64,000 bases of DNA from assembly GCA_017745175.1 (NCBI GenBank), contig JAGHZY010000024.1:1-64000 (forward strand). The letters are read 5' to 3'. The DNA comes from Sphingopyxis sp. (GTDB taxonomy: Bacteria; Pseudomonadota; Alphaproteobacteria; Sphingomonadales; Sphingomonadaceae). Positions 1-64,000 of the stretch are shown here, one piece after another. The position numbers and the translations under genes are program-made. Under the pieces are notes generated by a model. That model searched no databases. It was not told the DNA's origin and worked only from the letters and a program-made list of their open reading frames with translations. Position 1 is the stretch's first letter; every line of letters starts with the position of its first letter.

Positions 1-1220
1 AGGCCGGCTTCACCAACCAGGCCGCGACGCAGGATTATGAGGGTGGCTATCACGTCACCGAATTCTTCGGCGAGCTCAGCGTGCCCCTCCTTACCGACAT
101 GCCCTTTGCCAAGCTGCTGTCGGTCGAAGGCGCCGTCCGTCATGCGGACTACAGCCATGCCGGGCAGGCTACGTCGTGGAAGGCCGGCGCGATCTGGGAG
201 CCGACCGACGGGCTGCGTCTCCGCGCCACGCTCGGCCGCGCGATCCGCGCCCCGAACATCTTCGAGGCGTTCCGTCCGAGCGAGGGCCAGACGACCAACG
301 TCAACGACCCCTGTTCGCAGACCAACATCGGCAACAACCCGAACCGCGCCGCGAACTGCGCCGCGCTCGGCCGCCCGGCGGGCTTCGTTCCGCTGAACGG
401 CGGGATCGGCGTGCCGTTCATCGTTTCGGGCAACCTCAATCTGCGTCCCGAAGTGTCGGACAGCTGGACGGCAGGCATGGTGCTTACTCCGGGCTTCCTG
501 CCCGGCCTCCAGATTTCGGCCGACTGGTTCAACATCCAGATCGACGATGCGATCAGCTTCCTCAGCCCGCAGCAGATCGCGGAAAACTGCGTCGACCGTG
601 CGGGCGGGCCCGATCCCGATCTCTGCTCGCTCATCACGCGCGACATGAACACGGCCAGCCCGAACTATTTCGGCATCACCGGGGGCAACAGCACCTATGT
701 GAACACCTCGAAGCTCGAAACCTCTGGCCTCGACGCCCAGATTTTCTATGCCATGCCGGTCGGCAACGGGCGCCTTTCGGCCAATCTGGCGGTCACCTAT
801 CTGCATCGCCTGCGCACCTACACCTTCCAGGCGCGTCCCGACCTCTACACGGTGCTCGAAGGCTTCTACGGCTATCCGAAATACAAGGGCGTCGTCGGCC
901 TGACCTATTCGACCGGCGGGCTGACCCTCGGCTGGCAGGGCCGCTACCAGTCGAGCCAGGCGCTGACCGACATCTCGCCGGGCATCAGTCGCGAACTTCT
1001 CGCGCCCGACCGCACCGGGTCGCGCTTCTATAACGACATTTCGGCGTCCTACACGCTGCCGCTGAACGGCAAGCAGGAAGCCAAATTCTCGTTCGGCGTC
1101 ACCAACCTGTTCAACGAGAAGCTGCCGGTCATGGAATCGACGCAGGTGATCGACCCGTCGGGTGGCGGCTTCGACCAGTTCGGCCCCGTCGTTCGCCTGG
1201 GGCTAGAGGTGAACTTCTGA
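1..1220 (+). CDS. TonB-dependent receptor, C-terminal barrel (5' end outside window)
   Basis: About 405 residues are open from base 3 of the window to the stop at 1218-1220; the signal peptide, plug and first strands lie upstream. The visible part looks like an outer-membrane beta-barrel: alternating aromatic strands, the receptor-like stretch RATLGRAIRAPNIFEAFRPS, and a final strand ending in LEVNF with the terminal Phe expected for BAM-dependent insertion. The family imports siderophores, vitamins, peptides or glycans using TonB energy. A hairpin follows it, then an AbgT transporter and hydrolases, so a peptide or acyl-amino-acid ligand is plausible but not shown. Confidence 0.9.
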   Translation, partial: AGFTNQAATQDYEGGYHVTEFFGELSVPLLTDMPFAKLLSVEGAVRHADYSHAGQATSWKAGAIWEPTDGLRLRATLGRAIRAPNIFEAFRPSEGQTTNVNDPCSQTNIGNNPNRAANCAALGRPAGFVPLNGGIGVPFIVSGNLNLRPEVSDSWTAGMVLTPGFLPGLQISADWFNIQIDDAISFLSPQQIAENCVDRAGGPDPDLCSLITRDMNTASPNYFGITGGNSTYVNTSKLETSGLDAQIFYAMPVGNGRLSANLAVTYLHRLRTYTFQARPDLYTVLEGFYGYPKYKGVVGLTYSTGGLTLGWQGRYQSSQALTDISPGISRELLAPDRTGSRFYNDISASYTLPLNGKQEAKFSFGVTNLFNEKLPVMESTQVIDPSGGGFDQFGPVVRLGLEVNF

Positions 1221-1238
1221 TTTCGGGCTGACGATGTC

Positions 1239-1265
1239 GGGGCCCGCGTCGTGGACGCAGGCCCC
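1239..1265 (+). terminator. Probable intrinsic terminator after the TonB receptor
   Basis: GGGGCC-C-GCGTC, loop GTG, GACGC-A-GGCCCC: an 11-bp stem with one C/A mismatch, 19 bases after the receptor stop, followed by a short T run (ccttt). It separates the receptor from the AbgT gene. Confidence 0.5.
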
Positions 1266-1311
1266 GCATCCTTTGATACACAAACCGGATCGAGTCCGGC
1301 AGAAGGACCTC

Positions 1312-2919
1312 ATGACCGCTGAAACCATTCGTCCTGCCCGTCAGAAAGGCTTTCTCGGTTTCGTCGAGCGTGCCGGCAATCTGTTGCCCGACCCGACGAT
1401 CATCTTCATCTATCTGATCGCCGCGCTGATGATCGTCTCGGCGATCGGCGCCGCGCTGGGATGGACCGCATCGCTTCCCTATTCGGGCGCCAAGCCCCCC
1501 GAACATGCCGAACTCGCGAACGGCGTATTGACCTATCGCGCCTCCAGCCTCTTCTCAGCCGAGAATATCGCGCGGCTGTTCACCGAAATGCCGAAGACCT
1601 ATGCCAGCTTCACCCCGCTCGGCATCGTCCTGACGATCATGATGGGCGTCTCGGTCGCCGAACGGTCGGGCATGTTCTTCGCGCTGATCCGCGGCTCGCT
1701 CCGCAATACCCCGCGCCGCTACATGACCCCGATCATCGCGGTCGTCGGCATGGTGTCGCACCATGCCGCCGACGCCGCCTATGTCGTGCTGATCCCGATG
1801 GCGGCGGTGCTGTTCGCCTCGGTCGGGCGCCACCCGCTCGCCGGGATCGCCGCCGCGCTCGCCGCGGTGTCGGGCGGCTATGCCGGCAATATCATGCCCG
1901 GCCAGCTCGACGTGCTGCTCTTCGGCTTCACGCAGGAGGCCGCGCGCATCGTCGAACCCGGCTGGACGATGAACCCGCTCGGCAACTGGTATTTCATCCT
2001 CGGCATCGTGGTCTTCTTTACCCCGATCGTCTGGTTCGTCACCGACCGGATTGTCGAGCCGCGCCTCGGCACCTGGAACGAAGAGGTTGACGAGGCGCTT
2101 CGCGCCGACCTCGAAAAGGGCGATCTCAGCGTCGACGAGCGCCGCGGCCTTCGCCACGCCGGCGTCGTCGCGCTGTTCGTCGCCGGCCTGTTCGCCGCGC
2201 TCTGCCTGTGGCCCGGCTATACGCCCTTCATCGACCAGAAGGCCGAGGGGCCGATCCGGCTGCAGCCGCTCTATGGATCGATCATCGCCGCGCTGTTCCT
2301 GCTCTTCCTGTTCACCGGCACGGCCTTCGGCCGCGCGACCGGGATGATCAAAAACTCGAACGACATCATCCAGATGATGCGTGAAGGCGTGAAGACGATC
2401 GCCCCCTATCTGGTCTTCGTCTTCTTCGCCGCGCACTTCGTTGCGATGTTCAACTGGTCCGGCATCGGCCCGATCGTCGCGATCACGGGCGCCGAGAAAT
2501 TGCAGGGTATGGGGCTTCCCGCACCGTTGCTGCTCGTCTGCGTGCTGCTGCTGTCATCGCTGCTCGACCTGTTCATCGGGTCGGCGACCGCGAAGTGGAG
2601 CGTGCTGTCGTCGGTCGTCGTGCCGATGTTCATGCTGCTCGGCATCAGCCCCGAGATGACGACCGCCGCGTACCGGATGGGCGACAGCTACACCAACATC
2701 ATGACGCCGCTGATGAGCTATTTCCCGCTCGTCCTCGTCTTTTGCCAGCGCTGGGACAAGTCGATAGGGGTCGGCTCGCTGCTCGCGCTGATGCTGCCCT
2801 ATGCGCTCAGCTTCATGGCAATGGGCATCCTGATGGTCGTGTCGTGGGTCGCCTTCGATCTGCCCCTCGGCCCGCACGCGCAGGTCTTCTATCAGGTGGC
2901 GGCGCACGCCGTGCCCTGA
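1312..2919 (+). CDS. AbgT-family transporter
   Basis: This 535-residue, very hydrophobic polytopic protein belongs to the AbgT (p-aminobenzoyl-glutamate transporter) family of the inner membrane. Family hallmarks include the C-terminal ATAKWSVLSSVVVPMFMLLG and AAYRMGDSYTNIMTPLMSYF segments. Family members import p-aminobenzoyl-glutamate or act as proton-driven antimetabolite pumps. The ATG at 1312 is preferred because AGAAGGA lies a few bases upstream; the frame is open further upstream to 1234. The next gene is an M20 amidohydrolase, the same pairing as abgT with abgA/abgB, so import and cleavage of an N-acyl amino acid is the likely job. Confidence 0.9.
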   Translation: MTAETIRPARQKGFLGFVERAGNLLPDPTIIFIYLIAALMIVSAIGAALGWTASLPYSGAKPPEHAELANGVLTYRASSLFSAENIARLFTEMPKTYASFTPLGIVLTIMMGVSVAERSGMFFALIRGSLRNTPRRYMTPIIAVVGMVSHHAADAAYVVLIPMAAVLFASVGRHPLAGIAAALAAVSGGYAGNIMPGQLDVLLFGFTQEAARIVEPGWTMNPLGNWYFILGIVVFFTPIVWFVTDRIVEPRLGTWNEEVDEALRADLEKGDLSVDERRGLRHAGVVALFVAGLFAALCLWPGYTPFIDQKAEGPIRLQPLYGSIIAALFLLFLFTGTAFGRATGMIKNSNDIIQMMREGVKTIAPYLVFVFFAAHFVAMFNWSGIGPIVAITGAEKLQGMGLPAPLLLVCVLLLSSLLDLFIGSATAKWSVLSSVVVPMFMLLGISPEMTTAAYRMGDSYTNIMTPLMSYFPLVLVFCQRWDKSIGVGSLLALMLPYALSFMAMGILMVVSWVAFDLPLGPHAQVFYQVAAHAVP

Positions 2920-3033
2920 GCGAGCGAGCCATGACGATCGAAGCGGAACATACAAGCATGTCCAATAAGCATTGGGGCCAGCCCCGCCCTGCCCCTAGCC
3001 TTCCCCTGCCGCTGCGCCAGGAGGTGCGTCCCC

Positions 3034-4230
3034 ATGTCCGTTGACCTGACATCACTCGAAGCCGACATGACCACCTGGCGCCGGCATATCCACCGGCACC
3101 CCGAACTCGGTTTTCACGAACTGGGCACCAGCCGCTTCATTCTCGACCTGCTTGCCGGATTCGGCGTCGACGAGGTGCATACCGGGATCGGTGGCACCGG
3201 CATCGTCGCGACGATCCGCACCGGCCAGTCGGACCGTGCGATCGGCATCCGCGCCGACATCGACGCGCTGCCGATGACCGAGCTCACGGAGTCCGACCAT
3301 AAATCCTGCACCCCCGGCGTGATGCACGCCTGTGGTCACGACGGGCACACCACGATGCTGCTCGGCGCCGCAAAACAGCTTGCTGCAACGCGCAATTTCG
3401 ACGGCGCGGTGCATCTGATCTTTCAGCCCGCCGAAGAATCGCTCGGCTATCAGGGGCCCGACGGCGATCCCGACGGCGGCGCCAGCGCAATGATCCGCGA
3501 CGGGCTGTTCGAGCGGTTCCCGATGGACGCGATCTTCGGCATCCACAACCGCCCCGGCATCGCCGCGGGCAAGATCGCAGGGCGCGCGGGGGCGCTCTAT
3601 GCGGCTGCCGACAAGTTCGAAATCGTCGTGTCGGGCAAGGGCGGCCACGCCGCGCGGCCGCACCTCACCATCGACCCCGTGCTGGTCGCGGCACATATCA
3701 TCGTTGCGGTACAGAGTGTCGTCGCGCGCAACGCTGATCCGATGGACGCCGTCGTCGTGTCGATCTGCAAGGTCGAAGCGGGCACCGCCTTCAACATCAT
3801 CGCCGACGAGGCGCGCATGGGCGGCACCGTCCGCACGCTCTCGAAGGCGAGCCAGGATGCGACTGAACGGCGGTTGCGCGAGATCGTGACGGGGGTTGCG
3901 GCGTCCTTCGGCGCCACCGCCGAAATGCACTACGAACGCGGCTACCCTGCCCTGCACAATCCCGCCGATCTCTATGCGCGCGTGCGCGACATCGCGATCA
4001 GCGTCGTCGGCGCCGACCGCTTCGTCGACCTCGACGTACCCGGCATGGGGGGCGAGGATTTCGCCCGCTATCTCGACGTCGTTCCTGGCTGCTTCCTGCT
4101 GCTCGGCAATGGCGACGAAGGGCCGGGGTCGGTGATGCTCCACAATTCGCACTACGCCTATGACGACAGCATTTCGCCGACGGGTGCGGCGCTGTGGGTC
4201 GCCTTGGCCGAGGCATTCCTGCCGAAATAG
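3034..4230 (+). CDS. M20-family amidohydrolase (aminoacylase/hippurate-hydrolase type)
   Basis: 398 residues with a good ribosome site (CAGGAGGTG). Motifs fit the M20D di-metal peptidase/aminoacylase fold: HRHPELGFHE at the N-terminus, metal-binding HACGHD at residues 98-103, PAEES with the catalytic Glu, GKGGHAARPH in the lid/dimerisation domain, and a late His in LHNSHYAYDD. Such enzymes hydrolyse N-acyl or N-aroyl amino acids in the cytoplasm. It follows an AbgT transporter and precedes a secreted acylase by 22 bases, suggesting one operon for acyl-amino-acid use. The exact acyl group cannot be read from sequence. Confidence 0.9.
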   Translation: MSVDLTSLEADMTTWRRHIHRHPELGFHELGTSRFILDLLAGFGVDEVHTGIGGTGIVATIRTGQSDRAIGIRADIDALPMTELTESDHKSCTPGVMHACGHDGHTTMLLGAAKQLAATRNFDGAVHLIFQPAEESLGYQGPDGDPDGGASAMIRDGLFERFPMDAIFGIHNRPGIAAGKIAGRAGALYAAADKFEIVVSGKGGHAARPHLTIDPVLVAAHIIVAVQSVVARNADPMDAVVVSICKVEAGTAFNIIADEARMGGTVRTLSKASQDATERRLREIVTGVAASFGATAEMHYERGYPALHNPADLYARVRDIAISVVGADRFVDLDVPGMGGEDFARYLDVVPGCFLLLGNGDEGPGSVMLHNSHYAYDDSISPTGAALWVALAEAFLPK

Positions 4231-4252
4231 ACTGTCCGGGGAGGTTTTTCCG

Positions 4253-6694
4253 ATGCGCCGTTCGACTGCCGCCCTGCTCTGGAGCTCCGCCGCCTTGCTG
4301 GTCGCGGCCTCGCCCGCCGCGCTGGCGCAGGGGAGCGCGGCGGAAAAGGTCGCCATCTATCGCGACAGCTTCGGCGTCCCGCATGTCGAGGGCGAAACAT
4401 CCGACGCGGTGATGTTCGGCGCGGGCTATGCGATCGCACACGACCGCCTCGCCGCGATGGAACTTGCTCGCCACAACACGCAGGGCCGCCGCGCCGAACT
4501 GGTGGGTGCGTCAGCGCTCGACACCGACAAGATGATGCGCGGCCGCAAGCTGTCCGATGCCGAATTGATGACGCGCTATCGCGCGCTCGCGCCCGAGCAT
4601 CAGAAGATGATCCGCGGCATGGTCAACGGCATCAACAAGCGCATCGACGAGGTGAACGCCGACCCCGAAAATCTGACCCCGCTCGAATTCATCCGCTGGG
4701 GGATCAAGCCGACGCGCTGGACACTCACCGAATATCTGGCGCTGATCGCTGCCGCGCCGCTCGGCCGCGACACTTACGAGATCCGCAATCTGGAATTTCT
4801 GAAGGCGATGACCGACCGCTATGGTCCGGAGAAGGCCTGGCAGATCTTCAACGATGTCGTGCCGATCTCCGACCCCGATTCCCCGACGACGATCCCGGCG
4901 GGCGACGACCGCGCGCCGCCGCGCCCGGTGCCCGTTCCGGTCCAGTCCGCAGCCCAGCTACCCAAAGGCCGCGATATCGCCGCGGCCGCCGGACAGACCG
5001 CGCCGCTGCTGCCCGTCAAGGGCGCGAGCCGCTGTCTGGTGATCGGCCCCCAGAAATCGGCAAGCGGTAATGTCCTGATGCTGGAGGCGACCGCCGACGG
5101 CCCCGAAATCCATCTGCACGGCGGCGGCTTCGACAATGCGGGCTTCGGTTCGACCGGCTGGGGCGTGCCGACGATGGGGCGCGGTGCTCAGCATGGCTGG
5201 CTGCTCGTGTCGGGGAGCAGCGAGGCCGGCACGACCTTCGCCGAAAAGCTCAATCCGAAGAACCGCCACGAATATTGGTACAAGGGCGCATGGAAGAAGA
5301 TGGAGCACCGGACCGAGACCTTCCGGGTCAAGGATGCGGCGCCCGTCACCCACGATGTCGCGTGGACGATCCACGGTCCCGTGATCGCGTGGGATGTCGA
5401 TAACGGCACCGCTTACGCACAGCAGATGGGCGTCCACGGGCGCGAACTCGACACATGGATCGCTTTTGCCGAAATGGGCCGCGCAAAAAGCCTTGCCGAA
5501 TTCAAGGAAAAGGGCGTCGACCGGCTCGGCTGGAATCTCGGCGCCTGCTATGGCGGCGAGGACGGCACGATCGCCTATTTCGAGGCGGGCGCGCTGCCGA
5601 AGAAAGCGGCCGGCGTCGACCCGCGCCTGCCGACGCCGGGGACCGGCGAATATGACTGGACCGGCTTTCTGACCCCCGCCGAAAAGCCGCAGATGATCAA
5701 TCCCGGGCAGCAATATTTCATGTCGTGGAACAGCAAGGCGACGGGCTGGTCGCAGGAAGGCGACAACGCCCGGATCGGCGCGACCTTCCGCACCTGGCTC
5801 GGCGACCGGCTCGCGAAGAACGGCCAGTCGCTGACCCTGCTCGATATGCGCGAGTTCAATGGCAAGATTTTCAACGCGCTGGGCGCGGTCGACCGCAATC
5901 AGGCCGCACCGGACTTTTTCGCGCCCTTCATCCGCAAGGCGATCGAGACGAGCGACGACGCCGAGGTCAAGCGTGCGGGCGAATATATGCTGGGCTTCGA
6001 CGGCCTGTACCGCGACCGCGACAACGACCAGCGCTACGACAACCCCGGCCTCACCCTCTATCGAACATGGTTGCAGGTCGCGCCGCGGATGATCTTCGGC
6101 GACGATATGGGCGAATGGTGGCACAAGATCGATGCCGACCGTTACCTGACCTATCAGTCGAGCCTGCTGCTCCGCGCCTTTCAGGGTGGTACGGCGGGAG
6201 CGCCGCTGGCGGTCGACTATTTCGGCGGGCGCGACCGGACCGCAGTGACGATCGACACGATCAAGGCGACGCTGGCCGAGGTCAGGGCGCGCTTTCCCGG
6301 CAAGGATATGGCCGAGTGGAAGCAGCCGATCTTCTGGAAATATTTCGACGCCTCGCTCGAAACGCCCGACCGCCCGCAAATGGCCGAGGATTATCCCGAG
6401 CATCGCCTGTCGGCGGTCCTCCGCCTCGGCCCGACGATGGCGCCCCACAATGGCGGCGAAAGCTGGGTCGGGCTGATGGAGATCGCCCGCAACCGGCGCG
6501 CGCTCTATTCGGTGATCGACGCAGGCGGGCAGAATCTGTTCATCGACCCCAAGGGTCGGGGCAATCCGAACCTTGCCGACCAGACGATGATGCACGAGAC
6601 CAACGAGCTCAAGAAGATCGAACTCGCGCCCGAACAGTTTCGCAAGAATGCGGTATCGAGCATGACGATCGAGTATCGGCCGGTCGGCCGCTAG
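4253..6694 (+). CDS. Penicillin-acylase-family periplasmic hydrolase
   Basis: 813 residues with a Sec signal (MRRSTAALLWSSAALLVAAS, cleavage near ALAQ). Layout matches the Ntn-hydrolase penicillin/cephalosporin/AHL acylase family: alpha chain from about residue 26, a Pro-rich linker, then the presumed self-cleavage site before Ser259 (KGA|SRCLVIG) that would become the beta-chain nucleophile, followed by KSASGNVLMLEA. The usual SN(N/A)W after the nucleophile is replaced by SRCL. The start at 4253 has GGGGAGG upstream. The family hydrolyses amides of acyl chains (beta-lactams, acyl-homoserine lactones, N-acyl amino acids). Position between an M20 amidohydrolase and an amine oxidase favours an acyl amino acid or acyl amine. 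Confidence 0.85.
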   Translation: MRRSTAALLWSSAALLVAASPAALAQGSAAEKVAIYRDSFGVPHVEGETSDAVMFGAGYAIAHDRLAAMELARHNTQGRRAELVGASALDTDKMMRGRKLSDAELMTRYRALAPEHQKMIRGMVNGINKRIDEVNADPENLTPLEFIRWGIKPTRWTLTEYLALIAAAPLGRDTYEIRNLEFLKAMTDRYGPEKAWQIFNDVVPISDPDSPTTIPAGDDRAPPRPVPVPVQSAAQLPKGRDIAAAAGQTAPLLPVKGASRCLVIGPQKSASGNVLMLEATADGPEIHLHGGGFDNAGFGSTGWGVPTMGRGAQHGWLLVSGSSEAGTTFAEKLNPKNRHEYWYKGAWKKMEHRTETFRVKDAAPVTHDVAWTIHGPVIAWDVDNGTAYAQQMGVHGRELDTWIAFAEMGRAKSLAEFKEKGVDRLGWNLGACYGGEDGTIAYFEAGALPKKAAGVDPRLPTPGTGEYDWTGFLTPAEKPQMINPGQQYFMSWNSKATGWSQEGDNARIGATFRTWLGDRLAKNGQSLTLLDMREFNGKIFNALGAVDRNQAAPDFFAPFIRKAIETSDDAEVKRAGEYMLGFDGLYRDRDNDQRYDNPGLTLYRTWLQVAPRMIFGDDMGEWWHKIDADRYLTYQSSLLLRAFQGGTAGAPLAVDYFGGRDRTAVTIDTIKATLAEVRARFPGKDMAEWKQPIFWKYFDASLETPDRPQMAEDYPEHRLSAVLRLGPTMAPHNGGESWVGLMEIARNRRALYSVIDAGGQNLFIDPKGRGNPNLADQTMMHETNELKKIELAPEQFRKNAVSSMTIEYRPVGR

Positions 6695-6712
6695 AACGAC
6701 ACGGAACCGGGC

Positions 6713-8131
6713 ATGGCACCGATCGGCGAAACCGCAGGCACCGATCCGGTTTCCCCCGACGCGATCGGCAGCTATTGGCTCGCGAGCTGCGACGACGACC
6801 TGACGCCGCGCCCGGCGCTGACAAGCGACGAGACGGTGGACGTCGCTATATTGGGCGGCGGCTTTTCGGGGCTGTGGACCGCATGGTTCCTGTTGCAAGC
6901 CGACCCGGCGCTTTCGATCGCGATCGTCGAGCGGCAGATCTGCGGCTTCGGCGCGTCGGGTCGCAACGGCGGCTGGTGCTCGCCGCGCTTTCCGATCAAC
7001 CCCGCCGCACTCACCCGCCGTTTCGGCGCCCGCACCGCCCGCGCGATGCTGTTCGCACAGCAGGCGATGGTCGACGAGGTCGGGCGCATCTGCGCACAGG
7101 AAGGCATCGACGCGCATTTCAATCCGGTCGGCGTCCTCACCCTCGCCCGCAGCGCCAGCCAGATCCCCTCGCTCCGGCAATCATATGACGCCTATGCAAG
7201 GCTCGGCATGGCCGATGCCTGCGAGTTGCTCGACGCCGGACAGGCGCGTGAGGCGGTGCATGCGACCGAAGTCCAAGGAGCGCTGCGCCTGCGCGTCGGC
7301 GGCACCATCCACCCCGGCCGGCTGGTGCGCGGGCTGGCGCGTGCGCTCGAACGGCGCGGCGTACGCATCTATGAGGGGACCGAGGTGCTGCAAACGAGCG
7401 CCGGGATGCAGCCCGCGCTCGTCACTACCGGAGGCACATTATGTGCGCGGCGCGCGGTCCTGCTCGCCGGCGAGGCATTTCTGACCAGCCTCCCCGATTA
7501 TCGCCGCCAGCTGATCCCGATGGCCTCGACGATCATGCTCACCGCGCCGCTGACCGCCGACCGGTGGGACCAGGTCGGCTGGGCCGGCGGCGAATGCCTC
7601 AGCTCCTATGTCCACACGACCAATTACCTGACGCGCACCGCCGACGGACGCATCCTGTTCGGCAGCCGCGGCGCGCCCTATCGCTACGCCTCCGACATGA
7701 GCGAGACCGCGCTGCGCGAGAATGCCAATTTCGGCTGGATCCGCGACCGGCTGCTCGAATGGTGGCCATCGCTCGAGGGCGTCGAGTTCACGCATCAATG
7801 GGCGGGCTATCTGGGCGTTCCGCGCGACTGGCTGCCGACGGTGCATTTCGACAGCAACCGGCGGATCGGTCACGCTTATGGTTATACGGGGCATGGTGTC
7901 ATCACCAGCGCGATCTCGGCGCGCGCGCTCGCCGGGCTGGTCACCGGCGCCGCGCCCGATCCGCACGCGCCCTATCTGCGCCGGCAGGCCCCGAGCTGGG
8001 AGGTCGAGCCGCTGCGTTGGGCGGGCATCCGCTATGTCCAGAATGCCTTTCTGCGAATGGATCTTGCCGAGACCGCCGGAAAGACGCCGCCGCTCGACGC
8101 CCCGCTCGCGACCTTTCTGGGCGAGCCCTGA
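6713..8131 (+). CDS. FAD-dependent amine/amino-acid oxidoreductase (DAO family, PuuB-like)
   Basis: 472 residues. A dinucleotide-binding motif (VAILGGGFSGLWTAWFLL, about residues 44-61) is followed by GASGRNGGW, the segment typical of gamma-glutamylputrescine-oxidase-like DAO proteins. The C-terminal half has the second FAD contact GHAYGYTGHGV. The reaction would be FAD-dependent oxidation of an amine or amino acid to an imine, giving aldehyde/keto acid plus ammonia. It lies 18 bases after the acylase gene, so it may act on the amine the acylase frees. The substrate is unproven. Confidence 0.85.
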   Translation: MAPIGETAGTDPVSPDAIGSYWLASCDDDLTPRPALTSDETVDVAILGGGFSGLWTAWFLLQADPALSIAIVERQICGFGASGRNGGWCSPRFPINPAALTRRFGARTARAMLFAQQAMVDEVGRICAQEGIDAHFNPVGVLTLARSASQIPSLRQSYDAYARLGMADACELLDAGQAREAVHATEVQGALRLRVGGTIHPGRLVRGLARALERRGVRIYEGTEVLQTSAGMQPALVTTGGTLCARRAVLLAGEAFLTSLPDYRRQLIPMASTIMLTAPLTADRWDQVGWAGGECLSSYVHTTNYLTRTADGRILFGSRGAPYRYASDMSETALRENANFGWIRDRLLEWWPSLEGVEFTHQWAGYLGVPRDWLPTVHFDSNRRIGHAYGYTGHGVITSAISARALAGLVTGAAPDPHAPYLRRQAPSWEVEPLRWAGIRYVQNAFLRMDLAETAGKTPPLDAPLATFLGEP

Positions 8132-8152
8132 GCAGGTAAGCTGCGGCGGGCC

Positions 8153-10240
8153 TTATTTCCCCGCCGTCGTGCCGCCGGACGCCTTGAACGCCTGCTCCAG
8201 CCCCGGGACGAACACCGCCCCCGCCTTCAGCTCGACCCGCGATCCGGCAAGATCGTTGCCATAGGGTTCGGCCGGCCCGCCGAGGCATTTCGAGAGGAAA
8301 TGTTCGGCAATCGCGGCGAAGGAGATGTTCGTCGCATCCTTCGCATAGACATGCCCCTCGTCGGGGTAGAAAGCATAGGTGACGGGCTTGCCGCGTGCCT
8401 TCATCGCATCGACGATCTCCTGCGACTGGTCGGGAAAGATGCGCGGATCGTTCGCGCCATTGGTGACGAGCAGCGGCTTGGTGATCGCATCGACGCGCGC
8501 GATCGGCGAGCGCCGCATCAGGTCGGCGGCGCCTTCCCTGGTCGAGGGGTCGCCGACGCGGTTGACGAATTGCGGGCGCTGCCAGGTCCACCAGTCGGGC
8601 ATGAAGGCAACCTGTTTTACCAGATTGCTTGGCCCCGCCAGATCGACACCGCATTGGAAGGTGTCGGGGGTAAAGCTCAATGATACGAGCGTCGAATAGC
8701 CCCCGTAAGAGAGCCCCATTACTGCGACCCGATCCTTTGTCGTCACGCCCTTGTCGATCGCCCATTGCACGCCATCGAGCAGATCGTCGTGCATCGTTTC
8801 GGACCATTTTCGGTCGCCCTTCGACATGAAATCGCTGCCGAAGCCGCCCGATGCACGAAAATTTACCGACAGTACGGCATAGCCGCGGTCGGCGAGCCAA
8901 GCATGCTGCGGATCAAAGGCCAAATCGTCGCGCAGCCACGGCCCGCCATGGACGAGCAACACCAGCGGCACCGGCTTCACCGGCATGCCATTCGCACCCA
9001 GCTTCGCCCCGGTCGGCAGCGTCAGATAGCTCGGCAGGCTGAGGCCGTCGCGCGAGGCGATAGCGACCGGCAAGCGGCGCGCCAGTGCGCGTGTTTCCAG
9101 ATCGGGCCGCGTCGAGAGCAACGGCACGAGCGTACGCTCCTTGCGGTTCCACCAGCTATAGCGGTCGGGGCGGTTCGGCACCGTTTCGAGCAGTAGCCAG
9201 CGTGCGCTGTCGGGGGTTTGCCCGACGATCTTGAACGGCCCGGCAACCGCCGCCCCCAGCGCAGCGAACTCGGCGCGCGCGGCGTCCGAGCGCACCGTCC
9301 ACTCGCTCACCAGCGGGTCCTCGCGCGTCGCGAGCAGCGCCCCGCTCTCCTCGTCGAGCAGGGGCTCGACGATATCGGCGCGCACCGCAGCAGCGAGCAG
9401 GGTCTTCTTGCCGGTCGCCAGATCGACCGAGACAAGGTTCGCCTTGTCGCCATCGCGGCTGTCGAGCATCGCGATCTGGCCCTTGGCGTCGAGGCCGAAG
9501 ACCTTGGAATTGCGGAGCGAGGCGAGCGGGATCGTCATGAACTCGCTGGGGCCCGCCGGGTCGAGCCGGAAGTAGGTCGACGATCCGTCGGCATTGCCGC
9601 GAACGCCCATGCGGATGTTGAAATCGGGGTCGGCGACGACATCGATATAGTTCGGCGTGTTGCGGAACACTTCGGTCCGCCGCCCGGTAGCAAGATCGAT
9701 GCGATAGATATCGCGGTAGCGCCTGTCGCGAATGTTCATGCCGACGAGTATCTCGCCCGGGCGCTTCTTCGACACCTTGACGATCTTCGTCTGCACTGCG
9801 GGATCGTCGGTCGCGTTGATGACGGTCTGCTTTGCGGGATCGGCGATCCAGAGCTGGTTATGCTCCTCGCCCCCGACGTCCTTCTGGATCAGGATGAAGC
9901 GCCCGTCGGCGCTCCACTGGAACGCATCGGGCGGGCGGTTGTCGAAGCGGGTGACGGGCTTCGCCGCCGCCGGATCGTCGATCGGCGCCACCCAGACGTT
10001 GAGGACGCCGTTCAGCGGGTGGAGAAAGGCGAGCTGCTTTCCGTCGGGGCTGATCTGCAATTCGGAATAGGTCGGCGAGCGGAAGAGCAGGTCGCGCGGG
10101 ACCAGCGTCGATACCGCCGCCTCCGCGGCAAGCTTCGCCGACGCGCCGGGAATCATGACCGCGCAGATCGCAGCGGCCGTCCAGACCAAAACGCGCGCGT
10201 TGCGGCGCGGCAGCGGCCGGCGCAGGATGTTCGAACCCAT
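8153..10240 (-). CDS. S9-family prolyl oligopeptidase-like peptidase
   Basis: 695 residues. A signal/anchor near the N-terminus (VWTAAAICAVMIPGASA) is followed by a WD-like beta-propeller and a C-terminal alpha/beta-hydrolase domain. The catalytic triad is visible: Ser511 in GLSYGGYS, Asp598 in NGANDPR, His630 in DEGHVYA. The family cleaves short peptides, often after Pro or Ala. It runs opposite to the surrounding plus-strand genes and its start faces the LysR gene across about 200 bases, the usual regulator/target arrangement. It fits a peptide-degrading role for this block. Confidence 0.9.
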   Translation of the reverse strand: MGSNILRRPLPRRNARVLVWTAAAICAVMIPGASAKLAAEAAVSTLVPRDLLFRSPTYSELQISPDGKQLAFLHPLNGVLNVWVAPIDDPAAAKPVTRFDNRPPDAFQWSADGRFILIQKDVGGEEHNQLWIADPAKQTVINATDDPAVQTKIVKVSKKRPGEILVGMNIRDRRYRDIYRIDLATGRRTEVFRNTPNYIDVVADPDFNIRMGVRGNADGSSTYFRLDPAGPSEFMTIPLASLRNSKVFGLDAKGQIAMLDSRDGDKANLVSVDLATGKKTLLAAAVRADIVEPLLDEESGALLATREDPLVSEWTVRSDAARAEFAALGAAVAGPFKIVGQTPDSARWLLLETVPNRPDRYSWWNRKERTLVPLLSTRPDLETRALARRLPVAIASRDGLSLPSYLTLPTGAKLGANGMPVKPVPLVLLVHGGPWLRDDLAFDPQHAWLADRGYAVLSVNFRASGGFGSDFMSKGDRKWSETMHDDLLDGVQWAIDKGVTTKDRVAVMGLSYGGYSTLVSLSFTPDTFQCGVDLAGPSNLVKQVAFMPDWWTWQRPQFVNRVGDPSTREGAADLMRRSPIARVDAITKPLLVTNGANDPRIFPDQSQEIVDAMKARGKPVTYAFYPDEGHVYAKDATNISFAAIAEHFLSKCLGGPAEPYGNDLAGSRVELKAGAVFVPGLEQAFKASGGTTAGK

Positions 10241-10442
10241 CTTCTCTCACTCCCTGAAACCGCGCGCGCCGTCCTATTTTCAGGCTCCGGACGAACGGGG
10301 CATTTCCCTCGACCAGCACAGACTGCCAATCGCCGCGCGCCGGGGCCAATGCAGAATATGGATCAAACCATGCATGACGGGAAGGCTGGGCGATCGCGCG
10401 CGATCGGTTACAAGGGCCGCAGAAGCCGGAGGGGTTTGCACG

Positions 10443-11342
10443 ATGGAAATGGCTTGGCTGGAGGATTTCGGCGCGCTGATCCGTGCGGGCAATTTCTCGC
10501 GCGCCGCGGCGGTGCGCTGCGTGACGCAGCCAGCGTTCAGCCGCCGCATCCGCTCGCTCGAGGATTGGCTGGGAGTCGAACTCGTCGACCGCAGCACGCA
10601 CCAGATGATCCTGACCCCCGCCGGCAAGCGCTTCGCCGCGATCGCCGAAACGGTACTGCGCGACATCGAACATGGGCGGCGCGAGGTGCAGGAGATTGCA
10701 GGCACCTCGGCCTCGACCGTAAAGATTCTCGTCACCCATGCGCTAGCCCTGAACTTCTTTCCGCAATGGCTCGCCCAGCTTCAGGCGATGATGGACACCG
10801 CGATCCCGATCCAGCTCAACGCCGACAATATGGGGGCGTCCGAGCAGATCATGCTCAACGGCAAGGCGCATTTCTGCCTCTGCTATTTCCACGCCGGCGC
10901 CCCATCGGTTCTCGACGGTGCAGGCTTTCAGTCGATTTCGCTCGGCGCCGATGCATTGGTGCCGGTCAGCGCGCCTCGCGACGACAGCGCCGCGCCGCTC
11001 CACCCGCTCGTCGGAGAAGGTGGCGGCCCGGTCAGCCTGCTCGCCTATGGCGCGGAATCGGGCATGGACCGCATCGTGTCGGCGATGCTCGGCGCCAGCG
11101 CGACGCCGATCAGCTTCACGCCGGTCTTCACCTCGCACACGCTGGTACTCGCACGCATGGCCAAGGATGGCCGGGGGCTGGCCTGGCTCCCGCTCAGCAT
11201 CATCGCCGACGACCTTGCCAAGGGCGCGCTGGTCCGCGCCGGCGACGAGCGCTGGGATATCCCCGTCGATGTTCGCCTCTATCGGCCGCGCGGCCGGCAA
11301 TCGCCCTCGGCCGAAACCTTCTGGCGGCTCGCGGCGGCGTAG
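10443..11342 (+). CDS. LysR-family transcriptional regulator
   Basis: 299 residues from the ATG at 10443. The frame is open upstream but the helix-turn-helix begins immediately here (MEMAWLEDFGALIRAGNFSR, then AVTQPAFSRRIRSLE-type recognition helix). The C-terminal effector domain has the periplasmic-binding-protein-like fold expected for the family. It is divergent from the S9 peptidase, so that gene and possibly itself are the likely targets, with the site expected in the 200-base gap. No clear T-N11-A palindrome was settled on there. Confidence 0.88.
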   Translation: MEMAWLEDFGALIRAGNFSRAAAVRCVTQPAFSRRIRSLEDWLGVELVDRSTHQMILTPAGKRFAAIAETVLRDIEHGRREVQEIAGTSASTVKILVTHALALNFFPQWLAQLQAMMDTAIPIQLNADNMGASEQIMLNGKAHFCLCYFHAGAPSVLDGAGFQSISLGADALVPVSAPRDDSAAPLHPLVGEGGGPVSLLAYGAESGMDRIVSAMLGASATPISFTPVFTSHTLVLARMAKDGRGLAWLPLSIIADDLAKGALVRAGDERWDIPVDVRLYRPRGRQSPSAETFWRLAAA

Positions 11343-11514
11343 GCGCGCGGTGATGGCCGGCGCGCCAGCATGCTTACGCAGCGGCATAAAACTATCAGCA
11401 ACAGGCATTGGCCGATGCCGTCCCCTCCCTGTTAGTCGCGGTCCGACACAAGGGCGCCGCCCGGATCCGGGTGCCCGGTCCCCGGCCGACGAAACGGGAT
11501 TTGGAGCTCAGCCT

Positions 11515-12144
11515 ATGAAACAGATTGTTCCGGTCGAAGCCGTCGTCTTCGACCTTCTGACGGCCCTGCTCGACTCCTGGTCGCTCTGGAACGGCGCTGC
11601 GGGATCGGCCGCCGACGGGCTCCGCTGGCGCCGCGCCTATCTGACGCTGACCTATGGCTGCGGCGCCTATCGCCCCTATGAGGATCTGGTGCGCGAGGCG
11701 GCCGTCGGGGCGGGCATATCGCCCGCCGCTGCCGATGCGCTGACCGCGCACTGGAACACGCTCCAGCCCTGGCCCGAAGTCCCGCGCGTGCTCGGCGCGC
11801 TCAGTGCGCGCGGCATCCGGCTCGGCGTCGTCACCAACTGCTCGACCACGCTCGGGCGACAGGCCGCCGATCGCGTCGGCGTTCCCTTCTCGGTCGTCGT
11901 CACCTCCGAGGAGACCGGCTATTACAAGCCGCATCCGCAGCCGTATCGCGCGGCGCTCGACCGGCTGGGTGCCGATCCCGCGCGCTCATTATTCGTGGCG
12001 GGGTCGCCCGCCGATATTCCGGGCGCGGCGGGTGTCGGCATGCCCGTTTTCTGGCACAACCGGGCGGGGCTGCCGTTCGTCGCCGATACGGCCCGGCCCC
12101 TGTTGATCGCGGATACGCTCGATCCGCTGACGGAGCTGGTATGA
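11515..12144 (+). CDS. HAD-superfamily hydrolase (2-haloacid dehalogenase-like)
   Basis: 209 residues. HAD motif I is VVFDLLTALLDSW with the nucleophilic Asp near residue 12; motif II is VVTNCST; the motif III Lys is in YYKPHPQPY; motif IV is reduced. The cap insertion is the small helical type of L-2-haloacid dehalogenases and related phosphatases. The residue two after the nucleophile is Leu rather than Asp, as in dehalogenases rather than phosphatases. Its stop overlaps the next start (ATGA at 12141), so it is co-translated with the PLP enzyme; the two may work on one beta-substituted amino-acid substrate. Confidence 0.8.
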   Translation: MKQIVPVEAVVFDLLTALLDSWSLWNGAAGSAADGLRWRRAYLTLTYGCGAYRPYEDLVREAAVGAGISPAAADALTAHWNTLQPWPEVPRVLGALSARGIRLGVVTNCSTTLGRQAADRVGVPFSVVVTSEETGYYKPHPQPYRAALDRLGADPARSLFVAGSPADIPGAAGVGMPVFWHNRAGLPFVADTARPLLIADTLDPLTELV

Positions 12145-13289
12145 TGGGGCAGCCAAATATGTTCGACGGGTTGGATACCCCGCGGCTGATCCTGGACGCC
12201 GCACGGCTCGAGCGCAACGCAGAGCGGATGCGCGTGCGCTGCGCCGATCTCGGCGTCACGCTCCGTCCGCACCTCAAGACGGCAAAGTCGGCCGACGTCG
12301 CGCGCGTTGCCGCTGGCGGCGAACAGGGACCGATCACGGTTTCGACGCTCGCCGAGGCCGAATATTTCGCTGCCGCCGGCTGGCGCGACATCCTCTATTC
12401 GACCGCGATCGCGCCCGCGAAGCTTGCGCGCGCCGACCGCATCCAGCGCGAAACGGGCGCGCGGCTGCTGTTCGTCGTCGACGACAAGGATGCGGCCGCG
12501 CTGATCGGACAGGCGGCCGGTGCCCTCGATGCGCGTTTCGGCGTGCTGATCGAGGTCGACTGCGGCGAGCATCGCAGCGGCGTCGGACCCGCATCGCCCG
12601 CGCTGCTCGCGATCGCCGATGCCATCGCCGGCGCTGCCCCGTATCTCGAACTGATGGGCATCCTGTCACACGCGGGCCATTCCTATGCCTTTGCCGAGCC
12701 CGAACCCGTCCGGGCGCTGGCCGAGGTCGAACGCCTCGCCGCCGTGTCGTCGGCCGGTTATCTGCGCGAACGCGGCCACCCCTGTCCCATCGTCAGCATC
12801 GGTTCGACGCCCACCGTCCTCTTCGCCGGACATCTGGAGGGCGTGACCGAGGTCCGCGCCGGCATCTATCTGTTCCACGATCTTGCGCAGCTCTCGCGCG
12901 GCGTCTGCGCGCGGCAAGATATCGCCGTCTCGGTGCTCGCGACGGTGATCGGGCACCAGCATAATGGCCCCAGCCTGATCCTCGACGCCGGTGCGCTCGC
13001 GCTGTCGAAGGACGTCGGCGCCAACCGCTTCATGCCCGAGGCGGGCTATGGCCTCGTCTGCGATGCGGCGACGCTCGAACCGCTCGGCTCGCTTGCGGTC
13101 ACCCTCGTGCATCAGGAACATGGCAATGCACCCGTTCCCGACGAAAGCTGGTTCGACCGCTTGCCGATCGGCAGCCTCGTCCGCATCCTGCCGAACCATG
13201 CCTGTCTGACCTGCGCCGCCTACGCGTCTTACGACGTGCTGCGGGACGGAAAGATCGTTGCGCAATGGCCGCGTACCGGCGGCTGGTGA
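12141..13289 (+). CDS. D-threonine aldolase / D-serine dehydratase-like PLP enzyme
   Basis: 382 residues of the alanine-racemase-N-domain, metal-activated PLP family (DSD1/D-threonine aldolase). The PLP lysine sits in LRPHLKTAKS near residue 40. The C-terminal domain carries PNHACLTC, whose His and Cys are the known divalent-metal ligands of this family. The reaction would be retro-aldol cleavage or dehydration of a beta-hydroxy D-amino acid. It overlaps the HAD gene by 4 bases and is followed 19 bases later by a RidA gene, which would hydrolyse the enamine/imine such enzymes release. Confidence 0.85.
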   Translation: MMGQPNMFDGLDTPRLILDAARLERNAERMRVRCADLGVTLRPHLKTAKSADVARVAAGGEQGPITVSTLAEAEYFAAAGWRDILYSTAIAPAKLARADRIQRETGARLLFVVDDKDAAALIGQAAGALDARFGVLIEVDCGEHRSGVGPASPALLAIADAIAGAAPYLELMGILSHAGHSYAFAEPEPVRALAEVERLAAVSSAGYLRERGHPCPIVSIGSTPTVLFAGHLEGVTEVRAGIYLFHDLAQLSRGVCARQDIAVSVLATVIGHQHNGPSLILDAGALALSKDVGANRFMPEAGYGLVCDAATLEPLGSLAVTLVHQEHGNAPVPDESWFDRLPIGSLVRILPNHACLTCAAYASYDVLRDGKIVAQWPRTGGW

Positions 13290-13308
13290 TATAATCCGGA
13301 GAGCGAAG

Positions 13309-13698
13309 ATGATCCAGAAGCTGACCGAAATCCGCTGCGCCGACGCTCCGCCGCCGGGCGGCCATTATGCGCAGGCCGTTCTTCACCGCGATACGCTCTA
13401 TGTGTCGGGTCAACTCGGCGTGACCGGAGATACGCCCGATGCTGAGCTCGTGTCGATCGCCGATCAGGTGGCCTTTGCGCTCAGTAACATCGAGGCGATC
13501 GCCCACGTCGTCGGCGCAGCGAAGGAAGATGTCATCCGCTGCACCATCTACGTCCCCAACGTCGAGCACTGGGGAGACGTCAACCGCGCCTACGCCGCCT
13601 TCTTCGACACCCACCGCCCCGCTCGCTCGATAGTCCCGAGCGGCTCGCTCCACTACGGCGCGCTGGTCGAGATCGAGGCAGTGGTCGCTGTAAGCTGA
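13309..13698 (+). CDS. RidA-family enamine/imine deaminase
   Basis: 129 residues. RidA fold signatures are GGHYAQAVLHRDTLYVSGQL near the N-terminus and PARSIVPSGSLHYGALVEIE near the C-terminus with the conserved substrate-carboxylate Arg. The start at 13309 follows GGAGAGCGAAG. RidA trimers hydrolyse reactive 2-aminoacrylate-type intermediates from PLP or FAD enzymes; both enzyme types lie just upstream. End of the first plus-strand operon. Confidence 0.88.
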   Translation: MIQKLTEIRCADAPPPGGHYAQAVLHRDTLYVSGQLGVTGDTPDAELVSIADQVAFALSNIEAIAHVVGAAKEDVIRCTIYVPNVEHWGDVNRAYAAFFDTHRPARSIVPSGSLHYGALVEIEAVVAVS

Positions 13699-13827
13699 CC
13701 GCGGGCTTCGCCGGAATCCTCCAGGATCGATGCTGATTGTTCGCTAACAACGGCACGAAGCTGAGGAGCAGGCAGAACTGCAGCTAGCGGGCGCCGTTCA
13801 TCTGACAGATCACGACCCGGAGTTTGG

Positions 13828-14043
13828 TTGCAGGCGCCCTCCGCCGATACGGCGGACGAGCGTGCCGACGATTATGACGAGGTGCAGGCGGTGAACCTGC
13901 GCGGGATCTGGGCCCGTATGAAACACGAGCTCAAGCAGATGCGCGAGCAGGGTTCGGGCGCGATCGTCAATTGCTCCTCGCTGGGCGGCCTCGTCGGCCT
14001 GCCGCAGCGCGGTGCCTATCGCGTCTGCTCAATGTGCGGCTGA
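13828..14043 (+). pseudogene. Short-chain dehydrogenase remnant
   Basis: A 71-residue open stretch whose centre is an unmistakable internal SDR segment: AVNLRGIWARMKHELKQMRE, then GAIVNCSSLGGLVGLPQRG and AY at the catalytic Tyr, after which the frame runs into unrelated residues and a stop. The Rossmann N-terminus and the C-terminal half are missing, so it cannot be a working enzyme. It marks an old deletion between the amino-acid block and the P450 block. The rest of 13.7-14.25 kb holds only small hairpins. Confidence 0.65.
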
Positions 14044-14068
14044 TGATGCAAGGATCGGAAACCTGCAA

Positions 14069-14086
14069 CGCGAGCGTTTGCTCGCG
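14069..14086. terminator. Stem-loop without T tract
   Basis: CGCGAGC, loop GTTT, GCTCGCG: a perfect 7-bp stem just after the dehydrogenase remnant. There is no T run, so its terminator role is only possible. Confidence 0.3.
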
Positions 14087-14188
14087 TCCCAACATTAAAG
14101 GCCGATTTTCGGCAGGCGGCTTTTGACGCGAAAATGGCGAAAGCGCACGCCGGACGAATCTCGCGATCGATGATGAAGACGACCGGAA

Positions 14189-14204
14189 ATGACCCTGGGG
14201 TCAT
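14189..14204. promoter_or_regulatory. Short inverted repeat near the TetR 3' end
   Basis: ATGACCC-TG-GGGTCAT, two perfect 7-base arms with a 2-base centre, 50 bases beyond the stop of the minus-strand TetR gene. Could be an operator or a small hairpin; no gene start is next to it. Confidence 0.25.
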
Positions 14205-14253
14205 CAGATCGGCCTGCCTGGGGCTACGTAACCTTCACCCGGTCTGATCCTCG

Positions 14254-14847
14254 CTACGCATCGAGAACTGACCGGATGACCTGCCGAAAGACAATCGGCC
14301 CGTTCGCGGTTGCGAGGATGCGCTCGACTTGTCCGACCACGGCAAGAGCCGCGACGATGCGCGCTTCGGCGTGCCCCGGCTCAAACGTGGGGGATGCGGC
14401 CTGTAGCGACGCGACCAGCCGCGCCACCACATCGCTGCGCAAATGCTCGAGCCGGGCCTTGCCCATCGCATCCATGTCGCCAACCCCATTTTGCAGGAGG
14501 GCGACGATCGGACCCTCGATCAAGGCATGGTCGGCAAGGACATCGGCCATGCGCCGCGCGGCCGGCGGCCCTTCGTCCGATGCGATTGCGGCCTCGACCG
14601 CCGCGACGGCCTGTGCTGCCGCCGCTTCCAACAGCGCCAGCAGCAATTCGGTCTTGCCGCCGAAATAGCGATAGATTCCCGGGCCGCTGATGCCCGACGC
14701 GGCGGCGATCGCGTCGATGCTGGCGCCGGCATAGCCGTGACGCTGGAACATGTCGGCGGCCGCGGCGAGTATTTTCTCTCGCCGCTCCGCAGGGGCCATC
14801 CGCACCCGGCGTCGCTGCTGCATCTTGTCGCTGCCTTCGGCCATCAT
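14254..14847 (-). CDS. TetR-family transcriptional regulator
   Basis: 197 residues. The N-terminal helix-turn-helix is typical (REKILAAAADMFQRHGYAGA, then ISGPGIYRYFGGKTELL). The variable C-terminal half would bind the effector. It is divergent from the P450 gene with 64 bases between starts, and a 20-bp AT/GC palindrome lies in that gap. This strongly suggests it represses the P450 gene and itself, with a P450 substrate or product as inducer. Confidence 0.9.
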   Translation of the reverse strand: MMAEGSDKMQQRRRVRMAPAERREKILAAAADMFQRHGYAGASIDAIAAASGISGPGIYRYFGGKTELLLALLEAAAAQAVAAVEAAIASDEGPPAARRMADVLADHALIEGPIVALLQNGVGDMDAMGKARLEHLRSDVVARLVASLQAASPTFEPGHAEARIVAALAVVGQVERILATANGPIVFRQVIRSVLDA

Positions 14848-14877
14848 TCGTCCCTAGCGCTCCTCAAAATGAAATGC

Positions 14878-14897
14878 TAGTAAACGATCGTTCATTA
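14878..14897. promoter_or_regulatory. Probable TetR operator between tetR and P450
   Basis: Perfect 10-bp core AACGATCGTT extended to 20 bp (TAGTAAACGA/TCGTTCATTA; 8 of 10 positions symmetric). It sits 31 bases before the TetR start and 15 before the P450 start, overlapping where both promoters must lie. Its form matches AcrR/TetR operators of the GAACGATCGTTC type. Confidence 0.65.
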
Positions 14898-14911
14898 ACA
14901 AGAGGATTGAT

Positions 14912-16165
14912 ATGTCTGAGCGTCCCTTGGCCGACCCGGCCTGCTTCGATCCCGATCATTTTGCCGCCCACGGCTATCCGCACGACGTGTGGAGCCGCAT
15001 GCGGGAGGATCAGCCGATCGCTTGGCATGACGACGGAATTCGCGAGCCCTTCTGGGCGATTACGCGCTACGCCGATATCACGTCGATCGGGAAGGACAGC
15101 GACAGCTTCATCAGCAGTCCGGGCGTCACGATATTGCGCAAGGACCAGATGGATCAAGGCGGCGCGCCGCGCGTGCCGCTGATGCTGACGATGGATCCGC
15201 CCGAACATCACAAGAACCGCATGATCCTTCGCGAACGGTTCAAACCGAGCGTCATGCGCGCGCTCGAAGAGCATATCATCACACGGTGCCGCGAAATTGC
15301 GGACGATGTTGCCACCGCGCGCATCGCCGTTGCCGCGGGGGCGAGCGACCGGATCGATTTTGTCGAAGCGATCGCCATGCGATTGCCGTTGGATGTCATC
15401 CTCGAACTGCTGGGCGTCCCGACCGACGACCGCGACCAGATGTATTTGTGGAGCAACGCCGTCATCGGCAGCGAGGATCCCGAATATGGCAGCGTCGAGC
15501 TGCCCCGCGATGCGATCCTCGCCGCGCAGCAGGCGATGTTCGGCTATTTTGCGCGCTTCATCGCCGAGCGCCGCCTGTCCCCGCGCGAAGATCTGGTCAG
15601 CCTGCTCGTCGAAGCGCGGATTGACGGCGAGCCGCTGAGCGACATCGAAATCCTTGGCTTCTGCTTCCTCCTCGCGATCGCGGGCAACGAGACGACGCGT
15701 AATGCGACCAGCGGCGCGATGCTCGCGTTGATCGAGCATCCCGAAGCGCGCGCGGCGCTGACCGCCGACACCTCCACCATGGCCCCGGCCGTGGAAGAGT
15801 TGCTGCGCTGGGTCACGCCGATCGTATATATGGCGCGCACCGCGACGCGCGACATCGACATCGCCGGGCAGACCGTGCGCACCGGAGAAAAGGTGGTTCT
15901 CTTCTATCCGTCGGCAAATCGCGACGCTGGCATGTTCGAAAACCCCTTTTCGCTCGACCTGTCGCGCAAGCCGAACCGTCATCTCACCTTCGGCTTCGGA
16001 CGGCACAGCTGCCTTGGCAATGAACTGGCACGGATCGAACTGCGCGCGGTGCTGAGCGAGATATTGACCCGCTTTCCCAAGCTCGAACTCGCTGGTCCGG
16101 TAAGCCGGCTGCGATCGAATTTCGTCGGCGGCATCAAACATATGCCGATTCGCCTGGACGCTTAG
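14912..16165 (+). CDS. Cytochrome P450 (soluble, bacterial class I type)
   Basis: 417 residues. I-helix oxygen-binding motif AIAGNETTRNA, K-helix ExxR in EELLRWV, and the heme-binding loop FGFGRHSCLG with Cys367 as thiolate ligand. There is no membrane anchor. Length and motifs fit bacterial P450s that hydroxylate terpenoids, steroids or fatty acids with a ferredoxin/reductase supplied elsewhere; none is encoded nearby. A GAGG site precedes the ATG. Control by the divergent TetR protein is likely. Confidence 0.92.
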   Translation: MSERPLADPACFDPDHFAAHGYPHDVWSRMREDQPIAWHDDGIREPFWAITRYADITSIGKDSDSFISSPGVTILRKDQMDQGGAPRVPLMLTMDPPEHHKNRMILRERFKPSVMRALEEHIITRCREIADDVATARIAVAAGASDRIDFVEAIAMRLPLDVILELLGVPTDDRDQMYLWSNAVIGSEDPEYGSVELPRDAILAAQQAMFGYFARFIAERRLSPREDLVSLLVEARIDGEPLSDIEILGFCFLLAIAGNETTRNATSGAMLALIEHPEARAALTADTSTMAPAVEELLRWVTPIVYMARTATRDIDIAGQTVRTGEKVVLFYPSANRDAGMFENPFSLDLSRKPNRHLTFGFGRHSCLGNELARIELRAVLSEILTRFPKLELAGPVSRLRSNFVGGIKHMPIRLDA

Positions 16166-16187
16166 GACTCGACAATCACCCATTCTT

Positions 16188-16214
16188 CCATCTAATTAAT
16201 GATTATAATGATGG
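16188..16214. promoter_or_regulatory. AT-rich inverted repeat before the PQQ dehydrogenase
   Basis: 13-base arms (CCATCTAATTAAT / ATTATAATGATGG) around a central G, 9 of 13 positions symmetric, ending 8 bases before the GTG start. It contains a TATAAT-like core. May be an operator over the ribosome site, or simply an AT-rich promoter. Confidence 0.35.
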
Positions 16215-16221
16215 AGAGAAT

Positions 16222-18585
16222 GTGCGAGGGCTTTCGACTTTCCTTCCGGCCGCAGCTTTGGGCCTGCTGACCGCGATCGTCGGTGCCGCTTTGCTATGGT
16301 GGGGAGCGCAACTCGCGCTTCTCGGTGGCTCGCCCTATTATGGCGCGGCCGGCACGCTGCTGCTGCCCGCCGGATTGCTGCTCATCGCACGGCGGCGGCT
16401 CGGTTACTGGCTCTACCTTGGCGCGGTGCTGGGAACGATCCTCTGGGCGATGTGGGAAGTCGGCGCCGACCGCTGGGGCCTTGTGGCGCGATTGCTCGCC
16501 CCCCTGCTCCTGTTGCTGGCGCTGACATGCATCGCCCCCTTGCTGCGCCCCGCGGCCCTCGAAAAAGGACGTGTGACCACGCACCTCCTCCTTGGCTTTG
16601 CAGCGGCGCAGATATTGATGCTCGGCGCTGGCTGGACCCTGCTTCGCGACATTGCCCCCGACGCGGCAGGCTCGCCCGCACCGGTCACAGCGGCTGCGCG
16701 GGCGGATTGGCCGCATTATGGCGGAGACTGGCGCGGCGACCATTATACGCCGCTTGGACAAATCACGCCCGCCAATGCGCCGCGCCTGGAAAGGGCATGG
16801 ACCTACCGCGTCGGCGGGCTGGACGATCTGGGAAGCAACAGCCGGTTCACGGCCAGCCCGATCGCCATCGGCGAAACGCTCTATCTATGCGACCCGCGCA
16901 ACATCATCGTGGCGCTGGACGCAGCGATCGGGCGCGAGCGTTGGCGCCACGACCCCAAGGTCGATGCGTCCAAGGCATTTTCCATCGTTTGCCGCGGAGT
17001 CTCCTATCACCGTTCGGCAGTCCCGCGGGAGTGCGCCGAGCGCATATTGGAAACGACCCTCGACGCGCGGCTGATTGCCGTCGATGCCCGCACCGGAGCG
17101 CCCTGCCGTAGCTTCGGGCAAGACGGCGCGGTCGACCTTGTCGCCAACGTCCAGCCGAGGTTCGACGGCTATTATTACGTCACCTCGCCGCCAACGATCG
17201 TCGGCGATCTTGCGATATTGGGCGGCTATGTCATCGACAATCAGCGGCTCGATCCCGCTCGCAGCGTCATTCGCGCCTTTGATGTGCGCACCGGGGCATT
17301 GCGCTGGGCATGGGATGCGGGTGCAGCCGGACAGCAGCGTCCTGGCACCCTGTTTTCGGCGGGCAATCCCAACGCCTGGACGGCGTTCAGCGCCGACGCC
17401 GATCTGGGTATGGTCTATGTCCCGACCGGCAACAGTTCGCCCGATTTTTTCGGGGGACTACGAACCGCGGCGGCCGAGCGTTTCGGGACATCGATCGTGG
17501 CGCTGGACGTATCGACGGGTGCGGTGCGCTGGTCCTTCCAGACGGTCCATCACGATCTGTGGGATTACGACATGCCGGCGCAGCCGGCGCTGATCGACAT
17601 CCGGCACGGCGGTGTCATGGTGCGTGCGCTGGTCGCCGCGGGGAAAACCGGGCAGATATTCCTGCTCGATCGCCTGACCGGAAAACCGGTCAGCCGGGTC
17701 GAGGAACGGGCGGTGCCACCTTCGCCAATTCCCGAAGAACGCGCGGCGCACACCCAGCCCTATTCAATCGCCCTTCCCTCCTTTACTCCAGCGCGGATCG
17801 AGGAACGCCATCTGTGGGGGGCGACGCCGCTCGACCAATTGCTGTGCCGCATTCAGTTCCGCAAGCTGCGTTATGCGGGCGACTATACGCCGCCGTCGGT
17901 CGCCCCTTGGCTTTTTTCTCCCGGCACGTTTGGCGCCATCAACTGGGGCGGCGTTGCGATTGACCGCAGCCGTGAAATCCTGTTCGTCAACGCGTCGAAC
18001 ATGCCCTTCACAGGCTCGCTGGTGCCCCGCGCCCGCGCCGATGCGGAAGGCGCCGGGCCATTCGAGGCGGGCAGCGCGAAGCGACCGGCGGAAGGACAGC
18101 CGATGCCGCCCATGGCGATGGATGGCACGCCTTACGCCTTGCGACTGTCACCCTTCCTGTCGCCGCTCTATTTCCCCTGCATCGCTCCGCCATGGGGCGA
18201 GATCGCCGCCATTGACCTGCCGACCGGAAAGCCGTTGTGGCGCCGGCCTTTCGGCACCACCAAAGGCTTGGCGCCGCTGGGGCTCGCGCTTCCGACCGGC
18301 ATCTTCAACCTGGGCGGGGCAGTCAGCACCCGAAGCGGCGTGACCTTCATCGGCGCCGCCGCGGACGGTTATTTCCGGGCGATCGAAACCGCGACGGGAC
18401 GGGAACTTTGGCGCGACGCGCTACCCGCCGGCGGGCAAGCAACCCCGGTGAGCTATGCCACCGGCGACGGCCGGCAAATGGTCGCCATCGTCGCCGGCGG
18501 CCACGGCTCGCTTCGAACCAAACGCGGCGACTATGTCGTCGCCTACGCCTTGCCACGCGCGCAAATCAGGGAGACGGCGCCATGA
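16222..18585 (+). CDS. Membrane-bound PQQ-dependent dehydrogenase (glucose/quinate type)
   Basis: 787 residues from a GTG start; no in-frame ATG fits and GGAGAG lies just upstream. The first ~145 residues hold about five membrane helices, then a periplasmic eight-bladed quinoprotein propeller begins at WPHYGGDWRGDHYTPLGQI. Length and the helix-plus-propeller plan match membrane glucose, quinate and shikimate dehydrogenases, which pass electrons from a sugar, cyclic polyol or alcohol to ubiquinone. PQQ must come from elsewhere, as no pqq genes are here. It overlaps the aminotransferase start by 4 bases. Confidence 0.88.
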   Translation: MRGLSTFLPAAALGLLTAIVGAALLWWGAQLALLGGSPYYGAAGTLLLPAGLLLIARRRLGYWLYLGAVLGTILWAMWEVGADRWGLVARLLAPLLLLLALTCIAPLLRPAALEKGRVTTHLLLGFAAAQILMLGAGWTLLRDIAPDAAGSPAPVTAAARADWPHYGGDWRGDHYTPLGQITPANAPRLERAWTYRVGGLDDLGSNSRFTASPIAIGETLYLCDPRNIIVALDAAIGRERWRHDPKVDASKAFSIVCRGVSYHRSAVPRECAERILETTLDARLIAVDARTGAPCRSFGQDGAVDLVANVQPRFDGYYYVTSPPTIVGDLAILGGYVIDNQRLDPARSVIRAFDVRTGALRWAWDAGAAGQQRPGTLFSAGNPNAWTAFSADADLGMVYVPTGNSSPDFFGGLRTAAAERFGTSIVALDVSTGAVRWSFQTVHHDLWDYDMPAQPALIDIRHGGVMVRALVAAGKTGQIFLLDRLTGKPVSRVEERAVPPSPIPEERAAHTQPYSIALPSFTPARIEERHLWGATPLDQLLCRIQFRKLRYAGDYTPPSVAPWLFSPGTFGAINWGGVAIDRSREILFVNASNMPFTGSLVPRARADAEGAGPFEAGSAKRPAEGQPMPPMAMDGTPYALRLSPFLSPLYFPCIAPPWGEIAAIDLPTGKPLWRRPFGTTKGLAPLGLALPTGIFNLGGAVSTRSGVTFIGAAADGYFRAIETATGRELWRDALPAGGQATPVSYATGDGRQMVAIVAGGHGSLRTKRGDYVVAYALPRAQIRETAP

Positions 18586-19847
18586 CCGACTGGAACAGCC
18601 TTTACGCGACCCGCATGGACGGAGTGATCGCATCGGACATTCGCGAACGCATGAAGCTGCTCGACGCCAGCCAGCTCATCCACCTGGGCGGCGGCCTGCC
18701 CGATCCCGATATCTTTCCCTATCGTGCGCTGTCGGACGCGTCCGCGGCGATCTGGGCGGATGCGACGTTGGCCCGGACCGCGCTGCAATATGCGCCGAGC
18801 GAGGGATATGCCCCGTTACGGGCCTGGATCGCGGCGCGGATGGCGCGCGATGGCGCGCCCTGCACGATCGACAATATCATGATCACCAACGGGTCGCAGC
18901 AGGGCCTCGACTTTATCGCCAAGCTGCTGCTGTCACCCGGCGACAAGGCGATGGTCGAGATACCGTCCTTCATCGGCGCCCTGAGGGCCTTCGATGCCTA
19001 TCAGCCCGACTATATGGCGTTGCCGCAGGATAGCCGCGATTGGCAAGCGGATCGGCTGAGCGGCGCGAAATTCTGTTACGTCGGTCCCGATTTCCGCAAC
19101 CCTACCGGCACCACCATGACCCTCGCCGAACGCGAGGCCCTACTCGATCTGGCAGAGGAGACCGGCATGGCGCTGGTCGAGGACGGCTGTTATCAAGCGC
19201 TGCGCTATGACGGCGAACCGATTTCCTCCCTGCTCGCGCTCGCGGTCCGGCGCCATGGTGATATCAACCGCGTGCCGGTTTTGCACACCGGCACCTTTTC
19301 CAAGACCGTCGCCCCCTCGCTGCGCGTCGGCTGGGTGGCCGGACCTGCCGATGTGATCCGCAAGCTTGTCCTGATCAAGCAAGCCAGCGACCTGGCGACC
19401 AGCGCCTTCAACCAGATGCTATTGCTCCGGGTGGTCGAGCAGGGCCTGGACGCAGCGGTCGCGCTGGGATGCCGGACCTATCGCGAGCGGCGCGATTCGA
19501 TGCTTGAGGCGCTGCGCGAGGCGATGCCCGAACGGGTAGGCTGGACGCGCCCCGACGGCGGCCTGTACATCTGGGTCGAGTTGCCCGAGGATATCGACGC
19601 TAGCTTGTTCGCGCAGCGGGCGCTCGCGGAGCATTCGGTCTCGATCATAGCGGGCGCAGCCTTTTTCCCTGCCGGCACCCAAGACATGCCCGGTTACAGG
19701 AACAGCTTTCGCCTGAGCTTTTCGATGATCGATGCCCAGCGCGCCCGCGAAGGGATCTTGCGGATCGGCGACCTCGCCCGGCAGATGATGCCGAGCGCGA
19801 AATCCCGTCAGTCGGTGGCGGCGGTCACCACAACTTCCAGCGCATAG
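18582..19847 (+). CDS. PLP-dependent aminotransferase, class I/II (2-aminoadipate aminotransferase type)
   Basis: 421 residues; the ATG at 18582 overlaps the preceding stop (ATGA). Fold type I features: NGSQQGLDFIAKLL in the PLP-phosphate region, PDFRNPTGTTMTL, EDGCYQALRY, and the Schiff-base Lys in TGTFSKTVAPSLRVGW. It resembles MocR-like/LysN aminotransferases without the N-terminal DNA-binding domain. Coupled translation with a PQQ dehydrogenase suggests conversion of an oxidised alcohol (keto) product to an amino compound, or the reverse. It converges with the RidA gene, overlapping by 40 bases. Confidence 0.85.
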   Translation: MTDWNSLYATRMDGVIASDIRERMKLLDASQLIHLGGGLPDPDIFPYRALSDASAAIWADATLARTALQYAPSEGYAPLRAWIAARMARDGAPCTIDNIMITNGSQQGLDFIAKLLLSPGDKAMVEIPSFIGALRAFDAYQPDYMALPQDSRDWQADRLSGAKFCYVGPDFRNPTGTTMTLAEREALLDLAEETGMALVEDGCYQALRYDGEPISSLLALAVRRHGDINRVPVLHTGTFSKTVAPSLRVGWVAGPADVIRKLVLIKQASDLATSAFNQMLLLRVVEQGLDAAVALGCRTYRERRDSMLEALREAMPERVGWTRPDGGLYIWVELPEDIDASLFAQRALAEHSVSIIAGAAFFPAGTQDMPGYRNSFRLSFSMIDAQRAREGILRIGDLARQMMPSAKSRQSVAAVTTTSSA

Positions 19848-20164
19848 GCCGGCGACGCCAGCACCACCTGCATACTTGTCCGTGTCGGGGTGCACCCCGG
19901 GACGATCCACGCGTCCCACGCCGCGTTGAATTCGGGCATGATGGCAAAGTCCGACAACAGGATCGTCGCGGTCAGGAGACGGGAGCGATCGCTTCTCGCC
20001 TCCTGCAGCAAATCGTCGATCCGCGTGAGCACTTCGCGAACCTGATCGGCAACCGGGCCGCCGCGATGGTCGATCGCCACCTGGCCCGACAGGGAAACGA
20101 CACCGCCGTACACGACGGCGCCGCTCATGCGAGGATTGACGGCGATCCGCGTAATGTTCTGCAC
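19808..20164 (-). CDS. RidA-family protein (second copy)
   Basis: 118 residues: GGVVSLSGQVAIDHRGGPVA, then CTPTRTSMQVVLASPAYALE with the conserved Arg. Shorter than the first RidA at 13.3 kb and only distantly similar, so it is not a recent duplicate. Its 3' end overlaps the aminotransferase end on the other strand. It follows the TonB receptor gene by 14 bases and is probably the last gene of that operon. Confidence 0.82.
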   Translation of the reverse strand: MQNITRIAVNPRMSGAVVYGGVVSLSGQVAIDHRGGPVADQVREVLTRIDDLLQEARSDRSRLLTATILLSDFAIMPEFNAAWDAWIVPGCTPTRTSMQVVLASPAYALEVVVTAATD

Positions 20165-20178
20165 CTCTCGTACGTCTC

Positions 20179-22581
20179 CTAAAAGGAATAGCGCAGCGAG
20201 ACGCCGTACATGCGCGGCTCGTTGTAGATGCGCTGGTTGATACCCAGACCCGAGTTGATCAACGACGCACCGCCAACCTTGTAGGTCGTGTTGGTCAGGT
20301 TGGTGACGTAAAAGGTTATGTCGAGCCCGCTTCCGAACGCTTCCTTCCAGTCGAGGTTGACGTCGATCGTATCGGTGGGGCCTTCGATGCTCTCTCCATC
20401 GGGGACGTTCGAACCGTCGGGCCGGGTGATGAACGGCACGAGCCCCAGGATGACCAAGCTTTTGTACGCCCAGTTCGCCGACAGCGCGACGTCACCGACG
20501 CTCGGTGGCAGCGGCAGCGTCCAGCTTGCATTGACGTTGAGCTTGTGACGCGGGGTGAAGGGAAATATCCGCCCGCCCTGGAGCGTGGGCTGGTTTGTCA
20601 CCGGGTCGCGGCGTGAATAATCAAGAAATTCACCGTATTTCGCATTGGTGTAGGCATAGGCAACAATCAGGTTCAAGGCGCGCGTCGGCGCCACCGTCAC
20701 CTCTGCCTCGACACCCTTGATCGTCGCGGACGCCGCGTTGACGAGCGCGCTGACCGTCTGCGTGCCGACGGCAAAGGTCTGGTTGAGCTGGGCATCGTCG
20801 AGCCACTGGTAATAGCCGGCAACATTGGTCCTGACACTCCAGCCGCCGAGCTGGAAGTCCGATTTCAACCCGACTTCCACATCGCGCAAGACTTCGGGCT
20901 GATACCGAAAGAGCGACAAGGCGTCGGGGATCGGCGGACTCGCATTGAGCACCGGGGCCGCCAGCGGATTGGTGCCGCCGGCGCGGTAGCTCTGCCGATG
21001 CGCGACATAGATCATCGTCTGCGTGTTGATCCTATAGTCCAGCCCGATCGTATAGGCATCGCTGTCGGCCTTCGCGACAAAGGACGCGCCGCAAGCATCG
21101 GCCCGGGCGGGATCCGCCACCACTGTTCCGGTGGCCCCGGTCACGCAGCGGCCATTGGTCACCTGATAAAGCGTCAGCGCGCGTCGATCGCGCGTCCACC
21201 GATAGCCCGCGGTGGCGGTCAAACCTTCGAGCCCGCCGCCGAACGTATAAGCGACATTGCCGAACAGCGCGCGCGAACTATCATCGATATTCTGGTTCGC
21301 GTCGGTCACCGACCCGAATACCGACGACTGGTGGCCGTAATTGGCATCGGGCGTATCGAGATTGGCGCCGAACAGGCCGACGATGAACTTCAGGCGGTTA
21401 TCGAGAAGCTGCCCCTGCAATTGCAATTCTTCGGTCACTTGCCGGATATTGAGGCTCCAGGGTGCATCGGCATCGCGCGGGTGGCAGCTTGCCGCGGCGG
21501 CGCAGGTGTCGAAATTGAGGACGACCAGCCCCGAACCGTCATAGTCGAAGCGGTTCAACTGCTTGAAGCGCCGATAGCCGAAGATGTTCTTGACCGTCAG
21601 CGCATCATTGAACTGTAGCGTCGTGATATTGGAAAGCCCCCACGACCGCTTGCGATCGATGCCTTTCGTGTCGCTATAGGTCACCCGCGGTCCTGCCGCA
21701 TTCTGGCGGGCCAGCGCAGCTTCCAAGGCGCCACCGAACAGTTTCGGGATCACCGCGTTCGAATTGACCGCGGCGAGGACATTGGAGCTGCCGTTGGTAG
21801 TAGAACGTAGCATGTCCGCGACGAGCAGATTCGAAAAGGTCGACGACGGTTCCCACAAAACCGACACGCGCCCGCTGGCAAAGCTGCGATCGTCCTGCCG
21901 AATTTTATTGGTCGCATTATAGGTGAAGCCGTCGCGCTTGACGCCCTTGCCGGCAATCCGCAGGTAAAGCGTGCTGCCAAGCGGAAGATCGAGGGCGCCT
22001 TCCAGCCCCCGGTTATTGTAATTTCCATATTCGGCAGAAACATAGCCGCCGAATTCGCTGCCAGGCTGACGCGGTTCGAACAAGATCGCGCCGCCGGTCG
22101 AATTACGACCGAACAAGGTCCCCTGCGGCCCCTTCAGCACCTGAACATTCTGAAGATCATAATAATAGCCCGGACCACCGCCATCGCCGATCGGGAGAGG
22201 AACCTGCGCGAAATAGGCGGGCACGGTGACCTGTTGGCCCGAAATCGAAGCCCCCGAACCCGACTGTCCGCGGATGACGTAATTTTCCTCGTCGCGGCTG
22301 CTTTGCGATGACGTCAGGGCAGGAACGATCTTTGACAGGTCGACCGCGCTCGAAATGCGCCGGCTCTCGAGCGCCTCGCCCGAGAAGGCCTGAACCGCCA
22401 GGGGGACATCCTGAATCGCCTCTTCGCGGCGACGCGCGGTGACGACGATGTCGGCAATGCCCGTCTGGTCTTTCGTCGATGCACCTTGCGCGGTGCTTCC
22501 CCCATCGCCCTGCGCCCAGGCAGGAGTCGTGAATATGCTGAACGCGGCACAGCCGCACAGCAGGATATGCTGCTTCCTCAT
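20179..22581 (-). CDS. TonB-dependent receptor
   Basis: 800 residues, complete. Signal peptide MRKQHILLCGCAAFSIFTTP with AWAQ cleavage, TonB-box/plug start ADIVVTARRREEAIQDVPLA, plug motif VLKGPQGTLFGRNSTGGAI, and a barrel ending in GVSLRYSF. This architecture is the one sphingomonads use for many catabolic uptake receptors. It sits at the end of an SDR/SnoaL/SDR operon, so its ligand is probably the compound those enzymes attack rather than iron. Confidence 0.93.
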   Translation of the reverse strand: MRKQHILLCGCAAFSIFTTPAWAQGDGGSTAQGASTKDQTGIADIVVTARRREEAIQDVPLAVQAFSGEALESRRISSAVDLSKIVPALTSSQSSRDEENYVIRGQSGSGASISGQQVTVPAYFAQVPLPIGDGGGPGYYYDLQNVQVLKGPQGTLFGRNSTGGAILFEPRQPGSEFGGYVSAEYGNYNNRGLEGALDLPLGSTLYLRIAGKGVKRDGFTYNATNKIRQDDRSFASGRVSVLWEPSSTFSNLLVADMLRSTTNGSSNVLAAVNSNAVIPKLFGGALEAALARQNAAGPRVTYSDTKGIDRKRSWGLSNITTLQFNDALTVKNIFGYRRFKQLNRFDYDGSGLVVLNFDTCAAAASCHPRDADAPWSLNIRQVTEELQLQGQLLDNRLKFIVGLFGANLDTPDANYGHQSSVFGSVTDANQNIDDSSRALFGNVAYTFGGGLEGLTATAGYRWTRDRRALTLYQVTNGRCVTGATGTVVADPARADACGASFVAKADSDAYTIGLDYRINTQTMIYVAHRQSYRAGGTNPLAAPVLNASPPIPDALSLFRYQPEVLRDVEVGLKSDFQLGGWSVRTNVAGYYQWLDDAQLNQTFAVGTQTVSALVNAASATIKGVEAEVTVAPTRALNLIVAYAYTNAKYGEFLDYSRRDPVTNQPTLQGGRIFPFTPRHKLNVNASWTLPLPPSVGDVALSANWAYKSLVILGLVPFITRPDGSNVPDGESIEGPTDTIDVNLDWKEAFGSGLDITFYVTNLTNTTYKVGGASLINSGLGINQRIYNEPRMYGVSLRYSF

Positions 22582-22644
22582 CTCTTCATCCTCTCCCTTT
22601 GACGCGCTTCATTATGGTTATTGGGGACGCGCGCAGTCCCGCGA

Positions 22645-23406
22645 TCACTCGTTCAGGCGTGGGGCGATCAGCCCTCCGTCGATCGGCACCGCAGCACCGG
22701 AAATATAGGACGCGTCGTCGGAGAGCAGAAAGGCGATCGCCTTGCCGAACTCCTCGAGGCGGCCGACGCGGTCGAAATGGGAAAGCCTGTCGAGATAGGC
22801 TTGGCGATCGGGCGTGCGGCTTGGGTGCGGCGGATTGCCGAGGATGACGGCGTTGATATTCACGCCATGCCGCGCAACCTCCTTGGACACAGAACTCACC
22901 AGGGCATGCAGCGCCAGCTTGCCCGATGCATAGGCGCTGCCCGATTCCTGGCCCAGGACAGCCGAGATCGAACTGACGCAAACGACCTTGCCATATCGGC
23001 GTTCGACCATGCCGGGCAGGAGCGCGTGCAGCAATTGCGCCTGGGTGAAGAAATTCATTTCGAATATCGCCCGGAAGTGCGCAAAGTCCGATTGCGCGAA
23101 CTCGGCCCAGGGCGTCATCGGCGGACCGCCGCCGGCATTGTTGGCGAGGAGATCGATGCGGCCGTGAGCGGTCGTCGCGTCATCGACAAAGGCGCGGATG
23201 AAGTCCTCCTCCATCACGCTGCCGAGATGGGTCGTGACCTTGACGCCATGCCCCCGAAGCCCGGCCGCGAGGTCCTCCAGCCGGTCCGCATCGACATCGT
23301 TCAACGCCAGCGCGGCGCCGCCCTTGGCGAGCTCGGTCGCCGTCGCGGCGCCGATCCCGCGCCCCGCGCCGGTGACCAGCGCCACCTTTCCCGCAAAGCG
23401 GCTCAC
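22645..23406 (-). CDS. Short-chain dehydrogenase/reductase
   Basis: 253 residues, classical SDR: cofactor motif VTGAGRGIGAATA, NNAGG, catalytic Ser in VSSISAV, and YASGK. The start is a GTG at 23406 that overlaps the stop of the SnoaL-like gene (GTGA). NAD(P)-dependent oxidation of a secondary alcohol (hydroxysteroid-type or hydroxyacyl-CoA) is expected. Placed between a SnoaL protein and a TonB receptor. Confidence 0.88.
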   Translation of the reverse strand: MSRFAGKVALVTGAGRGIGAATATELAKGGAALALNDVDADRLEDLAAGLRGHGVKVTTHLGSVMEEDFIRAFVDDATTAHGRIDLLANNAGGGPPMTPWAEFAQSDFAHFRAIFEMNFFTQAQLLHALLPGMVERRYGKVVCVSSISAVLGQESGSAYASGKLALHALVSSVSKEVARHGVNINAVILGNPPHPSRTPDRQAYLDRLSHFDRVGRLEEFGKAIAFLLSDDASYISGAAVPIDGGLIAPRLNE

Positions 23407-23984
23407 GCAGCCTGCCTCGCCCGCGGGTCGGAGAACATCGGATTGGCCGCGTTGTTGGTCCAGATCTGGTGACGGGTGAAACGCCAGTCGCCCGTCGCCT
23501 TCCCGAAACTGAACAAATAGGTGCCTTCGTGCAGGCCATGATGCCAGTCGCCGTCCTCTTGGCCGACCAATGCCATCTGATAGTGGCAGAGCGCCCAGGC
23601 GTTTTGATCGTCGTCGGCGATGCGCACGACCTGCGTACCGATCAGGTGCCGGATTTCGAGACCCTGGATCTTCGAAAGGTCGCGCGGCGGCGCAACCACG
23701 CCCTCGCGCCGTGGCAGCGCAGGCTTGGCGTGCAGGCCGATCAGCTGGTCGCGACCCTGGACGGTTTCATCAAGCGTCCCCTTCATCACACGCTCGATAT
23801 TCGCGTCATACAGGCGTTCCAGAACGTCCCACGCGCGGCTGTCGCACGCGAAGGCATATTCGTGGATCATCTCCTGGATGCGCATCTTGTCAGACAGGAT
23901 CTGCAACTTGTCCTCGATCGAGGTCCGTTCGCGCTCAATCGCCGGCGTCAGGTCGCGCCAGCAGGCATAGGCATCATGAAGCAC
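23403..23984 (-). CDS. SnoaL/NTF2-like protein (possible hydroxysteroid dehydratase-type)
   Basis: 193 residues with the SnoaL-like alpha+beta barrel pattern: IQEMIHEYAFACDSRAWDVL helix, DANIERVMKG strand, RHLIGTQVVRIADDDQNAWA sheet, then WHHGLHEGTYLFSFGKATGD. The family includes cyclases, isomerases (ketosteroid isomerase) and dehydratases such as BaiE-type 7-alpha-dehydratases. Overlap with one SDR and closeness to another suggest a dehydration/isomerisation step after alcohol oxidation. A later Met (about 36 residues in) could also be the start. Confidence 0.75.
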   Translation of the reverse strand: MLHDAYACWRDLTPAIERERTSIEDKLQILSDKMRIQEMIHEYAFACDSRAWDVLERLYDANIERVMKGTLDETVQGRDQLIGLHAKPALPRREGVVAPPRDLSKIQGLEIRHLIGTQVVRIADDDQNAWALCHYQMALVGQEDGDWHHGLHEGTYLFSFGKATGDWRFTRHQIWTNNAANPMFSDPRARQAA

Positions 23985-24007
23985 TGGATTCTCCTCTTTG
24001 ATCCAAT

Positions 24008-24751
24008 TCAGATCGGCCCGCCGCGACCTCCCGCGACGTTGATCAGTTCACCGTTGATAAAGGCGGCGTCTTCGCTGCACAGGAACGCGGCGGTGGCGCC
24101 GATTTCTTCGGGCTTGCCGAGCCGCGCGACGAGCGAAAGCTTGGACATGAAGGCGATCTCCGGTTCGGAGCGATTGCGCTGCATCAGCGGGGTCAGGATC
24201 GGGCCGGGCGCAATGCAGTTCGCGCGGATCGTCGGCGCATGATCGATGGCCAGCGACCGGGTCAGCGCAATCACCCCGCCCTTTGCCGCGACATAGGCGG
24301 GGTTCCGGCCCATGCCGGTCACCCCGGCCCCCGATGCGATGTTGACGATCGCGCCGCCGCCCGCCGCATCGATCGCGGGGATCGCCGCGCGGCACATCAG
24401 GAAGGTCGACGTGAGATTGAGCCGGACCCAATAATCCCACTCATCCTCACCCAGATCGACCACGGTCTTGCCGGGCCGGCTGCCGCCGACGACGTTGACG
24501 AGCAGATGCAGACCGCCGAAGCGGTCTGACGCGAGGGCAACCGCCTTTGCCGCATCGGTTACACTGGTCGCGTCGGATACCAGCGTCTCGATCATGTCGT
24601 CGCCCAGACCTTGCCGTGTTTCCGCCAGTCCGGCTTCGTCGAGATCGGTCGCGATGACGCGTGCGCCGCGCTGCACGAAAAGCCGCGCGGTCGCTTGTCC
24701 GATGCCCGCCCCCGCGCCCGTGATGATGGCCACTTTGCCCGCAAGCTGCAT
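24008..24751 (-). CDS. Short-chain dehydrogenase/reductase
   Basis: 247 residues: ITGAGAGIGQATA, LVNVVGG replacing NNAG, and the catalytic YVAAK. First gene of the minus-strand operon that continues with SnoaL, SDR, TonB receptor and RidA. A shared 27-bp AT-rich inverted repeat lies upstream (24868-24894). Alcohol/ketone interconversion on a ring hydroxyl is likely; the exact substrate is unknown. Confidence 0.88.
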   Translation of the reverse strand: MQLAGKVAIITGAGAGIGQATARLFVQRGARVIATDLDEAGLAETRQGLGDDMIETLVSDATSVTDAAKAVALASDRFGGLHLLVNVVGGSRPGKTVVDLGEDEWDYWVRLNLTSTFLMCRAAIPAIDAAGGGAIVNIASGAGVTGMGRNPAYVAAKGGVIALTRSLAIDHAPTIRANCIAPGPILTPLMQRNRSEPEIAFMSKLSLVARLGKPEEIGATAAFLCSEDAAFINGELINVAGGRGGPI

Positions 24752-24867
24752 GTCGCTCTCCCTCGCGCGGGCGATTCAGGACGCACGATTCCATGCGGCA
24801 AACAGGTGCCGCGACTGGTCGATCTGTCCGGGATCCCTTGCCCGCATCCTCCGCGACTCTATGGTCG

Positions 24868-24894
24868 CTAACATTGCTATCTATTAAATATTAG
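24868..24894. promoter_or_regulatory. Shared AT-rich inverted repeat, site B
   Basis: CTAACATT, 11-base spacer GCTATCTATTA, AATATTAG. It overlaps the 3' end of the MFS gene and precedes the SDR operon by about 117 bases. 22 of its 27 positions match site C at 29525, and its half-sites are identical to those of site A at 34785. Confidence 0.6.
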
Positions 24895-26095
24895 AATCTG
24901 TTTGTGCAACGCGATTTTTCGACCAGCCCATGACCAGCGCCGCGATCGCCAGCGCCATCGCAGCGACCAGGAACGCATTGTGAATCCCGATCAGGGCGCG
25001 AAGCGGTGTCATGATCAGCGGGTTCACGAAATCGGCGATGTAAAGTACGGTGAATTCCAGCCCCACGGCGCGGGCGCGCAACGCAGCGGGAACGCGGTTG
25101 AGCAGGATTCCGCTGATATGGGGCGGGATCATTCCACCGCCGCCCCCCGCCAGGAAGGCGCCGAACGCCAGCAGCCACACATCGGTTGAAAAGCCGATGA
25201 CCGCCATCCCGCTGGCCATCATCACCGTCAGGAATATCTGCGTGCCGCGTTCACCCAGCCGTGCATAAAAGCGACCGTAAAGCCCACCGAAAATGCCGCC
25301 CGCGAGAACGCCGGTGGCGATGACCAACGAACGTTGCAGCGGGCTGTCCACGCCATCCTCGGCCAGCAGGAAGGACAATTGGATCGACGTCATGAAATAG
25401 CCGACGAACAGAAACATCGCGAGTCCGTAGATCGGCCACAGTTTGCGAAGCGGTCTGAGCGAGGGCCGTTCGCCCTGCAGTACCGTTTGCGCAACACCGC
25501 GCGGAAGCCCGGAAATCACAAGGAACAGGATGACGAAAGCAAATGCATAGAGGAGGAAAGGCGCGCGCCATCCGCCCGCCTCTGCGAGCAGGCCGGACAA
25601 TAAGAGTCCGCTGACGGCAAAGAAGCCGGCAACCGCGCTCTGATAGCCCAGCAGTTTGGCACGGGCGACCCCCTCGAACCACGCACCGACGATCACGCCG
25701 ATCGCGGTTCCGACTTGCGCGACAAAAAATCCGAGGAAGAAACGCGAGACCAACAGGGCTCCGAGGCTTTCGATGAAATAGCCGCTGATGCCCAACAGGC
25801 CATAGGCCGATAGCGCGATCATCAGGACCGGGCGCGGTCCCCATCGCTCGACCGAAAAGCCGCCAGCGATCCCGCCGAGGATCACCCCGATCGCCGGCAT
25901 CGTCAGGATCATTTGCGCAGCGAAAGCGCCGCCGGTGCCCCCGCCAAAATGATCGGCGATCGATGGCAGGACGGGGCCAAGCGCCGCGAACATCAGCGCC
26001 ATCAGCGGCGCACCGCCAACGAGCACGAGACGCGACAGGCCGCCGCACCAACCGGGCGGAATGCCAATCACCTGCGGTCTGATCCCGCGGTCCAT
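24884..26095 (-). CDS. MFS transporter
   Basis: 403 residues, about 12 hydrophobic segments, with the loop 2-3 MFS signature region GGFSVERWGPRPVLM. A strong ribosome site (AAGGAGGGG) precedes the ATG. Major facilitator carriers of this kind move organic acids or drugs across the inner membrane. Position among catabolic SDRs points to uptake of the substrate or of an acidic intermediate delivered by the TonB receptor. Confidence 0.88.
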   Translation of the reverse strand: MDRGIRPQVIGIPPGWCGGLSRLVLVGGAPLMALMFAALGPVLPSIADHFGGGTGGAFAAQMILTMPAIGVILGGIAGGFSVERWGPRPVLMIALSAYGLLGISGYFIESLGALLVSRFFLGFFVAQVGTAIGVIVGAWFEGVARAKLLGYQSAVAGFFAVSGLLLSGLLAEAGGWRAPFLLYAFAFVILFLVISGLPRGVAQTVLQGERPSLRPLRKLWPIYGLAMFLFVGYFMTSIQLSFLLAEDGVDSPLQRSLVIATGVLAGGIFGGLYGRFYARLGERGTQIFLTVMMASGMAVIGFSTDVWLLAFGAFLAGGGGGMIPPHISGILLNRVPAALRARAVGLEFTVLYIADFVNPLIMTPLRALIGIHNAFLVAAMALAIAALVMGWSKNRVAQTDSNI

Positions 26096-26205
26096 AACCC
26101 CTCCTTTATAATTATATCTTTGCTATTATGTAACCGCGCAAATCTCCAGCATACCGACAGGCCATCTTGTCAAAACGATACGTCCGCGCGCAGGGCGCCA
26201 AAGCG

Positions 26206-27123
26206 TCAGCCACGGACGGCGACTGGCCCGGACCGACAGGACAATTCATATCGCGATTGCTCGATTCCAGCGCCGGGTACCATTTCGCCGGTCCGGGCGA
26301 GAATGCGATCGAGGCCCGCCAGCACCCGCTCGGGCGCATCGTCGCCGGTGCCGACATGGAGCCCACGGGTCAGCGTAATGTGCGCGGCTTCGAAACTTCC
26401 GGCACCCGCGCACATGATCATCCCGGTCGGCGCATCGTCGCAGACGAGCGCGAGCATCCCCGGCGATACGGTCGCCGGCGCGAGCGCGGCCAGGTCCTCC
26501 TCGCTCATGATATCGGCGGTCATTCGAGTCGCGGCGGACGGCGCCAGGCAGTTCACCCGGATGCCGTGTTTCTTCCCCTCGATCGACAGCGTCTTCATGA
26601 AACCGACCAGACCAAGCTTCGCCGCGCCATATTGGGATTGCCCGAAATTGCCGTAGAGACCCGATGACGAGGTGGTCATCAATATCCGGCCGTGGCCTTG
26701 CGCGGCCATGATACCCCAGACCGCCTTGGAGCAATGCACCGAACCCATCAGATGGACATCGATCACCGCGGCGAAATCGGATAAATCCTGCTTCGCGAAG
26801 GTTCGGTCGCGCAGAACGCCGGCATTGTTGACCAAGATATCGACCCGGCCCCAGGCCGACATCGCCCGTTCGACCATCGCCTCGACCTGCGCGAAATCGG
26901 TTACGCTGGCACCGTTGGCGATCGCGTCTCCGCCAGCTTGGCGGATTTCCTTGACGACTTGCTCGGCCATCGAGACGCTCGCCCCGCTGCCGTCGCGCGC
27001 GCTTCCCAGGTCATTGACGACAACCCGCGCGCCGCGCTTTGCCAACAGAAGCGCATGATCCCGGCCAAGCCCGCCGCCCGCCCCGGTCACGATCGCGACA
27101 CGGCCGCTCAGATCGATCCGCAT
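26206..27123 (-). CDS. Short-chain dehydrogenase, MFE-2/hydroxyacyl-CoA type with C-terminal extension
   Basis: 305 residues from the ATG at 27123, chosen because GGAGGTGAT lies just before it; the frame is open 8 codons further. SDR motifs: VTGAGGGLGRDHALLLA, NNAGVLRD, and YGAAK. The GGGLGRDHA form and the ~60-residue tail are typical of the (3R)-hydroxyacyl-CoA dehydrogenase part of peroxisomal MFE-2 and its bacterial relatives. It would oxidise a beta-hydroxyacyl-CoA or 17-beta-hydroxysteroid. Divergent from the esterase gene. Confidence 0.85.
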   Translation of the reverse strand: MRIDLSGRVAIVTGAGGGLGRDHALLLAKRGARVVVNDLGSARDGSGASVSMAEQVVKEIRQAGGDAIANGASVTDFAQVEAMVERAMSAWGRVDILVNNAGVLRDRTFAKQDLSDFAAVIDVHLMGSVHCSKAVWGIMAAQGHGRILMTTSSSGLYGNFGQSQYGAAKLGLVGFMKTLSIEGKKHGIRVNCLAPSAATRMTADIMSEEDLAALAPATVSPGMLALVCDDAPTGMIMCAGAGSFEAAHITLTRGLHVGTGDDAPERVLAGLDRILARTGEMVPGAGIEQSRYELSCRSGPVAVRG

Positions 27124-27214
27124 ATCACCTCCATCTCGCATGGACATGGCCCATGCTTAGGGCACGGCCGAAGCGGGCGTCGAATGTCGAAGGCCGATCG
27201 CTGGCATCGCCATT

Positions 27215-27226
27215 GGGCAATTGCCC
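27215..27226. promoter_or_regulatory. Perfect 12-bp palindrome in a divergent promoter region
   Basis: GGGCAATTGCCC lies between the divergent SDR (start 27123) and esterase (start 27272) genes, about 46 bases from the esterase start. Likely a regulator site for one or both. Confidence 0.4.
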
Positions 27227-27271
27227 GTCCGGCATCTTCTTCCGAGATGACGCGATGAAGGGAGACGATCG

Positions 27272-28192
27272 ATGGCACCGCTCGACCCGGACATGCAGGC
27301 CCTACTCGACCGGCGCAACGCGCTGAACCTGCCGGACTTTTCGGCAGGCACGCCCGATGACGCGCGGCGCGGTTTCGACGCATCGCAGGCCGCGTTGCCG
27401 CCCCGCCGCGGGGAACAGACGGTATCGACCCACGACGAATGCATCCCCGGCCCCCACGGCGACGTGCCGATCCGGCGCTATCGGCCGGCGGGGCCGTGTC
27501 GGGGACGCATCCTTTATATGCACGGCGGCGGGTGGGTGTTTGGCACCCTCGACGGATTTGATCCGGTCTGCCGCCAGCTCGCCCACGACGGCGGCGTCGA
27601 GATCGTCAGCATCGCCTATCGGCTCGCGCCCGAGCATCCTTTTCCAAAGCCGCTCGACGATTGCTGGGCGGTGCTTCGCGCGGTCGCGGACGGGGAGCCG
27701 CTGGCGGTCATGGGCGACAGCGCAGGCGGCAATCTGGCGGCTGCGCTCGCCTTGCGCGCGCGCGCGCGCGGCGGCCCGCATATCGCGCTTCAGCTATTGC
27801 TCTACCCGGTGTTGTCGGCTGACTTCAGCCGAGCCTCCTATGCGCGGTTTGGTGGGGGCGACTATCTGGTCAGCACCGCCGACATGCGCTGGTTCTGGGA
27901 TCAGCATGTCGCCATTGCCGATCGCGACAATCCGGAAGCATCGCCGCTTGCCGCCTCCGACCTGTCGGATCTTCCCGAAGCGATCATCGTCATCGGCGGA
28001 TGCGACCCGCTCCACGACGAAGGCGCGGCCTATGCCAAGGCGTTGGAGGCGGCGGGCGTGACCGTGACCCTGCGCGACCATCAAGGGATGGCGCACGGCT
28101 TCTTCACGCTAATCGACCTGCTGCGCGCAGCCAATGCCGAAGTCGCCGAAGTCGGCGCGCTGATCGCGCGGCGCTTCGCCTCGAACGGCTAA
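27272..28192 (+). CDS. Alpha/beta hydrolase, hormone-sensitive-lipase family esterase
   Basis: 306 residues. Oxyanion-hole motif MHGGGWVFGT, nucleophile Ser in GDSAGGN, Asp in GGCDPLHDEG and His in MAHGFF complete the HSL-family active site. It would cleave short-chain esters of alcohols, possibly acetylated or lactone intermediates. Codons around 27754-27771 form a CG-alternating run coding for an ARARARG stretch. Converges with the LysR gene, 7 bases apart. Confidence 0.88.
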   Translation: MAPLDPDMQALLDRRNALNLPDFSAGTPDDARRGFDASQAALPPRRGEQTVSTHDECIPGPHGDVPIRRYRPAGPCRGRILYMHGGGWVFGTLDGFDPVCRQLAHDGGVEIVSIAYRLAPEHPFPKPLDDCWAVLRAVADGEPLAVMGDSAGGNLAAALALRARARGGPHIALQLLLYPVLSADFSRASYARFGGGDYLVSTADMRWFWDQHVAIADRDNPEASPLAASDLSDLPEAIIVIGGCDPLHDEGAAYAKALEAAGVTVTLRDHQGMAHGFFTLIDLLRAANAEVAEVGALIARRFASNG

Positions 28193-28199
28193 ACTGAGG

Positions 28200-29249
28200 T
28201 CAGCTTTCCTCGGCCAGCCGTTTCTCGACAAGCTGGATGAAGCGCGCGACCAGCGGCGACACGCTGCCCTTGGGCCACAGCATGCTGATCGGCAGCGGCA
28301 GGTCGAGGTCGGGCAGCTCGCGCAGCACAACCCCGGGGGGCGTCCGATCGGCGCGGGCCGCGGTGACGATGCCAAGCCCCATCCGCGCCGCGACCAGTTC
28401 GAAAGCGATATCGACCGCCGTCACCTCGACCGCGATATTGGGCGAAACGCCCTGCGCGTCAAAGGCCGCGATCATGCGATCGAACAGGCGCGGGGAGGTG
28501 TGGCGTGCCGGCCAGAGCAATGGCTCGTTTGCCAGGTCCGCCAGTCCAACGGCCGGCTTTGCGGCAAGCGGGTGATCCTCGGGCAGCACCAATACGAAAC
28601 AGTCGGTGCCAACGGAAAGGCGCGCGAACTGTTCGGCGTCGGTCGCTTCGTCGATCACAAAGGCGACGTCGATTTCTTCGGCGACCAGGTGGCTGCGCTG
28701 CGCGTCCGAGGTGAGCGGAAAGGCGCGCAGTTCAACCTCGGAATAGAGTGCGCGAAATTCGCGAAGCACCGCGGGCAGGACCGGACGCCGCAGCATCGCT
28801 TCGGAAAAGGCCACGCGCAGCACGCCGGTATCGCCCTCGGCGATGCGGCGCGTGTTGCGGCGCGCATCCTCGATCAGCAGCAGGATACGGCGAACGTCTG
28901 TCGCGAGCACCTGCCCCGCCTTGGTGATCGCGACGCCGCGCGCCTGTCGTTCGAACAATTCGATATTTCCGAGTTCGCGCTCGAGGTCGGCGATCCGCCG
29001 CGACAGCGCCGACTGCGCGATGTTCAGCCGCTCGGCGGCGCGGTGGAGATTCTGTTCCTCAGCAACCGCAAGAAAAAAGGGGAAATGCTTCGCGATCCGC
29101 AAGGTGCGGAGCGTCGCGACGTCGCGCGGGACACCCGGCGAAAGCGGGGAGGATGCCGATGTCGCCGTACCGGCATCGCTGCTGGCGGAAACGACCGCCG
29201 CCATATCGTCAGCCAAGTGCAACACGGACCACCGCCTTTGCGCAGACAT
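28200..29249 (-). CDS. LysR-family transcriptional regulator
   Basis: 349 residues as drawn, but the helix-turn-helix starts only near residue 49 (RIAKHFPFFLAVAEEQNLHR, then AQSALSRRIADLE). The true start is probably at or after 29204, just beyond the stop of the small upstream gene. The effector domain follows (GDTGVLRVAFSEAM). It may control the SDR/esterase/nitroreductase neighbourhood; the small gene upstream is preceded by shared repeat site C, so this regulator could itself be regulon-controlled. Confidence 0.85.
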   Translation of the reverse strand: MSAQRRWSVLHLADDMAAVVSASSDAGTATSASSPLSPGVPRDVATLRTLRIAKHFPFFLAVAEEQNLHRAAERLNIAQSALSRRIADLERELGNIELFERQARGVAITKAGQVLATDVRRILLLIEDARRNTRRIAEGDTGVLRVAFSEAMLRRPVLPAVLREFRALYSEVELRAFPLTSDAQRSHLVAEEIDVAFVIDEATDAEQFARLSVGTDCFVLVLPEDHPLAAKPAVGLADLANEPLLWPARHTSPRLFDRMIAAFDAQGVSPNIAVEVTAVDIAFELVAARMGLGIVTAARADRTPPGVVLRELPDLDLPLPISMLWPKGSVSPLVARFIQLVEKRLAEES

Positions 29250-29511
29250 CCTGCGCGCTCATCACGACTTCGACATCGGCGGTGCTGCTGCCGTCGAGGT
29301 GCCGCGCCATCACGCGGCCCGCAATCTGTTCGGGCGTGAAATTTTCGCGCGGTCCGTGGAGCGACACCAGCGACGCCGCGGCGGCGCCCGACCAGCGGCG
29401 CACCATGTCGCACAGGCGCTGGTCCATTGGTCCCTCGCCCGACACGTCGCCATCGAATTCGATCGGCTGGCCCAGACGTATGTCGGCAAAGCGAAGCGGC
29501 ATAATGTTCAT
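29209..29511 (-). CDS. Small protein, possibly a MaoC/hot-dog-like fragment
   Basis: 100 residues from the ATG at 29511, supported by GAGGTGAT 5 bases upstream. I do not recognise it with confidence. The first part (MPLRFADIRLGQPIEFDGDV) and the late strand-like region (STADVEVVMSAQDVCAKAVV) recall a hot-dog/MaoC acyl-CoA domain, but a full domain would be longer. It ends inside the LysR reading frame and starts right under a shared AT-rich operator, which argues that it is translated. Confidence 0.5.
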   Translation of the reverse strand: MNIMPLRFADIRLGQPIEFDGDVSGEGPMDQRLCDMVRRWSGAAAASLVSLHGPRENFTPEQIAGRVMARHLDGSSTADVEVVMSAQDVCAKAVVRVALG

Positions 29512-29524
29512 AATCACCTCATCC

Positions 29525-29551
29525 CTAAATTTGTTATCTTTTAAATGTTAG
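29525..29551. promoter_or_regulatory. Shared AT-rich inverted repeat, site C
   Basis: CTAAATTT, 11-base spacer GTTATCTTTTA, AATGTTAG. It matches site B at 22 of 27 bases with the same spacing. It lies 14 bases before the small gene at 29511 and 70 bases before the divergent nitroreductase. Confidence 0.6.
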
Positions 29552-29620
29552 CTGATTCGGATACGACGGTCAAACAGCGATCACCGACGCGTCGCTTCGA
29601 GAGGAAAGATCATCATCATC

Positions 29621-30211
29621 ATGGCATCCACCGCCCGGCCGCCCTCCACCGCTTCCGCCGCCGCCGACGCCCTGACGCGCCGCCGATCGCCGACTCCGGA
29701 TGCGCTGGTCGGGCCGGGCCCGACCCGCGAAGACACCGAGCGCCTGATCGAAATCGCGCTGCGCGTCCCCGATCACGGCCGGCTCAGTCCGTGGCGGCTG
29801 GTGCTGATCGCGGGCGAGGCCAAACAGCGCTGGGTCGCGAAGCTGCTCGAACTCGCCGACCGGCGCGAAGATGCCCCGAAGACGCGAGTGAGCACACGCA
29901 AACTGGCCAGCGCACCGCTGGTCGTAGTCGTCGTTTCGTCCGCGGTTCGGGGGCACAAGGTCCCTGAATGGGAGCAATGGCTGTCGGCGGGCGCGGTGTG
30001 CATGAATCTGGTGAACGGCGCGCACGCTCTGGGTTTTGGCGCGAACTGGCTGACCGGCTGGCACGCCTATGACGACCAGGCAACCGCGTTGCTCGGATTG
30101 GAAGCGGGCCAGAAGGTCGCAGGCGTCGTCCTGATCGGCAGCGTCGCCGCCGAGGCGCCCGAACGCCCGCGTGCGTGCGCCGCCGATGTGGCGCGGTGGC
30201 TCGAAGCCTGA
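29621..30211 (+). CDS. Nitroreductase-family FMN oxidoreductase (YdjA-like)
   Basis: 196 residues; GAGGAAAG precedes the ATG. The compact FMN nitroreductase pattern is visible: an Arg/Ser FMN-binding start (DALTRRRSPTPDALVG), PDHGRLSPWRLVLIAGEA, and GAVCMNLVNGAHALGFGANW in the central helix. Such enzymes reduce quinones, nitro groups or enones with NAD(P)H. In a steroid-type pathway an enone reduction is possible, but the family is too broad to say. Confidence 0.82.
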   Translation: MASTARPPSTASAAADALTRRRSPTPDALVGPGPTREDTERLIEIALRVPDHGRLSPWRLVLIAGEAKQRWVAKLLELADRREDAPKTRVSTRKLASAPLVVVVVSSAVRGHKVPEWEQWLSAGAVCMNLVNGAHALGFGANWLTGWHAYDDQATALLGLEAGQKVAGVVLIGSVAAEAPERPRACAADVARWLEA

Positions 30212-30214
30212 GCG

Positions 30215-30229
30215 TGCCGCTATGCGGCA
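30215..30229. terminator. Short stem-loop between convergent genes
   Basis: TGCCGC, loop TAT, GCGGCA, placed between the convergent nitroreductase and GntR genes. No T tract; weak evidence for termination. Confidence 0.3.
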
Positions 30230-30260
30230 GGCGCCCTCCGGCTATTTTGTGCGGTCCCGC

Positions 30261-31028
30261 TCAGGACCGCAGCATGTCGGCCTTGATCGTCAGCCCGGTG
30301 TCGAAGCCGTGCCGCCGCTCGCCGCCGCCGCTGAAATGTTCACGGATCGCGCGCTCGGCGGTCGGCGCATCGCCGTCCTCGACCGCGCGATAAATGCGTT
30401 CATGCTCGTGCAACAGCGACATGCGCACCGCGCGGTCCGAAAAGCTGCCATGCACCGACCGGTCGACCGCGAGCTCCTCGACCTGCGCGGTCCACAGCCG
30501 TTCGAGCGCGCCGACGACAAGGCTCATCGTCTCGTTGCCGCAGTTGCTGACGAGTTCGGTGTGAAAGGCGCGCGCGAGGACAATGAAGCGCGCAGGGTCG
30601 TCGATCGCGTCGGCGCAGGCGTCGATATTGGCGCGCAGCTTGGGCAGCACTGTCGTCCCGCGATCGGGGCGCAGTGCGGCCTCGGCGGCGCAGGCAGGCT
30701 CGAGCAGCCGCATGCCGTTGAGCAGGTCGAGCAACGAGACCGCGCGCGCTTGGAGCACCAGTCCCAGCATATAGGCCGCGGTCCCCGGATGCGGGACATG
30801 GACGATCGCACCGCCAACATTGCCGCGAATGACCGTGACAAGCCCCTCGGTCTCGAGAATGCGAAACGCCTCGCGGATACACGGCGGGCTAACGCCGAAT
30901 TCGTTGAGCAACTCTTCCTGCTTGGGCAGCATGTCGCCGTCGGCGAGCGCCCCCGACAGGATGCGATTGCGCAGGCTCGACGCCACGATCTCGGCAACGC
31001 GAGGCTGGCGCAGGCGCCGCTTCTTCAT
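30261..31028 (-). CDS. GntR-family regulator (FadR/FCD subfamily)
   Basis: 255 residues from the ATG at 31028. N-terminal winged helix (RVAEIVASSLRNRILSGALA, then LNEFGVSPPCIREAFRILE) and an all-helical FCD effector domain with the metal-site pattern FHTELVSNC, HEHERIYRAVEDGD and IREHFSG. FCD regulators sense organic acids. Divergent from the DapA-superfamily gene with a 115-base gap, so that gene is the probable target. Confidence 0.87.
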   Translation of the reverse strand: MKKRRLRQPRVAEIVASSLRNRILSGALADGDMLPKQEELLNEFGVSPPCIREAFRILETEGLVTVIRGNVGGAIVHVPHPGTAAYMLGLVLQARAVSLLDLLNGMRLLEPACAAEAALRPDRGTTVLPKLRANIDACADAIDDPARFIVLARAFHTELVSNCGNETMSLVVGALERLWTAQVEELAVDRSVHGSFSDRAVRMSLLHEHERIYRAVEDGDAPTAERAIREHFSGGGERRHGFDTGLTIKADMLRS

Positions 31029-31143
31029 GCTCTCGCTCACAAAACATACCCCTGTTTCTGGCCTAGGCCGGAGAACAAGCCATACGCTTCGCTTCAATCA
31101 TTGCAAGTCCAGCACGGGCCAGGAAAATAGCTATCAGGAGAGT

Positions 31144-32064
31144 ATGATGCGTGCCGACCCACCGCGTTACCAAGCCTTTACGATCAGCATCACGCCCTTC
31201 GCCGAGGACGGATCGATCGACGAGGCAAAGCTACGCCGCCATCTTTCGAAGCTCGGCGACGCCGGAATCGGGGTCTATGTCGGCGGCGGCGGCAGCGGCG
31301 AAGGCTATACGCTCTCGACAGACGAGACGAAGCGCCTTCTGGCCATCGCGGTTGAGGAGCTCAAGGGCCGCGTCCCGATCCGCGCGATGGGGGTCGAGCC
31401 GCGCACCGCACGGCAGATGATCGACTTCCTCGACATGGCAGCGGCGGCCGGGGTCGATGCGGCGCAGGTCTATTCGCTCGACGTCGGTCACGGCCATGCC
31501 CCAACCCCGCGCGAACTCGACGCCTATTTCAGCGAAATACTGTCGAACTGCGACGTGCCGTCGGTGCTCTCGACCCACCAGTCGGTCGGCTATGTCATCC
31601 CGGCGCAGGTGATTATCGAGCTGTTCGATCGCCACAGACAGCTGATCGGGCTCAATATCAGCCACCAGGACCCGAATTACCTCCGCACGCTCGCCGATGC
31701 GCTAGGCGACCGGATCGACATCTGCACCGGCGGCCCGCACCAGGCGCCACTCGCGCTCGCATTCGGCGCGCAGGGCTTTCTGTCGTCCGAGGGCAATATC
31801 GCCCCCCGATTGTGCATGGGCGTGATCGCCGCGGCGCAAGCGGGCGACAATGCGTTGTTTCTCAACCGCTGGGGCAAGCTGATGCGACTGTTCATGGCGC
31901 TTTATGGCAATGGCGGGATCCGCGTGACCAAGGCGCTGCTCGAACATTTCGGCCTCGCCGGCGGCGTCCCCCGCGCGCCGCGCTTGCCCGCCGAGGCGGA
32001 GTCGTTGGCGAAAGCGCTTGCGGTGGTCGAGGAAGTCGGCCTCGCGGACATCGAGGGCTGGTAA
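31144..32064 (+). CDS. DapA-superfamily protein lacking the Schiff-base lysine
   Basis: 306 residues; AGGAGAG precedes ATGATG at 31144. The TIM-barrel plan of the dihydrodipicolinate synthase/N-acetylneuraminate lyase family is clear: FTISITPFAEDGSID at the start, GGGGSGEGYTLSTDETKRLL where GTTGE is usual, then FGAQGFLSSEGNIAPRLCMG. But the family's IGLKDSS region reads LIGLNISHQD, putting Asn171 where the catalytic Lys belongs. The YNxP stretch reads LSTHQSV (residues 142-148), so the catalytic Tyr is gone too. It cannot use the normal aldolase mechanism. A different chemistry or a binding role is likely. Paired with a GntR/FCD regulator. Confidence 0.82.
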   Translation: MMRADPPRYQAFTISITPFAEDGSIDEAKLRRHLSKLGDAGIGVYVGGGGSGEGYTLSTDETKRLLAIAVEELKGRVPIRAMGVEPRTARQMIDFLDMAAAAGVDAAQVYSLDVGHGHAPTPRELDAYFSEILSNCDVPSVLSTHQSVGYVIPAQVIIELFDRHRQLIGLNISHQDPNYLRTLADALGDRIDICTGGPHQAPLALAFGAQGFLSSEGNIAPRLCMGVIAAAQAGDNALFLNRWGKLMRLFMALYGNGGIRVTKALLEHFGLAGGVPRAPRLPAEAESLAKALAVVEEVGLADIEGW

Positions 32065-32092
32065 AAAAAGGCGGCGGGATATCCCCGCCGCC
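32063..32092 (-). terminator. Strong intrinsic terminator for the amidohydrolase-Coq4 operon
   Basis: Read on the minus strand: GGCGGCGGG paired with CCCGCCGCC (9 bp, 5-base loop) followed by seven T. It lies 25 bases after the Coq4-like stop and just after the DapA-like stop on the other strand, so it closes the minus-strand unit. Confidence 0.8.
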
Positions 32093-32117
32093 CAAGCAGC
32101 CCCTTCGGCTGGCTCTA

Positions 32118-32987
32118 TCATTCGGCGGCAACCGCCTCCGGCCCGTTGGGCAGCGGGTCGTAGCGGTCGACCTGCTCGCTCCAGTACGCCGACTCGCGCG
32201 ACGTATCGATCGTGTGGGCACCGCGCACCCCGAACTTGCGACGCGCCTCTTCCAGCGGCAGGTCTAGCCAGTCCTCGTAGCGCGGCAGGAACAGCGCGTC
32301 GGACTGTTCGCCGACCTTCATCGCATAATGCGCCAGTTCGAACATGCGCAGCGTCAGCTCGGGATAGTGAAGCGGTCCGCGCATGAACATCGGGATGGTG
32401 AGCAGCGTGTTCTGGACGTTGAGCAGGCCCGCCAGCTCGGGCGTAAAGTGACGGAAAAGATTTCCGTACTTCAGGAAAGCCGGCATGATTTCGCCGATCC
32501 CGTCGAACCCGCCACCGCTCAATATATGCATGATGTCGTGGATCTGGACACCGCGCAGGAAAAAATATTCGAAACCCGACCTCGGTTCGAAGGTCGGGAT
32601 GATATCGACCTCCATCCCCGCACCGATAAGCCATTGATACCAGATCCCGCCGACCGATCCTTCGGGGCACGACTTCATATCCTCGCGCGTCAGTCGGGCG
32701 AGCCAGCGTTCGTCGAGCCATTTGTCGAATTCCGGCCAGCTGCGGCGCGCCTCGTTGAACAGCTCTTCGATCCGCTCATGATCCTGCACCTCGCGCACCG
32801 CGTCGATCAGCGACGGGATGCCATAGGTCACCGGATAGTCGCGGCCGTTGCGCTTCAGGCACTGCGTCGTGACCCATTCGCGAATCCGGAAATCGTTCAT
32901 ATATTTGGACGAGCTGATGAGCACGCTGCTCGTCGTTTCGACCTTTTGCCGTCCGCGCTGCAGATACGGCAGATCGTCCTCGTTCAT
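32118..32987 (-). CDS. Coq4-family protein
   Basis: 289 residues from the ATG at 32987 (AAGGAGAG upstream). The Coq4 metal motif HDxxH-x11-E is exact: His150, Asp151, His154 and Glu166 in HDIMHILSGGGFDGIGE. Coq4 proteins act on ring C1 of ubiquinone precursors (oxidative decarboxylation) and organise the Q-biosynthesis complex. Here no other coq gene is present; instead it is the second gene after an amidohydrolase, between a shared operator and a strong terminator. A catabolic role on a cyclic intermediate is therefore more likely than ubiquinone synthesis. Confidence 0.8.
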   Translation of the reverse strand: MNEDDLPYLQRGRQKVETTSSVLISSSKYMNDFRIREWVTTQCLKRNGRDYPVTYGIPSLIDAVREVQDHERIEELFNEARRSWPEFDKWLDERWLARLTREDMKSCPEGSVGGIWYQWLIGAGMEVDIIPTFEPRSGFEYFFLRGVQIHDIMHILSGGGFDGIGEIMPAFLKYGNLFRHFTPELAGLLNVQNTLLTIPMFMRGPLHYPELTLRMFELAHYAMKVGEQSDALFLPRYEDWLDLPLEEARRKFGVRGAHTIDTSRESAYWSEQVDRYDPLPNGPEAVAAE

Positions 32988-33009
32988 CCCGTCTCTCCTT
33001 TTATATCTA

Positions 33010-34746
33010 TCAGGCGGCTGCAGCTTCGACCTTGCGGACGACGGGGCCGATGAACTGGCCAGGCAGTTCGCCGGTGAACGCCCCATTCTCAAAGGTCGGC
33101 ACGCCGTTGACCAGCGTCAGCCGCATCGGCGCGGCGTCGCGCGAGAAGCGCCAGGTGAAGCCGCCCTCGCCATCGGGGACGTCGAACGCGCGGCGGAGCG
33201 GGCGGGCTTCGATCTCGTCGAGGTTGAACACCGCGATATCGGCGCGGTAGCCGGGCTTCAGCACGCCGCGATCGTCGAAGTTAAAATGCTCGGCCTGCTT
33301 GCCGGTCTGGACATGGATCGCCTCTTCGAGCGTCAGTTCCTTGTTCTTCAGATAATGGGTGAGCAACAGGATATTCTCGCCGCCGCCGCACAGCATCTGC
33401 CCGTGCGCGCCAGCGTCGGAGATGTTCGCGACGGTCTGGCTGGTCTTCATCAGTTCGACCGTCTTGTCGAAATGCATCGGGTGCGGCACGCGGTTGACGA
33501 TCGACTGGACGCCGTTCGCAATCACCCAGTCGGCGAGCGCGTCGGACGGATGCTGACCCGTCCGTTCGGCAAGCTCCTTGAGGTTGAGTCCGAGCGGTCC
33601 GGCCCCGGTTTCGGAATCGAGCAGCAGCATCATGTGCGGATTGGCGACGAGCGACTGCTTGAAAGCCTTGTTGTCCCAGCTATCGCGGGCGCGGGCACGG
33701 AAATCCTCGTCTTTGAGCAACGCGATCTTTTCTTCCTCGGTCGGCGCCTGCACGACCTCGTGCCAGACATATTCATTGGCCTGCGCGAAGGACGAGCTTG
33801 AGAAGAAGTTAAGCGCGGTCGTCGGCGGCACATGCGCAAAGCTCGGCCAGAAATCGAGGCCCTCGGCCTTTTGCTTCGCGCTGATTTCCCACATCCGGTC
33901 GCGGATTGAATCCTGGAAGTGAAGCAGCCCCCCGGCCCCCGCCATCTGGACGCGCACGCCGCGGTCGCGGCAAAGATTGCCGAGCCGCTCCATCTGCTCG
34001 GGCGCTTTCAATTTGAAGAAGGTGTCGAGGATGACCTGCAACTGGCTGCCCGGATTGCGCGCGAGCACGCCGATCAGCTCGGCCCATTCGGCATCGTCGG
34101 CGACCAGGCTCGGGACCGGCCGGTCCTTGCTGTCATGGTCCATCAGGTTCGACGACATGCCGAGCGCGCCGGCGTCGATCGCGTCTTGCAGCATGTCGCA
34201 CATCTTCTGGATTTCGTCCGCGGTGGCGACGCGGTCCCACGCCGCCATGCCCATCACGGCGAGGCGCATCGCGATGTGGCCGGCATAGCCGGCTATATTG
34301 GTCGATGTCTTGCAATTCGCCTCGACCGAGGCGCGATATTCGGGCCAGCTGTTCCAGTCCCACGGCAGCATTTCGACGAAGGGTTTTTCGGCTACCTCCT
34401 CGAAGAAGGAGAAGATTTTGACCATCTCCATCCGCACGTCGGGGTCCTTGTGGACCGGCGCGGCGGTGAAGCCGCAATTGCCGATCACGACGGTGCTGAC
34501 GCCGTACCCGGGTAGCGGATCAAGGCTCGGCTGCCACCACATCACGGCGTCCATATGCGTGTGCGGCTCGATGAAGCCCGGCGAGACGATGCAACCGGCA
34601 GCATTGATGACGCGCTCGCCATCGGCGGGCGACAGGCCGGGTGCGATCTCCGCGATCAGCCCGTCCTTCACGCGGACGTCGGCGGCATAGGAAGGCGCGC
34701 CGGAGCCATCGACGACGGTCCCTCCCTGGATAAGAATGTCGGTCAT
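33010..34746 (-). CDS. Amidohydrolase, N-acyl-D-amino-acid deacylase (D-aminoacylase) family
   Basis: 578 residues; AAAGGAGAG precedes the ATG. Composite-domain amidohydrolase: small beta domain, then metal-binding HTHMD in SPGFIEPHTHMD, the family's VVIGNCGFTAAP with the metal-bridging Cys, and the late catalytic Asp in ISDAGAHGQML. Known members deacylate N-acyl-D-amino acids, but many sphingomonad and actinobacterial homologues near steroid genes have unknown substrates and may open cyclic amides, lactones or diketones. First gene of a two-gene unit with the Coq4-like gene. Confidence 0.85.
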   Translation of the reverse strand: MTDILIQGGTVVDGSGAPSYAADVRVKDGLIAEIAPGLSPADGERVINAAGCIVSPGFIEPHTHMDAVMWWQPSLDPLPGYGVSTVVIGNCGFTAAPVHKDPDVRMEMVKIFSFFEEVAEKPFVEMLPWDWNSWPEYRASVEANCKTSTNIAGYAGHIAMRLAVMGMAAWDRVATADEIQKMCDMLQDAIDAGALGMSSNLMDHDSKDRPVPSLVADDAEWAELIGVLARNPGSQLQVILDTFFKLKAPEQMERLGNLCRDRGVRVQMAGAGGLLHFQDSIRDRMWEISAKQKAEGLDFWPSFAHVPPTTALNFFSSSSFAQANEYVWHEVVQAPTEEEKIALLKDEDFRARARDSWDNKAFKQSLVANPHMMLLLDSETGAGPLGLNLKELAERTGQHPSDALADWVIANGVQSIVNRVPHPMHFDKTVELMKTSQTVANISDAGAHGQMLCGGGENILLLTHYLKNKELTLEEAIHVQTGKQAEHFNFDDRGVLKPGYRADIAVFNLDEIEARPLRRAFDVPDGEGGFTWRFSRDAAPMRLTLVNGVPTFENGAFTGELPGQFIGPVVRKVEAAAA

Positions 34747-34784
34747 CGCTCTCTCCTTTTACGATTCTCTGATAACGCCATATC

Positions 34785-34810
34785 ATATCTAACATTGCAA
34801 TATTAGATAT
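34785..34810. promoter_or_regulatory. Shared AT-rich palindrome, site A
   Basis: 26-bp palindrome with one mismatched pair: ATATCTAACATT, centre GC, AATATTAGATAT. It starts 39 bases before the amidohydrolase ATG and overlaps the last codons of the RibB-type gene. Its half-sites CTAACATT and AATATTAG are identical to those of site B, with 9 fewer bases between them. Confidence 0.65.
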
Positions 34811-35945
34811 CGCAACCGAGGGGTTGCTGATCGACAATCTCGATCCCGTAGCCGTCGAGGCCGACGTAACTCGTGTCGCTGTTGCTGAGCAAAGTGATAC
34901 GGTGGATGCCAAGATCGGTCAGTACCTGCGCGCCGATCCCGTATTCGCGTACCGCGACCGTCCGCGCCCCGATTTCCTCGCGCCCGGCTTCGCGCGCGCG
35001 AATAATGCAGGCGACGAGGTCGGGCGCGGTCGAACTCAGCACGACGATGACCCCGCTGCCTTCCTCGGCAATCGTCGTCATTGCACGGCCAAGGAGCCCC
35101 GACCGGTCATCCTGCTCGGCGAACAGGTCGGCCATCGGCGAATGGACATGCATTCGCACCATCACCGGTTCGGCAGGATCGATCACGCCCTTGACCAGCG
35201 CCACCACCTCGCCGCCCGTCACGCGATTGCGATAGCTGATGATACGCCAGCCGGCGCCCCAGCGGCTGCTAAACACCATTTCGGCGCGGCGCTCGACCAG
35301 ATGGTCATGGCGGCGGCGATAGGCGATCAGGTCGCGGATCGTCCCGATCTTCAATTGATGATATTGCGCGAAGGGGATGAGGTCGCCCAACCGCGCCATC
35401 TCGCCATCGTCCTTCAAAATCTCGCAGATCACCCCCGAGGGATTGAGCCCGGCAAGCCGCGCGACATCGACCGCGGCCTCGGTGTGTCCGGCGCGCACCA
35501 GCACCCCGCCCTCGCGCGCCAGCAGCGGAAAGACATGCCCCGGCGTCACGATATCGTCGCGCCCCTTGGCGGCGTCGATCGCGGTGGCGATGGTGCGCGC
35601 GCGGTCGGCGGCCGAAATCCCCGTCGTCACGCCCTCGCGCGCCTCGATCGACACGGTGAACGCGGTTTCGAACTGCGTCCCGTTGCGGCGGCTCATCGGT
35701 TCGAGCCCGAGCTGCTCGACACGCTGTTGCGTCATCGCGAGGCAGATGAGGCCGCGCCCGAAGCTCGCCATGAAATTGATTGCGTCGGGGGTCGCCATCT
35801 GCGCGGGGATGATCAGGTCGCCCTCATTTTCGCGATCCTCATCATCGACGAGGATGAACATGCGGCCGTTGCGCGCTTCGTCGATGATCTCCTCGGGCGT
35901 GGCGAGGAAGGCGTGCGGCAACTGGATCGGGGCGGGCGCGTTCAT
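34803..35945 (-). CDS. RibB-type DHBP synthase fused to a degenerate GTP-cyclohydrolase-II domain
   Basis: 380 residues from the ATG at 35945 (AGGA upstream). The N-terminal half is a complete 3,4-dihydroxy-2-butanone-4-phosphate synthase: DDEDRENEGDL, GHVFPLLA and VRAGHTEAAVDVARLAG hold the metal and catalytic residues. The C-terminal RibA-like half (about residue 205 on) lacks the zinc cysteines of HSECLTGDVFGSxRCDC, reading HVHSPMADLFAEQDDRSG. So only the ribulose-5-phosphate to DHBP step is expected. It sits beside an FMN reductase and a flavin oxygenase, suggesting a local flavin supply. Confidence 0.85.
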   Translation of the reverse strand: MNAPAPIQLPHAFLATPEEIIDEARNGRMFILVDDEDRENEGDLIIPAQMATPDAINFMASFGRGLICLAMTQQRVEQLGLEPMSRRNGTQFETAFTVSIEAREGVTTGISAADRARTIATAIDAAKGRDDIVTPGHVFPLLAREGGVLVRAGHTEAAVDVARLAGLNPSGVICEILKDDGEMARLGDLIPFAQYHQLKIGTIRDLIAYRRRHDHLVERRAEMVFSSRWGAGWRIISYRNRVTGGEVVALVKGVIDPAEPVMVRMHVHSPMADLFAEQDDRSGLLGRAMTTIAEEGSGVIVVLSSTAPDLVACIIRAREAGREEIGARTVAVREYGIGAQVLTDLGIHRITLLSNSDTSYVGLDGYGIEIVDQQPLGCDI

Positions 35946-36060
35946 CTGGGAATCCTGTGCTGGGCGGCGTCGCCGCGATGGCACGGTCGTTATCCCCCCA
36001 GCCCCCTCCGCTCTATTGCCATTGGGGGATCGTCACCGTCGCTGCCCGGCATCATGCCCA

Positions 36061-36642
36061 TCATGCCGCGAGCCCGGCTCTCCGCCACAGCGCAAATTCC
36101 ACGACCTGCTGGCCGACGATATCCAGCTGCTCGGCAACCTTGGGGTCGAGGCACACGCCATCGTCGCCGAAAAGCGGGACCGTCGCGTTCACTGCGGCGC
36201 CAAAAGGCGTCGGCCAGGCGCGCAACGCGTGCGCGATCGACCGCAAAGCAACGAGGGTCGTCCCGCACGCCTGCCAGCCATAGGCGGTGACGATCGACCC
36301 AAAGGCGCGGCCGTCGAGATAGGGCCGTCCGTCCTTCGCCAGATCCTCGAGCAGGTCGAGCGCATTCTTCACCGGTCCCGACAGGCTGCCATGATAGCCT
36401 GGCGATCCGACGATGATGCCGTCGCAGTCGCGGATCGCCTCGACGAAGCGCGTCTCCGCTTCGGTCCGTTCGGTCCGCCCCGGGATGTAGAGCGGCAAGG
36501 ATGCAATGAAGGGGCCATCGAACAGCTCGACCTCGGCTCCCAGCGCCCGCGCGGCGTCAAGCGCACGGCACACGACGCGCTCGCTGCTCGAATCCAAACG
36601 CGCCGTTCCGCCCACGCCCACAATCTTAACCGGCCGGATCAT
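36061..36642 (-). CDS. NAD(P)H-dependent FMN reductase (flavodoxin-like)
   Basis: 193 residues; GAGGAG precedes the ATG. Flavodoxin-like fold: N-terminal strand VKIVGVGGTARLDSSSERV with the FMN-phosphate loop, then GIIVGSPGYHGSLSGPVKNA, the NADPH-FMN reductase signature. It would supply reduced FMN to an oxygenase. It is divergent from an LLM-type flavin oxygenase 213 bases away, an obvious two-component pairing. Confidence 0.87.
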   Translation of the reverse strand: MIRPVKIVGVGGTARLDSSSERVVCRALDAARALGAEVELFDGPFIASLPLYIPGRTERTEAETRFVEAIRDCDGIIVGSPGYHGSLSGPVKNALDLLEDLAKDGRPYLDGRAFGSIVTAYGWQACGTTLVALRSIAHALRAWPTPFGAAVNATVPLFGDDGVCLDPKVAEQLDIVGQQVVEFALWRRAGLAA

Positions 36643-36855
36643 CTGCCCATCTCCTCAAACCTTCTCGACGGTTCGACTAAGATGCTCGCGCCCTTGGGGT
36701 CGAGTGCCCAAGGCGGACCCCAGCGATCTAAATTGAGCAAGCAAACGGCCCAGCGATGCTTTGCCGCTAACCCTTGTGCCGCCAATCGGCATTTGAAAGC
36801 GCGCCCTTATCCGCCGATTTTTAAGGCGAAGATTGGGAGCTTGAGAGAAAAATAT

Positions 36856-37986
36856 ATGCGCTTTTCGTTGATATTCGAAGCCCAGACGGCCGACGCCTCA
36901 CCCCGCGGCGAACGGCAGGTGTTCGACGAGTTGGTCGAGCAGGCGCTGCTCGCCGAACAACTTGGTTTCGACGTGATCTGGAGCGTCGAGCACACATCGC
37001 TGACCAACTATGCGCATATGAGCGCGCCAGAGACGTTCCTCGCCTATATCGCCGGGCGCACATCGCGCATCGGGATCGGTCATGGGGTCGTGTGCCTGAT
37101 GCCGGCGATGAACCATCCGATAAAGGTCGCCGAACGCATCGCAACGCTCGACATATTGTCGAAAGGCCGCGTCCATTTCGGCATCGGCAAAGGCGGCAGC
37201 CAGCAGGAGGCCGGCGCCTATGGTTACGACCTCAAGACGCTCCAGCCGCTGATCGACGAAGCCATGTACCTGATCCCGCGCATGTTCGTCGAGGATGAGG
37301 TCGAGCACAACGGCCCGCATATCGCCATCCCGCCGCGGCCGATTCATCCCAAGCCGTTCCAGGAACCGCACCCGCTGATGTATATGGCGTGCACCAATCC
37401 CGAGACGCTGGCGCGCGCCGGAGAGCGCGGAATCGGCGCGCTCGTCCTCGGCTTCGGCGGCCCTGACGAGGTGGCGAAGAAGAATCAGATCTATCGCGGC
37501 GCCTGGGCGACGCGCAAGGCCGAGAATCAGGTCGGCTATCGCCCCAACCAGCATCTCGCCGCGCTGTGCCCCACGATCATCCTCGACGACGCCGAAGAGG
37601 CGCGCCGGATCGGCATTCGCGGCCAGCGCTATTTCTATGAATCGCTGAATTACTGGTACGGCGGCGGGCCGAAGCCCGAGCCTGAAAAATGGGGCGAGGA
37701 ATTGCTGGAGGAAGGCACCGACACGATCATCACGACGAAGCTTGCGTCGGAAACGCTGACGATGGACCTGCGCCCCGACGAAGACGGCCGGCGACCGAGC
37801 GGCGGCATCCTCAGCGCAAAGAACGCCTATGGCAGCGTTGCCGACTGCATCAGCTATGTCGAACAGCTCGCCGCAGCGGGCGCCGACGAGATATTGTTCA
37901 TGACCAATATGGGCACCGTGCCTCAGTGGGCGCAGCTCGAAACGCTGCGCAAGATCGGCACCCACGTCATCCCGCATTTCCGGTGA
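36856..37986 (+). CDS. LLM-class flavin-dependent oxygenase (bacterial luciferase-like)
   Basis: 376 residues from the ATG at 36856 (GAGAGAAA upstream). Luciferase-like TIM barrel: FDVIWSVEHTSLTNYAHMSA, RTSRIGIGHGVVCLMP, ERIATLDILSKGRVHFGIGK. The family uses reduced FMN (or F420) from a partner for Baeyer-Villiger, desulfonating or hydroxylating reactions. The partner is likely the divergent FMN reductase. Its stop overlaps the GTG start of the next SDR, so the two are translationally coupled; oxygenation of a ketone followed by alcohol handling is a sensible pair. Confidence 0.87.
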   Translation: MRFSLIFEAQTADASPRGERQVFDELVEQALLAEQLGFDVIWSVEHTSLTNYAHMSAPETFLAYIAGRTSRIGIGHGVVCLMPAMNHPIKVAERIATLDILSKGRVHFGIGKGGSQQEAGAYGYDLKTLQPLIDEAMYLIPRMFVEDEVEHNGPHIAIPPRPIHPKPFQEPHPLMYMACTNPETLARAGERGIGALVLGFGGPDEVAKKNQIYRGAWATRKAENQVGYRPNQHLAALCPTIILDDAEEARRIGIRGQRYFYESLNYWYGGGPKPEPEKWGEELLEEGTDTIITTKLASETLTMDLRPDEDGRRPSGGILSAKNAYGSVADCISYVEQLAAAGADEILFMTNMGTVPQWAQLETLRKIGTHVIPHFR

Positions 37987-38747
37987 GCATCGCGCTCGCC
38001 GGGCGGACCGCTGTCATCACGGGGGCGGCGTCGGGGATCGGCGCCGCCCTTGCGCGTCATGCGGCGGGACAAGGCATGGCGGTTGCGGCGTGCGATCGTG
38101 ATGCGGCGAGGCTGGAGGCGCTTTCGCGCGAGTTGGAAGCGCAAGGGGCGCGGCATATCATCCGGCCGGTTGACGTCACCGATGTCGTCGCGTTGCAGGC
38201 CTTTGCGGCCGGCTGCGCCACCCTGCCGCCGGTCGCGCTGCTGTTCGCCAACGCCGGCATCTTGCGCGGCGGCACCATAATCGACATGCCGATCGACCAG
38301 TGGCGCACGCTGACCGAAGTGAATATCATCGGAGCGGTCGCGACCTTGCAGGCGTTCGTCCCCGCGATGATCGCGCACGGCGAGCCGGCGCATGTGATCG
38401 TCACCGGATCGACCGGATCCATGACATGCGGTGCGGGCCTCAGCGCCTATTGCGCGACCAAGCATGCGCTGTGGCCAGTGGTCGAGGCGTTGCAAGGCGA
38501 ACTGCAGGAGACGTCCGTCGGCGCATCGCTGTTGATGCCCGGCGCGGTATCGACCGCGATGTTCGACGCGATAGATCCCGGCCGGGCCGTTCCGGCGGAT
38601 TCGCTCGATCCCAATATTGTCGCCGAACGCGCCTTCGCCGGAGCGCTGGCGGGGCAGGCGAAAATCCTGACGCACCCGGCCTATGTCGAACGGATCGGCG
38701 CGCGGTTCGGCGATGTGCTGAGCGAGCTTTCGGTGGCGAACGAATAA
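37983..38747 (+). CDS. Short-chain dehydrogenase/reductase
   Basis: 254 residues from a GTG at 37983 overlapping the preceding stop (GTGA). SDR motifs: VITGAASGIGAALARHA, FANAGILRGG, Ser in TGSTGSMTC and the catalytic YCATK. Works with the coupled LLM oxygenase in the same transcript, probably on the alcohol or ketone before or after oxygen insertion. Confidence 0.85.
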   Translation: MSIALAGRTAVITGAASGIGAALARHAAGQGMAVAACDRDAARLEALSRELEAQGARHIIRPVDVTDVVALQAFAAGCATLPPVALLFANAGILRGGTIIDMPIDQWRTLTEVNIIGAVATLQAFVPAMIAHGEPAHVIVTGSTGSMTCGAGLSAYCATKHALWPVVEALQGELQETSVGASLLMPGAVSTAMFDAIDPGRAVPADSLDPNIVAERAFAGALAGQAKILTHPAYVERIGARFGDVLSELSVANE

Positions 38748-38811
38748 TCACCGGTTCTTGAGCGGGGCGTCAGCTTTGGGGTGGTTTAGCTGCCGCTCGG
38801 TTATCCTCTCC

Positions 38812-38925
38812 CGTCATCCCGGGCTCGACCCGGGATCCCGCTTTTGACGCGCTGATTGCCTTCGATCTCAAGCGGGACCCCCGGATCAAGTCGGACGAGT
38901 CACGTGCCTCGTCCGAGGATGACGA
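38812..38925. repeat. REP-like inverted intergenic repeat pair
   Basis: Left part starts CGTCATCC and ends GATCCCGCTT (38812-38843) with the hairpin CCCGGG-CTCGA-CCCGGG. Right part runs in reverse from AAGCGGGAC to GAGGATGACG (38870-38924) with the perfect hairpin CGGACGAG/CTCGTCCG. Typical of short palindromic elements scattered between sphingomonad genes. It fills most of the 318-base gap after the SDR gene. Confidence 0.6.
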
Positions 38926-38952
38926 CGATAATTATCCTTCTTGCCCACATGT

Positions 38953-39036
38953 GGATCCTGGCGAAGGCCGGGTCCAGAGCGGTCGAGCGCCGGCGTCAGC
39001 TGGTTACGCCCCGGACCCCGGCTTTCGCCGGGGAAC
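38953..39036. repeat. Second REP-like inverted pair
   Basis: GGATCCTGGCGAAGGCCGGG (38953-) is repeated inverted as GGACCCCGGCTTTCGCCGGGG (39013-39033). Together with the previous pair it forms a cluster of palindromic elements between convergent operons, where it may also stop transcription. Confidence 0.55.
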
Positions 39037-39065
39037 AGCAACTATTGGTTGAAAACGGCCCACCC

Positions 39066-40070
39066 TCACGCGGCGGGATGGAACTGCCTGTACCAATCGC
39101 GATATTTCAGGATCGGGCCGTCGGCGGCGCTCAGCATCGGCTGTTCGACATAGGCCTTGTGCGGCCAGATCTTGCCGTCGCTATATTGTTCTTTCAGCCC
39201 ATGTTCGGCGGCAAACGCGGTGAAGCGATCGACGTCTTCGGCCGACATCGGGCAGTCATCGTCCTTCAGGAAAAATTGATGGACGTAATAATGGCTGAGC
39301 GCCGCATCGACCGGGGTCACCGAGACATAATAGACGGTGACGATCCCCGGTGCGTGCGGCGTCCGGCTCTCGACGCGCGACAGGCCACCGCCGATGACTT
39401 CGGAATCGACGGTCGATCCGACATCAACCCCTTCGATCGGACCGTCATAGCCCGCCGGGAGGATGCGGACCGGGCTGAAGAAGCGATGCCCCTCCATCAC
39501 GATCTGGCCGTTCCCGACCGCGCGGCCGGTGCCGTGGACGCCCGGAAAGTGGGCGAAATCGACCCCATTCTCAAACACGTCCTGCGGATGCGCCGAGCCG
39601 AAGTCGTCGTGAAGGCGGCGGAATCCTGCATCGGGGATGCCGCGGCTTTCGTCATATTCGGGCAGTTCCCAGTCGGCTTCGCGGCCATCAAGATCGTGCC
39701 AGATGAAGATCATGCCGCCGCGCTCGACGGTCGGCCATTTGCGCACTTTCGCTCGCGGCGGCACCGCCTTGGCGAAAGGGACATGGACGCATTTGCCGCT
39801 GGTGTCGTAACGCCACTGGTGGAAGGGGCAGACGATCGTCTCACCCTCGACCCAGCTATCGTAGCCGAGATGCGCGCCGAGGTGCGGGCAATGCGCGTCG
39901 GTGACGACCGCTTCCCCGCTTTCGGTTCGAAACAGCACAAGATCGCGTCCGAAATAACGCAGCGGACGAACATCACGCGGCGCGAGATCATCGGCGAAAC
40001 CGACACTGAACCAGCCCGTCGGATAGGGATGGAAAGGATAGCGGGTGCCAAAGCGGCTCGGTGCGTTCAT
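39066..40070 (-). CDS. Rieske non-heme iron oxygenase (KshA/DAF-36-like)
   Basis: 334 residues. Rieske cluster ligands Cys61, His63, Cys81 and His84 (CPHLGAHLG ... CPFHQW). Mononuclear iron ligands follow in VDFAHFPGVHG (Asp171, His174, His179). The flanking pattern GKCVHVPFAKAVPPRAKVRKW is that of 3-ketosteroid 9-alpha-hydroxylase oxygenase and cholesterol-7-desaturase proteins rather than aromatic dioxygenases. A ferredoxin-reductase partner is not encoded here. Last gene of the long minus-strand operon that carries the ipd-like genes, which supports a steroid-like ring substrate. Confidence 0.87.
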   Translation of the reverse strand: MNAPSRFGTRYPFHPYPTGWFSVGFADDLAPRDVRPLRYFGRDLVLFRTESGEAVVTDAHCPHLGAHLGYDSWVEGETIVCPFHQWRYDTSGKCVHVPFAKAVPPRAKVRKWPTVERGGMIFIWHDLDGREADWELPEYDESRGIPDAGFRRLHDDFGSAHPQDVFENGVDFAHFPGVHGTGRAVGNGQIVMEGHRFFSPVRILPAGYDGPIEGVDVGSTVDSEVIGGGLSRVESRTPHAPGIVTVYYVSVTPVDAALSHYYVHQFFLKDDDCPMSAEDVDRFTAFAAEHGLKEQYSDGKIWPHKAYVEQPMLSAADGPILKYRDWYRQFHPAA

Positions 40071-40092
40071 GTCTCTCTCCCCTTCGTTTTCG

Positions 40093-40878
40093 TCAGATGA
40101 TCGACGCGCCCCCGTCGACCGCGAGTATCTGCCCCGTGATATGCGCGCCGGCGTCGGAGGCGAGCAGGAGCACCGCGCCTTTCAGATCATTGTCGGTGCC
40201 GAGCTTGCCGCGCGGCGTGTCGGCGCGCAGCTGATCGCCGTGTTTGTCAAGGACGTAGCCGGTCAGCTTCGACGGGAAGTAGCCGGGTGCGAGCGCGTTG
40301 ACATTGATGCCGAGTGCGCCCCATTCAGCCGCCAGCGCCCGCGTGAAATTGACAAGGCCGCCCTTGCTGGCGTTGTAAGCGATGGTGCCGATCATCCGCG
40401 GATGATGGCCGAGCAGCCCCTCGACCGACGCGATGTTGAGGATACGCCCCCAGCCCGCCGGGATCATAAATTCGCGCGCGACCGCCTGTGCCAGCAGGAA
40501 AGGGCCGGTGAGGTTCACCGCCATCAGCTTGTTCCAGCCGTCGAGCGGCATTTCCTCGGTCTTGGCGCCCCATGAGGTGCCGGCATTGTTGACGAGGATA
40601 TCGATCCGCCCGCCCGCGGCCTTCGCCGTTTCGACCACTTGCGCGGGGCCGTCGGGATTGCCGACATCGGCGGCGATCGCGCTCGCGTCGATGCCGAGCG
40701 CCCGAAGATGCGCGACCGCTTCGTCGAGCTCGGCCTGTTTGCGCGCGGTCAGGATGACGCGCGCGCCATATTCGCCGAGCGCCTCGGCCATCGCGAGCCC
40801 GAGCCCGCGTGAGCCGCCGGTTACAAGCGCGGTGCGGCCGCCGAGGTCGAACAAAGTCTTGAGCGGTGTCGTAGTCAT
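40093..40878 (-). CDS. Short-chain dehydrogenase/reductase
   Basis: 261 residues: VTGGSRGLGLAMAEALG, NNAGTSWG, catalytic YNASK, C-terminal GQILAVDGGASII. A gluconate-5-dehydrogenase/3-ketoacyl-reductase-like classical SDR. It lies between another SDR and the Rieske oxygenase with 12-22-base gaps, clearly one transcript. In the hydrindane (HIP) branch of steroid degradation an SDR (IpdF) oxidises a ring alcohol; either this or the next SDR could have that job. Confidence 0.85.
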   Translation of the reverse strand: MTTTPLKTLFDLGGRTALVTGGSRGLGLAMAEALGEYGARVILTARKQAELDEAVAHLRALGIDASAIAADVGNPDGPAQVVETAKAAGGRIDILVNNAGTSWGAKTEEMPLDGWNKLMAVNLTGPFLLAQAVAREFMIPAGWGRILNIASVEGLLGHHPRMIGTIAYNASKGGLVNFTRALAAEWGALGINVNALAPGYFPSKLTGYVLDKHGDQLRADTPRGKLGTDNDLKGAVLLLASDAGAHITGQILAVDGGASII

Positions 40879-40890
40879 GTTTTTCCCTAT

Positions 40891-41661
40891 TCAGCCAGCG
40901 GTGTAGCCGCCATCGACGAACAGCGTCTGGCCGGTGATGAAGCCCGAGGCAGGCGAGGCGAGGAAGAGCAGCGCACCCATCAAATCCTCGACCTCGCCGA
41001 GGCGGCCGAGCGGAGTGCGATCGACGACCTTGGCGTAAAGGTCTGGCTGGGTGCGGACGAGGGTGCGATTGAGGTCGGTGACGATCACCGTTGCCCCCAA
41101 TGTGTTGACCGTGACGCCATGGCCGCCGAATTCGAACGCGCAGGCGGCGCCGAGATTGGCGAGCCCCGCCTTCGACGCGCAATAGGCGCCGCGGTTCGCC
41201 ATGCCGCGCCCCGACAGGATCGACCCCATGTTGATGATCCGGCCATAGCCCTGCGCAATCATCGACGGCGCGAAGGCGCGGATCGTGTGGAAGGCGCCCG
41301 CGACATTGACCTCCTGCACGCGCAGGAAATCTTGCGGAGTCACGTCGAGCACCGATTGCGGGTTCGTGATTCCGGCGTTGTTGAAGAGGATATCAATGCG
41401 GCCGAGCGCGGTCTCGATCTCTTTCGCAACATCCAGCATTGCCGAAGGATCGGTGACGTCGGCTTCCACGATCAGCGCGCGGCGGCCCGTCTTTTCGACA
41501 TCCGCCGCCGCGGCTTCGAGCTTCGATCGGTTGCGCGCAACGAGCGCGATGTCAGCGCCGCATTCGGCCATTGCGAGCGCACTCGCCGAGCCGAGTCCGC
41601 CGCCGCCGCCGGTGACGACCGCAACCTGGCCGTCGAGCCCGAAGCGCGCCACGCCGGTCAT
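40891..41661 (-). CDS. Short-chain dehydrogenase/reductase
   Basis: 256 residues: VTGGGGGLGSASALAMAECG, NNAGITNPQ, catalytic YCASK, GQTLFVDGGYTAG. The ATG overlaps the stop of the 52-residue upstream gene (ATGA at 41658), so it is translationally coupled to it. NAD(P)-dependent oxidation of a ring alcohol or hydroxyacyl-CoA in the CoA-ester pathway. Confidence 0.85.
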   Translation of the reverse strand: MTGVARFGLDGQVAVVTGGGGGLGSASALAMAECGADIALVARNRSKLEAAAADVEKTGRRALIVEADVTDPSAMLDVAKEIETALGRIDILFNNAGITNPQSVLDVTPQDFLRVQEVNVAGAFHTIRAFAPSMIAQGYGRIINMGSILSGRGMANRGAYCASKAGLANLGAACAFEFGGHGVTVNTLGATVIVTDLNRTLVRTQPDLYAKVVDRTPLGRLGEVEDLMGALLFLASPASGFITGQTLFVDGGYTAG

Positions 41662-41816
41662 GCGGCAAGGTCCTTGCCGAACGCGCGCAGTTCGATCAGC
41701 GCCGCAACGCGCGCACGGAGCAGAGCATATTGCCCCGCCATCAACGCGTCGTCGCTTGCCGCCAGCCGCTCGGCGAGCGCCAGCATCTCTTCGAGAATCC
41801 TGTCCTCGTCGGGCAT
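41658..41816 (-). CDS. Small 52-residue helical protein
   Basis: A short gene between a CoA ligase and an SDR, beginning at 41816 with AGGAGAG seven bases upstream and ending in an ATGA overlap with the SDR start. The product (MPDEDRILEEMLALAERLAA ... LIELRAFGKDLAA) looks entirely alpha-helical, acidic then basic, with no signal peptide. No known family recognised. Tight coupling on both sides argues that it is translated and belongs to the pathway, perhaps as a small subunit or chaperone of a neighbouring enzyme. Confidence 0.7.
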   Translation of the reverse strand: MPDEDRILEEMLALAERLAASDDALMAGQYALLRARVAALIELRAFGKDLAA

Positions 41817-41826
41817 CGTCGCTCTC

Positions 41827-43227
41827 CTATAATCGATATCCGTCTTGCCGCTCGTCGGCCCAGCGGCGCGCCTTGTAGGCAAAGCCCTGGAACTCGGCGC
41901 GCGGCACTTCGCACACGTTGACCCACATATTGCTGCGCTCTTTGATCGCTGCGCGCACCGACTGGACCAGCGCCGCGCGGTCGTCTTCGCACAGGTTTGC
42001 ATGGTGATCGGCGACGGCGATCTTCACTTCAACCTCGGTCTTGCCGTCGCGCGTGTAGACACGGCCCCTATATTCGCCGACCTCGGGATGCGCGAAGACA
42101 GCGGCGTCGAACATCGACGGCCAGACATTGTTGCCGCGGATCTTCATCATGTCGTCGAAGCGGCCGATCGTGCCGCATTCGATCGCATTCCACGCCCCGC
42201 CGCCGCATTCCTGCCACGGCACGAAGCGCGCCGCGTCGCCGGTGCGGAAGCGCACCACGGGGCTGCCCTCGACCGACAGGTTGGTGACGACCATCTCGCC
42301 CTGCTCGCCCGGCTGTACCGGCGCGCCGGTCGCGGGGTCGACGATCTCGACCAGATGCTCCCATTCGAACAGGCGCATCAGCCCGCGCTGTCCGTCCGGG
42401 CGGAAGACCCCTGCCGATCCGGTCGATCCGCCAAAGCCGTTCAATTGCGTGCTGCCATAACCTTCCTGCAGGCGGCAGCCCCAATGCTCCTCGATCTTTG
42501 CCGCCCATTCGAGCGGGTAACCCTCGGCGGCGATGAAGATGCCGTGCATGGCAGGAAAGGCTTCGCGCGGGGTGATGCCACGCGCGAGCAGAGCCTCGGT
42601 CAGCGTGTGGAGATAGTTGGTCGAGGCATAGATGAAGTGGATGCCGCCGAGCCCCAGCATCAGGTCGATCTTCGCCTCGGTCGACGTGTTTCCGCCGACG
42701 TGAAAGCCCGTCGCGCCCATGATGCGCAGCGCCTCCCCCGGGCCCCAGCCGCCGGTGGTCATCCCGCCCGCGGGAACGCAGTTGATCGCGGTATCGCCCT
42801 GGCGCAGCCCGCCCATGTACCAGGGCAAGGCGTGGAGATAGCCGAGCATATGGACGTCGCGCTGGCTGCGGCCGTAAATCTCCTGCCCCTGTCCCGACGT
42901 GCCGCTCGTCATGCTGATATGTACGACGTCGCCGCGGTCGACGCCGAGCCGCGTGCCGAACGGTGGCGCGGCCTGCTGGTCGGCGAGGAAGTCGGCTTTG
43001 GCCGAGGTCGGGAAGGCTTTGGCGAAACGATCGAGGCTATCGACCGCACCGTCCGCCAGCCCGCCCTCGTCCATCCGCGCGCGGTAGAAATCGCTTTTCG
43101 CATAGAGGCGCGCGCAGAGCGCCTGCACCTTGCGGAACTGATACGCCTCAAGCTCCGGACGCGTCGCACTCGCGAAACGGCGGAGCAGCGGCGAAGCGGC
43201 GAACGGATCGGCGACCGACGCAGCCAT
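41827..43227 (-). CDS. Phenylacetate-CoA-ligase-like adenylate-forming enzyme
   Basis: 466 residues from the ATG at 43227, 2 bases after the upstream stop, with GGAG overlapping that gene. Adenylation core motifs: ISMTSGTSGQGQEIYGRS (P-loop), YGSTQLNGFGG, GEMVVTNLSVEGSPVVRFRTGD, FDDMMKIRGNNVWP near the C-terminal domain. PaaK-type ligases activate aryl- or cycloalkyl-acetic acids with ATP and CoA. This is the second ligase in the operon (the other is at 45.6 kb), so the pathway probably has two entry acids or a salvage step. Confidence 0.87.
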   Translation of the reverse strand: MAASVADPFAASPLLRRFASATRPELEAYQFRKVQALCARLYAKSDFYRARMDEGGLADGAVDSLDRFAKAFPTSAKADFLADQQAAPPFGTRLGVDRGDVVHISMTSGTSGQGQEIYGRSQRDVHMLGYLHALPWYMGGLRQGDTAINCVPAGGMTTGGWGPGEALRIMGATGFHVGGNTSTEAKIDLMLGLGGIHFIYASTNYLHTLTEALLARGITPREAFPAMHGIFIAAEGYPLEWAAKIEEHWGCRLQEGYGSTQLNGFGGSTGSAGVFRPDGQRGLMRLFEWEHLVEIVDPATGAPVQPGEQGEMVVTNLSVEGSPVVRFRTGDAARFVPWQECGGGAWNAIECGTIGRFDDMMKIRGNNVWPSMFDAAVFAHPEVGEYRGRVYTRDGKTEVEVKIAVADHHANLCEDDRAALVQSVRAAIKERSNMWVNVCEVPRAEFQGFAYKARRWADERQDGYRL

Positions 43228-43229
43228 CG

Positions 43230-43649
43230 TCAGCTCCCCGTCGGGCGGAACGCCGGCAGCGTGATCTCCGGCGTGACGTGGTTGTAAACGATCTCGACCT
43301 TCATGCCCGCGCGGACGTCCTCGGGCGCAACATCGACGAGATTGCCGGTCATCCGGCACCCCTCGTCGAGCGCAACGATTGCGACCACATAGGGCACTTC
43401 ATCGGCATAAAGATCGCGCGGCACCGGGTGACGGACGACGATCCAGCTGAATATCTCGCCTTTGCCGCTCGTCTCGGTCCACTCGGGAATTTCAAGCGAA
43501 CCCGGGCAGAAGGTCACCGGCGGGAAGAGATGTTCGCCGCTCGATGCGCAGCGCTGGAGCATCAATTTGCCCTCGCGCATCCCGTCCCAGAAGGGGGTGC
43601 TTTCCGAATCGGGAACGGGCAGCGGCCGCGAATAGGCAGTTTTTTGCAT
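43230..43649 (-). CDS. DUF35 OB-fold protein with incomplete zinc ribbon
   Basis: 139 residues: N-terminal helix LPVPDSESTPFWDGMREGKL, rubredoxin-like knuckle LMLQRCASSGEHLFPP ... FCPGSLEI, then an OB fold (GEIFSWIVVRHPV ... YVVAIVALDEG). In complete DUF35 proteins each knuckle is CxxC; here the second Cys of both pairs is Ser, leaving two of four ligands. DUF35 proteins partner thiolase-like enzymes, forming for example the Ltp2/ChsH2 retro-aldolase of steroid side-chain removal. The thiolase-like gene is 3 bases upstream. Confidence 0.87.
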   Translation of the reverse strand: MQKTAYSRPLPVPDSESTPFWDGMREGKLMLQRCASSGEHLFPPVTFCPGSLEIPEWTETSGKGEIFSWIVVRHPVPRDLYADEVPYVVAIVALDEGCRMTGNLVDVAPEDVRAGMKVEIVYNHVTPEITLPAFRPTGS

Positions 43650-43652
43650 GGG

Positions 43653-44810
43653 TCAGTTCCTCAGGATCATGGCGCTGCCGCAGGTCATCGCACCCGCGGT
43701 GGTGAGCGCGATTTCGGCGCCGTCGATCTGGCGCGCACCGGCGGTGCCGCGCAGCTGCTCGACCGCCTCGATCACATGGTTGAAGCCGTGGATATAGGCC
43801 TCGGACAGCAGGCCGCCATGGGTGTTGAGCGGCAGTTCGCCGGTGCGCGCGATGCGGCCGCCCATCACGAACGGCCCGCCCTCGCCTTCCTCGCAAAAGC
43901 CGAGCCCTTCGAGCGCCATCAGCACGCTATAGGTGAAGCAGTCGTAGATTTCGGCGACATCGACATCCTTGGGACCGATCCCCGCGCTGCCCCACAGATC
44001 GTCGGCGAGATATTTGAAGCAATTGTGCGAATGGCTGGGCCAGCGGATCGCGTCGAACAGGTCGTCGCCCTGGCTCGGCCCACCACCATAGGCGCCGCCC
44101 ATGATATAGACGGGCTTTTGCTTCAGATCGCGCGCCTGTTCGGCCGAGGTGATCACCACCGCGCAGGCGCCGTCGCTCTCGAGGCAGATGTCGTACATGC
44201 GGAACGGATCGACGATGAAGCGCGAGTTGTAATAATCGTCCTTCGTCATCGGGGTCCGCTGCATCGCGCGTTCGTTGATCACCGCGTTGTCGCGGAAGGT
44301 CGTCGCGATCTCGGCCCAATGTTCCTCGGTCGTGCCATAGTCGATCATGTGGCGCCGCGCCCACATCGCCATCGCCTGCGGATAGGTGATCCAGCCCAAG
44401 GGCGCGGTATATTGGGTCACGCCATAGGCCGACATGTCGCGGCCTCCCCCCAGGCGAAAGCCCGAGCGCCCGTTCATCGCGCGGAAGCAGAGGACATTCT
44501 TTGCCAATCCCGCCTCGATCGCCGCGGTCGCCGCGAGCGTGATCAGGTTCGCGCCATTGCCGCCCGCGGCATAGTCGACCGCATAGCCGGCATTTTCGAT
44601 GCCCATCTCGGTCGCGACGCCCATCGCCGGGGCGCTGTCGTTGAAGTTGAAGCTGACGATGCCGTCGATGTCGGCGACGGTGAGCCCCGCATCCTCGATC
44701 GCCTTCAGGCACGCCTCGGTCGCGAGGCTCCGCACGGTGCGACCCGAAAATTTGCTGTATTCGGTGTTGCCGATCCCGGCGATCGCATATTTGTCGCTGA
44801 GTTTGAACAT
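43653..44810 (-). CDS. Thiolase-like protein (SCP-x/Ltp family), probable aldolase or acyltransferase subunit
   Basis: 385 residues from the ATG at 44810. Thiolase-fold motifs: AIAGIGNTEYSKFSGRT at the start, IVSFNFND, and NTHGGLLSEAYIHGFNHVIE with the family His. The usual nucleophilic Cys region instead reads DYAAGGNGANLITLAATAAI, with no Cys. This loss is typical of lipid-transfer-protein-type thiolases such as Ltp2, which with a DUF35 partner cleave beta-hydroxyacyl-CoA by retro-aldol reaction instead of thiolysis. The following DUF35 gene supports that reading. Confidence 0.87.
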   Translation of the reverse strand: MFKLSDKYAIAGIGNTEYSKFSGRTVRSLATEACLKAIEDAGLTVADIDGIVSFNFNDSAPAMGVATEMGIENAGYAVDYAAGGNGANLITLAATAAIEAGLAKNVLCFRAMNGRSGFRLGGGRDMSAYGVTQYTAPLGWITYPQAMAMWARRHMIDYGTTEEHWAEIATTFRDNAVINERAMQRTPMTKDDYYNSRFIVDPFRMYDICLESDGACAVVITSAEQARDLKQKPVYIMGGAYGGGPSQGDDLFDAIRWPSHSHNCFKYLADDLWGSAGIGPKDVDVAEIYDCFTYSVLMALEGLGFCEEGEGGPFVMGGRIARTGELPLNTHGGLLSEAYIHGFNHVIEAVEQLRGTAGARQIDGAEIALTTAGAMTCGSAMILRN

Positions 44811-44811
44811 A

Positions 44812-45609
44812 TCAGTCTTCCTTTGGCGGGCCGAAGCGCGGCGCGCGTTTTTCCTTGAAAGCAATGAGTCCTTCGGTGGCGTCGGGCTCGGTGGTCGCGT
44901 AGCGGTGAACGAAGGCGATCTCTTCGCGGAGCCCCTCCTCATACGGCGTGTCGAGCGTCATATTGGCGAGCCGCTTGGCGCCGGCGAGGCCGATCGCACT
45001 CTTCGTTGCCATGCCGGCGATCCATTCTTCGGCGGCGGCGATCAGCTCGGCGTCGGGAACCACCTTGGTGACGAGCCCCCAGCTTTCCGACGTGTGCGCA
45101 TCGAGCAATTCGCCGGTCAGCATCAGATGCTTGGCACGCAGCAGCCCGATCGCGCGCGGCAGCCGCTGCGACCCGCCCGCGCCGGGGAGCTGGCCAAAGT
45201 TCAGATGGCCATCGCCGATCTTCGCGCTCCCGGCGGCAAGCGCCATGTCGCAGGCGAGCAGCAACTCGATCCCGCCCGCGACGCAGACGCCGTTCACCGC
45301 GGCGATCCAGATCGCCCGCGCCTGCTCGATCCCGGTGAGCATGTCGTAAAAATCGGCGAGGAACGCCTGAAACTCGTCGGGGTGCGCGTAGAGGCGGATA
45401 TAGCCGTCAAGGTCGCCGCCCGCCGAGAAGCTGCGCCCCTCGCCGGTGAGCAAGACGAAGTCGACGCCGGATGTCGCCTCGATCTCGGCAACCGCGGCCT
45501 TCAGTTCCTTGACCGTCGACCAGTCGAGCGGATTGAGCTTGTCGGGCCGCGCCAGCGTGACGCGGGCGATGCGGCCGTCATAGGCGAGTTTGAGGTTCTG
45601 GTACGTCAT
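44812..45609 (-). CDS. Enoyl-CoA hydratase/isomerase family protein
   Basis: 265 residues, crotonase fold: FVLLTGEGRSFSAGGDLDGY (oxyanion hole region), VNGVCVAGGIELLLACDMAL and FGQLPGAGGSQRLPRA. The first catalytic Glu position is kept (GGIEL), while the second, usually PE before the LPGxGG loop, reads GH. One-Glu crotonases often act as isomerases, hydrolases or lyases. Its start overlaps the ligase stop by 4 bases. Confidence 0.87.
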   Translation of the reverse strand: MTYQNLKLAYDGRIARVTLARPDKLNPLDWSTVKELKAAVAEIEATSGVDFVLLTGEGRSFSAGGDLDGYIRLYAHPDEFQAFLADFYDMLTGIEQARAIWIAAVNGVCVAGGIELLLACDMALAAGSAKIGDGHLNFGQLPGAGGSQRLPRAIGLLRAKHLMLTGELLDAHTSESWGLVTKVVPDAELIAAAEEWIAGMATKSAIGLAGAKRLANMTLDTPYEEGLREEIAFVHRYATTEPDATEGLIAFKEKRAPRFGPPKED

Positions 45610-47231
45610 GCCGGCACCGCCCAGCGCTTCTTCGCATCGGCGGCGAGTTCACCCTTGGCGACCTTGCCGCCCGACGAGCGCGGCAGATCGTCCATCAGGA
45701 CGAGATATTCGGGGAACCATTCGCGCGACACGCCGCGCGTCCGGAGATGGCTGGTGATCGCCTCGAGCGTCACCTGCTGGTTCGGCCGCGGCGCGACGTA
45801 GATGCACACGCGCTCGCCGAACACCGCATCGGGCGCGGGCACTGCGGCGACAAGCGCGACCGCGGGATGCGTCGCGACCTCGGCCTCGATCGCGGGTGCC
45901 GACAGATTCTTGCCGCCGCGGATGATGAATTCGGACGTGCGACCGACGACGCGCAGATAATCCTCGGCATCGATATCGACGATGTCGCCCATCAGCATCC
46001 AGCCGTCGGGGGTGAAGAGCCTGGCGTTCGCTTCGTCGTCATCCCAATAACCGAGGCACAGCGCGGGGCCGCGGCAGCCCGGCTGGCCGGTGCCTTCGAC
46101 CTCTTCGCCGGTCACGGGGTCGAACAGGCGGACCTCCATCTCGGGGATGATCTGACCCGCCGTGTCAAGCCGCCGGTCGCGCGTGTCGGCGGCGGTGGTG
46201 TTACTGAGCGCACCGGTCTCGTTCGATCCGTAGAATTGCAGCACCGCAGCGCCGGTTACTTCCTCGAACTCGGCGGCGCGGCGATAAGGGACCGCCTCTC
46301 CGCCGGTGAACATGCATTTGAGCGACGACAGGTCGCGCGGCCGCTCGGCCTGTTCGTTGAGCAGCATGATGAACTGGGTCGAGACGCAGCAGAGCACCGT
46401 CACCCGCTCGCGCTCGATCATGTCGAGCGCGACGCCTGCATCGAACTTCGGCAGCACTACTGTCGGACAGCCGAGGATCGTTGGCGAAAAATGCGCGGTC
46501 CACAGGCCGAAACCGAAGGGCATCGGCACGGCCCCCATGAAGATTTCGTCGTCGCCGAAACGCCCTGCCTCGGCCGCGAGCTGGTGGAAATAGAACCAGC
46601 GGTTCTGTGTGTGCATCACGCATTTGGGCATGCCCGTCGTGCCCGATGTCGAGTTGATCAGGAACAAGGCGTCGGGATCGGGTGCCGGCAAAGGCGCATG
46701 GTCGGGAACCTCGTCTGCGCTCCAGTTGCGCCGCGCCATCAGATCGGGGACCGCGAGCCAGTCGTCGAGCGAGGCGCCTTGCGCGCGCACCGCCTCGACC
46801 AGTTCGGCCAGCGAGCGGTCGCGCATCTCGTCATGAGCAATCAGCAACGTCGCGCCGGTGCGTTTCAGCAAATGGGCGATCTCGGCAACGCCCGCGCGCG
46901 AGCCGATTCCGACCGCGACCATGCCTGCACGCTCGACGCCGACCAGCGCGGCGTGGACCGTGGGACCGTCGGGCAGCAGCACTGCGACACGCGCGCCGGT
47001 CGGCAAACCTTTCGCGGCGACCAGCGCAGCGACGCGCGTCGCCGCGCGGTCATATTCGCCCCAGGTGAAGCGGCCTTCAGGTGTGATCCATGCCGCACGC
47101 TCCGGACGCGTTGCAGCGAGGTCGGCGACGCGGTCTGACAGCGTGGCGTCGCCCCACCAGCCCGCAGTGCGGTAACGCGCGGCGACCTCGGGATCGGCGC
47201 GCAGGCTGCGGGCGACCTCAAGCGGCTTCAC
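45606..47231 (-). CDS. Acyl-CoA synthetase (AMP-binding, FadD3/cyclohexanecarboxylate ligase-like)
   Basis: 541 residues from a GTG at 47231 with GAGGAGG upstream; it overlaps the preceding acyl-CoA dehydrogenase stop by 14 bases. Motifs: FLINSTSGTTGMPKCVMHTQ (ATP loop), FYGSNETGAL, DGWMLMGDIVDIDAEDYLRV, and the C-terminal catalytic Lys in RSSGGKVAKGEL. It converts a free acid into its CoA ester. In hydrindane (HIP) degradation that role belongs to FadD3; operon context is consistent, but similarity to other cyclic-acid ligases is as good. Confidence 0.87.
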   Translation of the reverse strand: MKPLEVARSLRADPEVAARYRTAGWWGDATLSDRVADLAATRPERAAWITPEGRFTWGEYDRAATRVAALVAAKGLPTGARVAVLLPDGPTVHAALVGVERAGMVAVGIGSRAGVAEIAHLLKRTGATLLIAHDEMRDRSLAELVEAVRAQGASLDDWLAVPDLMARRNWSADEVPDHAPLPAPDPDALFLINSTSGTTGMPKCVMHTQNRWFYFHQLAAEAGRFGDDEIFMGAVPMPFGFGLWTAHFSPTILGCPTVVLPKFDAGVALDMIERERVTVLCCVSTQFIMLLNEQAERPRDLSSLKCMFTGGEAVPYRRAAEFEEVTGAAVLQFYGSNETGALSNTTAADTRDRRLDTAGQIIPEMEVRLFDPVTGEEVEGTGQPGCRGPALCLGYWDDDEANARLFTPDGWMLMGDIVDIDAEDYLRVVGRTSEFIIRGGKNLSAPAIEAEVATHPAVALVAAVPAPDAVFGERVCIYVAPRPNQQVTLEAITSHLRTRGVSREWFPEYLVLMDDLPRSSGGKVAKGELAADAKKRWAVPA

Positions 47232-48249
47232 GGCGGCCCTCCTCGCTGGCTGGCGCATCGAAGGTCCGGTCGGCGCCGAGCGGCGCCGACAGAATATGCC
47301 CGGCAACGCGCGCGCGGTGAAAAGCGGGCGTGCCCCAAGCCTGACCGAGCGCAAGGCTGCGCTTGAGCAGGAATTGCAAATCGCCTTCCCAGCTGAACCC
47401 CATCGCGCCATGCACCTGCACCGCGGCATGCGTCGCGGCATCGGCGGCGGCGGTCGCGGCGAGCTTGGCGTGGCTGACCCGAACCGAGCCCGGGCTCGCG
47501 GCAGCGGCGAGGATCACCGGCCGCGCAAATTCGATCTTCACCTGCGCATTGGCGAGGTGATGCTTAACCGCCTGGAACGACCCGATCGGCTTGCCGAACT
47601 GCACGCGGTCTTTCGTATAGACGACCGACATATCGACCGCGCGCTGTGCAAGGCCGAGCAGCTGCGCGGCGGCGAACAGCGCGCCATGATCGAGTGCCTG
47701 CGCCCACAGCGCCGCGCCTCCGATGCGCGTTCCCGGCGTTGGTGACCAGTCGATGGCGAACAGCCGCCGGAAGGGATCGATGCTGTCGTGCCGGGTCAGC
47801 GTCACCTGAGCGCGCTGGACGAGGTGAACGTCATCGCCAACGGCCAGCAGCAAGGCGGCCGCGCTGTCAGCGTCGGCAACGAGCGGATTGACGGGGTGCC
47901 CGACCGCAATCCGCGAACCGAACAGCGCCTTTTCGAGGTCGGCGCCCGCCGCGGCGAGCATAGGCACAGCAACCCCGGCATGTTCGACCAGAGGCTCGGG
48001 CAATGCAGCATAACCGCACGCAGTCGCGATCAGCGCCATCTCGACCGCGCCGAGCCCCGCGCCGCCGGCTTCCTCGGGCCCCATCACCCCGGGCAGACCC
48101 ATCACGAGAATTTGTCCCCAACGGCCGCGGTCGATCGCCTCGCCGCTTTCGAGCAGGCGGCGAAGGTCGGCGCCGGTGCAGGTCGCGGCTAGCAGCTTCG
48201 CGACCTCGCTCGCCAGCATCTCCTGTTCGTCGGTCAGGCGGAAATCCAT
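47218..48249 (-). CDS. Acyl-CoA dehydrogenase, short subunit
   Basis: 343 residues, starting at MDFRLTDEQEMLASEVAKLL. FAD-dependent acyl-CoA dehydrogenase fold with YTKDRVQFGKPIGSFQAVKH in the C-terminal helical domain. Shorter than usual (about 380-390) and directly followed by a larger one, 2 bases away. Unequal acyl-CoA dehydrogenase pairs of this kind form alpha2-beta2 heterotetramers with shared active sites in steroid catabolism (FadE26/27, FadE28/29, FadE31/32 types). A heteromer with its neighbour is therefore likely. Confidence 0.87.
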   Translation of the reverse strand: MDFRLTDEQEMLASEVAKLLAATCTGADLRRLLESGEAIDRGRWGQILVMGLPGVMGPEEAGGAGLGAVEMALIATACGYAALPEPLVEHAGVAVPMLAAAGADLEKALFGSRIAVGHPVNPLVADADSAAALLLAVGDDVHLVQRAQVTLTRHDSIDPFRRLFAIDWSPTPGTRIGGAALWAQALDHGALFAAAQLLGLAQRAVDMSVVYTKDRVQFGKPIGSFQAVKHHLANAQVKIEFARPVILAAAASPGSVRVSHAKLAATAAADAATHAAVQVHGAMGFSWEGDLQFLLKRSLALGQAWGTPAFHRARVAGHILSAPLGADRTFDAPASEEGRREAA

Positions 48250-48251
48250 GA

Positions 48252-49421
48252 TTACCTCGGCATGCCGAGCATCCGCTCGGCGATGATGTTGCGCTGGATC
48301 TCGTTCGCACCGGCGTAGATCGGCCCCGCAAGCGAGAAGACATAGCCGTCGAGCCAGTCGGCGACGGGTGCAGCCGCCCCCGGCAGGCCGGCCGTGAGTT
48401 CGGCTTCGGCGCCGAGCAGCGAAAGCGCGGTCTTGTGGAGTCCGAGGTCGAGTTCGGACCAGAATATCTTGTTCGTACTGGTCTCGGGTCCGATCGCACC
48501 GCCCGCCATCAACCGGCTCGCGGTCGCGTAGATCGACAGCGCATAGGCATCGGCGTCCATCCACGCCTGCATCACTTCGGCTCCGAGCAGTGGATCGGAG
48601 CCGCGCTCTTTCCAAAGCTCGACAAGCTTCGCAGCGGCGACCTGAAAGCGCGCGGGACTGCGCAGCATCAGCCCGCGCTCGAACCCCGCGGTCGACATGC
48701 ACACCGCCCAGCCCTGCCCTTCGTCGCCGAGCCGGTTGGCGGCGGGGATGCGGACATCGTCGAGGAAGAGTTCGGCAAAGACGGGCTTGCCGTCGAGGCG
48801 CTGGATCGGCTTCACCGTCACCCCCGGCGCATTCAGCGGAAACAGGATCAGCGACAGCCCCTTGTGGCGCTCGCTGCCGGGCTCGCGGAACAGCCCGAAC
48901 GCCCAGTCGGCATGGACCGCGCGCGACGACCAGATCTTGTGGCCCGAGAGGATATAGTCGTCGCCCCCCCCTGCATTTTTGACGCGCGTCGCTGTGGCGC
49001 GCACGCCGGCGAGGTCGCTGCCCGCGCCGGGTTCAGACCATGCCTGCGCCCAGATCTGGTCCCCCGCCGCCATCGCCGGCAGGAAACGCGCCTTCTGTTC
49101 GGGCGTGCCATATTCGATCAGGGTCGGCCCGAGCAGGAAGATGCCATTCTGGTTCAACCGGCCCGGCGCCCCGGCGCGATAATATTCCTCCTCGAAGATC
49201 AGCCAGCGGATCAGGTCGAGCCCGCGCCCGCCATATTCGGTCGGCCAGGTGACCATACCCCAGCCGCCCTTATGGAGCGTGCGTTCCCATTCGCGATGCG
49301 CCTCAAACCCCTCGCGCGTCGAATCGAAATCGGGCAACGGCGCGGGCGGAACATGCGCCGCCATCCACTGACGCACCTCGGCGCGGAACGCCTGTTCCTG
49401 GGGGGTATAGCGCAGGTCCAT
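48252..49421 (-). CDS. Acyl-CoA dehydrogenase, large subunit
   Basis: 389 residues: MDLRYTPQEQAFRAEVRQWM start, YGGRGLDLIRWLIFEEEYY, AQAWSEPGAGSDLAGVRATA in the FAD/substrate region, and LAGPIYAGANEIQRNIIAER at the C-terminus, the classic FAD-contact segment. It would oxidise a bulky CoA ester to the enoyl-CoA, passing electrons to ETF. Likely partner of the shorter enzyme just downstream. Its first base overlaps the crotonase stop. Confidence 0.9.
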   Translation of the reverse strand: MDLRYTPQEQAFRAEVRQWMAAHVPPAPLPDFDSTREGFEAHREWERTLHKGGWGMVTWPTEYGGRGLDLIRWLIFEEEYYRAGAPGRLNQNGIFLLGPTLIEYGTPEQKARFLPAMAAGDQIWAQAWSEPGAGSDLAGVRATATRVKNAGGGDDYILSGHKIWSSRAVHADWAFGLFREPGSERHKGLSLILFPLNAPGVTVKPIQRLDGKPVFAELFLDDVRIPAANRLGDEGQGWAVCMSTAGFERGLMLRSPARFQVAAAKLVELWKERGSDPLLGAEVMQAWMDADAYALSIYATASRLMAGGAIGPETSTNKIFWSELDLGLHKTALSLLGAEAELTAGLPGAAAPVADWLDGYVFSLAGPIYAGANEIQRNIIAERMLGMPR

Positions 49422-50170
49422 CAGAATTTCGCCGCCGTGCCCGTCGCGACGAACTCGTCGCGCGAGCGCTGGCTGTCTTCGTGCATGTACATTTCGAGCG
49501 TGAAGCCCTGTTCGAAGCGGTAGCCATGGTCGACGTCGCGCGGCTCGATGCCGTTCAGCGCTTCCTTGGCGAGCACGAGCGCGCGGCGGCTTTTCGACGC
49601 GATCACCGCGGCAAAGGCGCGCGCTTCGTCGGCGAGCCTGACCGCCGGATACACGGCCTCGACAGCACCCAGCCGATAGGCTTCCGCAGCGGAGATCCGC
49701 CCGCCCGTGAAAAAGGCCGCGCGCACTTTCTGCAGGGGGAACATGCGCTGCAAATGGCTTGCGCCGCCCATCGCGCCGCGGTCGACCTCGGGCAGCGAGA
49801 AATAGGCATTGTCGGCGGCGATCACGACGTCGGATGCGCCGCAGATGCCGATTCCGCCGCCGATCACGAAATTGTGGACCGCGGTCACCACGGGCACTTC
49901 ACAGCCGCGAATGGCGCGGAAGGTCAGGTAATTGCCGCGGTTGAGTTCGACGATGCGTTCGGGATGCGCCTGCATCTCCTTGATGTCGACCCCGCCGCAA
50001 AAGCCGCGTCCCTCGGCGCGGATGAGCACGCAGCGCACCTCGGGATCGCGACCGAGGCGCTCGACATGCCCGGGCAGTTCGTTCCAGCCCTCGCTATCGA
50101 GCGCGTTGACCGGGGGGTGATCGAGTATGATCTCTCCGATCCGGTCGGAGATGTTCGTGCGTATCGGCAT
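49421..50170 (-). CDS. echA20: EchA20-like crotonase (steroid D-ring hydrolase family)
   Basis: 249 residues from the ATG at 50170. The sequence carries features I recognise from mycobacterial EchA20: PPVNALDSEGWNEL, RAEGRGFCGGVDIKEMQ, VIGGGIGICGASDVVIAA, LPEVDRGAMGGASHLQR and AKEALNGIEP ... YRFEQGFTLEMYM. Gly replaces the first catalytic Glu and LPEV keeps the second. EchA20 hydrolyses the five-membered D ring of the hydrindane CoA intermediate in steroid degradation, feeding IpdAB. The ipdC-, ipdA- and ipdB-like genes just upstream strengthen the call. Confidence 0.82.
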   Translation of the reverse strand: MPIRTNISDRIGEIILDHPPVNALDSEGWNELPGHVERLGRDPEVRCVLIRAEGRGFCGGVDIKEMQAHPERIVELNRGNYLTFRAIRGCEVPVVTAVHNFVIGGGIGICGASDVVIAADNAYFSLPEVDRGAMGGASHLQRMFPLQKVRAAFFTGGRISAAEAYRLGAVEAVYPAVRLADEARAFAAVIASKSRRALVLAKEALNGIEPRDVDHGYRFEQGFTLEMYMHEDSQRSRDEFVATGTAAKF

Positions 50171-51252
50171 CAGACTGCTATCCTTTGAAGACCCGGCGCA
50201 AGCGCGGCGAGGCGCGCCCGTGCATCGCTCTCGATCCGGCCCAGCAGGTCGGCGACGCTCGGCAGGTCGGTGAGACGGCCGGCGACCTGGCCCGTCGCCA
50301 TCAGCCCGCCTTCGCCGTCGCCTGACACGACCGCACGCTGGATCAGCACCGGAGCGGCTGCGGCACGCATCGCTTCGGCAAGCGTCAGCCCGCCGTGGCT
50401 GCGCATGCCTTGCGCGGCGCGGATCAGCTCGCCCCACGACGCCCCGGTCGCACGCTTCATCTCGACCCCCGCTGCCAGCGCGTTCCGCCACGACGCGATC
50501 GCGCCGCCGGCGGTCAGCCGCGCGAGCTTCGCGTTGCGGATCATCCGCTGCGGCAGGCCATCGACCGCGCGCGTGACCTCGATATTGTCGGTGTCGGCAG
50601 CGACGTAGCGCGCCTTGATCGCTTCGGGCACCGGACTGTCGCGCGTCATCAGGAAGCGCGTGCCCATCGCGATCCCGGCGGCGCCATAAGCGAGCGCCGC
50701 CGCAAGCCCGCGCCCGTCGGCAAAGCCCCCCGCCGCCACCGCGGGCAGGTCGACGCTGTCGAGCACTTGCGGCAACAGCACTGTCGTCGCCACCGCGCCG
50801 GTGTGCCCGCCGCCCTCACCGCCCTGCACGACCAGCATGTCGACGCCGAGCGAGGCCATTTTCCGCGCATGCCTCAGCGCCCCGACGGTCGGCACGCAGA
50901 GGATGCCGGCGTCGCGAAAACGTCCGATCATCGCGGCATCGGGCCCGCGTCCGAAGCTGACAGCACGGACCTGGTCGCGATGGGAAAGAATGATCCCGAC
51001 GAGATCCGCGGCGCCCGGCTGGAACATATGGAAGTTCACACCAAACGGCTTGTCCGTCAGCCCCCGCAATATATCGATCTTCGCGCCCGCCTCGGCCGGC
51101 GTCATCACCGCCGCGCCAAGGAAGCCGAAACCGCCCGCCTCCACCGTCGCGGCGACGAGCTGCGGCTCGGCGATCCAGCCCATCGCGGTCTGGATCACCG
51201 GCAACCGGCAGCCGAGCATCGCCGTCATCACCGTGGCAAGCGGGTCGCTCAT
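50170..51252 (-). CDS. ipdC: IpdC-like flavoprotein (nitronate monooxygenase/2-nitropropane dioxygenase family)
   Basis: 360 residues, FMN TIM barrel of the nitronate monooxygenase family: GCRLPVIQTAMGWIAEPQLV at the start, GVNFHMFQPG, MLVVQGGEGGGHTGAVATTV (FMN-phosphate loop) and AGGFADGRGLAAALAYGAAG. In actinobacterial steroid catabolism the family member IpdC acts on hydroxylated hydrindane-CoA, next to ipdAB and echA20. The same neighbours occur here with start/stop overlaps, so IpdC function is the best guess. Confidence 0.78.
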   Translation of the reverse strand: MSDPLATVMTAMLGCRLPVIQTAMGWIAEPQLVAATVEAGGFGFLGAAVMTPAEAGAKIDILRGLTDKPFGVNFHMFQPGAADLVGIILSHRDQVRAVSFGRGPDAAMIGRFRDAGILCVPTVGALRHARKMASLGVDMLVVQGGEGGGHTGAVATTVLLPQVLDSVDLPAVAAGGFADGRGLAAALAYGAAGIAMGTRFLMTRDSPVPEAIKARYVAADTDNIEVTRAVDGLPQRMIRNAKLARLTAGGAIASWRNALAAGVEMKRATGASWGELIRAAQGMRSHGGLTLAEAMRAAAAPVLIQRAVVSGDGEGGLMATGQVAGRLTDLPSVADLLGRIESDARARLAALAPGLQRIAV

Positions 51253-52151
51253 CGTCCGCGCGCTTCCTTCGCGCCGCGGTTATCAGCGGCGGCGCTCTTG
51301 CCCGTCACCCCGCCGAGCGAATTGCCGGTGGTGAGATCGTTCTGGGCATGGGCGAAATGATGCATGTGGAAAACGGCGTCCATCGCACTGCGTTTGCCGC
51401 GCAGTTCCTCGACATGATTGACCGCTTGCTTGGTCAGCCACATGCCGAGCGACGCCTGCGCCGCGAGCTTCGCCGCCATTTCGGCCGTCGCCGCCTCGAG
51501 TTCCTCGCGCAGCACAACCTTGTTGACCATGCCGAGCCCATAAGCGCGCTCAGCGGGCATCCGGTCACCGAGCAGCAGGAACTCCTTGGCAACGCGTGGC
51601 GGCAGCTCGAAGGCATGCGCGAAATATTCGACCCCCGGAATGCCCATCAGGCGTGAGACCGGATCCTGGAAAAAGGCATCTTCCGACGCGACGATCAGGT
51701 CGCAGACCCATGCCAGCATCAGCCCGCCCGCGATGCACGCCCCCTGCACCATCGCGATCGTCGGCTTGGTGACGTCGCGCCAGCGGCGGCACATGCCCAG
51801 ATAGACTTCCTGTTCGCGCGTGTAGAGCATTTCGGCGCCCGGACGCCCGACATGGTCTGGGACCAGATGGGCGCGATCGAAAGTGCGCGCGATATCGCGG
51901 CCGGGGGTCCCGATGTCGTGCCCGGCGCTGAAATGCTTGCCCGTTCCCGCCAGCACGATCGCCTTTACCGCGACGTCGTCGACCGCGCGCCGGAACGCAT
52001 CGTCGAGCGCATAGGTCATCTGGCTGTTCTGCGCATTGTTGTAGCGCGGCCGGTTCATCGTCACCCACGCGACGCCATCCTTGACCTCGTAAAGGACCGG
52101 CTCGTCGGTTTCGTACACGATGTCCGCCGTTTCGGGCGTGGCCGTCGTCAT
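51249..52151 (-). CDS. Enoyl-CoA hydratase-family protein
   Basis: 300 residues with a 30-residue N-terminal extension (EVKDGVAWVTMNRPRYNNAQ begins the crotonase core). FSAGHDIG gives the oxyanion turn, ACIAGGLMLAWVCDLIVASE has Met where the first catalytic Glu lies, and FQDPVSRLMGIPGVEYF has Asp near the second. So hydratase activity in the normal way is doubtful; an isomerase, hydrolase or ring-cleaving lyase is possible. First gene of the run that ends with the Rieske oxygenase; overlaps ipdC by 4 bases. Confidence 0.85.
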   Translation of the reverse strand: MTTATPETADIVYETDEPVLYEVKDGVAWVTMNRPRYNNAQNSQMTYALDDAFRRAVDDVAVKAIVLAGTGKHFSAGHDIGTPGRDIARTFDRAHLVPDHVGRPGAEMLYTREQEVYLGMCRRWRDVTKPTIAMVQGACIAGGLMLAWVCDLIVASEDAFFQDPVSRLMGIPGVEYFAHAFELPPRVAKEFLLLGDRMPAERAYGLGMVNKVVLREELEAATAEMAAKLAAQASLGMWLTKQAVNHVEELRGKRSAMDAVFHMHHFAHAQNDLTTGNSLGGVTGKSAAADNRGAKEARGR

Positions 52152-52183
52152 GGCGCAATCCTCTCCGTCTTTCGACTATCAAT

Positions 52184-52193
52184 CATTATAATG
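52184..52193. promoter_or_regulatory. AT-rich palindrome upstream of the 52.15-kb operon
   Basis: CATTATAATG, perfect 10-bp palindrome containing TATAAT on both strands, 33 bases before the crotonase ATG; TTGACG lies 11 bases further out on the minus strand, too close for a standard promoter pair. Promoter or operator for the minus-strand operon. Confidence 0.35.
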
Positions 52194-52248
52194 TTAAGAG
52201 CCGTCAACAGCGGGGGCGATAGCTTCGCGGCACGCCAGCGGTGCTTTA

Positions 52249-52266
52249 CCGGCATCGCAATGCCGG
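52249..52266 (-). terminator. Stem-loop after the ipdB-like gene
   Basis: CCGGCAT, loop CGCA, ATGCCGG: perfect 7-bp stem, 6 bases beyond the ipdB-like stop. No T run follows on the minus strand, so it may be a weak terminator or an mRNA-stabilising hairpin separating ipdAB from the next operon. Confidence 0.4.
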
Positions 52267-52272
52267 CGGCGA

Positions 52273-53067
52273 TCACGCCGCGCGAACGGCGGGCGGATTC
52301 CCTTTGATCAGCGACGCGCGGATATCGTGGGGATCGAGGCGGCGGATGATCGCCAGCGCGGCTGCGTCGGGGATCGCGGTCTCGGCAATCGCACCCTCTT
52401 CGACCACCACATCGAAACCGGTGTTGTCGCGCACCTCGTCGAGCGGCACACCAGGATGGAGCGAGACGAGGCGGATCGCGTTGCCCGGCCCGCCGAAATC
52501 CATCACGCACAAATTGGTGACGATCCGCCGCAGTTCCAGCCGGTGCGGAATCTTGCCGTGGGGCCAACGGACGGGATTATACCCTGCCGAACAGACGAAA
52601 TCGACTTCGCCCTCGACCAGCGCGCGGCGGTTGTGCTGCGGAAAGAAATAGCTGTTCGGGTGCGAGATGCTGTTGCCCGGAAAGCCGCGCGCGCCGAGCA
52701 GCGCCGCCTTGGGCGCCGCATAATCGCCGATCACGCTGATATTCGCCTGCCCGAACCGGTCGAGCTGGACCGGCGCGACGAGCGCATGGCGGCGACCGCC
52801 CCACAGATTGTCGAAGGTCCGTGCATAGGGCGCCCAGCCCTCCGCCACCGGCCCGTCGTCGCGCGGCCCGATCGGTGCGGGCTCCTCGAGGAACATATTC
52901 TCGCCGTCGGTGATCATCAGCCGCGGGTTCAAGCTCAACTTGGCGAGGCTGGCGCCCAGCCGCGGGATCGGGGTGATGCCCGTGGCAAGCCATTCGGGAT
53001 CGTTGCGCCAGACATCGGCGCAGGCGGCGACGAGCAAATCGGCGAGCGTGGCTTGATTTTCGGCCAT
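52273..53067 (-). CDS. ipdB: IpdB-like CoA-transferase-family subunit (ring-opening hydrolase)
   Basis: 264 residues from the ATG at 53067. Class I CoA-transferase beta-type fold: LVAACADVWRNDPEWLATGI, RLMITDGENMFLEEPAPIG, GQANISVIGDYAAPKAALLG, and the C-terminal EVRDNTGFDVVVEEGAIAET. Proteins of this form paired with IpdA are not transferases but hydrolyse the last steroid ring (COCHEA-CoA). The partner gene is 11 bases upstream. In other contexts this would be called a glutaconate-CoA-transferase beta subunit. Confidence 0.82.
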   Translation of the reverse strand: MAENQATLADLLVAACADVWRNDPEWLATGITPIPRLGASLAKLSLNPRLMITDGENMFLEEPAPIGPRDDGPVAEGWAPYARTFDNLWGGRRHALVAPVQLDRFGQANISVIGDYAAPKAALLGARGFPGNSISHPNSYFFPQHNRRALVEGEVDFVCSAGYNPVRWPHGKIPHRLELRRIVTNLCVMDFGGPGNAIRLVSLHPGVPLDEVRDNTGFDVVVEEGAIAETAIPDAAALAIIRRLDPHDIRASLIKGNPPAVRAA

Positions 53068-53078
53068 GCCGTCCTCCC

Positions 53079-53954
53079 TCAATAGACCGGGGCGGGAACG
53101 GCGCGGATCGCCTCCGCCCCGCCGACCGCCGCGATATAGGCCGCGTGATCGGCATCGACATACCGGTCGCGATACGCGGCCCACGCATCGCCCTCGGCTG
53201 CGGCATAGGCGCGCAGATGCGCCATATCGATCTGATAGTCGGGCGCGGCGCTCGTCGGATGCGCGCCGAACGGCACTTCGGCGACGCCGGTAATCAGCGA
53301 CCGTTCGACCAGATGGTGGCGCGCGTTGCCGGGCAGGCCCAGTTCGGCGGTCGGCACGATCCGTTCGGCGGTCACGAAGGTACGATCGGCGGCGCGCGCC
53401 ATCAGTTCGTCAAAGAAGGGATCGGGCGAAAGCGTCAGCACATTGCCCTTTTCGTCGCTGCGATGGACGTGGAGCAGCGCGACGTCGGGACGCAGCGCGG
53501 GCATCGCGATCAGCGTCTCGCCATCGTCATAGGGACTCGTCACCGTCCGGAAGCGCGGATCGTCGGCGATCGCAGTGCCGATCCCGACGCGCGTCGGCAG
53601 GAACGGCAGGTGCATCGCGGCAGCGCGCAGACCCCAATGGAGCATGCCCTCGTCCATTTCCCACACCTGCATACCCGCCTGGCGTGATGCCTTGAAATGG
53701 GGTTCGATCGGGATCTGGTCCATCGAAACGAAGGCGAAGATCAGCTGGCGGATCTTTCCGGAGGCGGCGAGCAACCCGACATCGGGGCCGCCATAAGCGA
53801 TCACCGTCAGATCCTTCAGCCCCGACCGCGCGATCGCGCGCACCAGAGCCATCGGCTTGCGCCGCGTCGCCCAGCCGCCGATCGCGATCGTCATTCCGTC
53901 GCGCAGTTCCGCCACGACAGCGTCGAGCGGCATCCGTTTGTCGAGCATCATCAT
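53079..53954 (-). CDS. ipdA: IpdA-like CoA-transferase-family subunit (ring-opening hydrolase)
   Basis: 291 residues (three ATG codons in a row; first taken). IpdA-type sequence: TIAIGGWATRRKPMALVRAI, TVIAYGGPDVGLLAASGKIR, FAFVSMDQIPIEPHF, then WEMDEGMLHWGLRAAAMHLP with acidic residues Glu99 and Glu102 near where IpdA has its catalytic Glu, and LPTRVGIGTAI. Together with IpdB it would open the last carbocycle of the hydrindane intermediate. Start of the ipdAB unit, 80 bases downstream of the amidohydrolase-family gene. Confidence 0.82.
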   Translation of the reverse strand: MMMLDKRMPLDAVVAELRDGMTIAIGGWATRRKPMALVRAIARSGLKDLTVIAYGGPDVGLLAASGKIRQLIFAFVSMDQIPIEPHFKASRQAGMQVWEMDEGMLHWGLRAAAMHLPFLPTRVGIGTAIADDPRFRTVTSPYDDGETLIAMPALRPDVALLHVHRSDEKGNVLTLSPDPFFDELMARAADRTFVTAERIVPTAELGLPGNARHHLVERSLITGVAEVPFGAHPTSAAPDYQIDMAHLRAYAAAEGDAWAAYRDRYVDADHAAYIAAVGGAEAIRAVPAPVY

Positions 53955-54034
53955 TCTCGCGCAGGCAGGCGAGACTGGCCGCCCGTCCGCGCAAGGACGG
54001 ACGCCGGGCCCCGCTGCGTTGTCGGCCTGTTGGC

Positions 54035-55180
54035 TCAGACGGTCAGCGCCGGCTGGCCCTTGACTTCGACCGGCTGGACGTCCGGGAATTTGTAAAGTTT
54101 CTGCGCGTTGCCGTGCAGGATCGCCTGCTTCACCGGGCCGGGAACCCCCGACATGGATGCCTGGATCGTGCGCCAGCTATACGGATAATCGGCGCTGATG
54201 TGCGGATAGTCGGTCGACCACAGCACGCGCTCGGGGTTCATATAGTTGAGGTTGTTGAGCCCGAAGCTGTCGGTCATGTAACCGAAGTAGAAATGCTCAT
54301 CGATATATTCGCTGGGCAGGCGCTGCAGGCCGAAATGATTGACCTTTTCGAGGCGCTGATAATTATTGTCGATCTGTTCTTTCACATAGGGAACCCAGCC
54401 GAAGTCGACTTCGGCAAAGGCGACCTTCAGATTCGGGTAGCGATCGAACACGCCATTAAAGATGAATTCGATGCAGCGGTTCGGCGCATCGAAGAAGCGG
54501 CCATAGCCCGGCAGCTTCGCCTTGTGCGGGCTGGGCTTGTAGATGCCGAGCGCTACGTGGATGTTGAAGCTGACATCGCGCTCGTCGATCGCGGCCCACA
54601 GATAATCATGCTCGTCGGTCATGACGGTGGTGCCGGTCGGATAAGCCTGTGCCATGACCGCGCGCATGCCCGGACGACCGAGCACGCGGTTCATTTCATC
54701 GACGGCGACCTTCACGCCGCCGCGGTTGGGGAGGAAAACCAGTCCGCAGAACCGGCTGGGGTCATAGGCGACATATTCCGAAACCCAGTCGTTATAGGCC
54801 CGGACGAGTTCGAGGTGCAGTTCCTCGTCCTCGACCAGCGCGATCGCCGCCTGGATCGAAGGGGTCGGGTACATGACCTCGGCGGTCACGCCATCGCGGT
54901 CCTGTTCCTTAAGACGTTCGGCCGGATCCCAGCCGCCCTTGCGCATGTCGTCGAAGCGCATCCATGCCTTCGTTTCCTCGGGCGGCAGGCCGGCGCAGGC
55001 GTTCCAGCCGAAATTGCGCGGCCCTTCGAGTCCCTCGAAAATCCAGCCGTCACCCTCGGGGAAGCTTTCCATTCGCGGCGCGCGATCCCTGAATTTCTGG
55101 GCGACGCGCTTGGTGAACAGGTCGCCCGGTTCGTTGAAATGGCTGTCCGCCGAAATCAGCTTGGTATTCCCCAAAGGCAT
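54035..55180 (-). CDS. Amidohydrolase-2 family metal-dependent hydrolase/decarboxylase
   Basis: 381 residues; TAGGAGAAG precedes the ATG. ACMSD/amidohydrolase-2 family: N-terminal ISADSHFNEPGDLF with the DxH metal pair, central GLVFLPNRGGVKVAVDEM, FAEVDFGWVPYV, HFYFGYMTDSFG and the late metal Asp in LWSTDYPHISADYP. Members decarboxylate or hydrolyse aromatic or cyclic acids; homologues are common in steroid and aromatic clusters with unknown substrates. Preceded by a palindromic candidate operator at 55199, so it likely begins the operon that continues with ipdAB. Confidence 0.85.
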   Translation of the reverse strand: MPLGNTKLISADSHFNEPGDLFTKRVAQKFRDRAPRMESFPEGDGWIFEGLEGPRNFGWNACAGLPPEETKAWMRFDDMRKGGWDPAERLKEQDRDGVTAEVMYPTPSIQAAIALVEDEELHLELVRAYNDWVSEYVAYDPSRFCGLVFLPNRGGVKVAVDEMNRVLGRPGMRAVMAQAYPTGTTVMTDEHDYLWAAIDERDVSFNIHVALGIYKPSPHKAKLPGYGRFFDAPNRCIEFIFNGVFDRYPNLKVAFAEVDFGWVPYVKEQIDNNYQRLEKVNHFGLQRLPSEYIDEHFYFGYMTDSFGLNNLNYMNPERVLWSTDYPHISADYPYSWRTIQASMSGVPGPVKQAILHGNAQKLYKFPDVQPVEVKGQPALTV

Positions 55181-55198
55181 CAGTCTTCTCCTACATCT

Positions 55199-55224
55199 CT
55201 ATCTTATAAACATTTATATGATAG
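55199..55224. promoter_or_regulatory. AT-rich palindrome upstream of the 55.18-kb operon
   Basis: 26 bp: CTATCTTATAAAC / ATTTATATGATAG, 11 of 13 pairs symmetric, 19 bases before the ATG. Similar in length, base make-up and TATCT edge to site A at 34785, but its half-sites differ. Confidence 0.5.
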
Positions 55225-55289
55225 CGAGGAAAAGGCAAAGCCCTTTTGGCCCTCGCTGGAGCAATTTTTCCAAGAAATCTTGCGAATGA

Positions 55290-56531
55290 TCAGGCGGCGG
55301 CCGGCGCCCGCTCCTTGACCTTGGCGCGTGTAATGACAATCAGGCCGAGGATTCCGGTGATGACGATCAACGCCACGCCCATGATGACGAAGGTCGCGTG
55401 CAGGCCCATCGCATCGCGAATCGGCTTGGTGACGAAGGGGTTCATGAACTGGCCGATAAATAACGACGCGAGCGTCAGCCCGACCGCATGATTGCGCTGC
55501 GCCGTCGTCACCCGGTCGAGGATGCGCGAGAGGAAGAATGGCATCGTCCAGCCGGCACCCACGCCTTCGATGACGATGAAGAACAGGATCATCTCGTAAC
55601 GCGTGGCAAGCCCCGACCCGATGAAACCGATCCCCATCAAGGTCGCCGCGGCGACCAAAGTCGCAAAGCCGAAGCGCGAATAGACGAAGCCGAACACCAG
55701 CGCCGACAGGATCGATACCCCCGCGCTGAGCGCCGGAACATACGAAACAAGCACCGCATCGGTGATGCCGTTTTCCTTGAGCAGGAACGGCATCTGGTAA
55801 TGCGGCATCGCATGGCCGAGCGCCATGATCAGCGACAGCAGGAGCAGCGGGAGCAATTGTACAAGCGACAGCTGCGCGCCGTCCTGCGCCTGCTCCTGCT
55901 GTTCCTTCGAAATCGGACGATCGAAGGCGACGAACGCGAGCAGCAGCAAAATGCCCGGGATGACGAAGAGCAGCGACGAGGCGCGCCAGCCATATTGCTG
56001 TGCCAGCCAGCCCGAGGCGAGCATCGTGATCACGGTGCTGACGTGCGAAATCGACTGGCGAAAACCGATCAGTTTCGACCGCAGACCGCCGGTGAAATAG
56101 GCCGCGAGCACGCTGGTCATCGCCACATCGGCAACCACCGCGCTGAAACCGAGGATGAAACGCGTGCCGAGCAGCAGCGTATAATTGTGGATGACCAGCG
56201 GCATCAGCCCGGCGATCGTCGACACGCCGAGCGCGACGAACATCGTGCCCCGCAAATTGCTGGTGCGCACGAACAGGCCGGCGATCAGCCCGGCAAGCGC
56301 CATGCCGATCGGCGCCAGCGTGATCACGAACTGCGCGCTAAGAATCGAATCGGCCGCGCTGTGGAATTCGGCGGCGATCAGTTGCAGACCGGGCACCACC
56401 GCGGTGAAAGCGAGCGTCGACTTCACCCCGCCGGTAAGCAGGATCAGGACAACGAGATTGCGACGCCAGCGTGCAACGTCATGGACCTGCGCCGCCGCGG
56501 CGGGCGGCACTGCATCACTTGCTCCGATCAT
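55290..56531 (-). CDS. MFS transporter
   Basis: 413 residues from the ATG at 56531, chosen because GGGAG is 9 bases upstream (a Met three codons earlier has no room for a ribosome site). Twelve hydrophobic segments; cytoplasmic MFS loop around GLFVRTSNLRGTMFVALG. About the same size as the other MFS carrier at 24.9-26.1 kb but clearly different in sequence. Position at the head of the CoA-ester region suggests import of an acid substrate or export of a side product. Confidence 0.87.
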   Translation of the reverse strand: MIGASDAVPPAAAAQVHDVARWRRNLVVLILLTGGVKSTLAFTAVVPGLQLIAAEFHSAADSILSAQFVITLAPIGMALAGLIAGLFVRTSNLRGTMFVALGVSTIAGLMPLVIHNYTLLLGTRFILGFSAVVADVAMTSVLAAYFTGGLRSKLIGFRQSISHVSTVITMLASGWLAQQYGWRASSLLFVIPGILLLLAFVAFDRPISKEQQEQAQDGAQLSLVQLLPLLLLSLIMALGHAMPHYQMPFLLKENGITDAVLVSYVPALSAGVSILSALVFGFVYSRFGFATLVAAATLMGIGFIGSGLATRYEMILFFIVIEGVGAGWTMPFFLSRILDRVTTAQRNHAVGLTLASLFIGQFMNPFVTKPIRDAMGLHATFVIMGVALIVITGILGLIVITRAKVKERAPAAA

Positions 56532-56769
56532 CGTCGCCATCTCCCAAAATCCTCTCTCTCGTTCGCCTACCGAAGCTAGCATCCGCCGCGCGGCTTTGCC
56601 GTTCGCGATCGGGCACCCCCCTGTTGCCGAGCGCGCATCGTTGCCGCGCATCAACAGGCGTCAAAGCCTCTATCGACGGAAGATGTCCCCCATACTTCAA
56701 ATGATAGCAAGAAAGGGCTTGCTGGACGGCGTGGCACTGGCGCCCGCCCGCCGCCGATGCCGTCACCCC

Positions 56770-59136
56770 CTAAAGGTCGATGCCGATCGAGAAGCCGTAA
56801 TAGCGCGGGCGATTATACGTCCCGGCGAGGATCGCGCCGAAATCCGACGCGAAAGTCAGATAGCGGTTGTTGGTCAGATTCTCGCCAAACACCTGCGCCT
56901 TCAGCTTGCGGCCATCGACCTCGAATTCCCATATCAGACGCGCGCTGAAATTGCTTTCCCTGCCCATCCAGGGGACCTGCGCGGTGTTCGGCGCCTGCGC
57001 GATCAACGTATAGGTCGGCGAATTGCTCTTGCCGCTATAGTCGCCGCGCAGCGTGAGGCTGCCCGCCGATGCGGTATCGAGCGTATATTGCGCACCGACA
57101 TGATAGGTCCAGTGCGGGACGTTCGCGAAGACGGCATCGTCGGCGACGTCGGTGGGCACGCCGGCGACCGCAAGGATATATTCCTTATATACGGGGTCGA
57201 CATAGCCGACATTGCCGTCGAGCTTGAGTCCGCCAACGACAAACTGTCCTTCGACCTCAAAACCGCGATAACGCGCGCTGCCCGCGTTGGTGAGCTGGTT
57301 CGTGTTGGTTGCGATGTTGTAGCCGTTGACCTGCAGGTCCTTATAATCGGTCTGAAAGGCTGAAACGTTCAATCGCACCATCCGGTCGAACCAGTCGCTT
57401 TTGATACCGGCTTCATAGCTGGTCGCGGTTTCCGGATCGAAAGGCGCCGCGCCCACGGTTGGAGCATTATAACCACCCGAGCGATAGGCCGAAGATGCCC
57501 GCGCATAGAGCAGGATACCGGGTGTCGCCTTGTAGCTGACCGAACCCAGCCAGCCGACATTGTCCCAGTCGTCCTTGCGCGACTGGGACAATGTCGTGGT
57601 CGTGACCGTCCGCGAGACCGAGATTGAGTCGAGGGTTTTCTTGTCCCTTGTATACCGGATGCCGCCGACCAGCTCGAGCTTGTCGTCGGCGAAAGCGGGC
57701 TTCCAGCCCACCTGTCCAAAAGCAGCGTAGGATTTGGAGTCGATCGAAAAGCTGGTGCTGCGGTTCAACCGGAGCGCCAGCGTCGGCGACAGCGGCGAAT
57801 TGAGGATCGTGTTGATCGTCTCATCGACCTTTTCGTCATAATAATAGAGGCCGACGAGATAATTGAAATCACCGGCATCACCGAGGAACTGCAGTTCCTG
57901 GGTGAACTGTTTCTGCTGCCCGGGGTTCGATGGCGTGACGTGCGCCGTCACCCATTCGATCGGCTGGCCGGGAACGGCAGGATTGGCGACCGCGCCGCGC
58001 GTCGCGCCGCCGCCGAGGTTGCCGCGCAAATTCTGGTGGATCTCATTATAACCGGTGATCGACTTGACCGTCAGCGCGTCGCTGAAATCCTTTTCTAGCG
58101 TCAGGACGCCGCCATAGGTTTCGACCGACGATTCGCCCTTGGTGCGCGGGTCGCGATAGCTGAAATCGCGCGGCCCCACGCCGATAGGAAAAGCCGGGCC
58201 ATTGGCGTTGCCGGCGCCCTGAAAATAAGCTTTTCCGACCGTGGAGGCGGCGAGCGCCTCCCAGCCGGTATAGCTATTGACCTTGTTATAGCGACCGCGC
58301 AGGTCGATCGTGAAATCGCCGCCGAGTTCGCCGCGCAACGCCGCACCGAGGCCGTAGCTGTAGAGCGCCCCGCCCCATTTCGACGCCGAAACGCCGGGCG
58401 TTTCGACCCAGCCGTCGCGCGAGTGAACCTGCCCCGACACCTTCAGCGCAAACGGCGAATTGCCGATCTGCCCGACCTGCACGACGCTCGACGCGGTTAT
58501 CTCGTGACGCGAGCCATATGAAAAATTGGCCTGGATCCCGAACTCGTCCTCCGGATTGCGCGTCGCGAGCAGGATCGCGCCGCCGGTCGTGTTGCGACCG
58601 AACAGCGTTCCCTGTGGCCCGCGAAGCACTTCGACGCTTGCAACGTCGGGAAGGTCGAAGGTGTTGCCGCTGGGCCGCGGCGTATAAACGCCGTCGAGAT
58701 AGACGCCAACCGCGGGTTCGACATAGAGCGCAGTCGAAAGCGTGCCGATGCCGCGAATATACACGGCGGGGGCGCTACCGCTGCCGCTCGCCTGCGTGAT
58801 TCGAAGGCTCGGCGCAAGCTGGGTCAGGCCGTCAATGCGAACGATGTTGAGGTCCGAAAGCTGATCGGACGAAATCGCGGTGATCGACACCGGCGTTTCC
58901 TGCGCCCGCTCCTCGCGACGGCGGGCCGTGACGATGATGTCCTGGATACCGCCCTCGCGTGCGGTCGCCGGGGCAGGTAAGCGTTCAGCATCCTGCGCCA
59001 GGGCCGCTTCTGGCGCTGCGGCGGCCAGCGCCACGGCCATGGCTGCCCCGCTCACCATCCAGGTACGGCTGGGCCCATGCCGGACCAAATCGATTCCAAC
59101 TTCGCTCCGATCGCTCTTCACCGCAGTTTCTCCCAT
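56770..59136 (-). CDS. TonB-dependent receptor
   Basis: 788 residues from the ATG at 59136. N-terminal signal with a long basic lead, hydrophobic WMVSGAAMAVALAAAAPEAA and ALAQ cleavage; plug start IQDIIVTARRREERAQETPV, VLRGPQGTLFGRNTTGGAI, and a barrel ending YGFSIGIDL. Resembles the 20.2-kb receptor in its plug and is probably another catabolic substrate receptor. A perfect 17-bp inverted repeat lies inside the barrel codons (57555-57596). Confidence 0.92.
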   Translation of the reverse strand: MGETAVKSDRSEVGIDLVRHGPSRTWMVSGAAMAVALAAAAPEAALAQDAERLPAPATAREGGIQDIIVTARRREERAQETPVSITAISSDQLSDLNIVRIDGLTQLAPSLRITQASGSGSAPAVYIRGIGTLSTALYVEPAVGVYLDGVYTPRPSGNTFDLPDVASVEVLRGPQGTLFGRNTTGGAILLATRNPEDEFGIQANFSYGSRHEITASSVVQVGQIGNSPFALKVSGQVHSRDGWVETPGVSASKWGGALYSYGLGAALRGELGGDFTIDLRGRYNKVNSYTGWEALAASTVGKAYFQGAGNANGPAFPIGVGPRDFSYRDPRTKGESSVETYGGVLTLEKDFSDALTVKSITGYNEIHQNLRGNLGGGATRGAVANPAVPGQPIEWVTAHVTPSNPGQQKQFTQELQFLGDAGDFNYLVGLYYYDEKVDETINTILNSPLSPTLALRLNRSTSFSIDSKSYAAFGQVGWKPAFADDKLELVGGIRYTRDKKTLDSISVSRTVTTTTLSQSRKDDWDNVGWLGSVSYKATPGILLYARASSAYRSGGYNAPTVGAAPFDPETATSYEAGIKSDWFDRMVRLNVSAFQTDYKDLQVNGYNIATNTNQLTNAGSARYRGFEVEGQFVVGGLKLDGNVGYVDPVYKEYILAVAGVPTDVADDAVFANVPHWTYHVGAQYTLDTASAGSLTLRGDYSGKSNSPTYTLIAQAPNTAQVPWMGRESNFSARLIWEFEVDGRKLKAQVFGENLTNNRYLTFASDFGAILAGTYNRPRYYGFSIGIDL
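57555..57596. repeat. Perfect 17-bp inverted repeat inside the TonB receptor gene
   Basis: CGACATTGTCCCAGTCG, 8-base loop TCCTTGCG, CGACTGGGACAATGTCG. All 17 pairs match. It spans codons for LSQSRKDDWDN of the barrel. Chance occurrence of a stem this long with so short a loop is unlikely. Confidence 0.9.
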
Positions 59137-59293
59137 TTCTCTTATATTTTTTCCAGCATGGGGCCCGCGCTGGAGAAGGACAAATCTGAAACGGGTACAA
59201 TAGCGTTTCCAAACCGGCATCGGAGGATGCCGTTCGCCAAAGCCATGATCTGCGATATAATATATTGAATACAGGCACAAAACTCGAGATATC

Positions 59294-59310
59294 GAGAGAT
59301 TCGAACTCTC
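59294..59310 (-). other. tRNA T-arm-like fragment
   Basis: On the minus strand GAGAG-TTCGAAT-CTCTC, a perfect 5-bp stem with the TTCGANT loop. No matching acceptor or anticodon arms are nearby, so it is not a whole tRNA. Confidence 0.4.
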
Positions 59311-59623
59311 AACCCCAACCTTGGAACATCGTGTCAGAAGTGGCCAAACGTCCTTAGACGCGCCCAACTATTTCTAGGGAGTGACCCCCGGACGGTCGCC
59401 GGCTCGTCAAACGACTGCTTTCGAGGCGCTTAGCAGACATCGGGCGCAAAGCAGCCACCGAGACGCCGGCAAAATATACCCCCGAGAGCCGGGGCTACGC
59501 AGCGATTCACAGGTAAATGGCGGAAGCCACCCTCTGGATTTCAATGAGTTAGATAGGGCGGCCGATAGATGTGGCAGCCGCCGATACCACAAGTATACAA
59601 TTTTTTCAGTGATTTAGACAGAT

Positions 59624-59646
59624 TGGTAGCGGAGGAGAGACTCGAA
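59624..59646 (-). other. tRNA 3'-end-like fragment with CCA (possible att remnant)
   Basis: Minus strand: TTCGAGT loop, CTCTC, CTCCGCT, A, CCA - 23 bases with exactly the parts of a tRNA 3' end, in order. The 5' half of the T stem and everything before it is absent, as left when an element integrates into or excises from a tRNA gene. Confidence 0.4.
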
Positions 59647-60241
59647 TTGGACATTTAAACACAATATTTTCATAACCTTATATACTATTGATGCTTCTGC
59701 GACCTTGATATCCACCCCCATTCGACAAGTCGCGCATGAACGCAGGTAAATCGAAACGGGAGAGCCATAAGGACACCACGGCGCTCGCACACCGAGGTCC
59801 GCTGCCGTGCCCCGCCGTTCGCGCTGCCCGTTCCGCTCGCGTTTTCGTACTAATTGCCGGGCCGCCGCGTCCGACAGCCAAAGGGCATGCTCAGAATGTC
59901 GGAAGGATAATGATCGTCCTCGAGGATGAAGTCCCACCTTTTTCGGCAAAGCTGGATGTCCATCTAGGACGGCTATATTTCCCGAAGAGGCATGGCCGCG
60001 AACGCGTTGATGATGGGTGCGTTCTGAGCGGGATCATTTTGGTCGACCGCGGTGGGCCCAGGCAGCGCGATGCGCCGGCCCGATGAAGACACTCTACAAT
60101 CGCTAAAAGCGGCGGAGCTACACCGCGCGCTCGCGACGGAAATCGGCCTTGGAACGAAAGGTCGCGGCGGCGGCAGGCGCTGCCGGAAATAGTCCGGTGA
60201 GCGGGCCGGAGGCACTGCACCTCCGGGCCTGCTCAGGAGCA

Positions 60242-60649
60242 TCAGCTTGCAGCGCTGTCCTTGACCTTGGTGTAGGGGACGAACTCGCCGAGCCCGACCC
60301 ATCCGGACGGCATCCGTGAGCCGGAGTCATAGAGTTTGACCGTGTCGATGCTGCAGAGCTGCGACCCGAAGGGCTCGGTCACCATCACCTTGCCATCGCG
60401 GAGCGAGGATGCACCGGACGTCGGCTTGTTGACATAGGTGGTGTTGCCCACATCGTACAGAATAGCCGTGCCATCGATGATCTGGGTCGAACGGATCTGG
60501 CGAAGATTGAGACAGCGCACGGGCTCACCCGCCGCACGGCCTTCCAGAGCCTTGGCAAGCTTTGCTTCTGCGCCGCCGCCCGGCGCCGCGGAAGCAACGC
60601 CACCTGCCAGAAGAGCGGCCGTCGCGATCAAGGTTGCAATCTTACGCAC
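60242..60649 (-). CDS. Small exported protein of unknown function (sphingomonad type)
   Basis: 135 residues: signal peptide MRKIATLIATAALLAGGVAS with AAP cleavage, then a ~110-residue mature domain. Seen in it: EPVRCLNLRQIRSTQIIDGT, ILYDVGNTTYVNK, SQLCSIDTVKLYDSG, with two Cys that may form a disulfide. The CxN-LRxIRSxxIIDG pattern recurs in small periplasmic proteins of sphingomonads, whose function I do not know. Own transcript probably; a candidate repeat lies about 100 bases upstream. Confidence 0.75.
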   Translation of the reverse strand: MRKIATLIATAALLAGGVASAAPGGGAEAKLAKALEGRAAGEPVRCLNLRQIRSTQIIDGTAILYDVGNTTYVNKPTSGASSLRDGKVMVTEPFGSQLCSIDTVKLYDSGSRMPSGWVGLGEFVPYTKVKDSAAS

Positions 60650-60745
60650 GTCTAATCTCCTTCTAGTGATTTCGACAGCGCTAATAGGGTACGAATATTG
60701 AATGCGTCATGAGCATCCGGTTCATCGTGAATATAATGTTGTCTC

Positions 60746-60773
60746 AAATTGTATAATTTATCTTAAATTGTAT
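60746..60773. promoter_or_regulatory. Direct repeat AAATTGTAT x2
   Basis: AAATTGTAT at 60746-60754 and 60765-60773, 19 bases apart (about two helical turns), in AT-rich DNA upstream of the small exported protein. Possible binding site for a dimeric activator. Confidence 0.3.
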
Positions 60774-60975
60774 CAAAATAATGGCTCGACGACTTCAGGG
60801 CTAGGGTCAGGCCCCATCGATTTGGACAGACGGCCGTGATCAGGCGCGAACTAGCGATCAATCGCTCGCAGAGCCGTCCCTTCACTCCGGTATGAAGTCG
60901 GGAATTCTGGTCCGCCAAGCGCTTCTCGGCGATCACTTTCACCTCGGCCAACGACAGGACTTGCGGACATAGCCG
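60763..60975 (-). pseudogene. Possible MerR-family regulator remnant
   Basis: The minus-strand frame reads LSLAEVKVIAEKRLADQNSR, then LHTGVKGRLCERLIASSRL, which resembles the C-terminal dimerisation helix of MerR-type proteins (AEVRxIAExHLADxxxRL). No helix-turn-helix is found upstream in any frame. The rest of 60.65-61.08 kb holds only AT-rich DNA. Weak call. Confidence 0.3.
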
Positions 60976-61079
60976 AGTTTGCGGAGATGAACGCTATATG
61001 GGACACGTGGATCGCCCATGGAGCGCTGCTGCCCGCACGGCGGCTGGCGCCGGATTGACAATACTGAATCGAGATGTCG

Positions 61080-63050
61080 TCAGCGCTGCCCGATCTCTCC
61101 GTCACCGCGCCGGTAGAGGGACCGGGCGTCGTCATCGACCAAATCGGGCCGCTGCCGCTCAACAGCCTCCATCGACGATGGCAGGGAGAAGGGAAGATGT
61201 CCGCGGGCAACCGCACGGCCGCCGATTATGTCGAACAGGGCTGCATCGCTCGAACCGAAATTGACCAGGATCGCTTGCGCGAGGGGCTGAAGGTCGGTCA
61301 GGATCGCGGGTCGGTCCATCTCGACCGCCAATATGGTCGGCACATGGCGCGCCGCGCGCTTCAGCGCCAAAACCGCCGGATCGTCGGGCGCGAAGTCCAG
61401 CCGTCCTTCATGCTGACGCGATCCGAAGAAATGATGCGGATGAAGATTTTCAAAAGGTGTGACCGCGCGAACCAAGGCAACATCGGCGGTCGCTGGATCG
61501 CTGACCACCTCATAGCCCGCCGCGCGCGCGGCTGCCGGATCCGCTCCGTAAAGCCAGATTTTCCGGCCCGCCGGCAAAGGCAGCAACTCCCCTTCGTTGC
61601 GCAAAAGGATCTGGCTTTCCCGTTGCGCGCGATCCGCCTCGCGCTGCCAGACCATATTACCGACGCGCTGCCCCGCCGCCCCTTCGTCGACATAGGGGTT
61701 GTCGAACAGGCCCAGCCGGAACTTCAACCGCAAGATGCGACGCGCGGACTCGTCGATGCGAGCTTCGCGCAAAGCGCCGCGGCGAACGGCCTCCAATATG
61801 GGCGCCCCGTCGTCCACACCCCCGAACTGGTCGATGCCGGCGTCCACCCCCTTTGCGAACCGCTCGCTGACGCCGAGCGTTTCGACGCCCCACGGCATGC
61901 CGATGGCCTGGGGTGTCTGCGGATCAGCGGCATCCGGATCGGTGCAGCTGGCCGGGCAGTCCCGCGTGATCGCCCAGTCTGATATCAGGAGACCGTCATA
62001 GCCCTTGTCGTGCCGGAGCAGATCCGACAACAACTGCTTGTTAAAACCGGCGCCGACCGGCTCGAGCGCCTTGCCATCGACCTTCGGCCCATGAAGGACG
62101 ACATAGGTCGGCATCACGCCGGCGCTCCGCGCCGCCAGCGCGCCGTCGAAGGCGCGAACATGATCGGCGAACGACGCGTCGCTCAGGAAGACGTTGCGGC
62201 CATAATGATTGTGACCATCAAAGCCTTCGGGTTGTGCGCCATAACCGACCCAATGCTTCACTACCGTTGCCACCCCGTCGCGGGTCACGCCGGTGTTGCC
62301 GCCCTGAAACCCCTCGACATAGGCGCCCGCGAGACGCGAAATGGTCGCCGGATCAGACCCGAAGGTGGCCGAAAAGCGCGACCAGCGTGGCTCGCTACCG
62401 ACATCGGCCTGGGGCGACAGCGCCATATGGATGCCCACCGCGCGATATTCCTGCCGCGCAATGTCGCCGAAACGCCGGACGAGATCGGCGTCGCCCAGCG
62501 CGGCGAACCCCAAAGTGTCGGGCCACAGCGTGAAACCTCCGCCCGTCGTGCTGGCCCCCAGCGTGGCCTGGAAATGATGGCGCGGATCGGTGCTGATCGT
62601 GACCGGAATGCCGAGCCGGGTGCCTTCGGCGATTTTCTGCACTGCGTTATTCTGGCGCGCGAATGCCTCGGGCGACATGACCAGCCGGGTGATAAAGCTG
62701 TTGACGTGGCCTTCCCCGATCAAAGTCCGGACCCGCGGCAGATCATAGCCGGTTGACGACGCGCCGATCGGGGAGTCGGTGGCGGGCAGACTGCCGTGCA
62801 CCATCAGGCCGATCTTTTCCTCCAGCGTCATGCGCGGCAACAGGTCATCGACACGCTGCTCGATCGACAGACGCGCATCCTCATAAGGGTCGAGAATGCC
62901 GTTATGATTTAGGTCGCGCGATGCGGGTCCGGGAGCAGGCTGGCCGGCGCCCAGCGCAGCGGCCGGGACGAGGCAGGCGACCGTCAGCGCGCGGAGCGAC
63001 GCGCGACACGCGACCGAAGCATATGTCAAAGCCGATCCTTTGATGCGCAT
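61080..63050 (-). CDS. Glycoside hydrolase family 3 (beta-glucosidase-like), exported
   Basis: 656 residues: N-terminal signal (RALTVACLVPAAALGAGQPA), then NGILDPYEDARLSIEQRVDD, which is the linker often seen in sphingomonad GH3 enzymes, MTLEEKIGLM, the (alpha/beta)8 domain, and the catalytic nucleophile Asp in GYDGLLISDWAITRD. The C-terminal alpha/beta sandwich domain follows. It removes terminal beta-linked glucose (or xylose) in the periplasm. Divergent from a sulfatase, with a palindrome in between: a sulfated or steroid glycoside could be the joint substrate. Confidence 0.9.
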   Translation of the reverse strand: MRIKGSALTYASVACRASLRALTVACLVPAAALGAGQPAPGPASRDLNHNGILDPYEDARLSIEQRVDDLLPRMTLEEKIGLMVHGSLPATDSPIGASSTGYDLPRVRTLIGEGHVNSFITRLVMSPEAFARQNNAVQKIAEGTRLGIPVTISTDPRHHFQATLGASTTGGGFTLWPDTLGFAALGDADLVRRFGDIARQEYRAVGIHMALSPQADVGSEPRWSRFSATFGSDPATISRLAGAYVEGFQGGNTGVTRDGVATVVKHWVGYGAQPEGFDGHNHYGRNVFLSDASFADHVRAFDGALAARSAGVMPTYVVLHGPKVDGKALEPVGAGFNKQLLSDLLRHDKGYDGLLISDWAITRDCPASCTDPDAADPQTPQAIGMPWGVETLGVSERFAKGVDAGIDQFGGVDDGAPILEAVRRGALREARIDESARRILRLKFRLGLFDNPYVDEGAAGQRVGNMVWQREADRAQRESQILLRNEGELLPLPAGRKIWLYGADPAAARAAGYEVVSDPATADVALVRAVTPFENLHPHHFFGSRQHEGRLDFAPDDPAVLALKRAARHVPTILAVEMDRPAILTDLQPLAQAILVNFGSSDAALFDIIGGRAVARGHLPFSLPSSMEAVERQRPDLVDDDARSLYRRGDGEIGQR

Positions 63051-63116
63051 GATGTGATCATCCCCAACCCGTGCAGCAGCATTAATATAGCGCTACATTC
63101 ATTTTTATCTCACCCA

Positions 63117-63141
63117 TGTCAAACCATGATTTGGATTGACA
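63117..63141. promoter_or_regulatory. Inverted repeat in the GH3/sulfatase divergent promoter
   Basis: TGTCAAACC, 7-base spacer ATGATTT, GGATTGACA; 8 of 9 pairs match. TTGACA can serve as -35 on both strands. It lies 66 bases upstream of the GH3 start and 91 upstream of the sulfatase start, a good position for joint control. Confidence 0.5.
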
Positions 63142-63232
63142 AGCACGTACCTCCACTCGATATTTAACGCTATATCAGCTAGCCGCAATTCCGCCCGCGA
63201 CCGGCCGGAACAATATATTGGGAGAACCTCCG

Positions 63233-64000
63233 ATGGTCGATGTGCGAAAGCGCCGGTTTTTGCAGGCTGGCGCGGCATGGGGGGCGCTTTCCGCGATGCC
63301 AAGCGCCGCGCAAACGTTCGACGGCGGAAAGCGCGACTATGTCAAGCGCGACCCGCGCAAGCGCCACAATCTCCTGCTGATCACCGGAGACGACATCGAC
63401 TGGTCGGCGATGGGCTTCATGACCGGACGGCGCGGCCTGACCCCCAATCTGGACCGGCTGGCGTCGCAGAGCCATGTCTTCGAACAGATCCGCACCGTCG
63501 CCCCGATCTGCATGCCGTCACGCCAGGCCTTCATGAGCGGATTGCTGCCGCACCATAATGGCGGCAACGGCTTCTTCCCGATGCGCGAAGGAACGCCGAC
63601 GCTTTGCTCGATATTGTCGGCCGAAGGCTATTATTGCGCGGCCAGTCACAAGATCGGCCATATGCAGCCCGCCTCGTCCTTCCCGTGGGACATGAAACAG
63701 GAAGGCAAGGATCGCCACCCGATGGTCCACGCCGACATGCTGCGGCTCGCGATCATGGAGGCAGAGGCCCAATACAAGCCCTTCTTCGTCAACTGCAACA
63801 TCAACGACCCGCATCGTCCCTTTTACGGCGCCGCCGATGCCGAGGAACTGGATCACGGCCAGGCCGGCCCCTACCGGATTCCCCGGCCGCTCCGCGCAGG
63901 GGAGGTTCCGGTCCCCGACAATCTGGAGGATCTTCCCGGCATCCGTACCGAGATGGCGCAATATTGGAATTCGGTGCAGCGGCTGGACATCGCGGTCGGG
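63233..64000 (+). CDS. Sulfatase (3' end outside window)
   Basis: 256 residues open to the window end, starting at 63233 after GGGAGAACC. N-terminal Tat-like signal RKRRFLQAG then SAMPSAAQ. Alkaline-phosphatase-superfamily type I sulfatase: NLLLITGDDIDW with the calcium Asp pair, PNLDRLASQSHVFEQIRTVA, and the Cys-type formylglycine motif CMPSR (Cys93-Arg97), needing a formylglycine-generating enzyme encoded elsewhere. INDPHRPFYGA continues the active site. It releases sulfate from organic sulfate esters. Possible partner of the divergent GH3. Confidence 0.88.
   Translation, partial: MVDVRKRRFLQAGAAWGALSAMPSAAQTFDGGKRDYVKRDPRKRHNLLLITGDDIDWSAMGFMTGRRGLTPNLDRLASQSHVFEQIRTVAPICMPSRQAFMSGLLPHHNGGNGFFPMREGTPTLCSILSAEGYYCAASHKIGHMQPASSFPWDMKQEGKDRHPMVHADMLRLAIMEAEAQYKPFFVNCNINDPHRPFYGAADAEELDHGQAGPYRIPRPLRAGEVPVPDNLEDLPGIRTEMAQYWNSVQRLDIAVG

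Follow-up and report, generated by a model that had tools for sequence, protein, structure and literature searches.

A shared palindromic operator in a Sphingopyxis gene cluster resembling steroid-ring breakdown, with an FCD-type GntR protein as its likely repressor

One operator, the even 18-bp palindrome CTAWCATT-N2-AATGWTAG, precedes roughly six operons within a degradation cluster whose gene content resembles that of steroid-ring breakdown, in a 64,000-nt stretch of a Sphingopyxis sp. contig (the window; Table 1). The shared sites are genuine and beyond chance. Their position at core promoters suggests that they are probably repressor sites, and in alphaproteobacteria the operator co-occurs with homologues of the FCD-type GntR regulator encoded within the cluster, an association that reaches another family of the class. 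We consider it likely that the sites are the operators of one repressor regulon, in which a dimer of this GntR protein would bind the 18-mer and be released by a pathway intermediate.

Table 1. Predicted operator sites and relevant genes of the window.
Feature	Coordinates	Strand	Sequence	Context	Matrix score
Operator A	34785..34810; core 18-mer 34789-34806		CTAACATTGCAATATTAG (core)	upstream of amidohydrolase (start 34746)	24.9
Operator B core	24877..24894		CTATCTATTAAATATTAG	upstream of SDR/SnoaL/SDR/TonB operon (start 24751)	23.3
Extra half-site, operator B	24868..24875		CTAACATT	9-bp pitch from operator B
Operator C core	29534..29551		TTATCTTTTAAATGTTAG	between nitroreductase gene (+) and small gene/LysR (-)	29.1
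Extra half-site, operator C	29525..29532		CTAAATTT	adjoins operator C; not retained in most relatives
Operator D	55199..55224		CTATCTTATAAACATTTATATGATAG	two overlapping 18-mers upstream of amidohydrolase-2/CoA-transferase operon (start 55180)	16.6, 25.4
Operator F	52180..52197		CAATCATTATAATGTTAA	upstream of enoyl-CoA hydratase (start 52151)	23.3
16.2-kb double site	16188..16214			two overlapping 18-mers directly before PQQ dehydrogenase gene (16222)	14.4, 17.9
Weak site	56690..56707			upstream of MFS transporter (start 56654)	13.7
Weak site	26105..26131			upstream of MFS transporter (start 26095)	13.3
Ninth place	59598			upstream of TonB receptor, in stretch with ORFs not classified	14.2
PQQ-type dehydrogenase	16222..18585	+		behind 16.2-kb site
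SDR gene	24008..24751	-		first gene behind operator B
LysR-type regulator	28200..29249	-		Pfam; rival candidate
Small 102-aa gene	29209..29517	-		precedes LysR; in 7/13 loci compared, also L082
Nitroreductase-family gene	29621..30211	+		divergent from small gene across operator C
FCD-type GntR regulator	30261..31097 (likely start near 31028)	-		proposed repressor; Pfam GntR + FCD
DHDPS-family gene	31144..32064	+		divergent from GntR
Coq4-family gene	32118..33092	-		behind amidohydrolase; start approximate
Amidohydrolase	33010..34746	-		first gene behind operator A; query for finding relatives
Enoyl-CoA hydratase	51249..52151	-		behind operator F; PRK07938 above cut-off
CoA-transferase genes	52273..53954 (53079-53954, 52273-53184; starts approximate)	-
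Amidohydrolase-2 gene	54035..55180	-		first gene behind operator D

The sequence-only reading of this DNA had placed a common operator at 24868-24894, 29525-29551 and 34785-34810, and the sequences there are as it described. The first two both match CTAANNTT-N11-AATRTTAG and are identical at 22 of 27 bases; the third is a near-perfect 26-bp palindrome (24/26). Its site letters were interchanged, the short palindrome 'A' being the 34.8-kb site and not the 24.9-kb one. It also took CTAA-N11-TTAG as the operator unit at the two longer sites and derived the palindrome from them by removal of 9 bases, and both steps were misreadings. Footprinting in relatives rules out N11 spacing as the conserved unit. 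Orthologous promoters conserve an 18-mer whose halves stand 2 bp apart, of the design seen in the 34.8-kb palindrome, and comparison with relatives finds this same unit at all three sites. The distant CTAA constitutes an additional half-site, offset by 9 bp; at the 29.5-kb site it is missing or weak in most aligned relatives. Across 38 sites a right-half match at +9, beginning ∼ 10 nt from the centre, has a raw frequency of 34%. Other right-side offsets outside the operator reach at most 8%, save +4 (32%), where a match shares bases with the right half of the operator itself, and the left-side -9 offset gives a match in 13%.

An unseeded palindromic search of 38 promoters recovered the motif at 18.2 bits versus 8.2–8.7 bits in 12 shuffles (400 seeds for the real promoters, 200 for the shuffles), the promoters coming from five groups picked where sites had already shown up and the GntR–DHDPS, FMN reductase, MFS55 and LLM groups being left out. 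Four near-duplicate rows (L027 twice, L101 twice) were removed beforehand, and palindromes at L035 17704 and L038 8689 entered the training set without identification of the downstream gene. The same search on 43 hand-picked control promoters of internal genes gave 11.4 bits and a different, GC-rich motif; with the matrix from the promoter search, none of the 43 scored ≥ 11. A first matrix, trained on nine C-type sites only, placed 3/43 controls at p ≤ 0.02 (top score 12.2 among five with p ≤ 0.05). These promoter-site p-values come from base shuffles that do not keep dinucleotides, and the beginning of each protein match served as the start codon.

In the organism's own 4.25-Mb genome five places match the motif within two mismatches, by a pattern derived partly from the window's own sites, and all five lie in the window, between genes or at gene ends; the reversed-pattern control also gives five matches genome-wide. 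Random scatter inside genes, for which the sequence-only reading had proposed a genome scan, was not seen. An earlier palindrome matrix with up to three mismatches found 11 places, 5 of them in the window, against 9 for its reversed control. The exact pattern CTAANNTT-N11-AATRTTAG occurs at two places in this genome, both in the window, and CTAAYATTGCAATRTTAG with up to three mismatches also at two, one being the 34.8-kb site. Within the window the final matrix gives 14 register hits scoring ≥ 13 in nine places (200 column-permuted matrices: mean 2.6, maximum 12), eight of which lie between genes or at the ends of identified genes. The shared operator and the multi-operon catabolic regulon proposed earlier are both supported; the size of the regulon had been put too low at three sites. 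Among 148 relatives, palindrome A is matched within two mismatches in 18 genomes (17 besides our own). The sole exact match is the window's and one other has a single mismatch; we take most of the matches in the 17 other genomes as chance, their neighbourhoods having been viewed only through the matrix scan of fetched loci.

The sites recur at orthologous promoters. A site related to operator A lies upstream of the amidohydrolase in 11/14 loci at p ≤ 0.02, and the intergenic region of operator C carries a site in 12/12 loci examined; seven of these sites were in the matrix training and one more exactly duplicates a training sequence. Operator D has an orthologous site in 6/6 relatives examined, two of them near-identical, at a distance of 14–19 bp from the gene. 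With the matrix from the nine C-type sites only, sites are found at 7/7 amidohydrolase-2 promoters and at 3/3 SDR1 promoters. Orthologues of operator B are found at L105 12768 and L107 16122, and L107 has an extra half resembling that of operator B. Operator F is present in 3/6 loci at p ≤ 0.02, and TTGAC precedes the site in 5/5 loci shown, the window included. The 16.2-kb double site has a similar double site in L105 (3893-3919). Of the two weak sites, that at 26105 has a stronger counterpart (L105 14005, score 19.4), and that at 56690 has none upstream of the MFS transporter in 6/6 relatives. Sites upstream of LLM (4/14 at p ≤ 0.02), FMN reductase (4/7) and MFS55 (1/7) are not general, and among these three promoters in the window only that of MFS55 has one. 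Of 16 distant amidohydrolases (57–59% identical) on Novosphingobium and Sphingobium plasmids, the 3 whose loci were fetched showed no good match to the operator patterns, and an SDR1 search of plasmids gave no match.

Gene content suggests that the cluster serves steroid-type ring degradation. The best solved relatives of the first CoA-transferase are chains of 6con, 6co6 and 6coj (E 6e-72 to 2e-70), which we take to be IpdAB. On that identification, an IpdAB-like CoA transferase lies among neighbouring beta-oxidation genes, the arrangement by which a steroid C/D-ring (HIP) cluster is recognized. A gene with a KshA_C Rieske domain is also present in the window. The LysR gene is probably a target of operator C; the 102-aa protein encoded before it has no match in Pfam or NCBIfam.

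The GntR regulator combines an N-terminal GntR helix-turn-helix (PF00392, 4.8e-16) with a C-terminal FCD domain (PF07729, 3.7e-19), which places it in the FadR (FCD) subfamily. Homologues occur in 13/13 main genomes, our own included, with a conserved recognition helix, SPP[CAS]xREA. The same 13 genomes all have a homologue of the LysR as well, so on their own they cannot separate the two candidates. Outside the main cluster the operator is present at 6/8 loci with a GntR homologue of ≥ 45% identity: 6/6 alphaproteobacterial and 0/2 actinobacterial. The six (L075, L076, L085, L128, L129, L130) are ≥ 48% identical and have a site of ≥ 16.7 in a neighbouring promoter. Four of these sites score > 20; the two weaker ones (16.7 and 17.2) count for less, because scores of 15–18 also occur in AT-rich stretches where no GntR was found (L086 15.7, L110 17.7). 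The two actinobacterial homologues (45–47%) have no site ≥ 12. A search of 398 genomes of the phylum yielded no additional GntR homologue. The window's LysR has no match at the six alphaproteobacterial loci within the stretch fetched. The sequence-only reading had named both regulators; these loci favour the GntR and disfavour the LysR, and we judge the product of 30261-31097 to be probably the protein that binds the operator. Autoregulation of the GntR is not supported, since only 3/13 loci, all Caulobacterales and none of the window's lineage, have a significant site between GntR and DHDPS, where the best score in the window is 4.8. A TetR protein, which the sequence-only reading had also put up for binding assays, was not found among the subset of window ORFs given to Pfam.

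Could the LysR-type regulator at 28.2 kb instead bind the operator, control the regulon and autoregulate through operator C, which precedes the small gene and LysR? LysR–LLM intergenic regions in Caulobacterales do carry sites (L078 18.3, L083 21.7, L053 10.4), and the 15.7 site of L086 lies at a LysR paralogue locus. However, the corresponding regions of L080 and L081 have none (best 3.0 and -3.7), the LysR-like loci L131-L133 of G715 and G794 lack a site ≥ 12, and G794 combines operators and a GntR homologue (59%, site 24.5) with a best LysR match of 33%. A LysR box is an odd-centred T-N11-A dyad upstream of the -35 region, and a site close to the start codon is atypical for a LysR activator. 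The motif here is an even 18-bp dyad. Its best hits at the amidohydrolase and amidohydrolase-2 promoters end 14–45 bp before the start, and the amidohydrolase-2 operators, at 14–26 bp, are too near for a typical LysR activator. We regard control by this LysR as improbable.

We give about as little weight to a regulator from some other locus of the genome. The window's ORFs are classified only in part and a distant factor could read operators in a local cluster, but the restriction of the own-genome matches to the window is as expected for a local pathway regulator, and the link to GntR homologues is seen in a further family of the class as well. That the palindromes are RNA hairpins or terminators is very unlikely: folding is possible for the 34.8-kb palindrome, which overlaps the stop codon of ribAB, whereas the copies at the other promoters are imperfect and AT-rich, adjoin promoter-like elements and recur upstream of start codons. 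Chance AT-rich matching is the least credible of all. Intergenic DNA is AT-rich and the reversed pattern matches as often genome-wide, yet all five true matches fall in the window, none of the 43 control promoters scores ≥ 11, and footprinting across relatives already contradicts it; the earlier claim of a shared operator not due to chance is borne out.

In the favoured GntR model a dimer would bind CTAWCATT-N2-AATGWTAG and block RNA polymerase; most operons have this palindrome within or next to the core promoter, or immediately ahead of the start codon. A pathway intermediate would then bind the FCD domain and release the repressor, turning on the ring-degradation genes, TonB receptor, transporters and LysR gene together. 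The extra half-sites, set at 9-bp pitch, may bring in a second dimer. Computation establishes the operator, its conservation, its placement at promoters and its co-occurrence with GntR homologues in alphaproteobacteria; GntR binding, repression and the nature of the ligand are what we infer. Considerably more tentative is the idea that the protein might represent an undescribed FadR-type GntR branch, recognizing an operator turned inside out (AC...GT, AT-rich, 2-bp spacer) on which a third half-site, at 9-bp pitch, nucleates a higher-order complex, and that in sphingomonads and Caulobacterales it might be the master switch for degrading steroid-type rings, as TetR-type KstR2 is in actinobacteria.

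For a ring-degradation pathway of sphingomonads the analysis defines an operator and names a candidate for its repressor; our literature searches turned up no publication describing GntR control of a pathway of this kind. The predicted protein–DNA pair would be a FadR-family pair outside the usual recognition code, and promoter and repressor might serve as a biosensor. The putative regulon would also unite amidohydrolases, Coq4-like and 102-aa proteins, whose roles are unclear, in one pathway.

In its domains (Pfam GntR, FCD) and palindromic operator the system resembles PdhR and other FadR-subfamily (FCD) regulators, although two arginines of the PdhR helix-turn-helix are replaced in the window's GntR. 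Among regulators relevant here, BioR belongs to the biotin pathway and KstR2 has a lower-ring regulon. The FadR-subfamily consensus is given as NyGTM-N0-1-KACNy, with exceptions including BioR and NanR, and some members are reported to have weaker extra half-sites, 7–12 nt away from the centre of the site (PMC4494728). CTAWCATT-NN-AATGWTAG departs from this GT...AC pattern: it has no GT-N-AC core, and its halves are CTAWC...GWTAG. BioR is comparable, a FadR-subfamily regulator whose AT-rich operator, TTATMKATAA, likewise falls outside the usual consensus (PMC4494728); the operator sequence, its length and the pathway differ. KstR2 of mycobacteria, which controls cholesterol utilisation genes (PMC3068626), is a TetR protein and differs in both family and operator. 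EdcR of Caenibius tardaugens is a repressor in a sphingomonad steroid cluster whose palindrome overlaps the -10 box (PMC8700777); unlike the system described here, it is of the TetR family, recognizes TnnCnnTACnAnTnGTAnnGnnA and acts in the upper estrogen pathway.

The three AT-rich sites of the sequence-only reading are present where it placed them, and the sequences it found to be shared are indeed shared, although its letters for the sites were swapped. We refer to the 34.8-, 24.9- and 29.5-kb sites as operators A (amidohydrolase), B (SDR1 operon) and C (nitroreductase/small gene-LysR). Within the organism's own 4.25-Mb genome, CTAANNTT-N11-AATRTTAG occurs only at B and C, and the short palindrome, at up to three mismatches, at 34789-34806 and one other place. 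When relatives are aligned, the unit kept at C is an 18-mer (e.g. CTATCCTATAAAAGATAG), the outer CTAA half being mostly missing, and B aligns as an 18-mer too, with counterparts CTATCTCTTATATGATAG (locus L105) and CTAAGTCTTATAGGTTAG (L107). Thus the three sites are predicted operators of a single common design, in which two 8-bp halves flank a 2-bp spacer. The supposed removal of 9 bases between sites arose because, in an array of three half-sites, the outer one had been paired instead. Right-half matches lie at +9 in 34% of 38 sites; the sole other right-side offset above 8% is +4 (32%), which overlaps the operator's own half, and on the left the -9 offset reaches 13%. In a large study of the GntR family, additional, weaker half-sites are described at 7-12 nt from the centre of the site (PMC4494728).

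A first matrix was built from nine C-type sites, and each promoter was compared with 100 base shuffles (p <= 0.02). Significant sites were found in 7/7 amidohydrolase-2, 3/3 SDR1, 11/14 amidohydrolase and 3/6 enoyl-CoA hydratase promoters, and in all 12 nitroreductase/small-gene promoters, a largely circular result (seven belong to the training set, and an eighth has the same sequence as one of these). The GntR-DHDPS regions gave 3/13, FMN reductase 4/7, the MFS transporter gene starting at 56654 1/7, the luciferase-like monooxygenase (LLM) 4/14, and internal-gene controls 3/43. An unseeded palindromic search of 38 promoters (the first five groups, picked since sites had already been seen there, less four near-duplicates) returned CTAWCATT-NN-AATGWTAG at 18.2 bits, against 8.2-8.7 for 12 Markov shuffles; the 43 controls yielded a different, GC-rich motif (11.4 bits). 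With the resulting matrix no control reached 11 (top score 5.3), and unrelated GC-rich loci totalling 78 kb held no match of 12. The window has five matches of at least 20; 200 permuted matrices gave 0.14 on average and never more than 3. In a whole-genome scan of the kind proposed in the sequence-only reading, CTAWCNTTNNAANGWTAG at up to two mismatches matched five places, all within the window; the chance of this in 1.5% of the genome is near 8e-10, for a pattern drawn partly from these sites. Since a reversed control pattern also matched five times, the total is background but the clustering is not. Elsewhere, in seven other genomes scanned, cluster matches sit among background matches, except in one (G464), where 3/3 lie on the contig bearing the cluster.

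Relatives were fetched with the amidohydrolase downstream of operator A as query. A genome-contig scan gave 12 loci, from six MAGs (three Caulobacterales) and Novosphingobium sp. MD-1, Sphingomonas populi, S. colocasiae, S. jatrophae, Croceicoccus estronivorus and Sphingobium sp. CECT 9361; in Novosphingobium sp. EMRT-2 the cluster is plasmid-borne. Gene content and order are broadly kept among sphingomonads. MD-1 and EMRT-2 carry the perfect palindrome CTAACATTGCAATGTTAG 5' of the amidohydrolase despite much divergence of nearby non-coding DNA. The site is more degenerate in other relatives (e.g. CTAATCTTGCAATCTTAT), and the Croceicoccus amidohydrolase promoter has no scoring site. In MD-1, segment 32170-38693 (about 32.2-38.7 kb) has the opposite orientation relative to its neighbours from that in the window, with operator A nonetheless retained.

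Best matches end 14-26 bp before the start of amidohydrolase-2 and 15-45 bp before that of the amidohydrolase, and lie 109-126 bp out from SDR1. By eye, a TATRAT-like -10 element comes after the amidohydrolase palindrome in the window and in MD-1, EMRT-2 and S. populi, TTGAC precedes the enoyl-CoA hydratase site in all five loci shown, and TTTGAC occurs in 5/8 aligned small-gene promoters. Because of these positions relative to starts and promoter-like elements, the sites would be consistent with a repressor acting by blockage of RNA polymerase.

Further matrix matches precede other genes of the cluster (see table), and comparative evidence supports the operator and its predicted regulon well. 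The nearest chains to the first CoA-transferase subunit are 6con, 6co6 and 6coj, which we take to be IpdAB of steroid C/D-ring degradation. As an enoyl-CoA hydratase also scores above the PRK07938 cut-off and a Rieske protein has a KshA C-terminal domain, we infer that the cluster serves steroid-type ring catabolism. Strong predicted operators at L035:17704-17721 and L038:8689-8706 are possible extra regulon members. Next to the LLM gene in the catabolic cluster are a gene of ribAB type and one for an FMN reductase, which suggests local FMN supply to the monooxygenase. The 102-aa protein directly before LysR has no Pfam or NCBIfam match; homologues (50-65% identity) occur in 7/13 compared loci and in L082.

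Predicted operators and associated features (scores, 38-promoter matrix)
Feature	Location	Score	Context
Operator A	34785-34810		amidohydrolase
Operator B	24868-24894		SDR1 operon
Operator C	29525-29551		nitroreductase/small gene-LysR
Putative operator	55199-55224	matrix match	before amidohydrolase-2/CoA-transferase operon
Putative operator	52180-52197	matrix match	before enoyl-CoA hydratase
Putative operator	16188-16214	matrix match	before PQQ dehydrogenase
Weaker sites	window	matrix match	before two MFS genes
Enoyl-CoA hydratase (PRK07938)	49421-50491
LysR gene	28200-29249 (-)
102-aa protein	29209-29517		directly before LysR
GntR gene	30261-31097 (-)
GntR promoter region	31028-31144
ribAB-type gene, FMN reductase, LLM	34803-37986
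Site	L075	25.6	CTATCATAGCTATGATAG; before amidohydrolase-2/amidase operon
Site	L076	17.2	before amidohydrolase-2/amidase operon
Site	L085	21.4	GntR/TonB divergon
Site	L128	16.7	before MFS
Site	L129	24.5	before TonB receptor
Site	L129	19.9	before MFS
Site	L130	25.4	before TonB receptor

The candidate regulators are the FCD-type GntR and the LysR protein. Homologues of both are present in 13/13 genomes compared, which therefore do not decide between them. Beyond the main cluster, eight loci have a GntR homologue of at least 45%. At all six alphaproteobacterial ones a neighbouring promoter has a site, and the stretch fetched contains nothing that matches the LysR of the window; the two actinobacterial ones (L098, L099) have no site. 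In genome G794, which belongs to a different family of the class, the GntR homologue and the sites are both present, but the best LysR match is 33%. LysR-like loci L131-L133 have no site of 12 or above, and neither does the LysR-LLM DNA of L080 or L081. Three observations count against GntR: LysR-LLM regions of Caulobacterales do contain sites (L078, L083; L053 weaker), a site scoring 15.7 lies next to a LysR paralogue (L086), and a matrix scan found no operator at the window's GntR gene itself. Three weaker FCD relatives (33-39%) have no site in the stretches tested. On balance we consider GntR to be probably the repressor, a judgement that already takes in the two actinobacterial misses.

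The GntR promoter region contains a -35-like TTGCAA in 9/10 aligned loci, with a TATTGC-like -10; the full operator is absent outside Caulobacterales in these loci. The regulator is rare: setting aside the organism's own genome, 1/395 order-sample genomes matched at E 1e-40 or better, and 2/384 of a class sample at 1e-38.

The domains of the GntR protein place it in the FadR subfamily. The operator departs from the subfamily consensus GT...AC, to which there are exceptions such as BioR (PMC4494728). In the helix-turn-helix, QEE and SPP replace the ERE and SRP of PdhR, which may be in keeping with a different recognition code; this is suggestive only, because three FCD controls also lack the first arginine (the second is kept). 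A literature search, covering mostly sources other than subscription journals, found no recognised description of this regulator. For bile-salt clusters, PMC12882949 names AraC, TetR and Lrp regulators, and a text search of it turned up no GntR. The nearest studied sphingomonad case found is EdcR, which differs in being a TetR regulator with its operator over the -10 box (PMC8700777).
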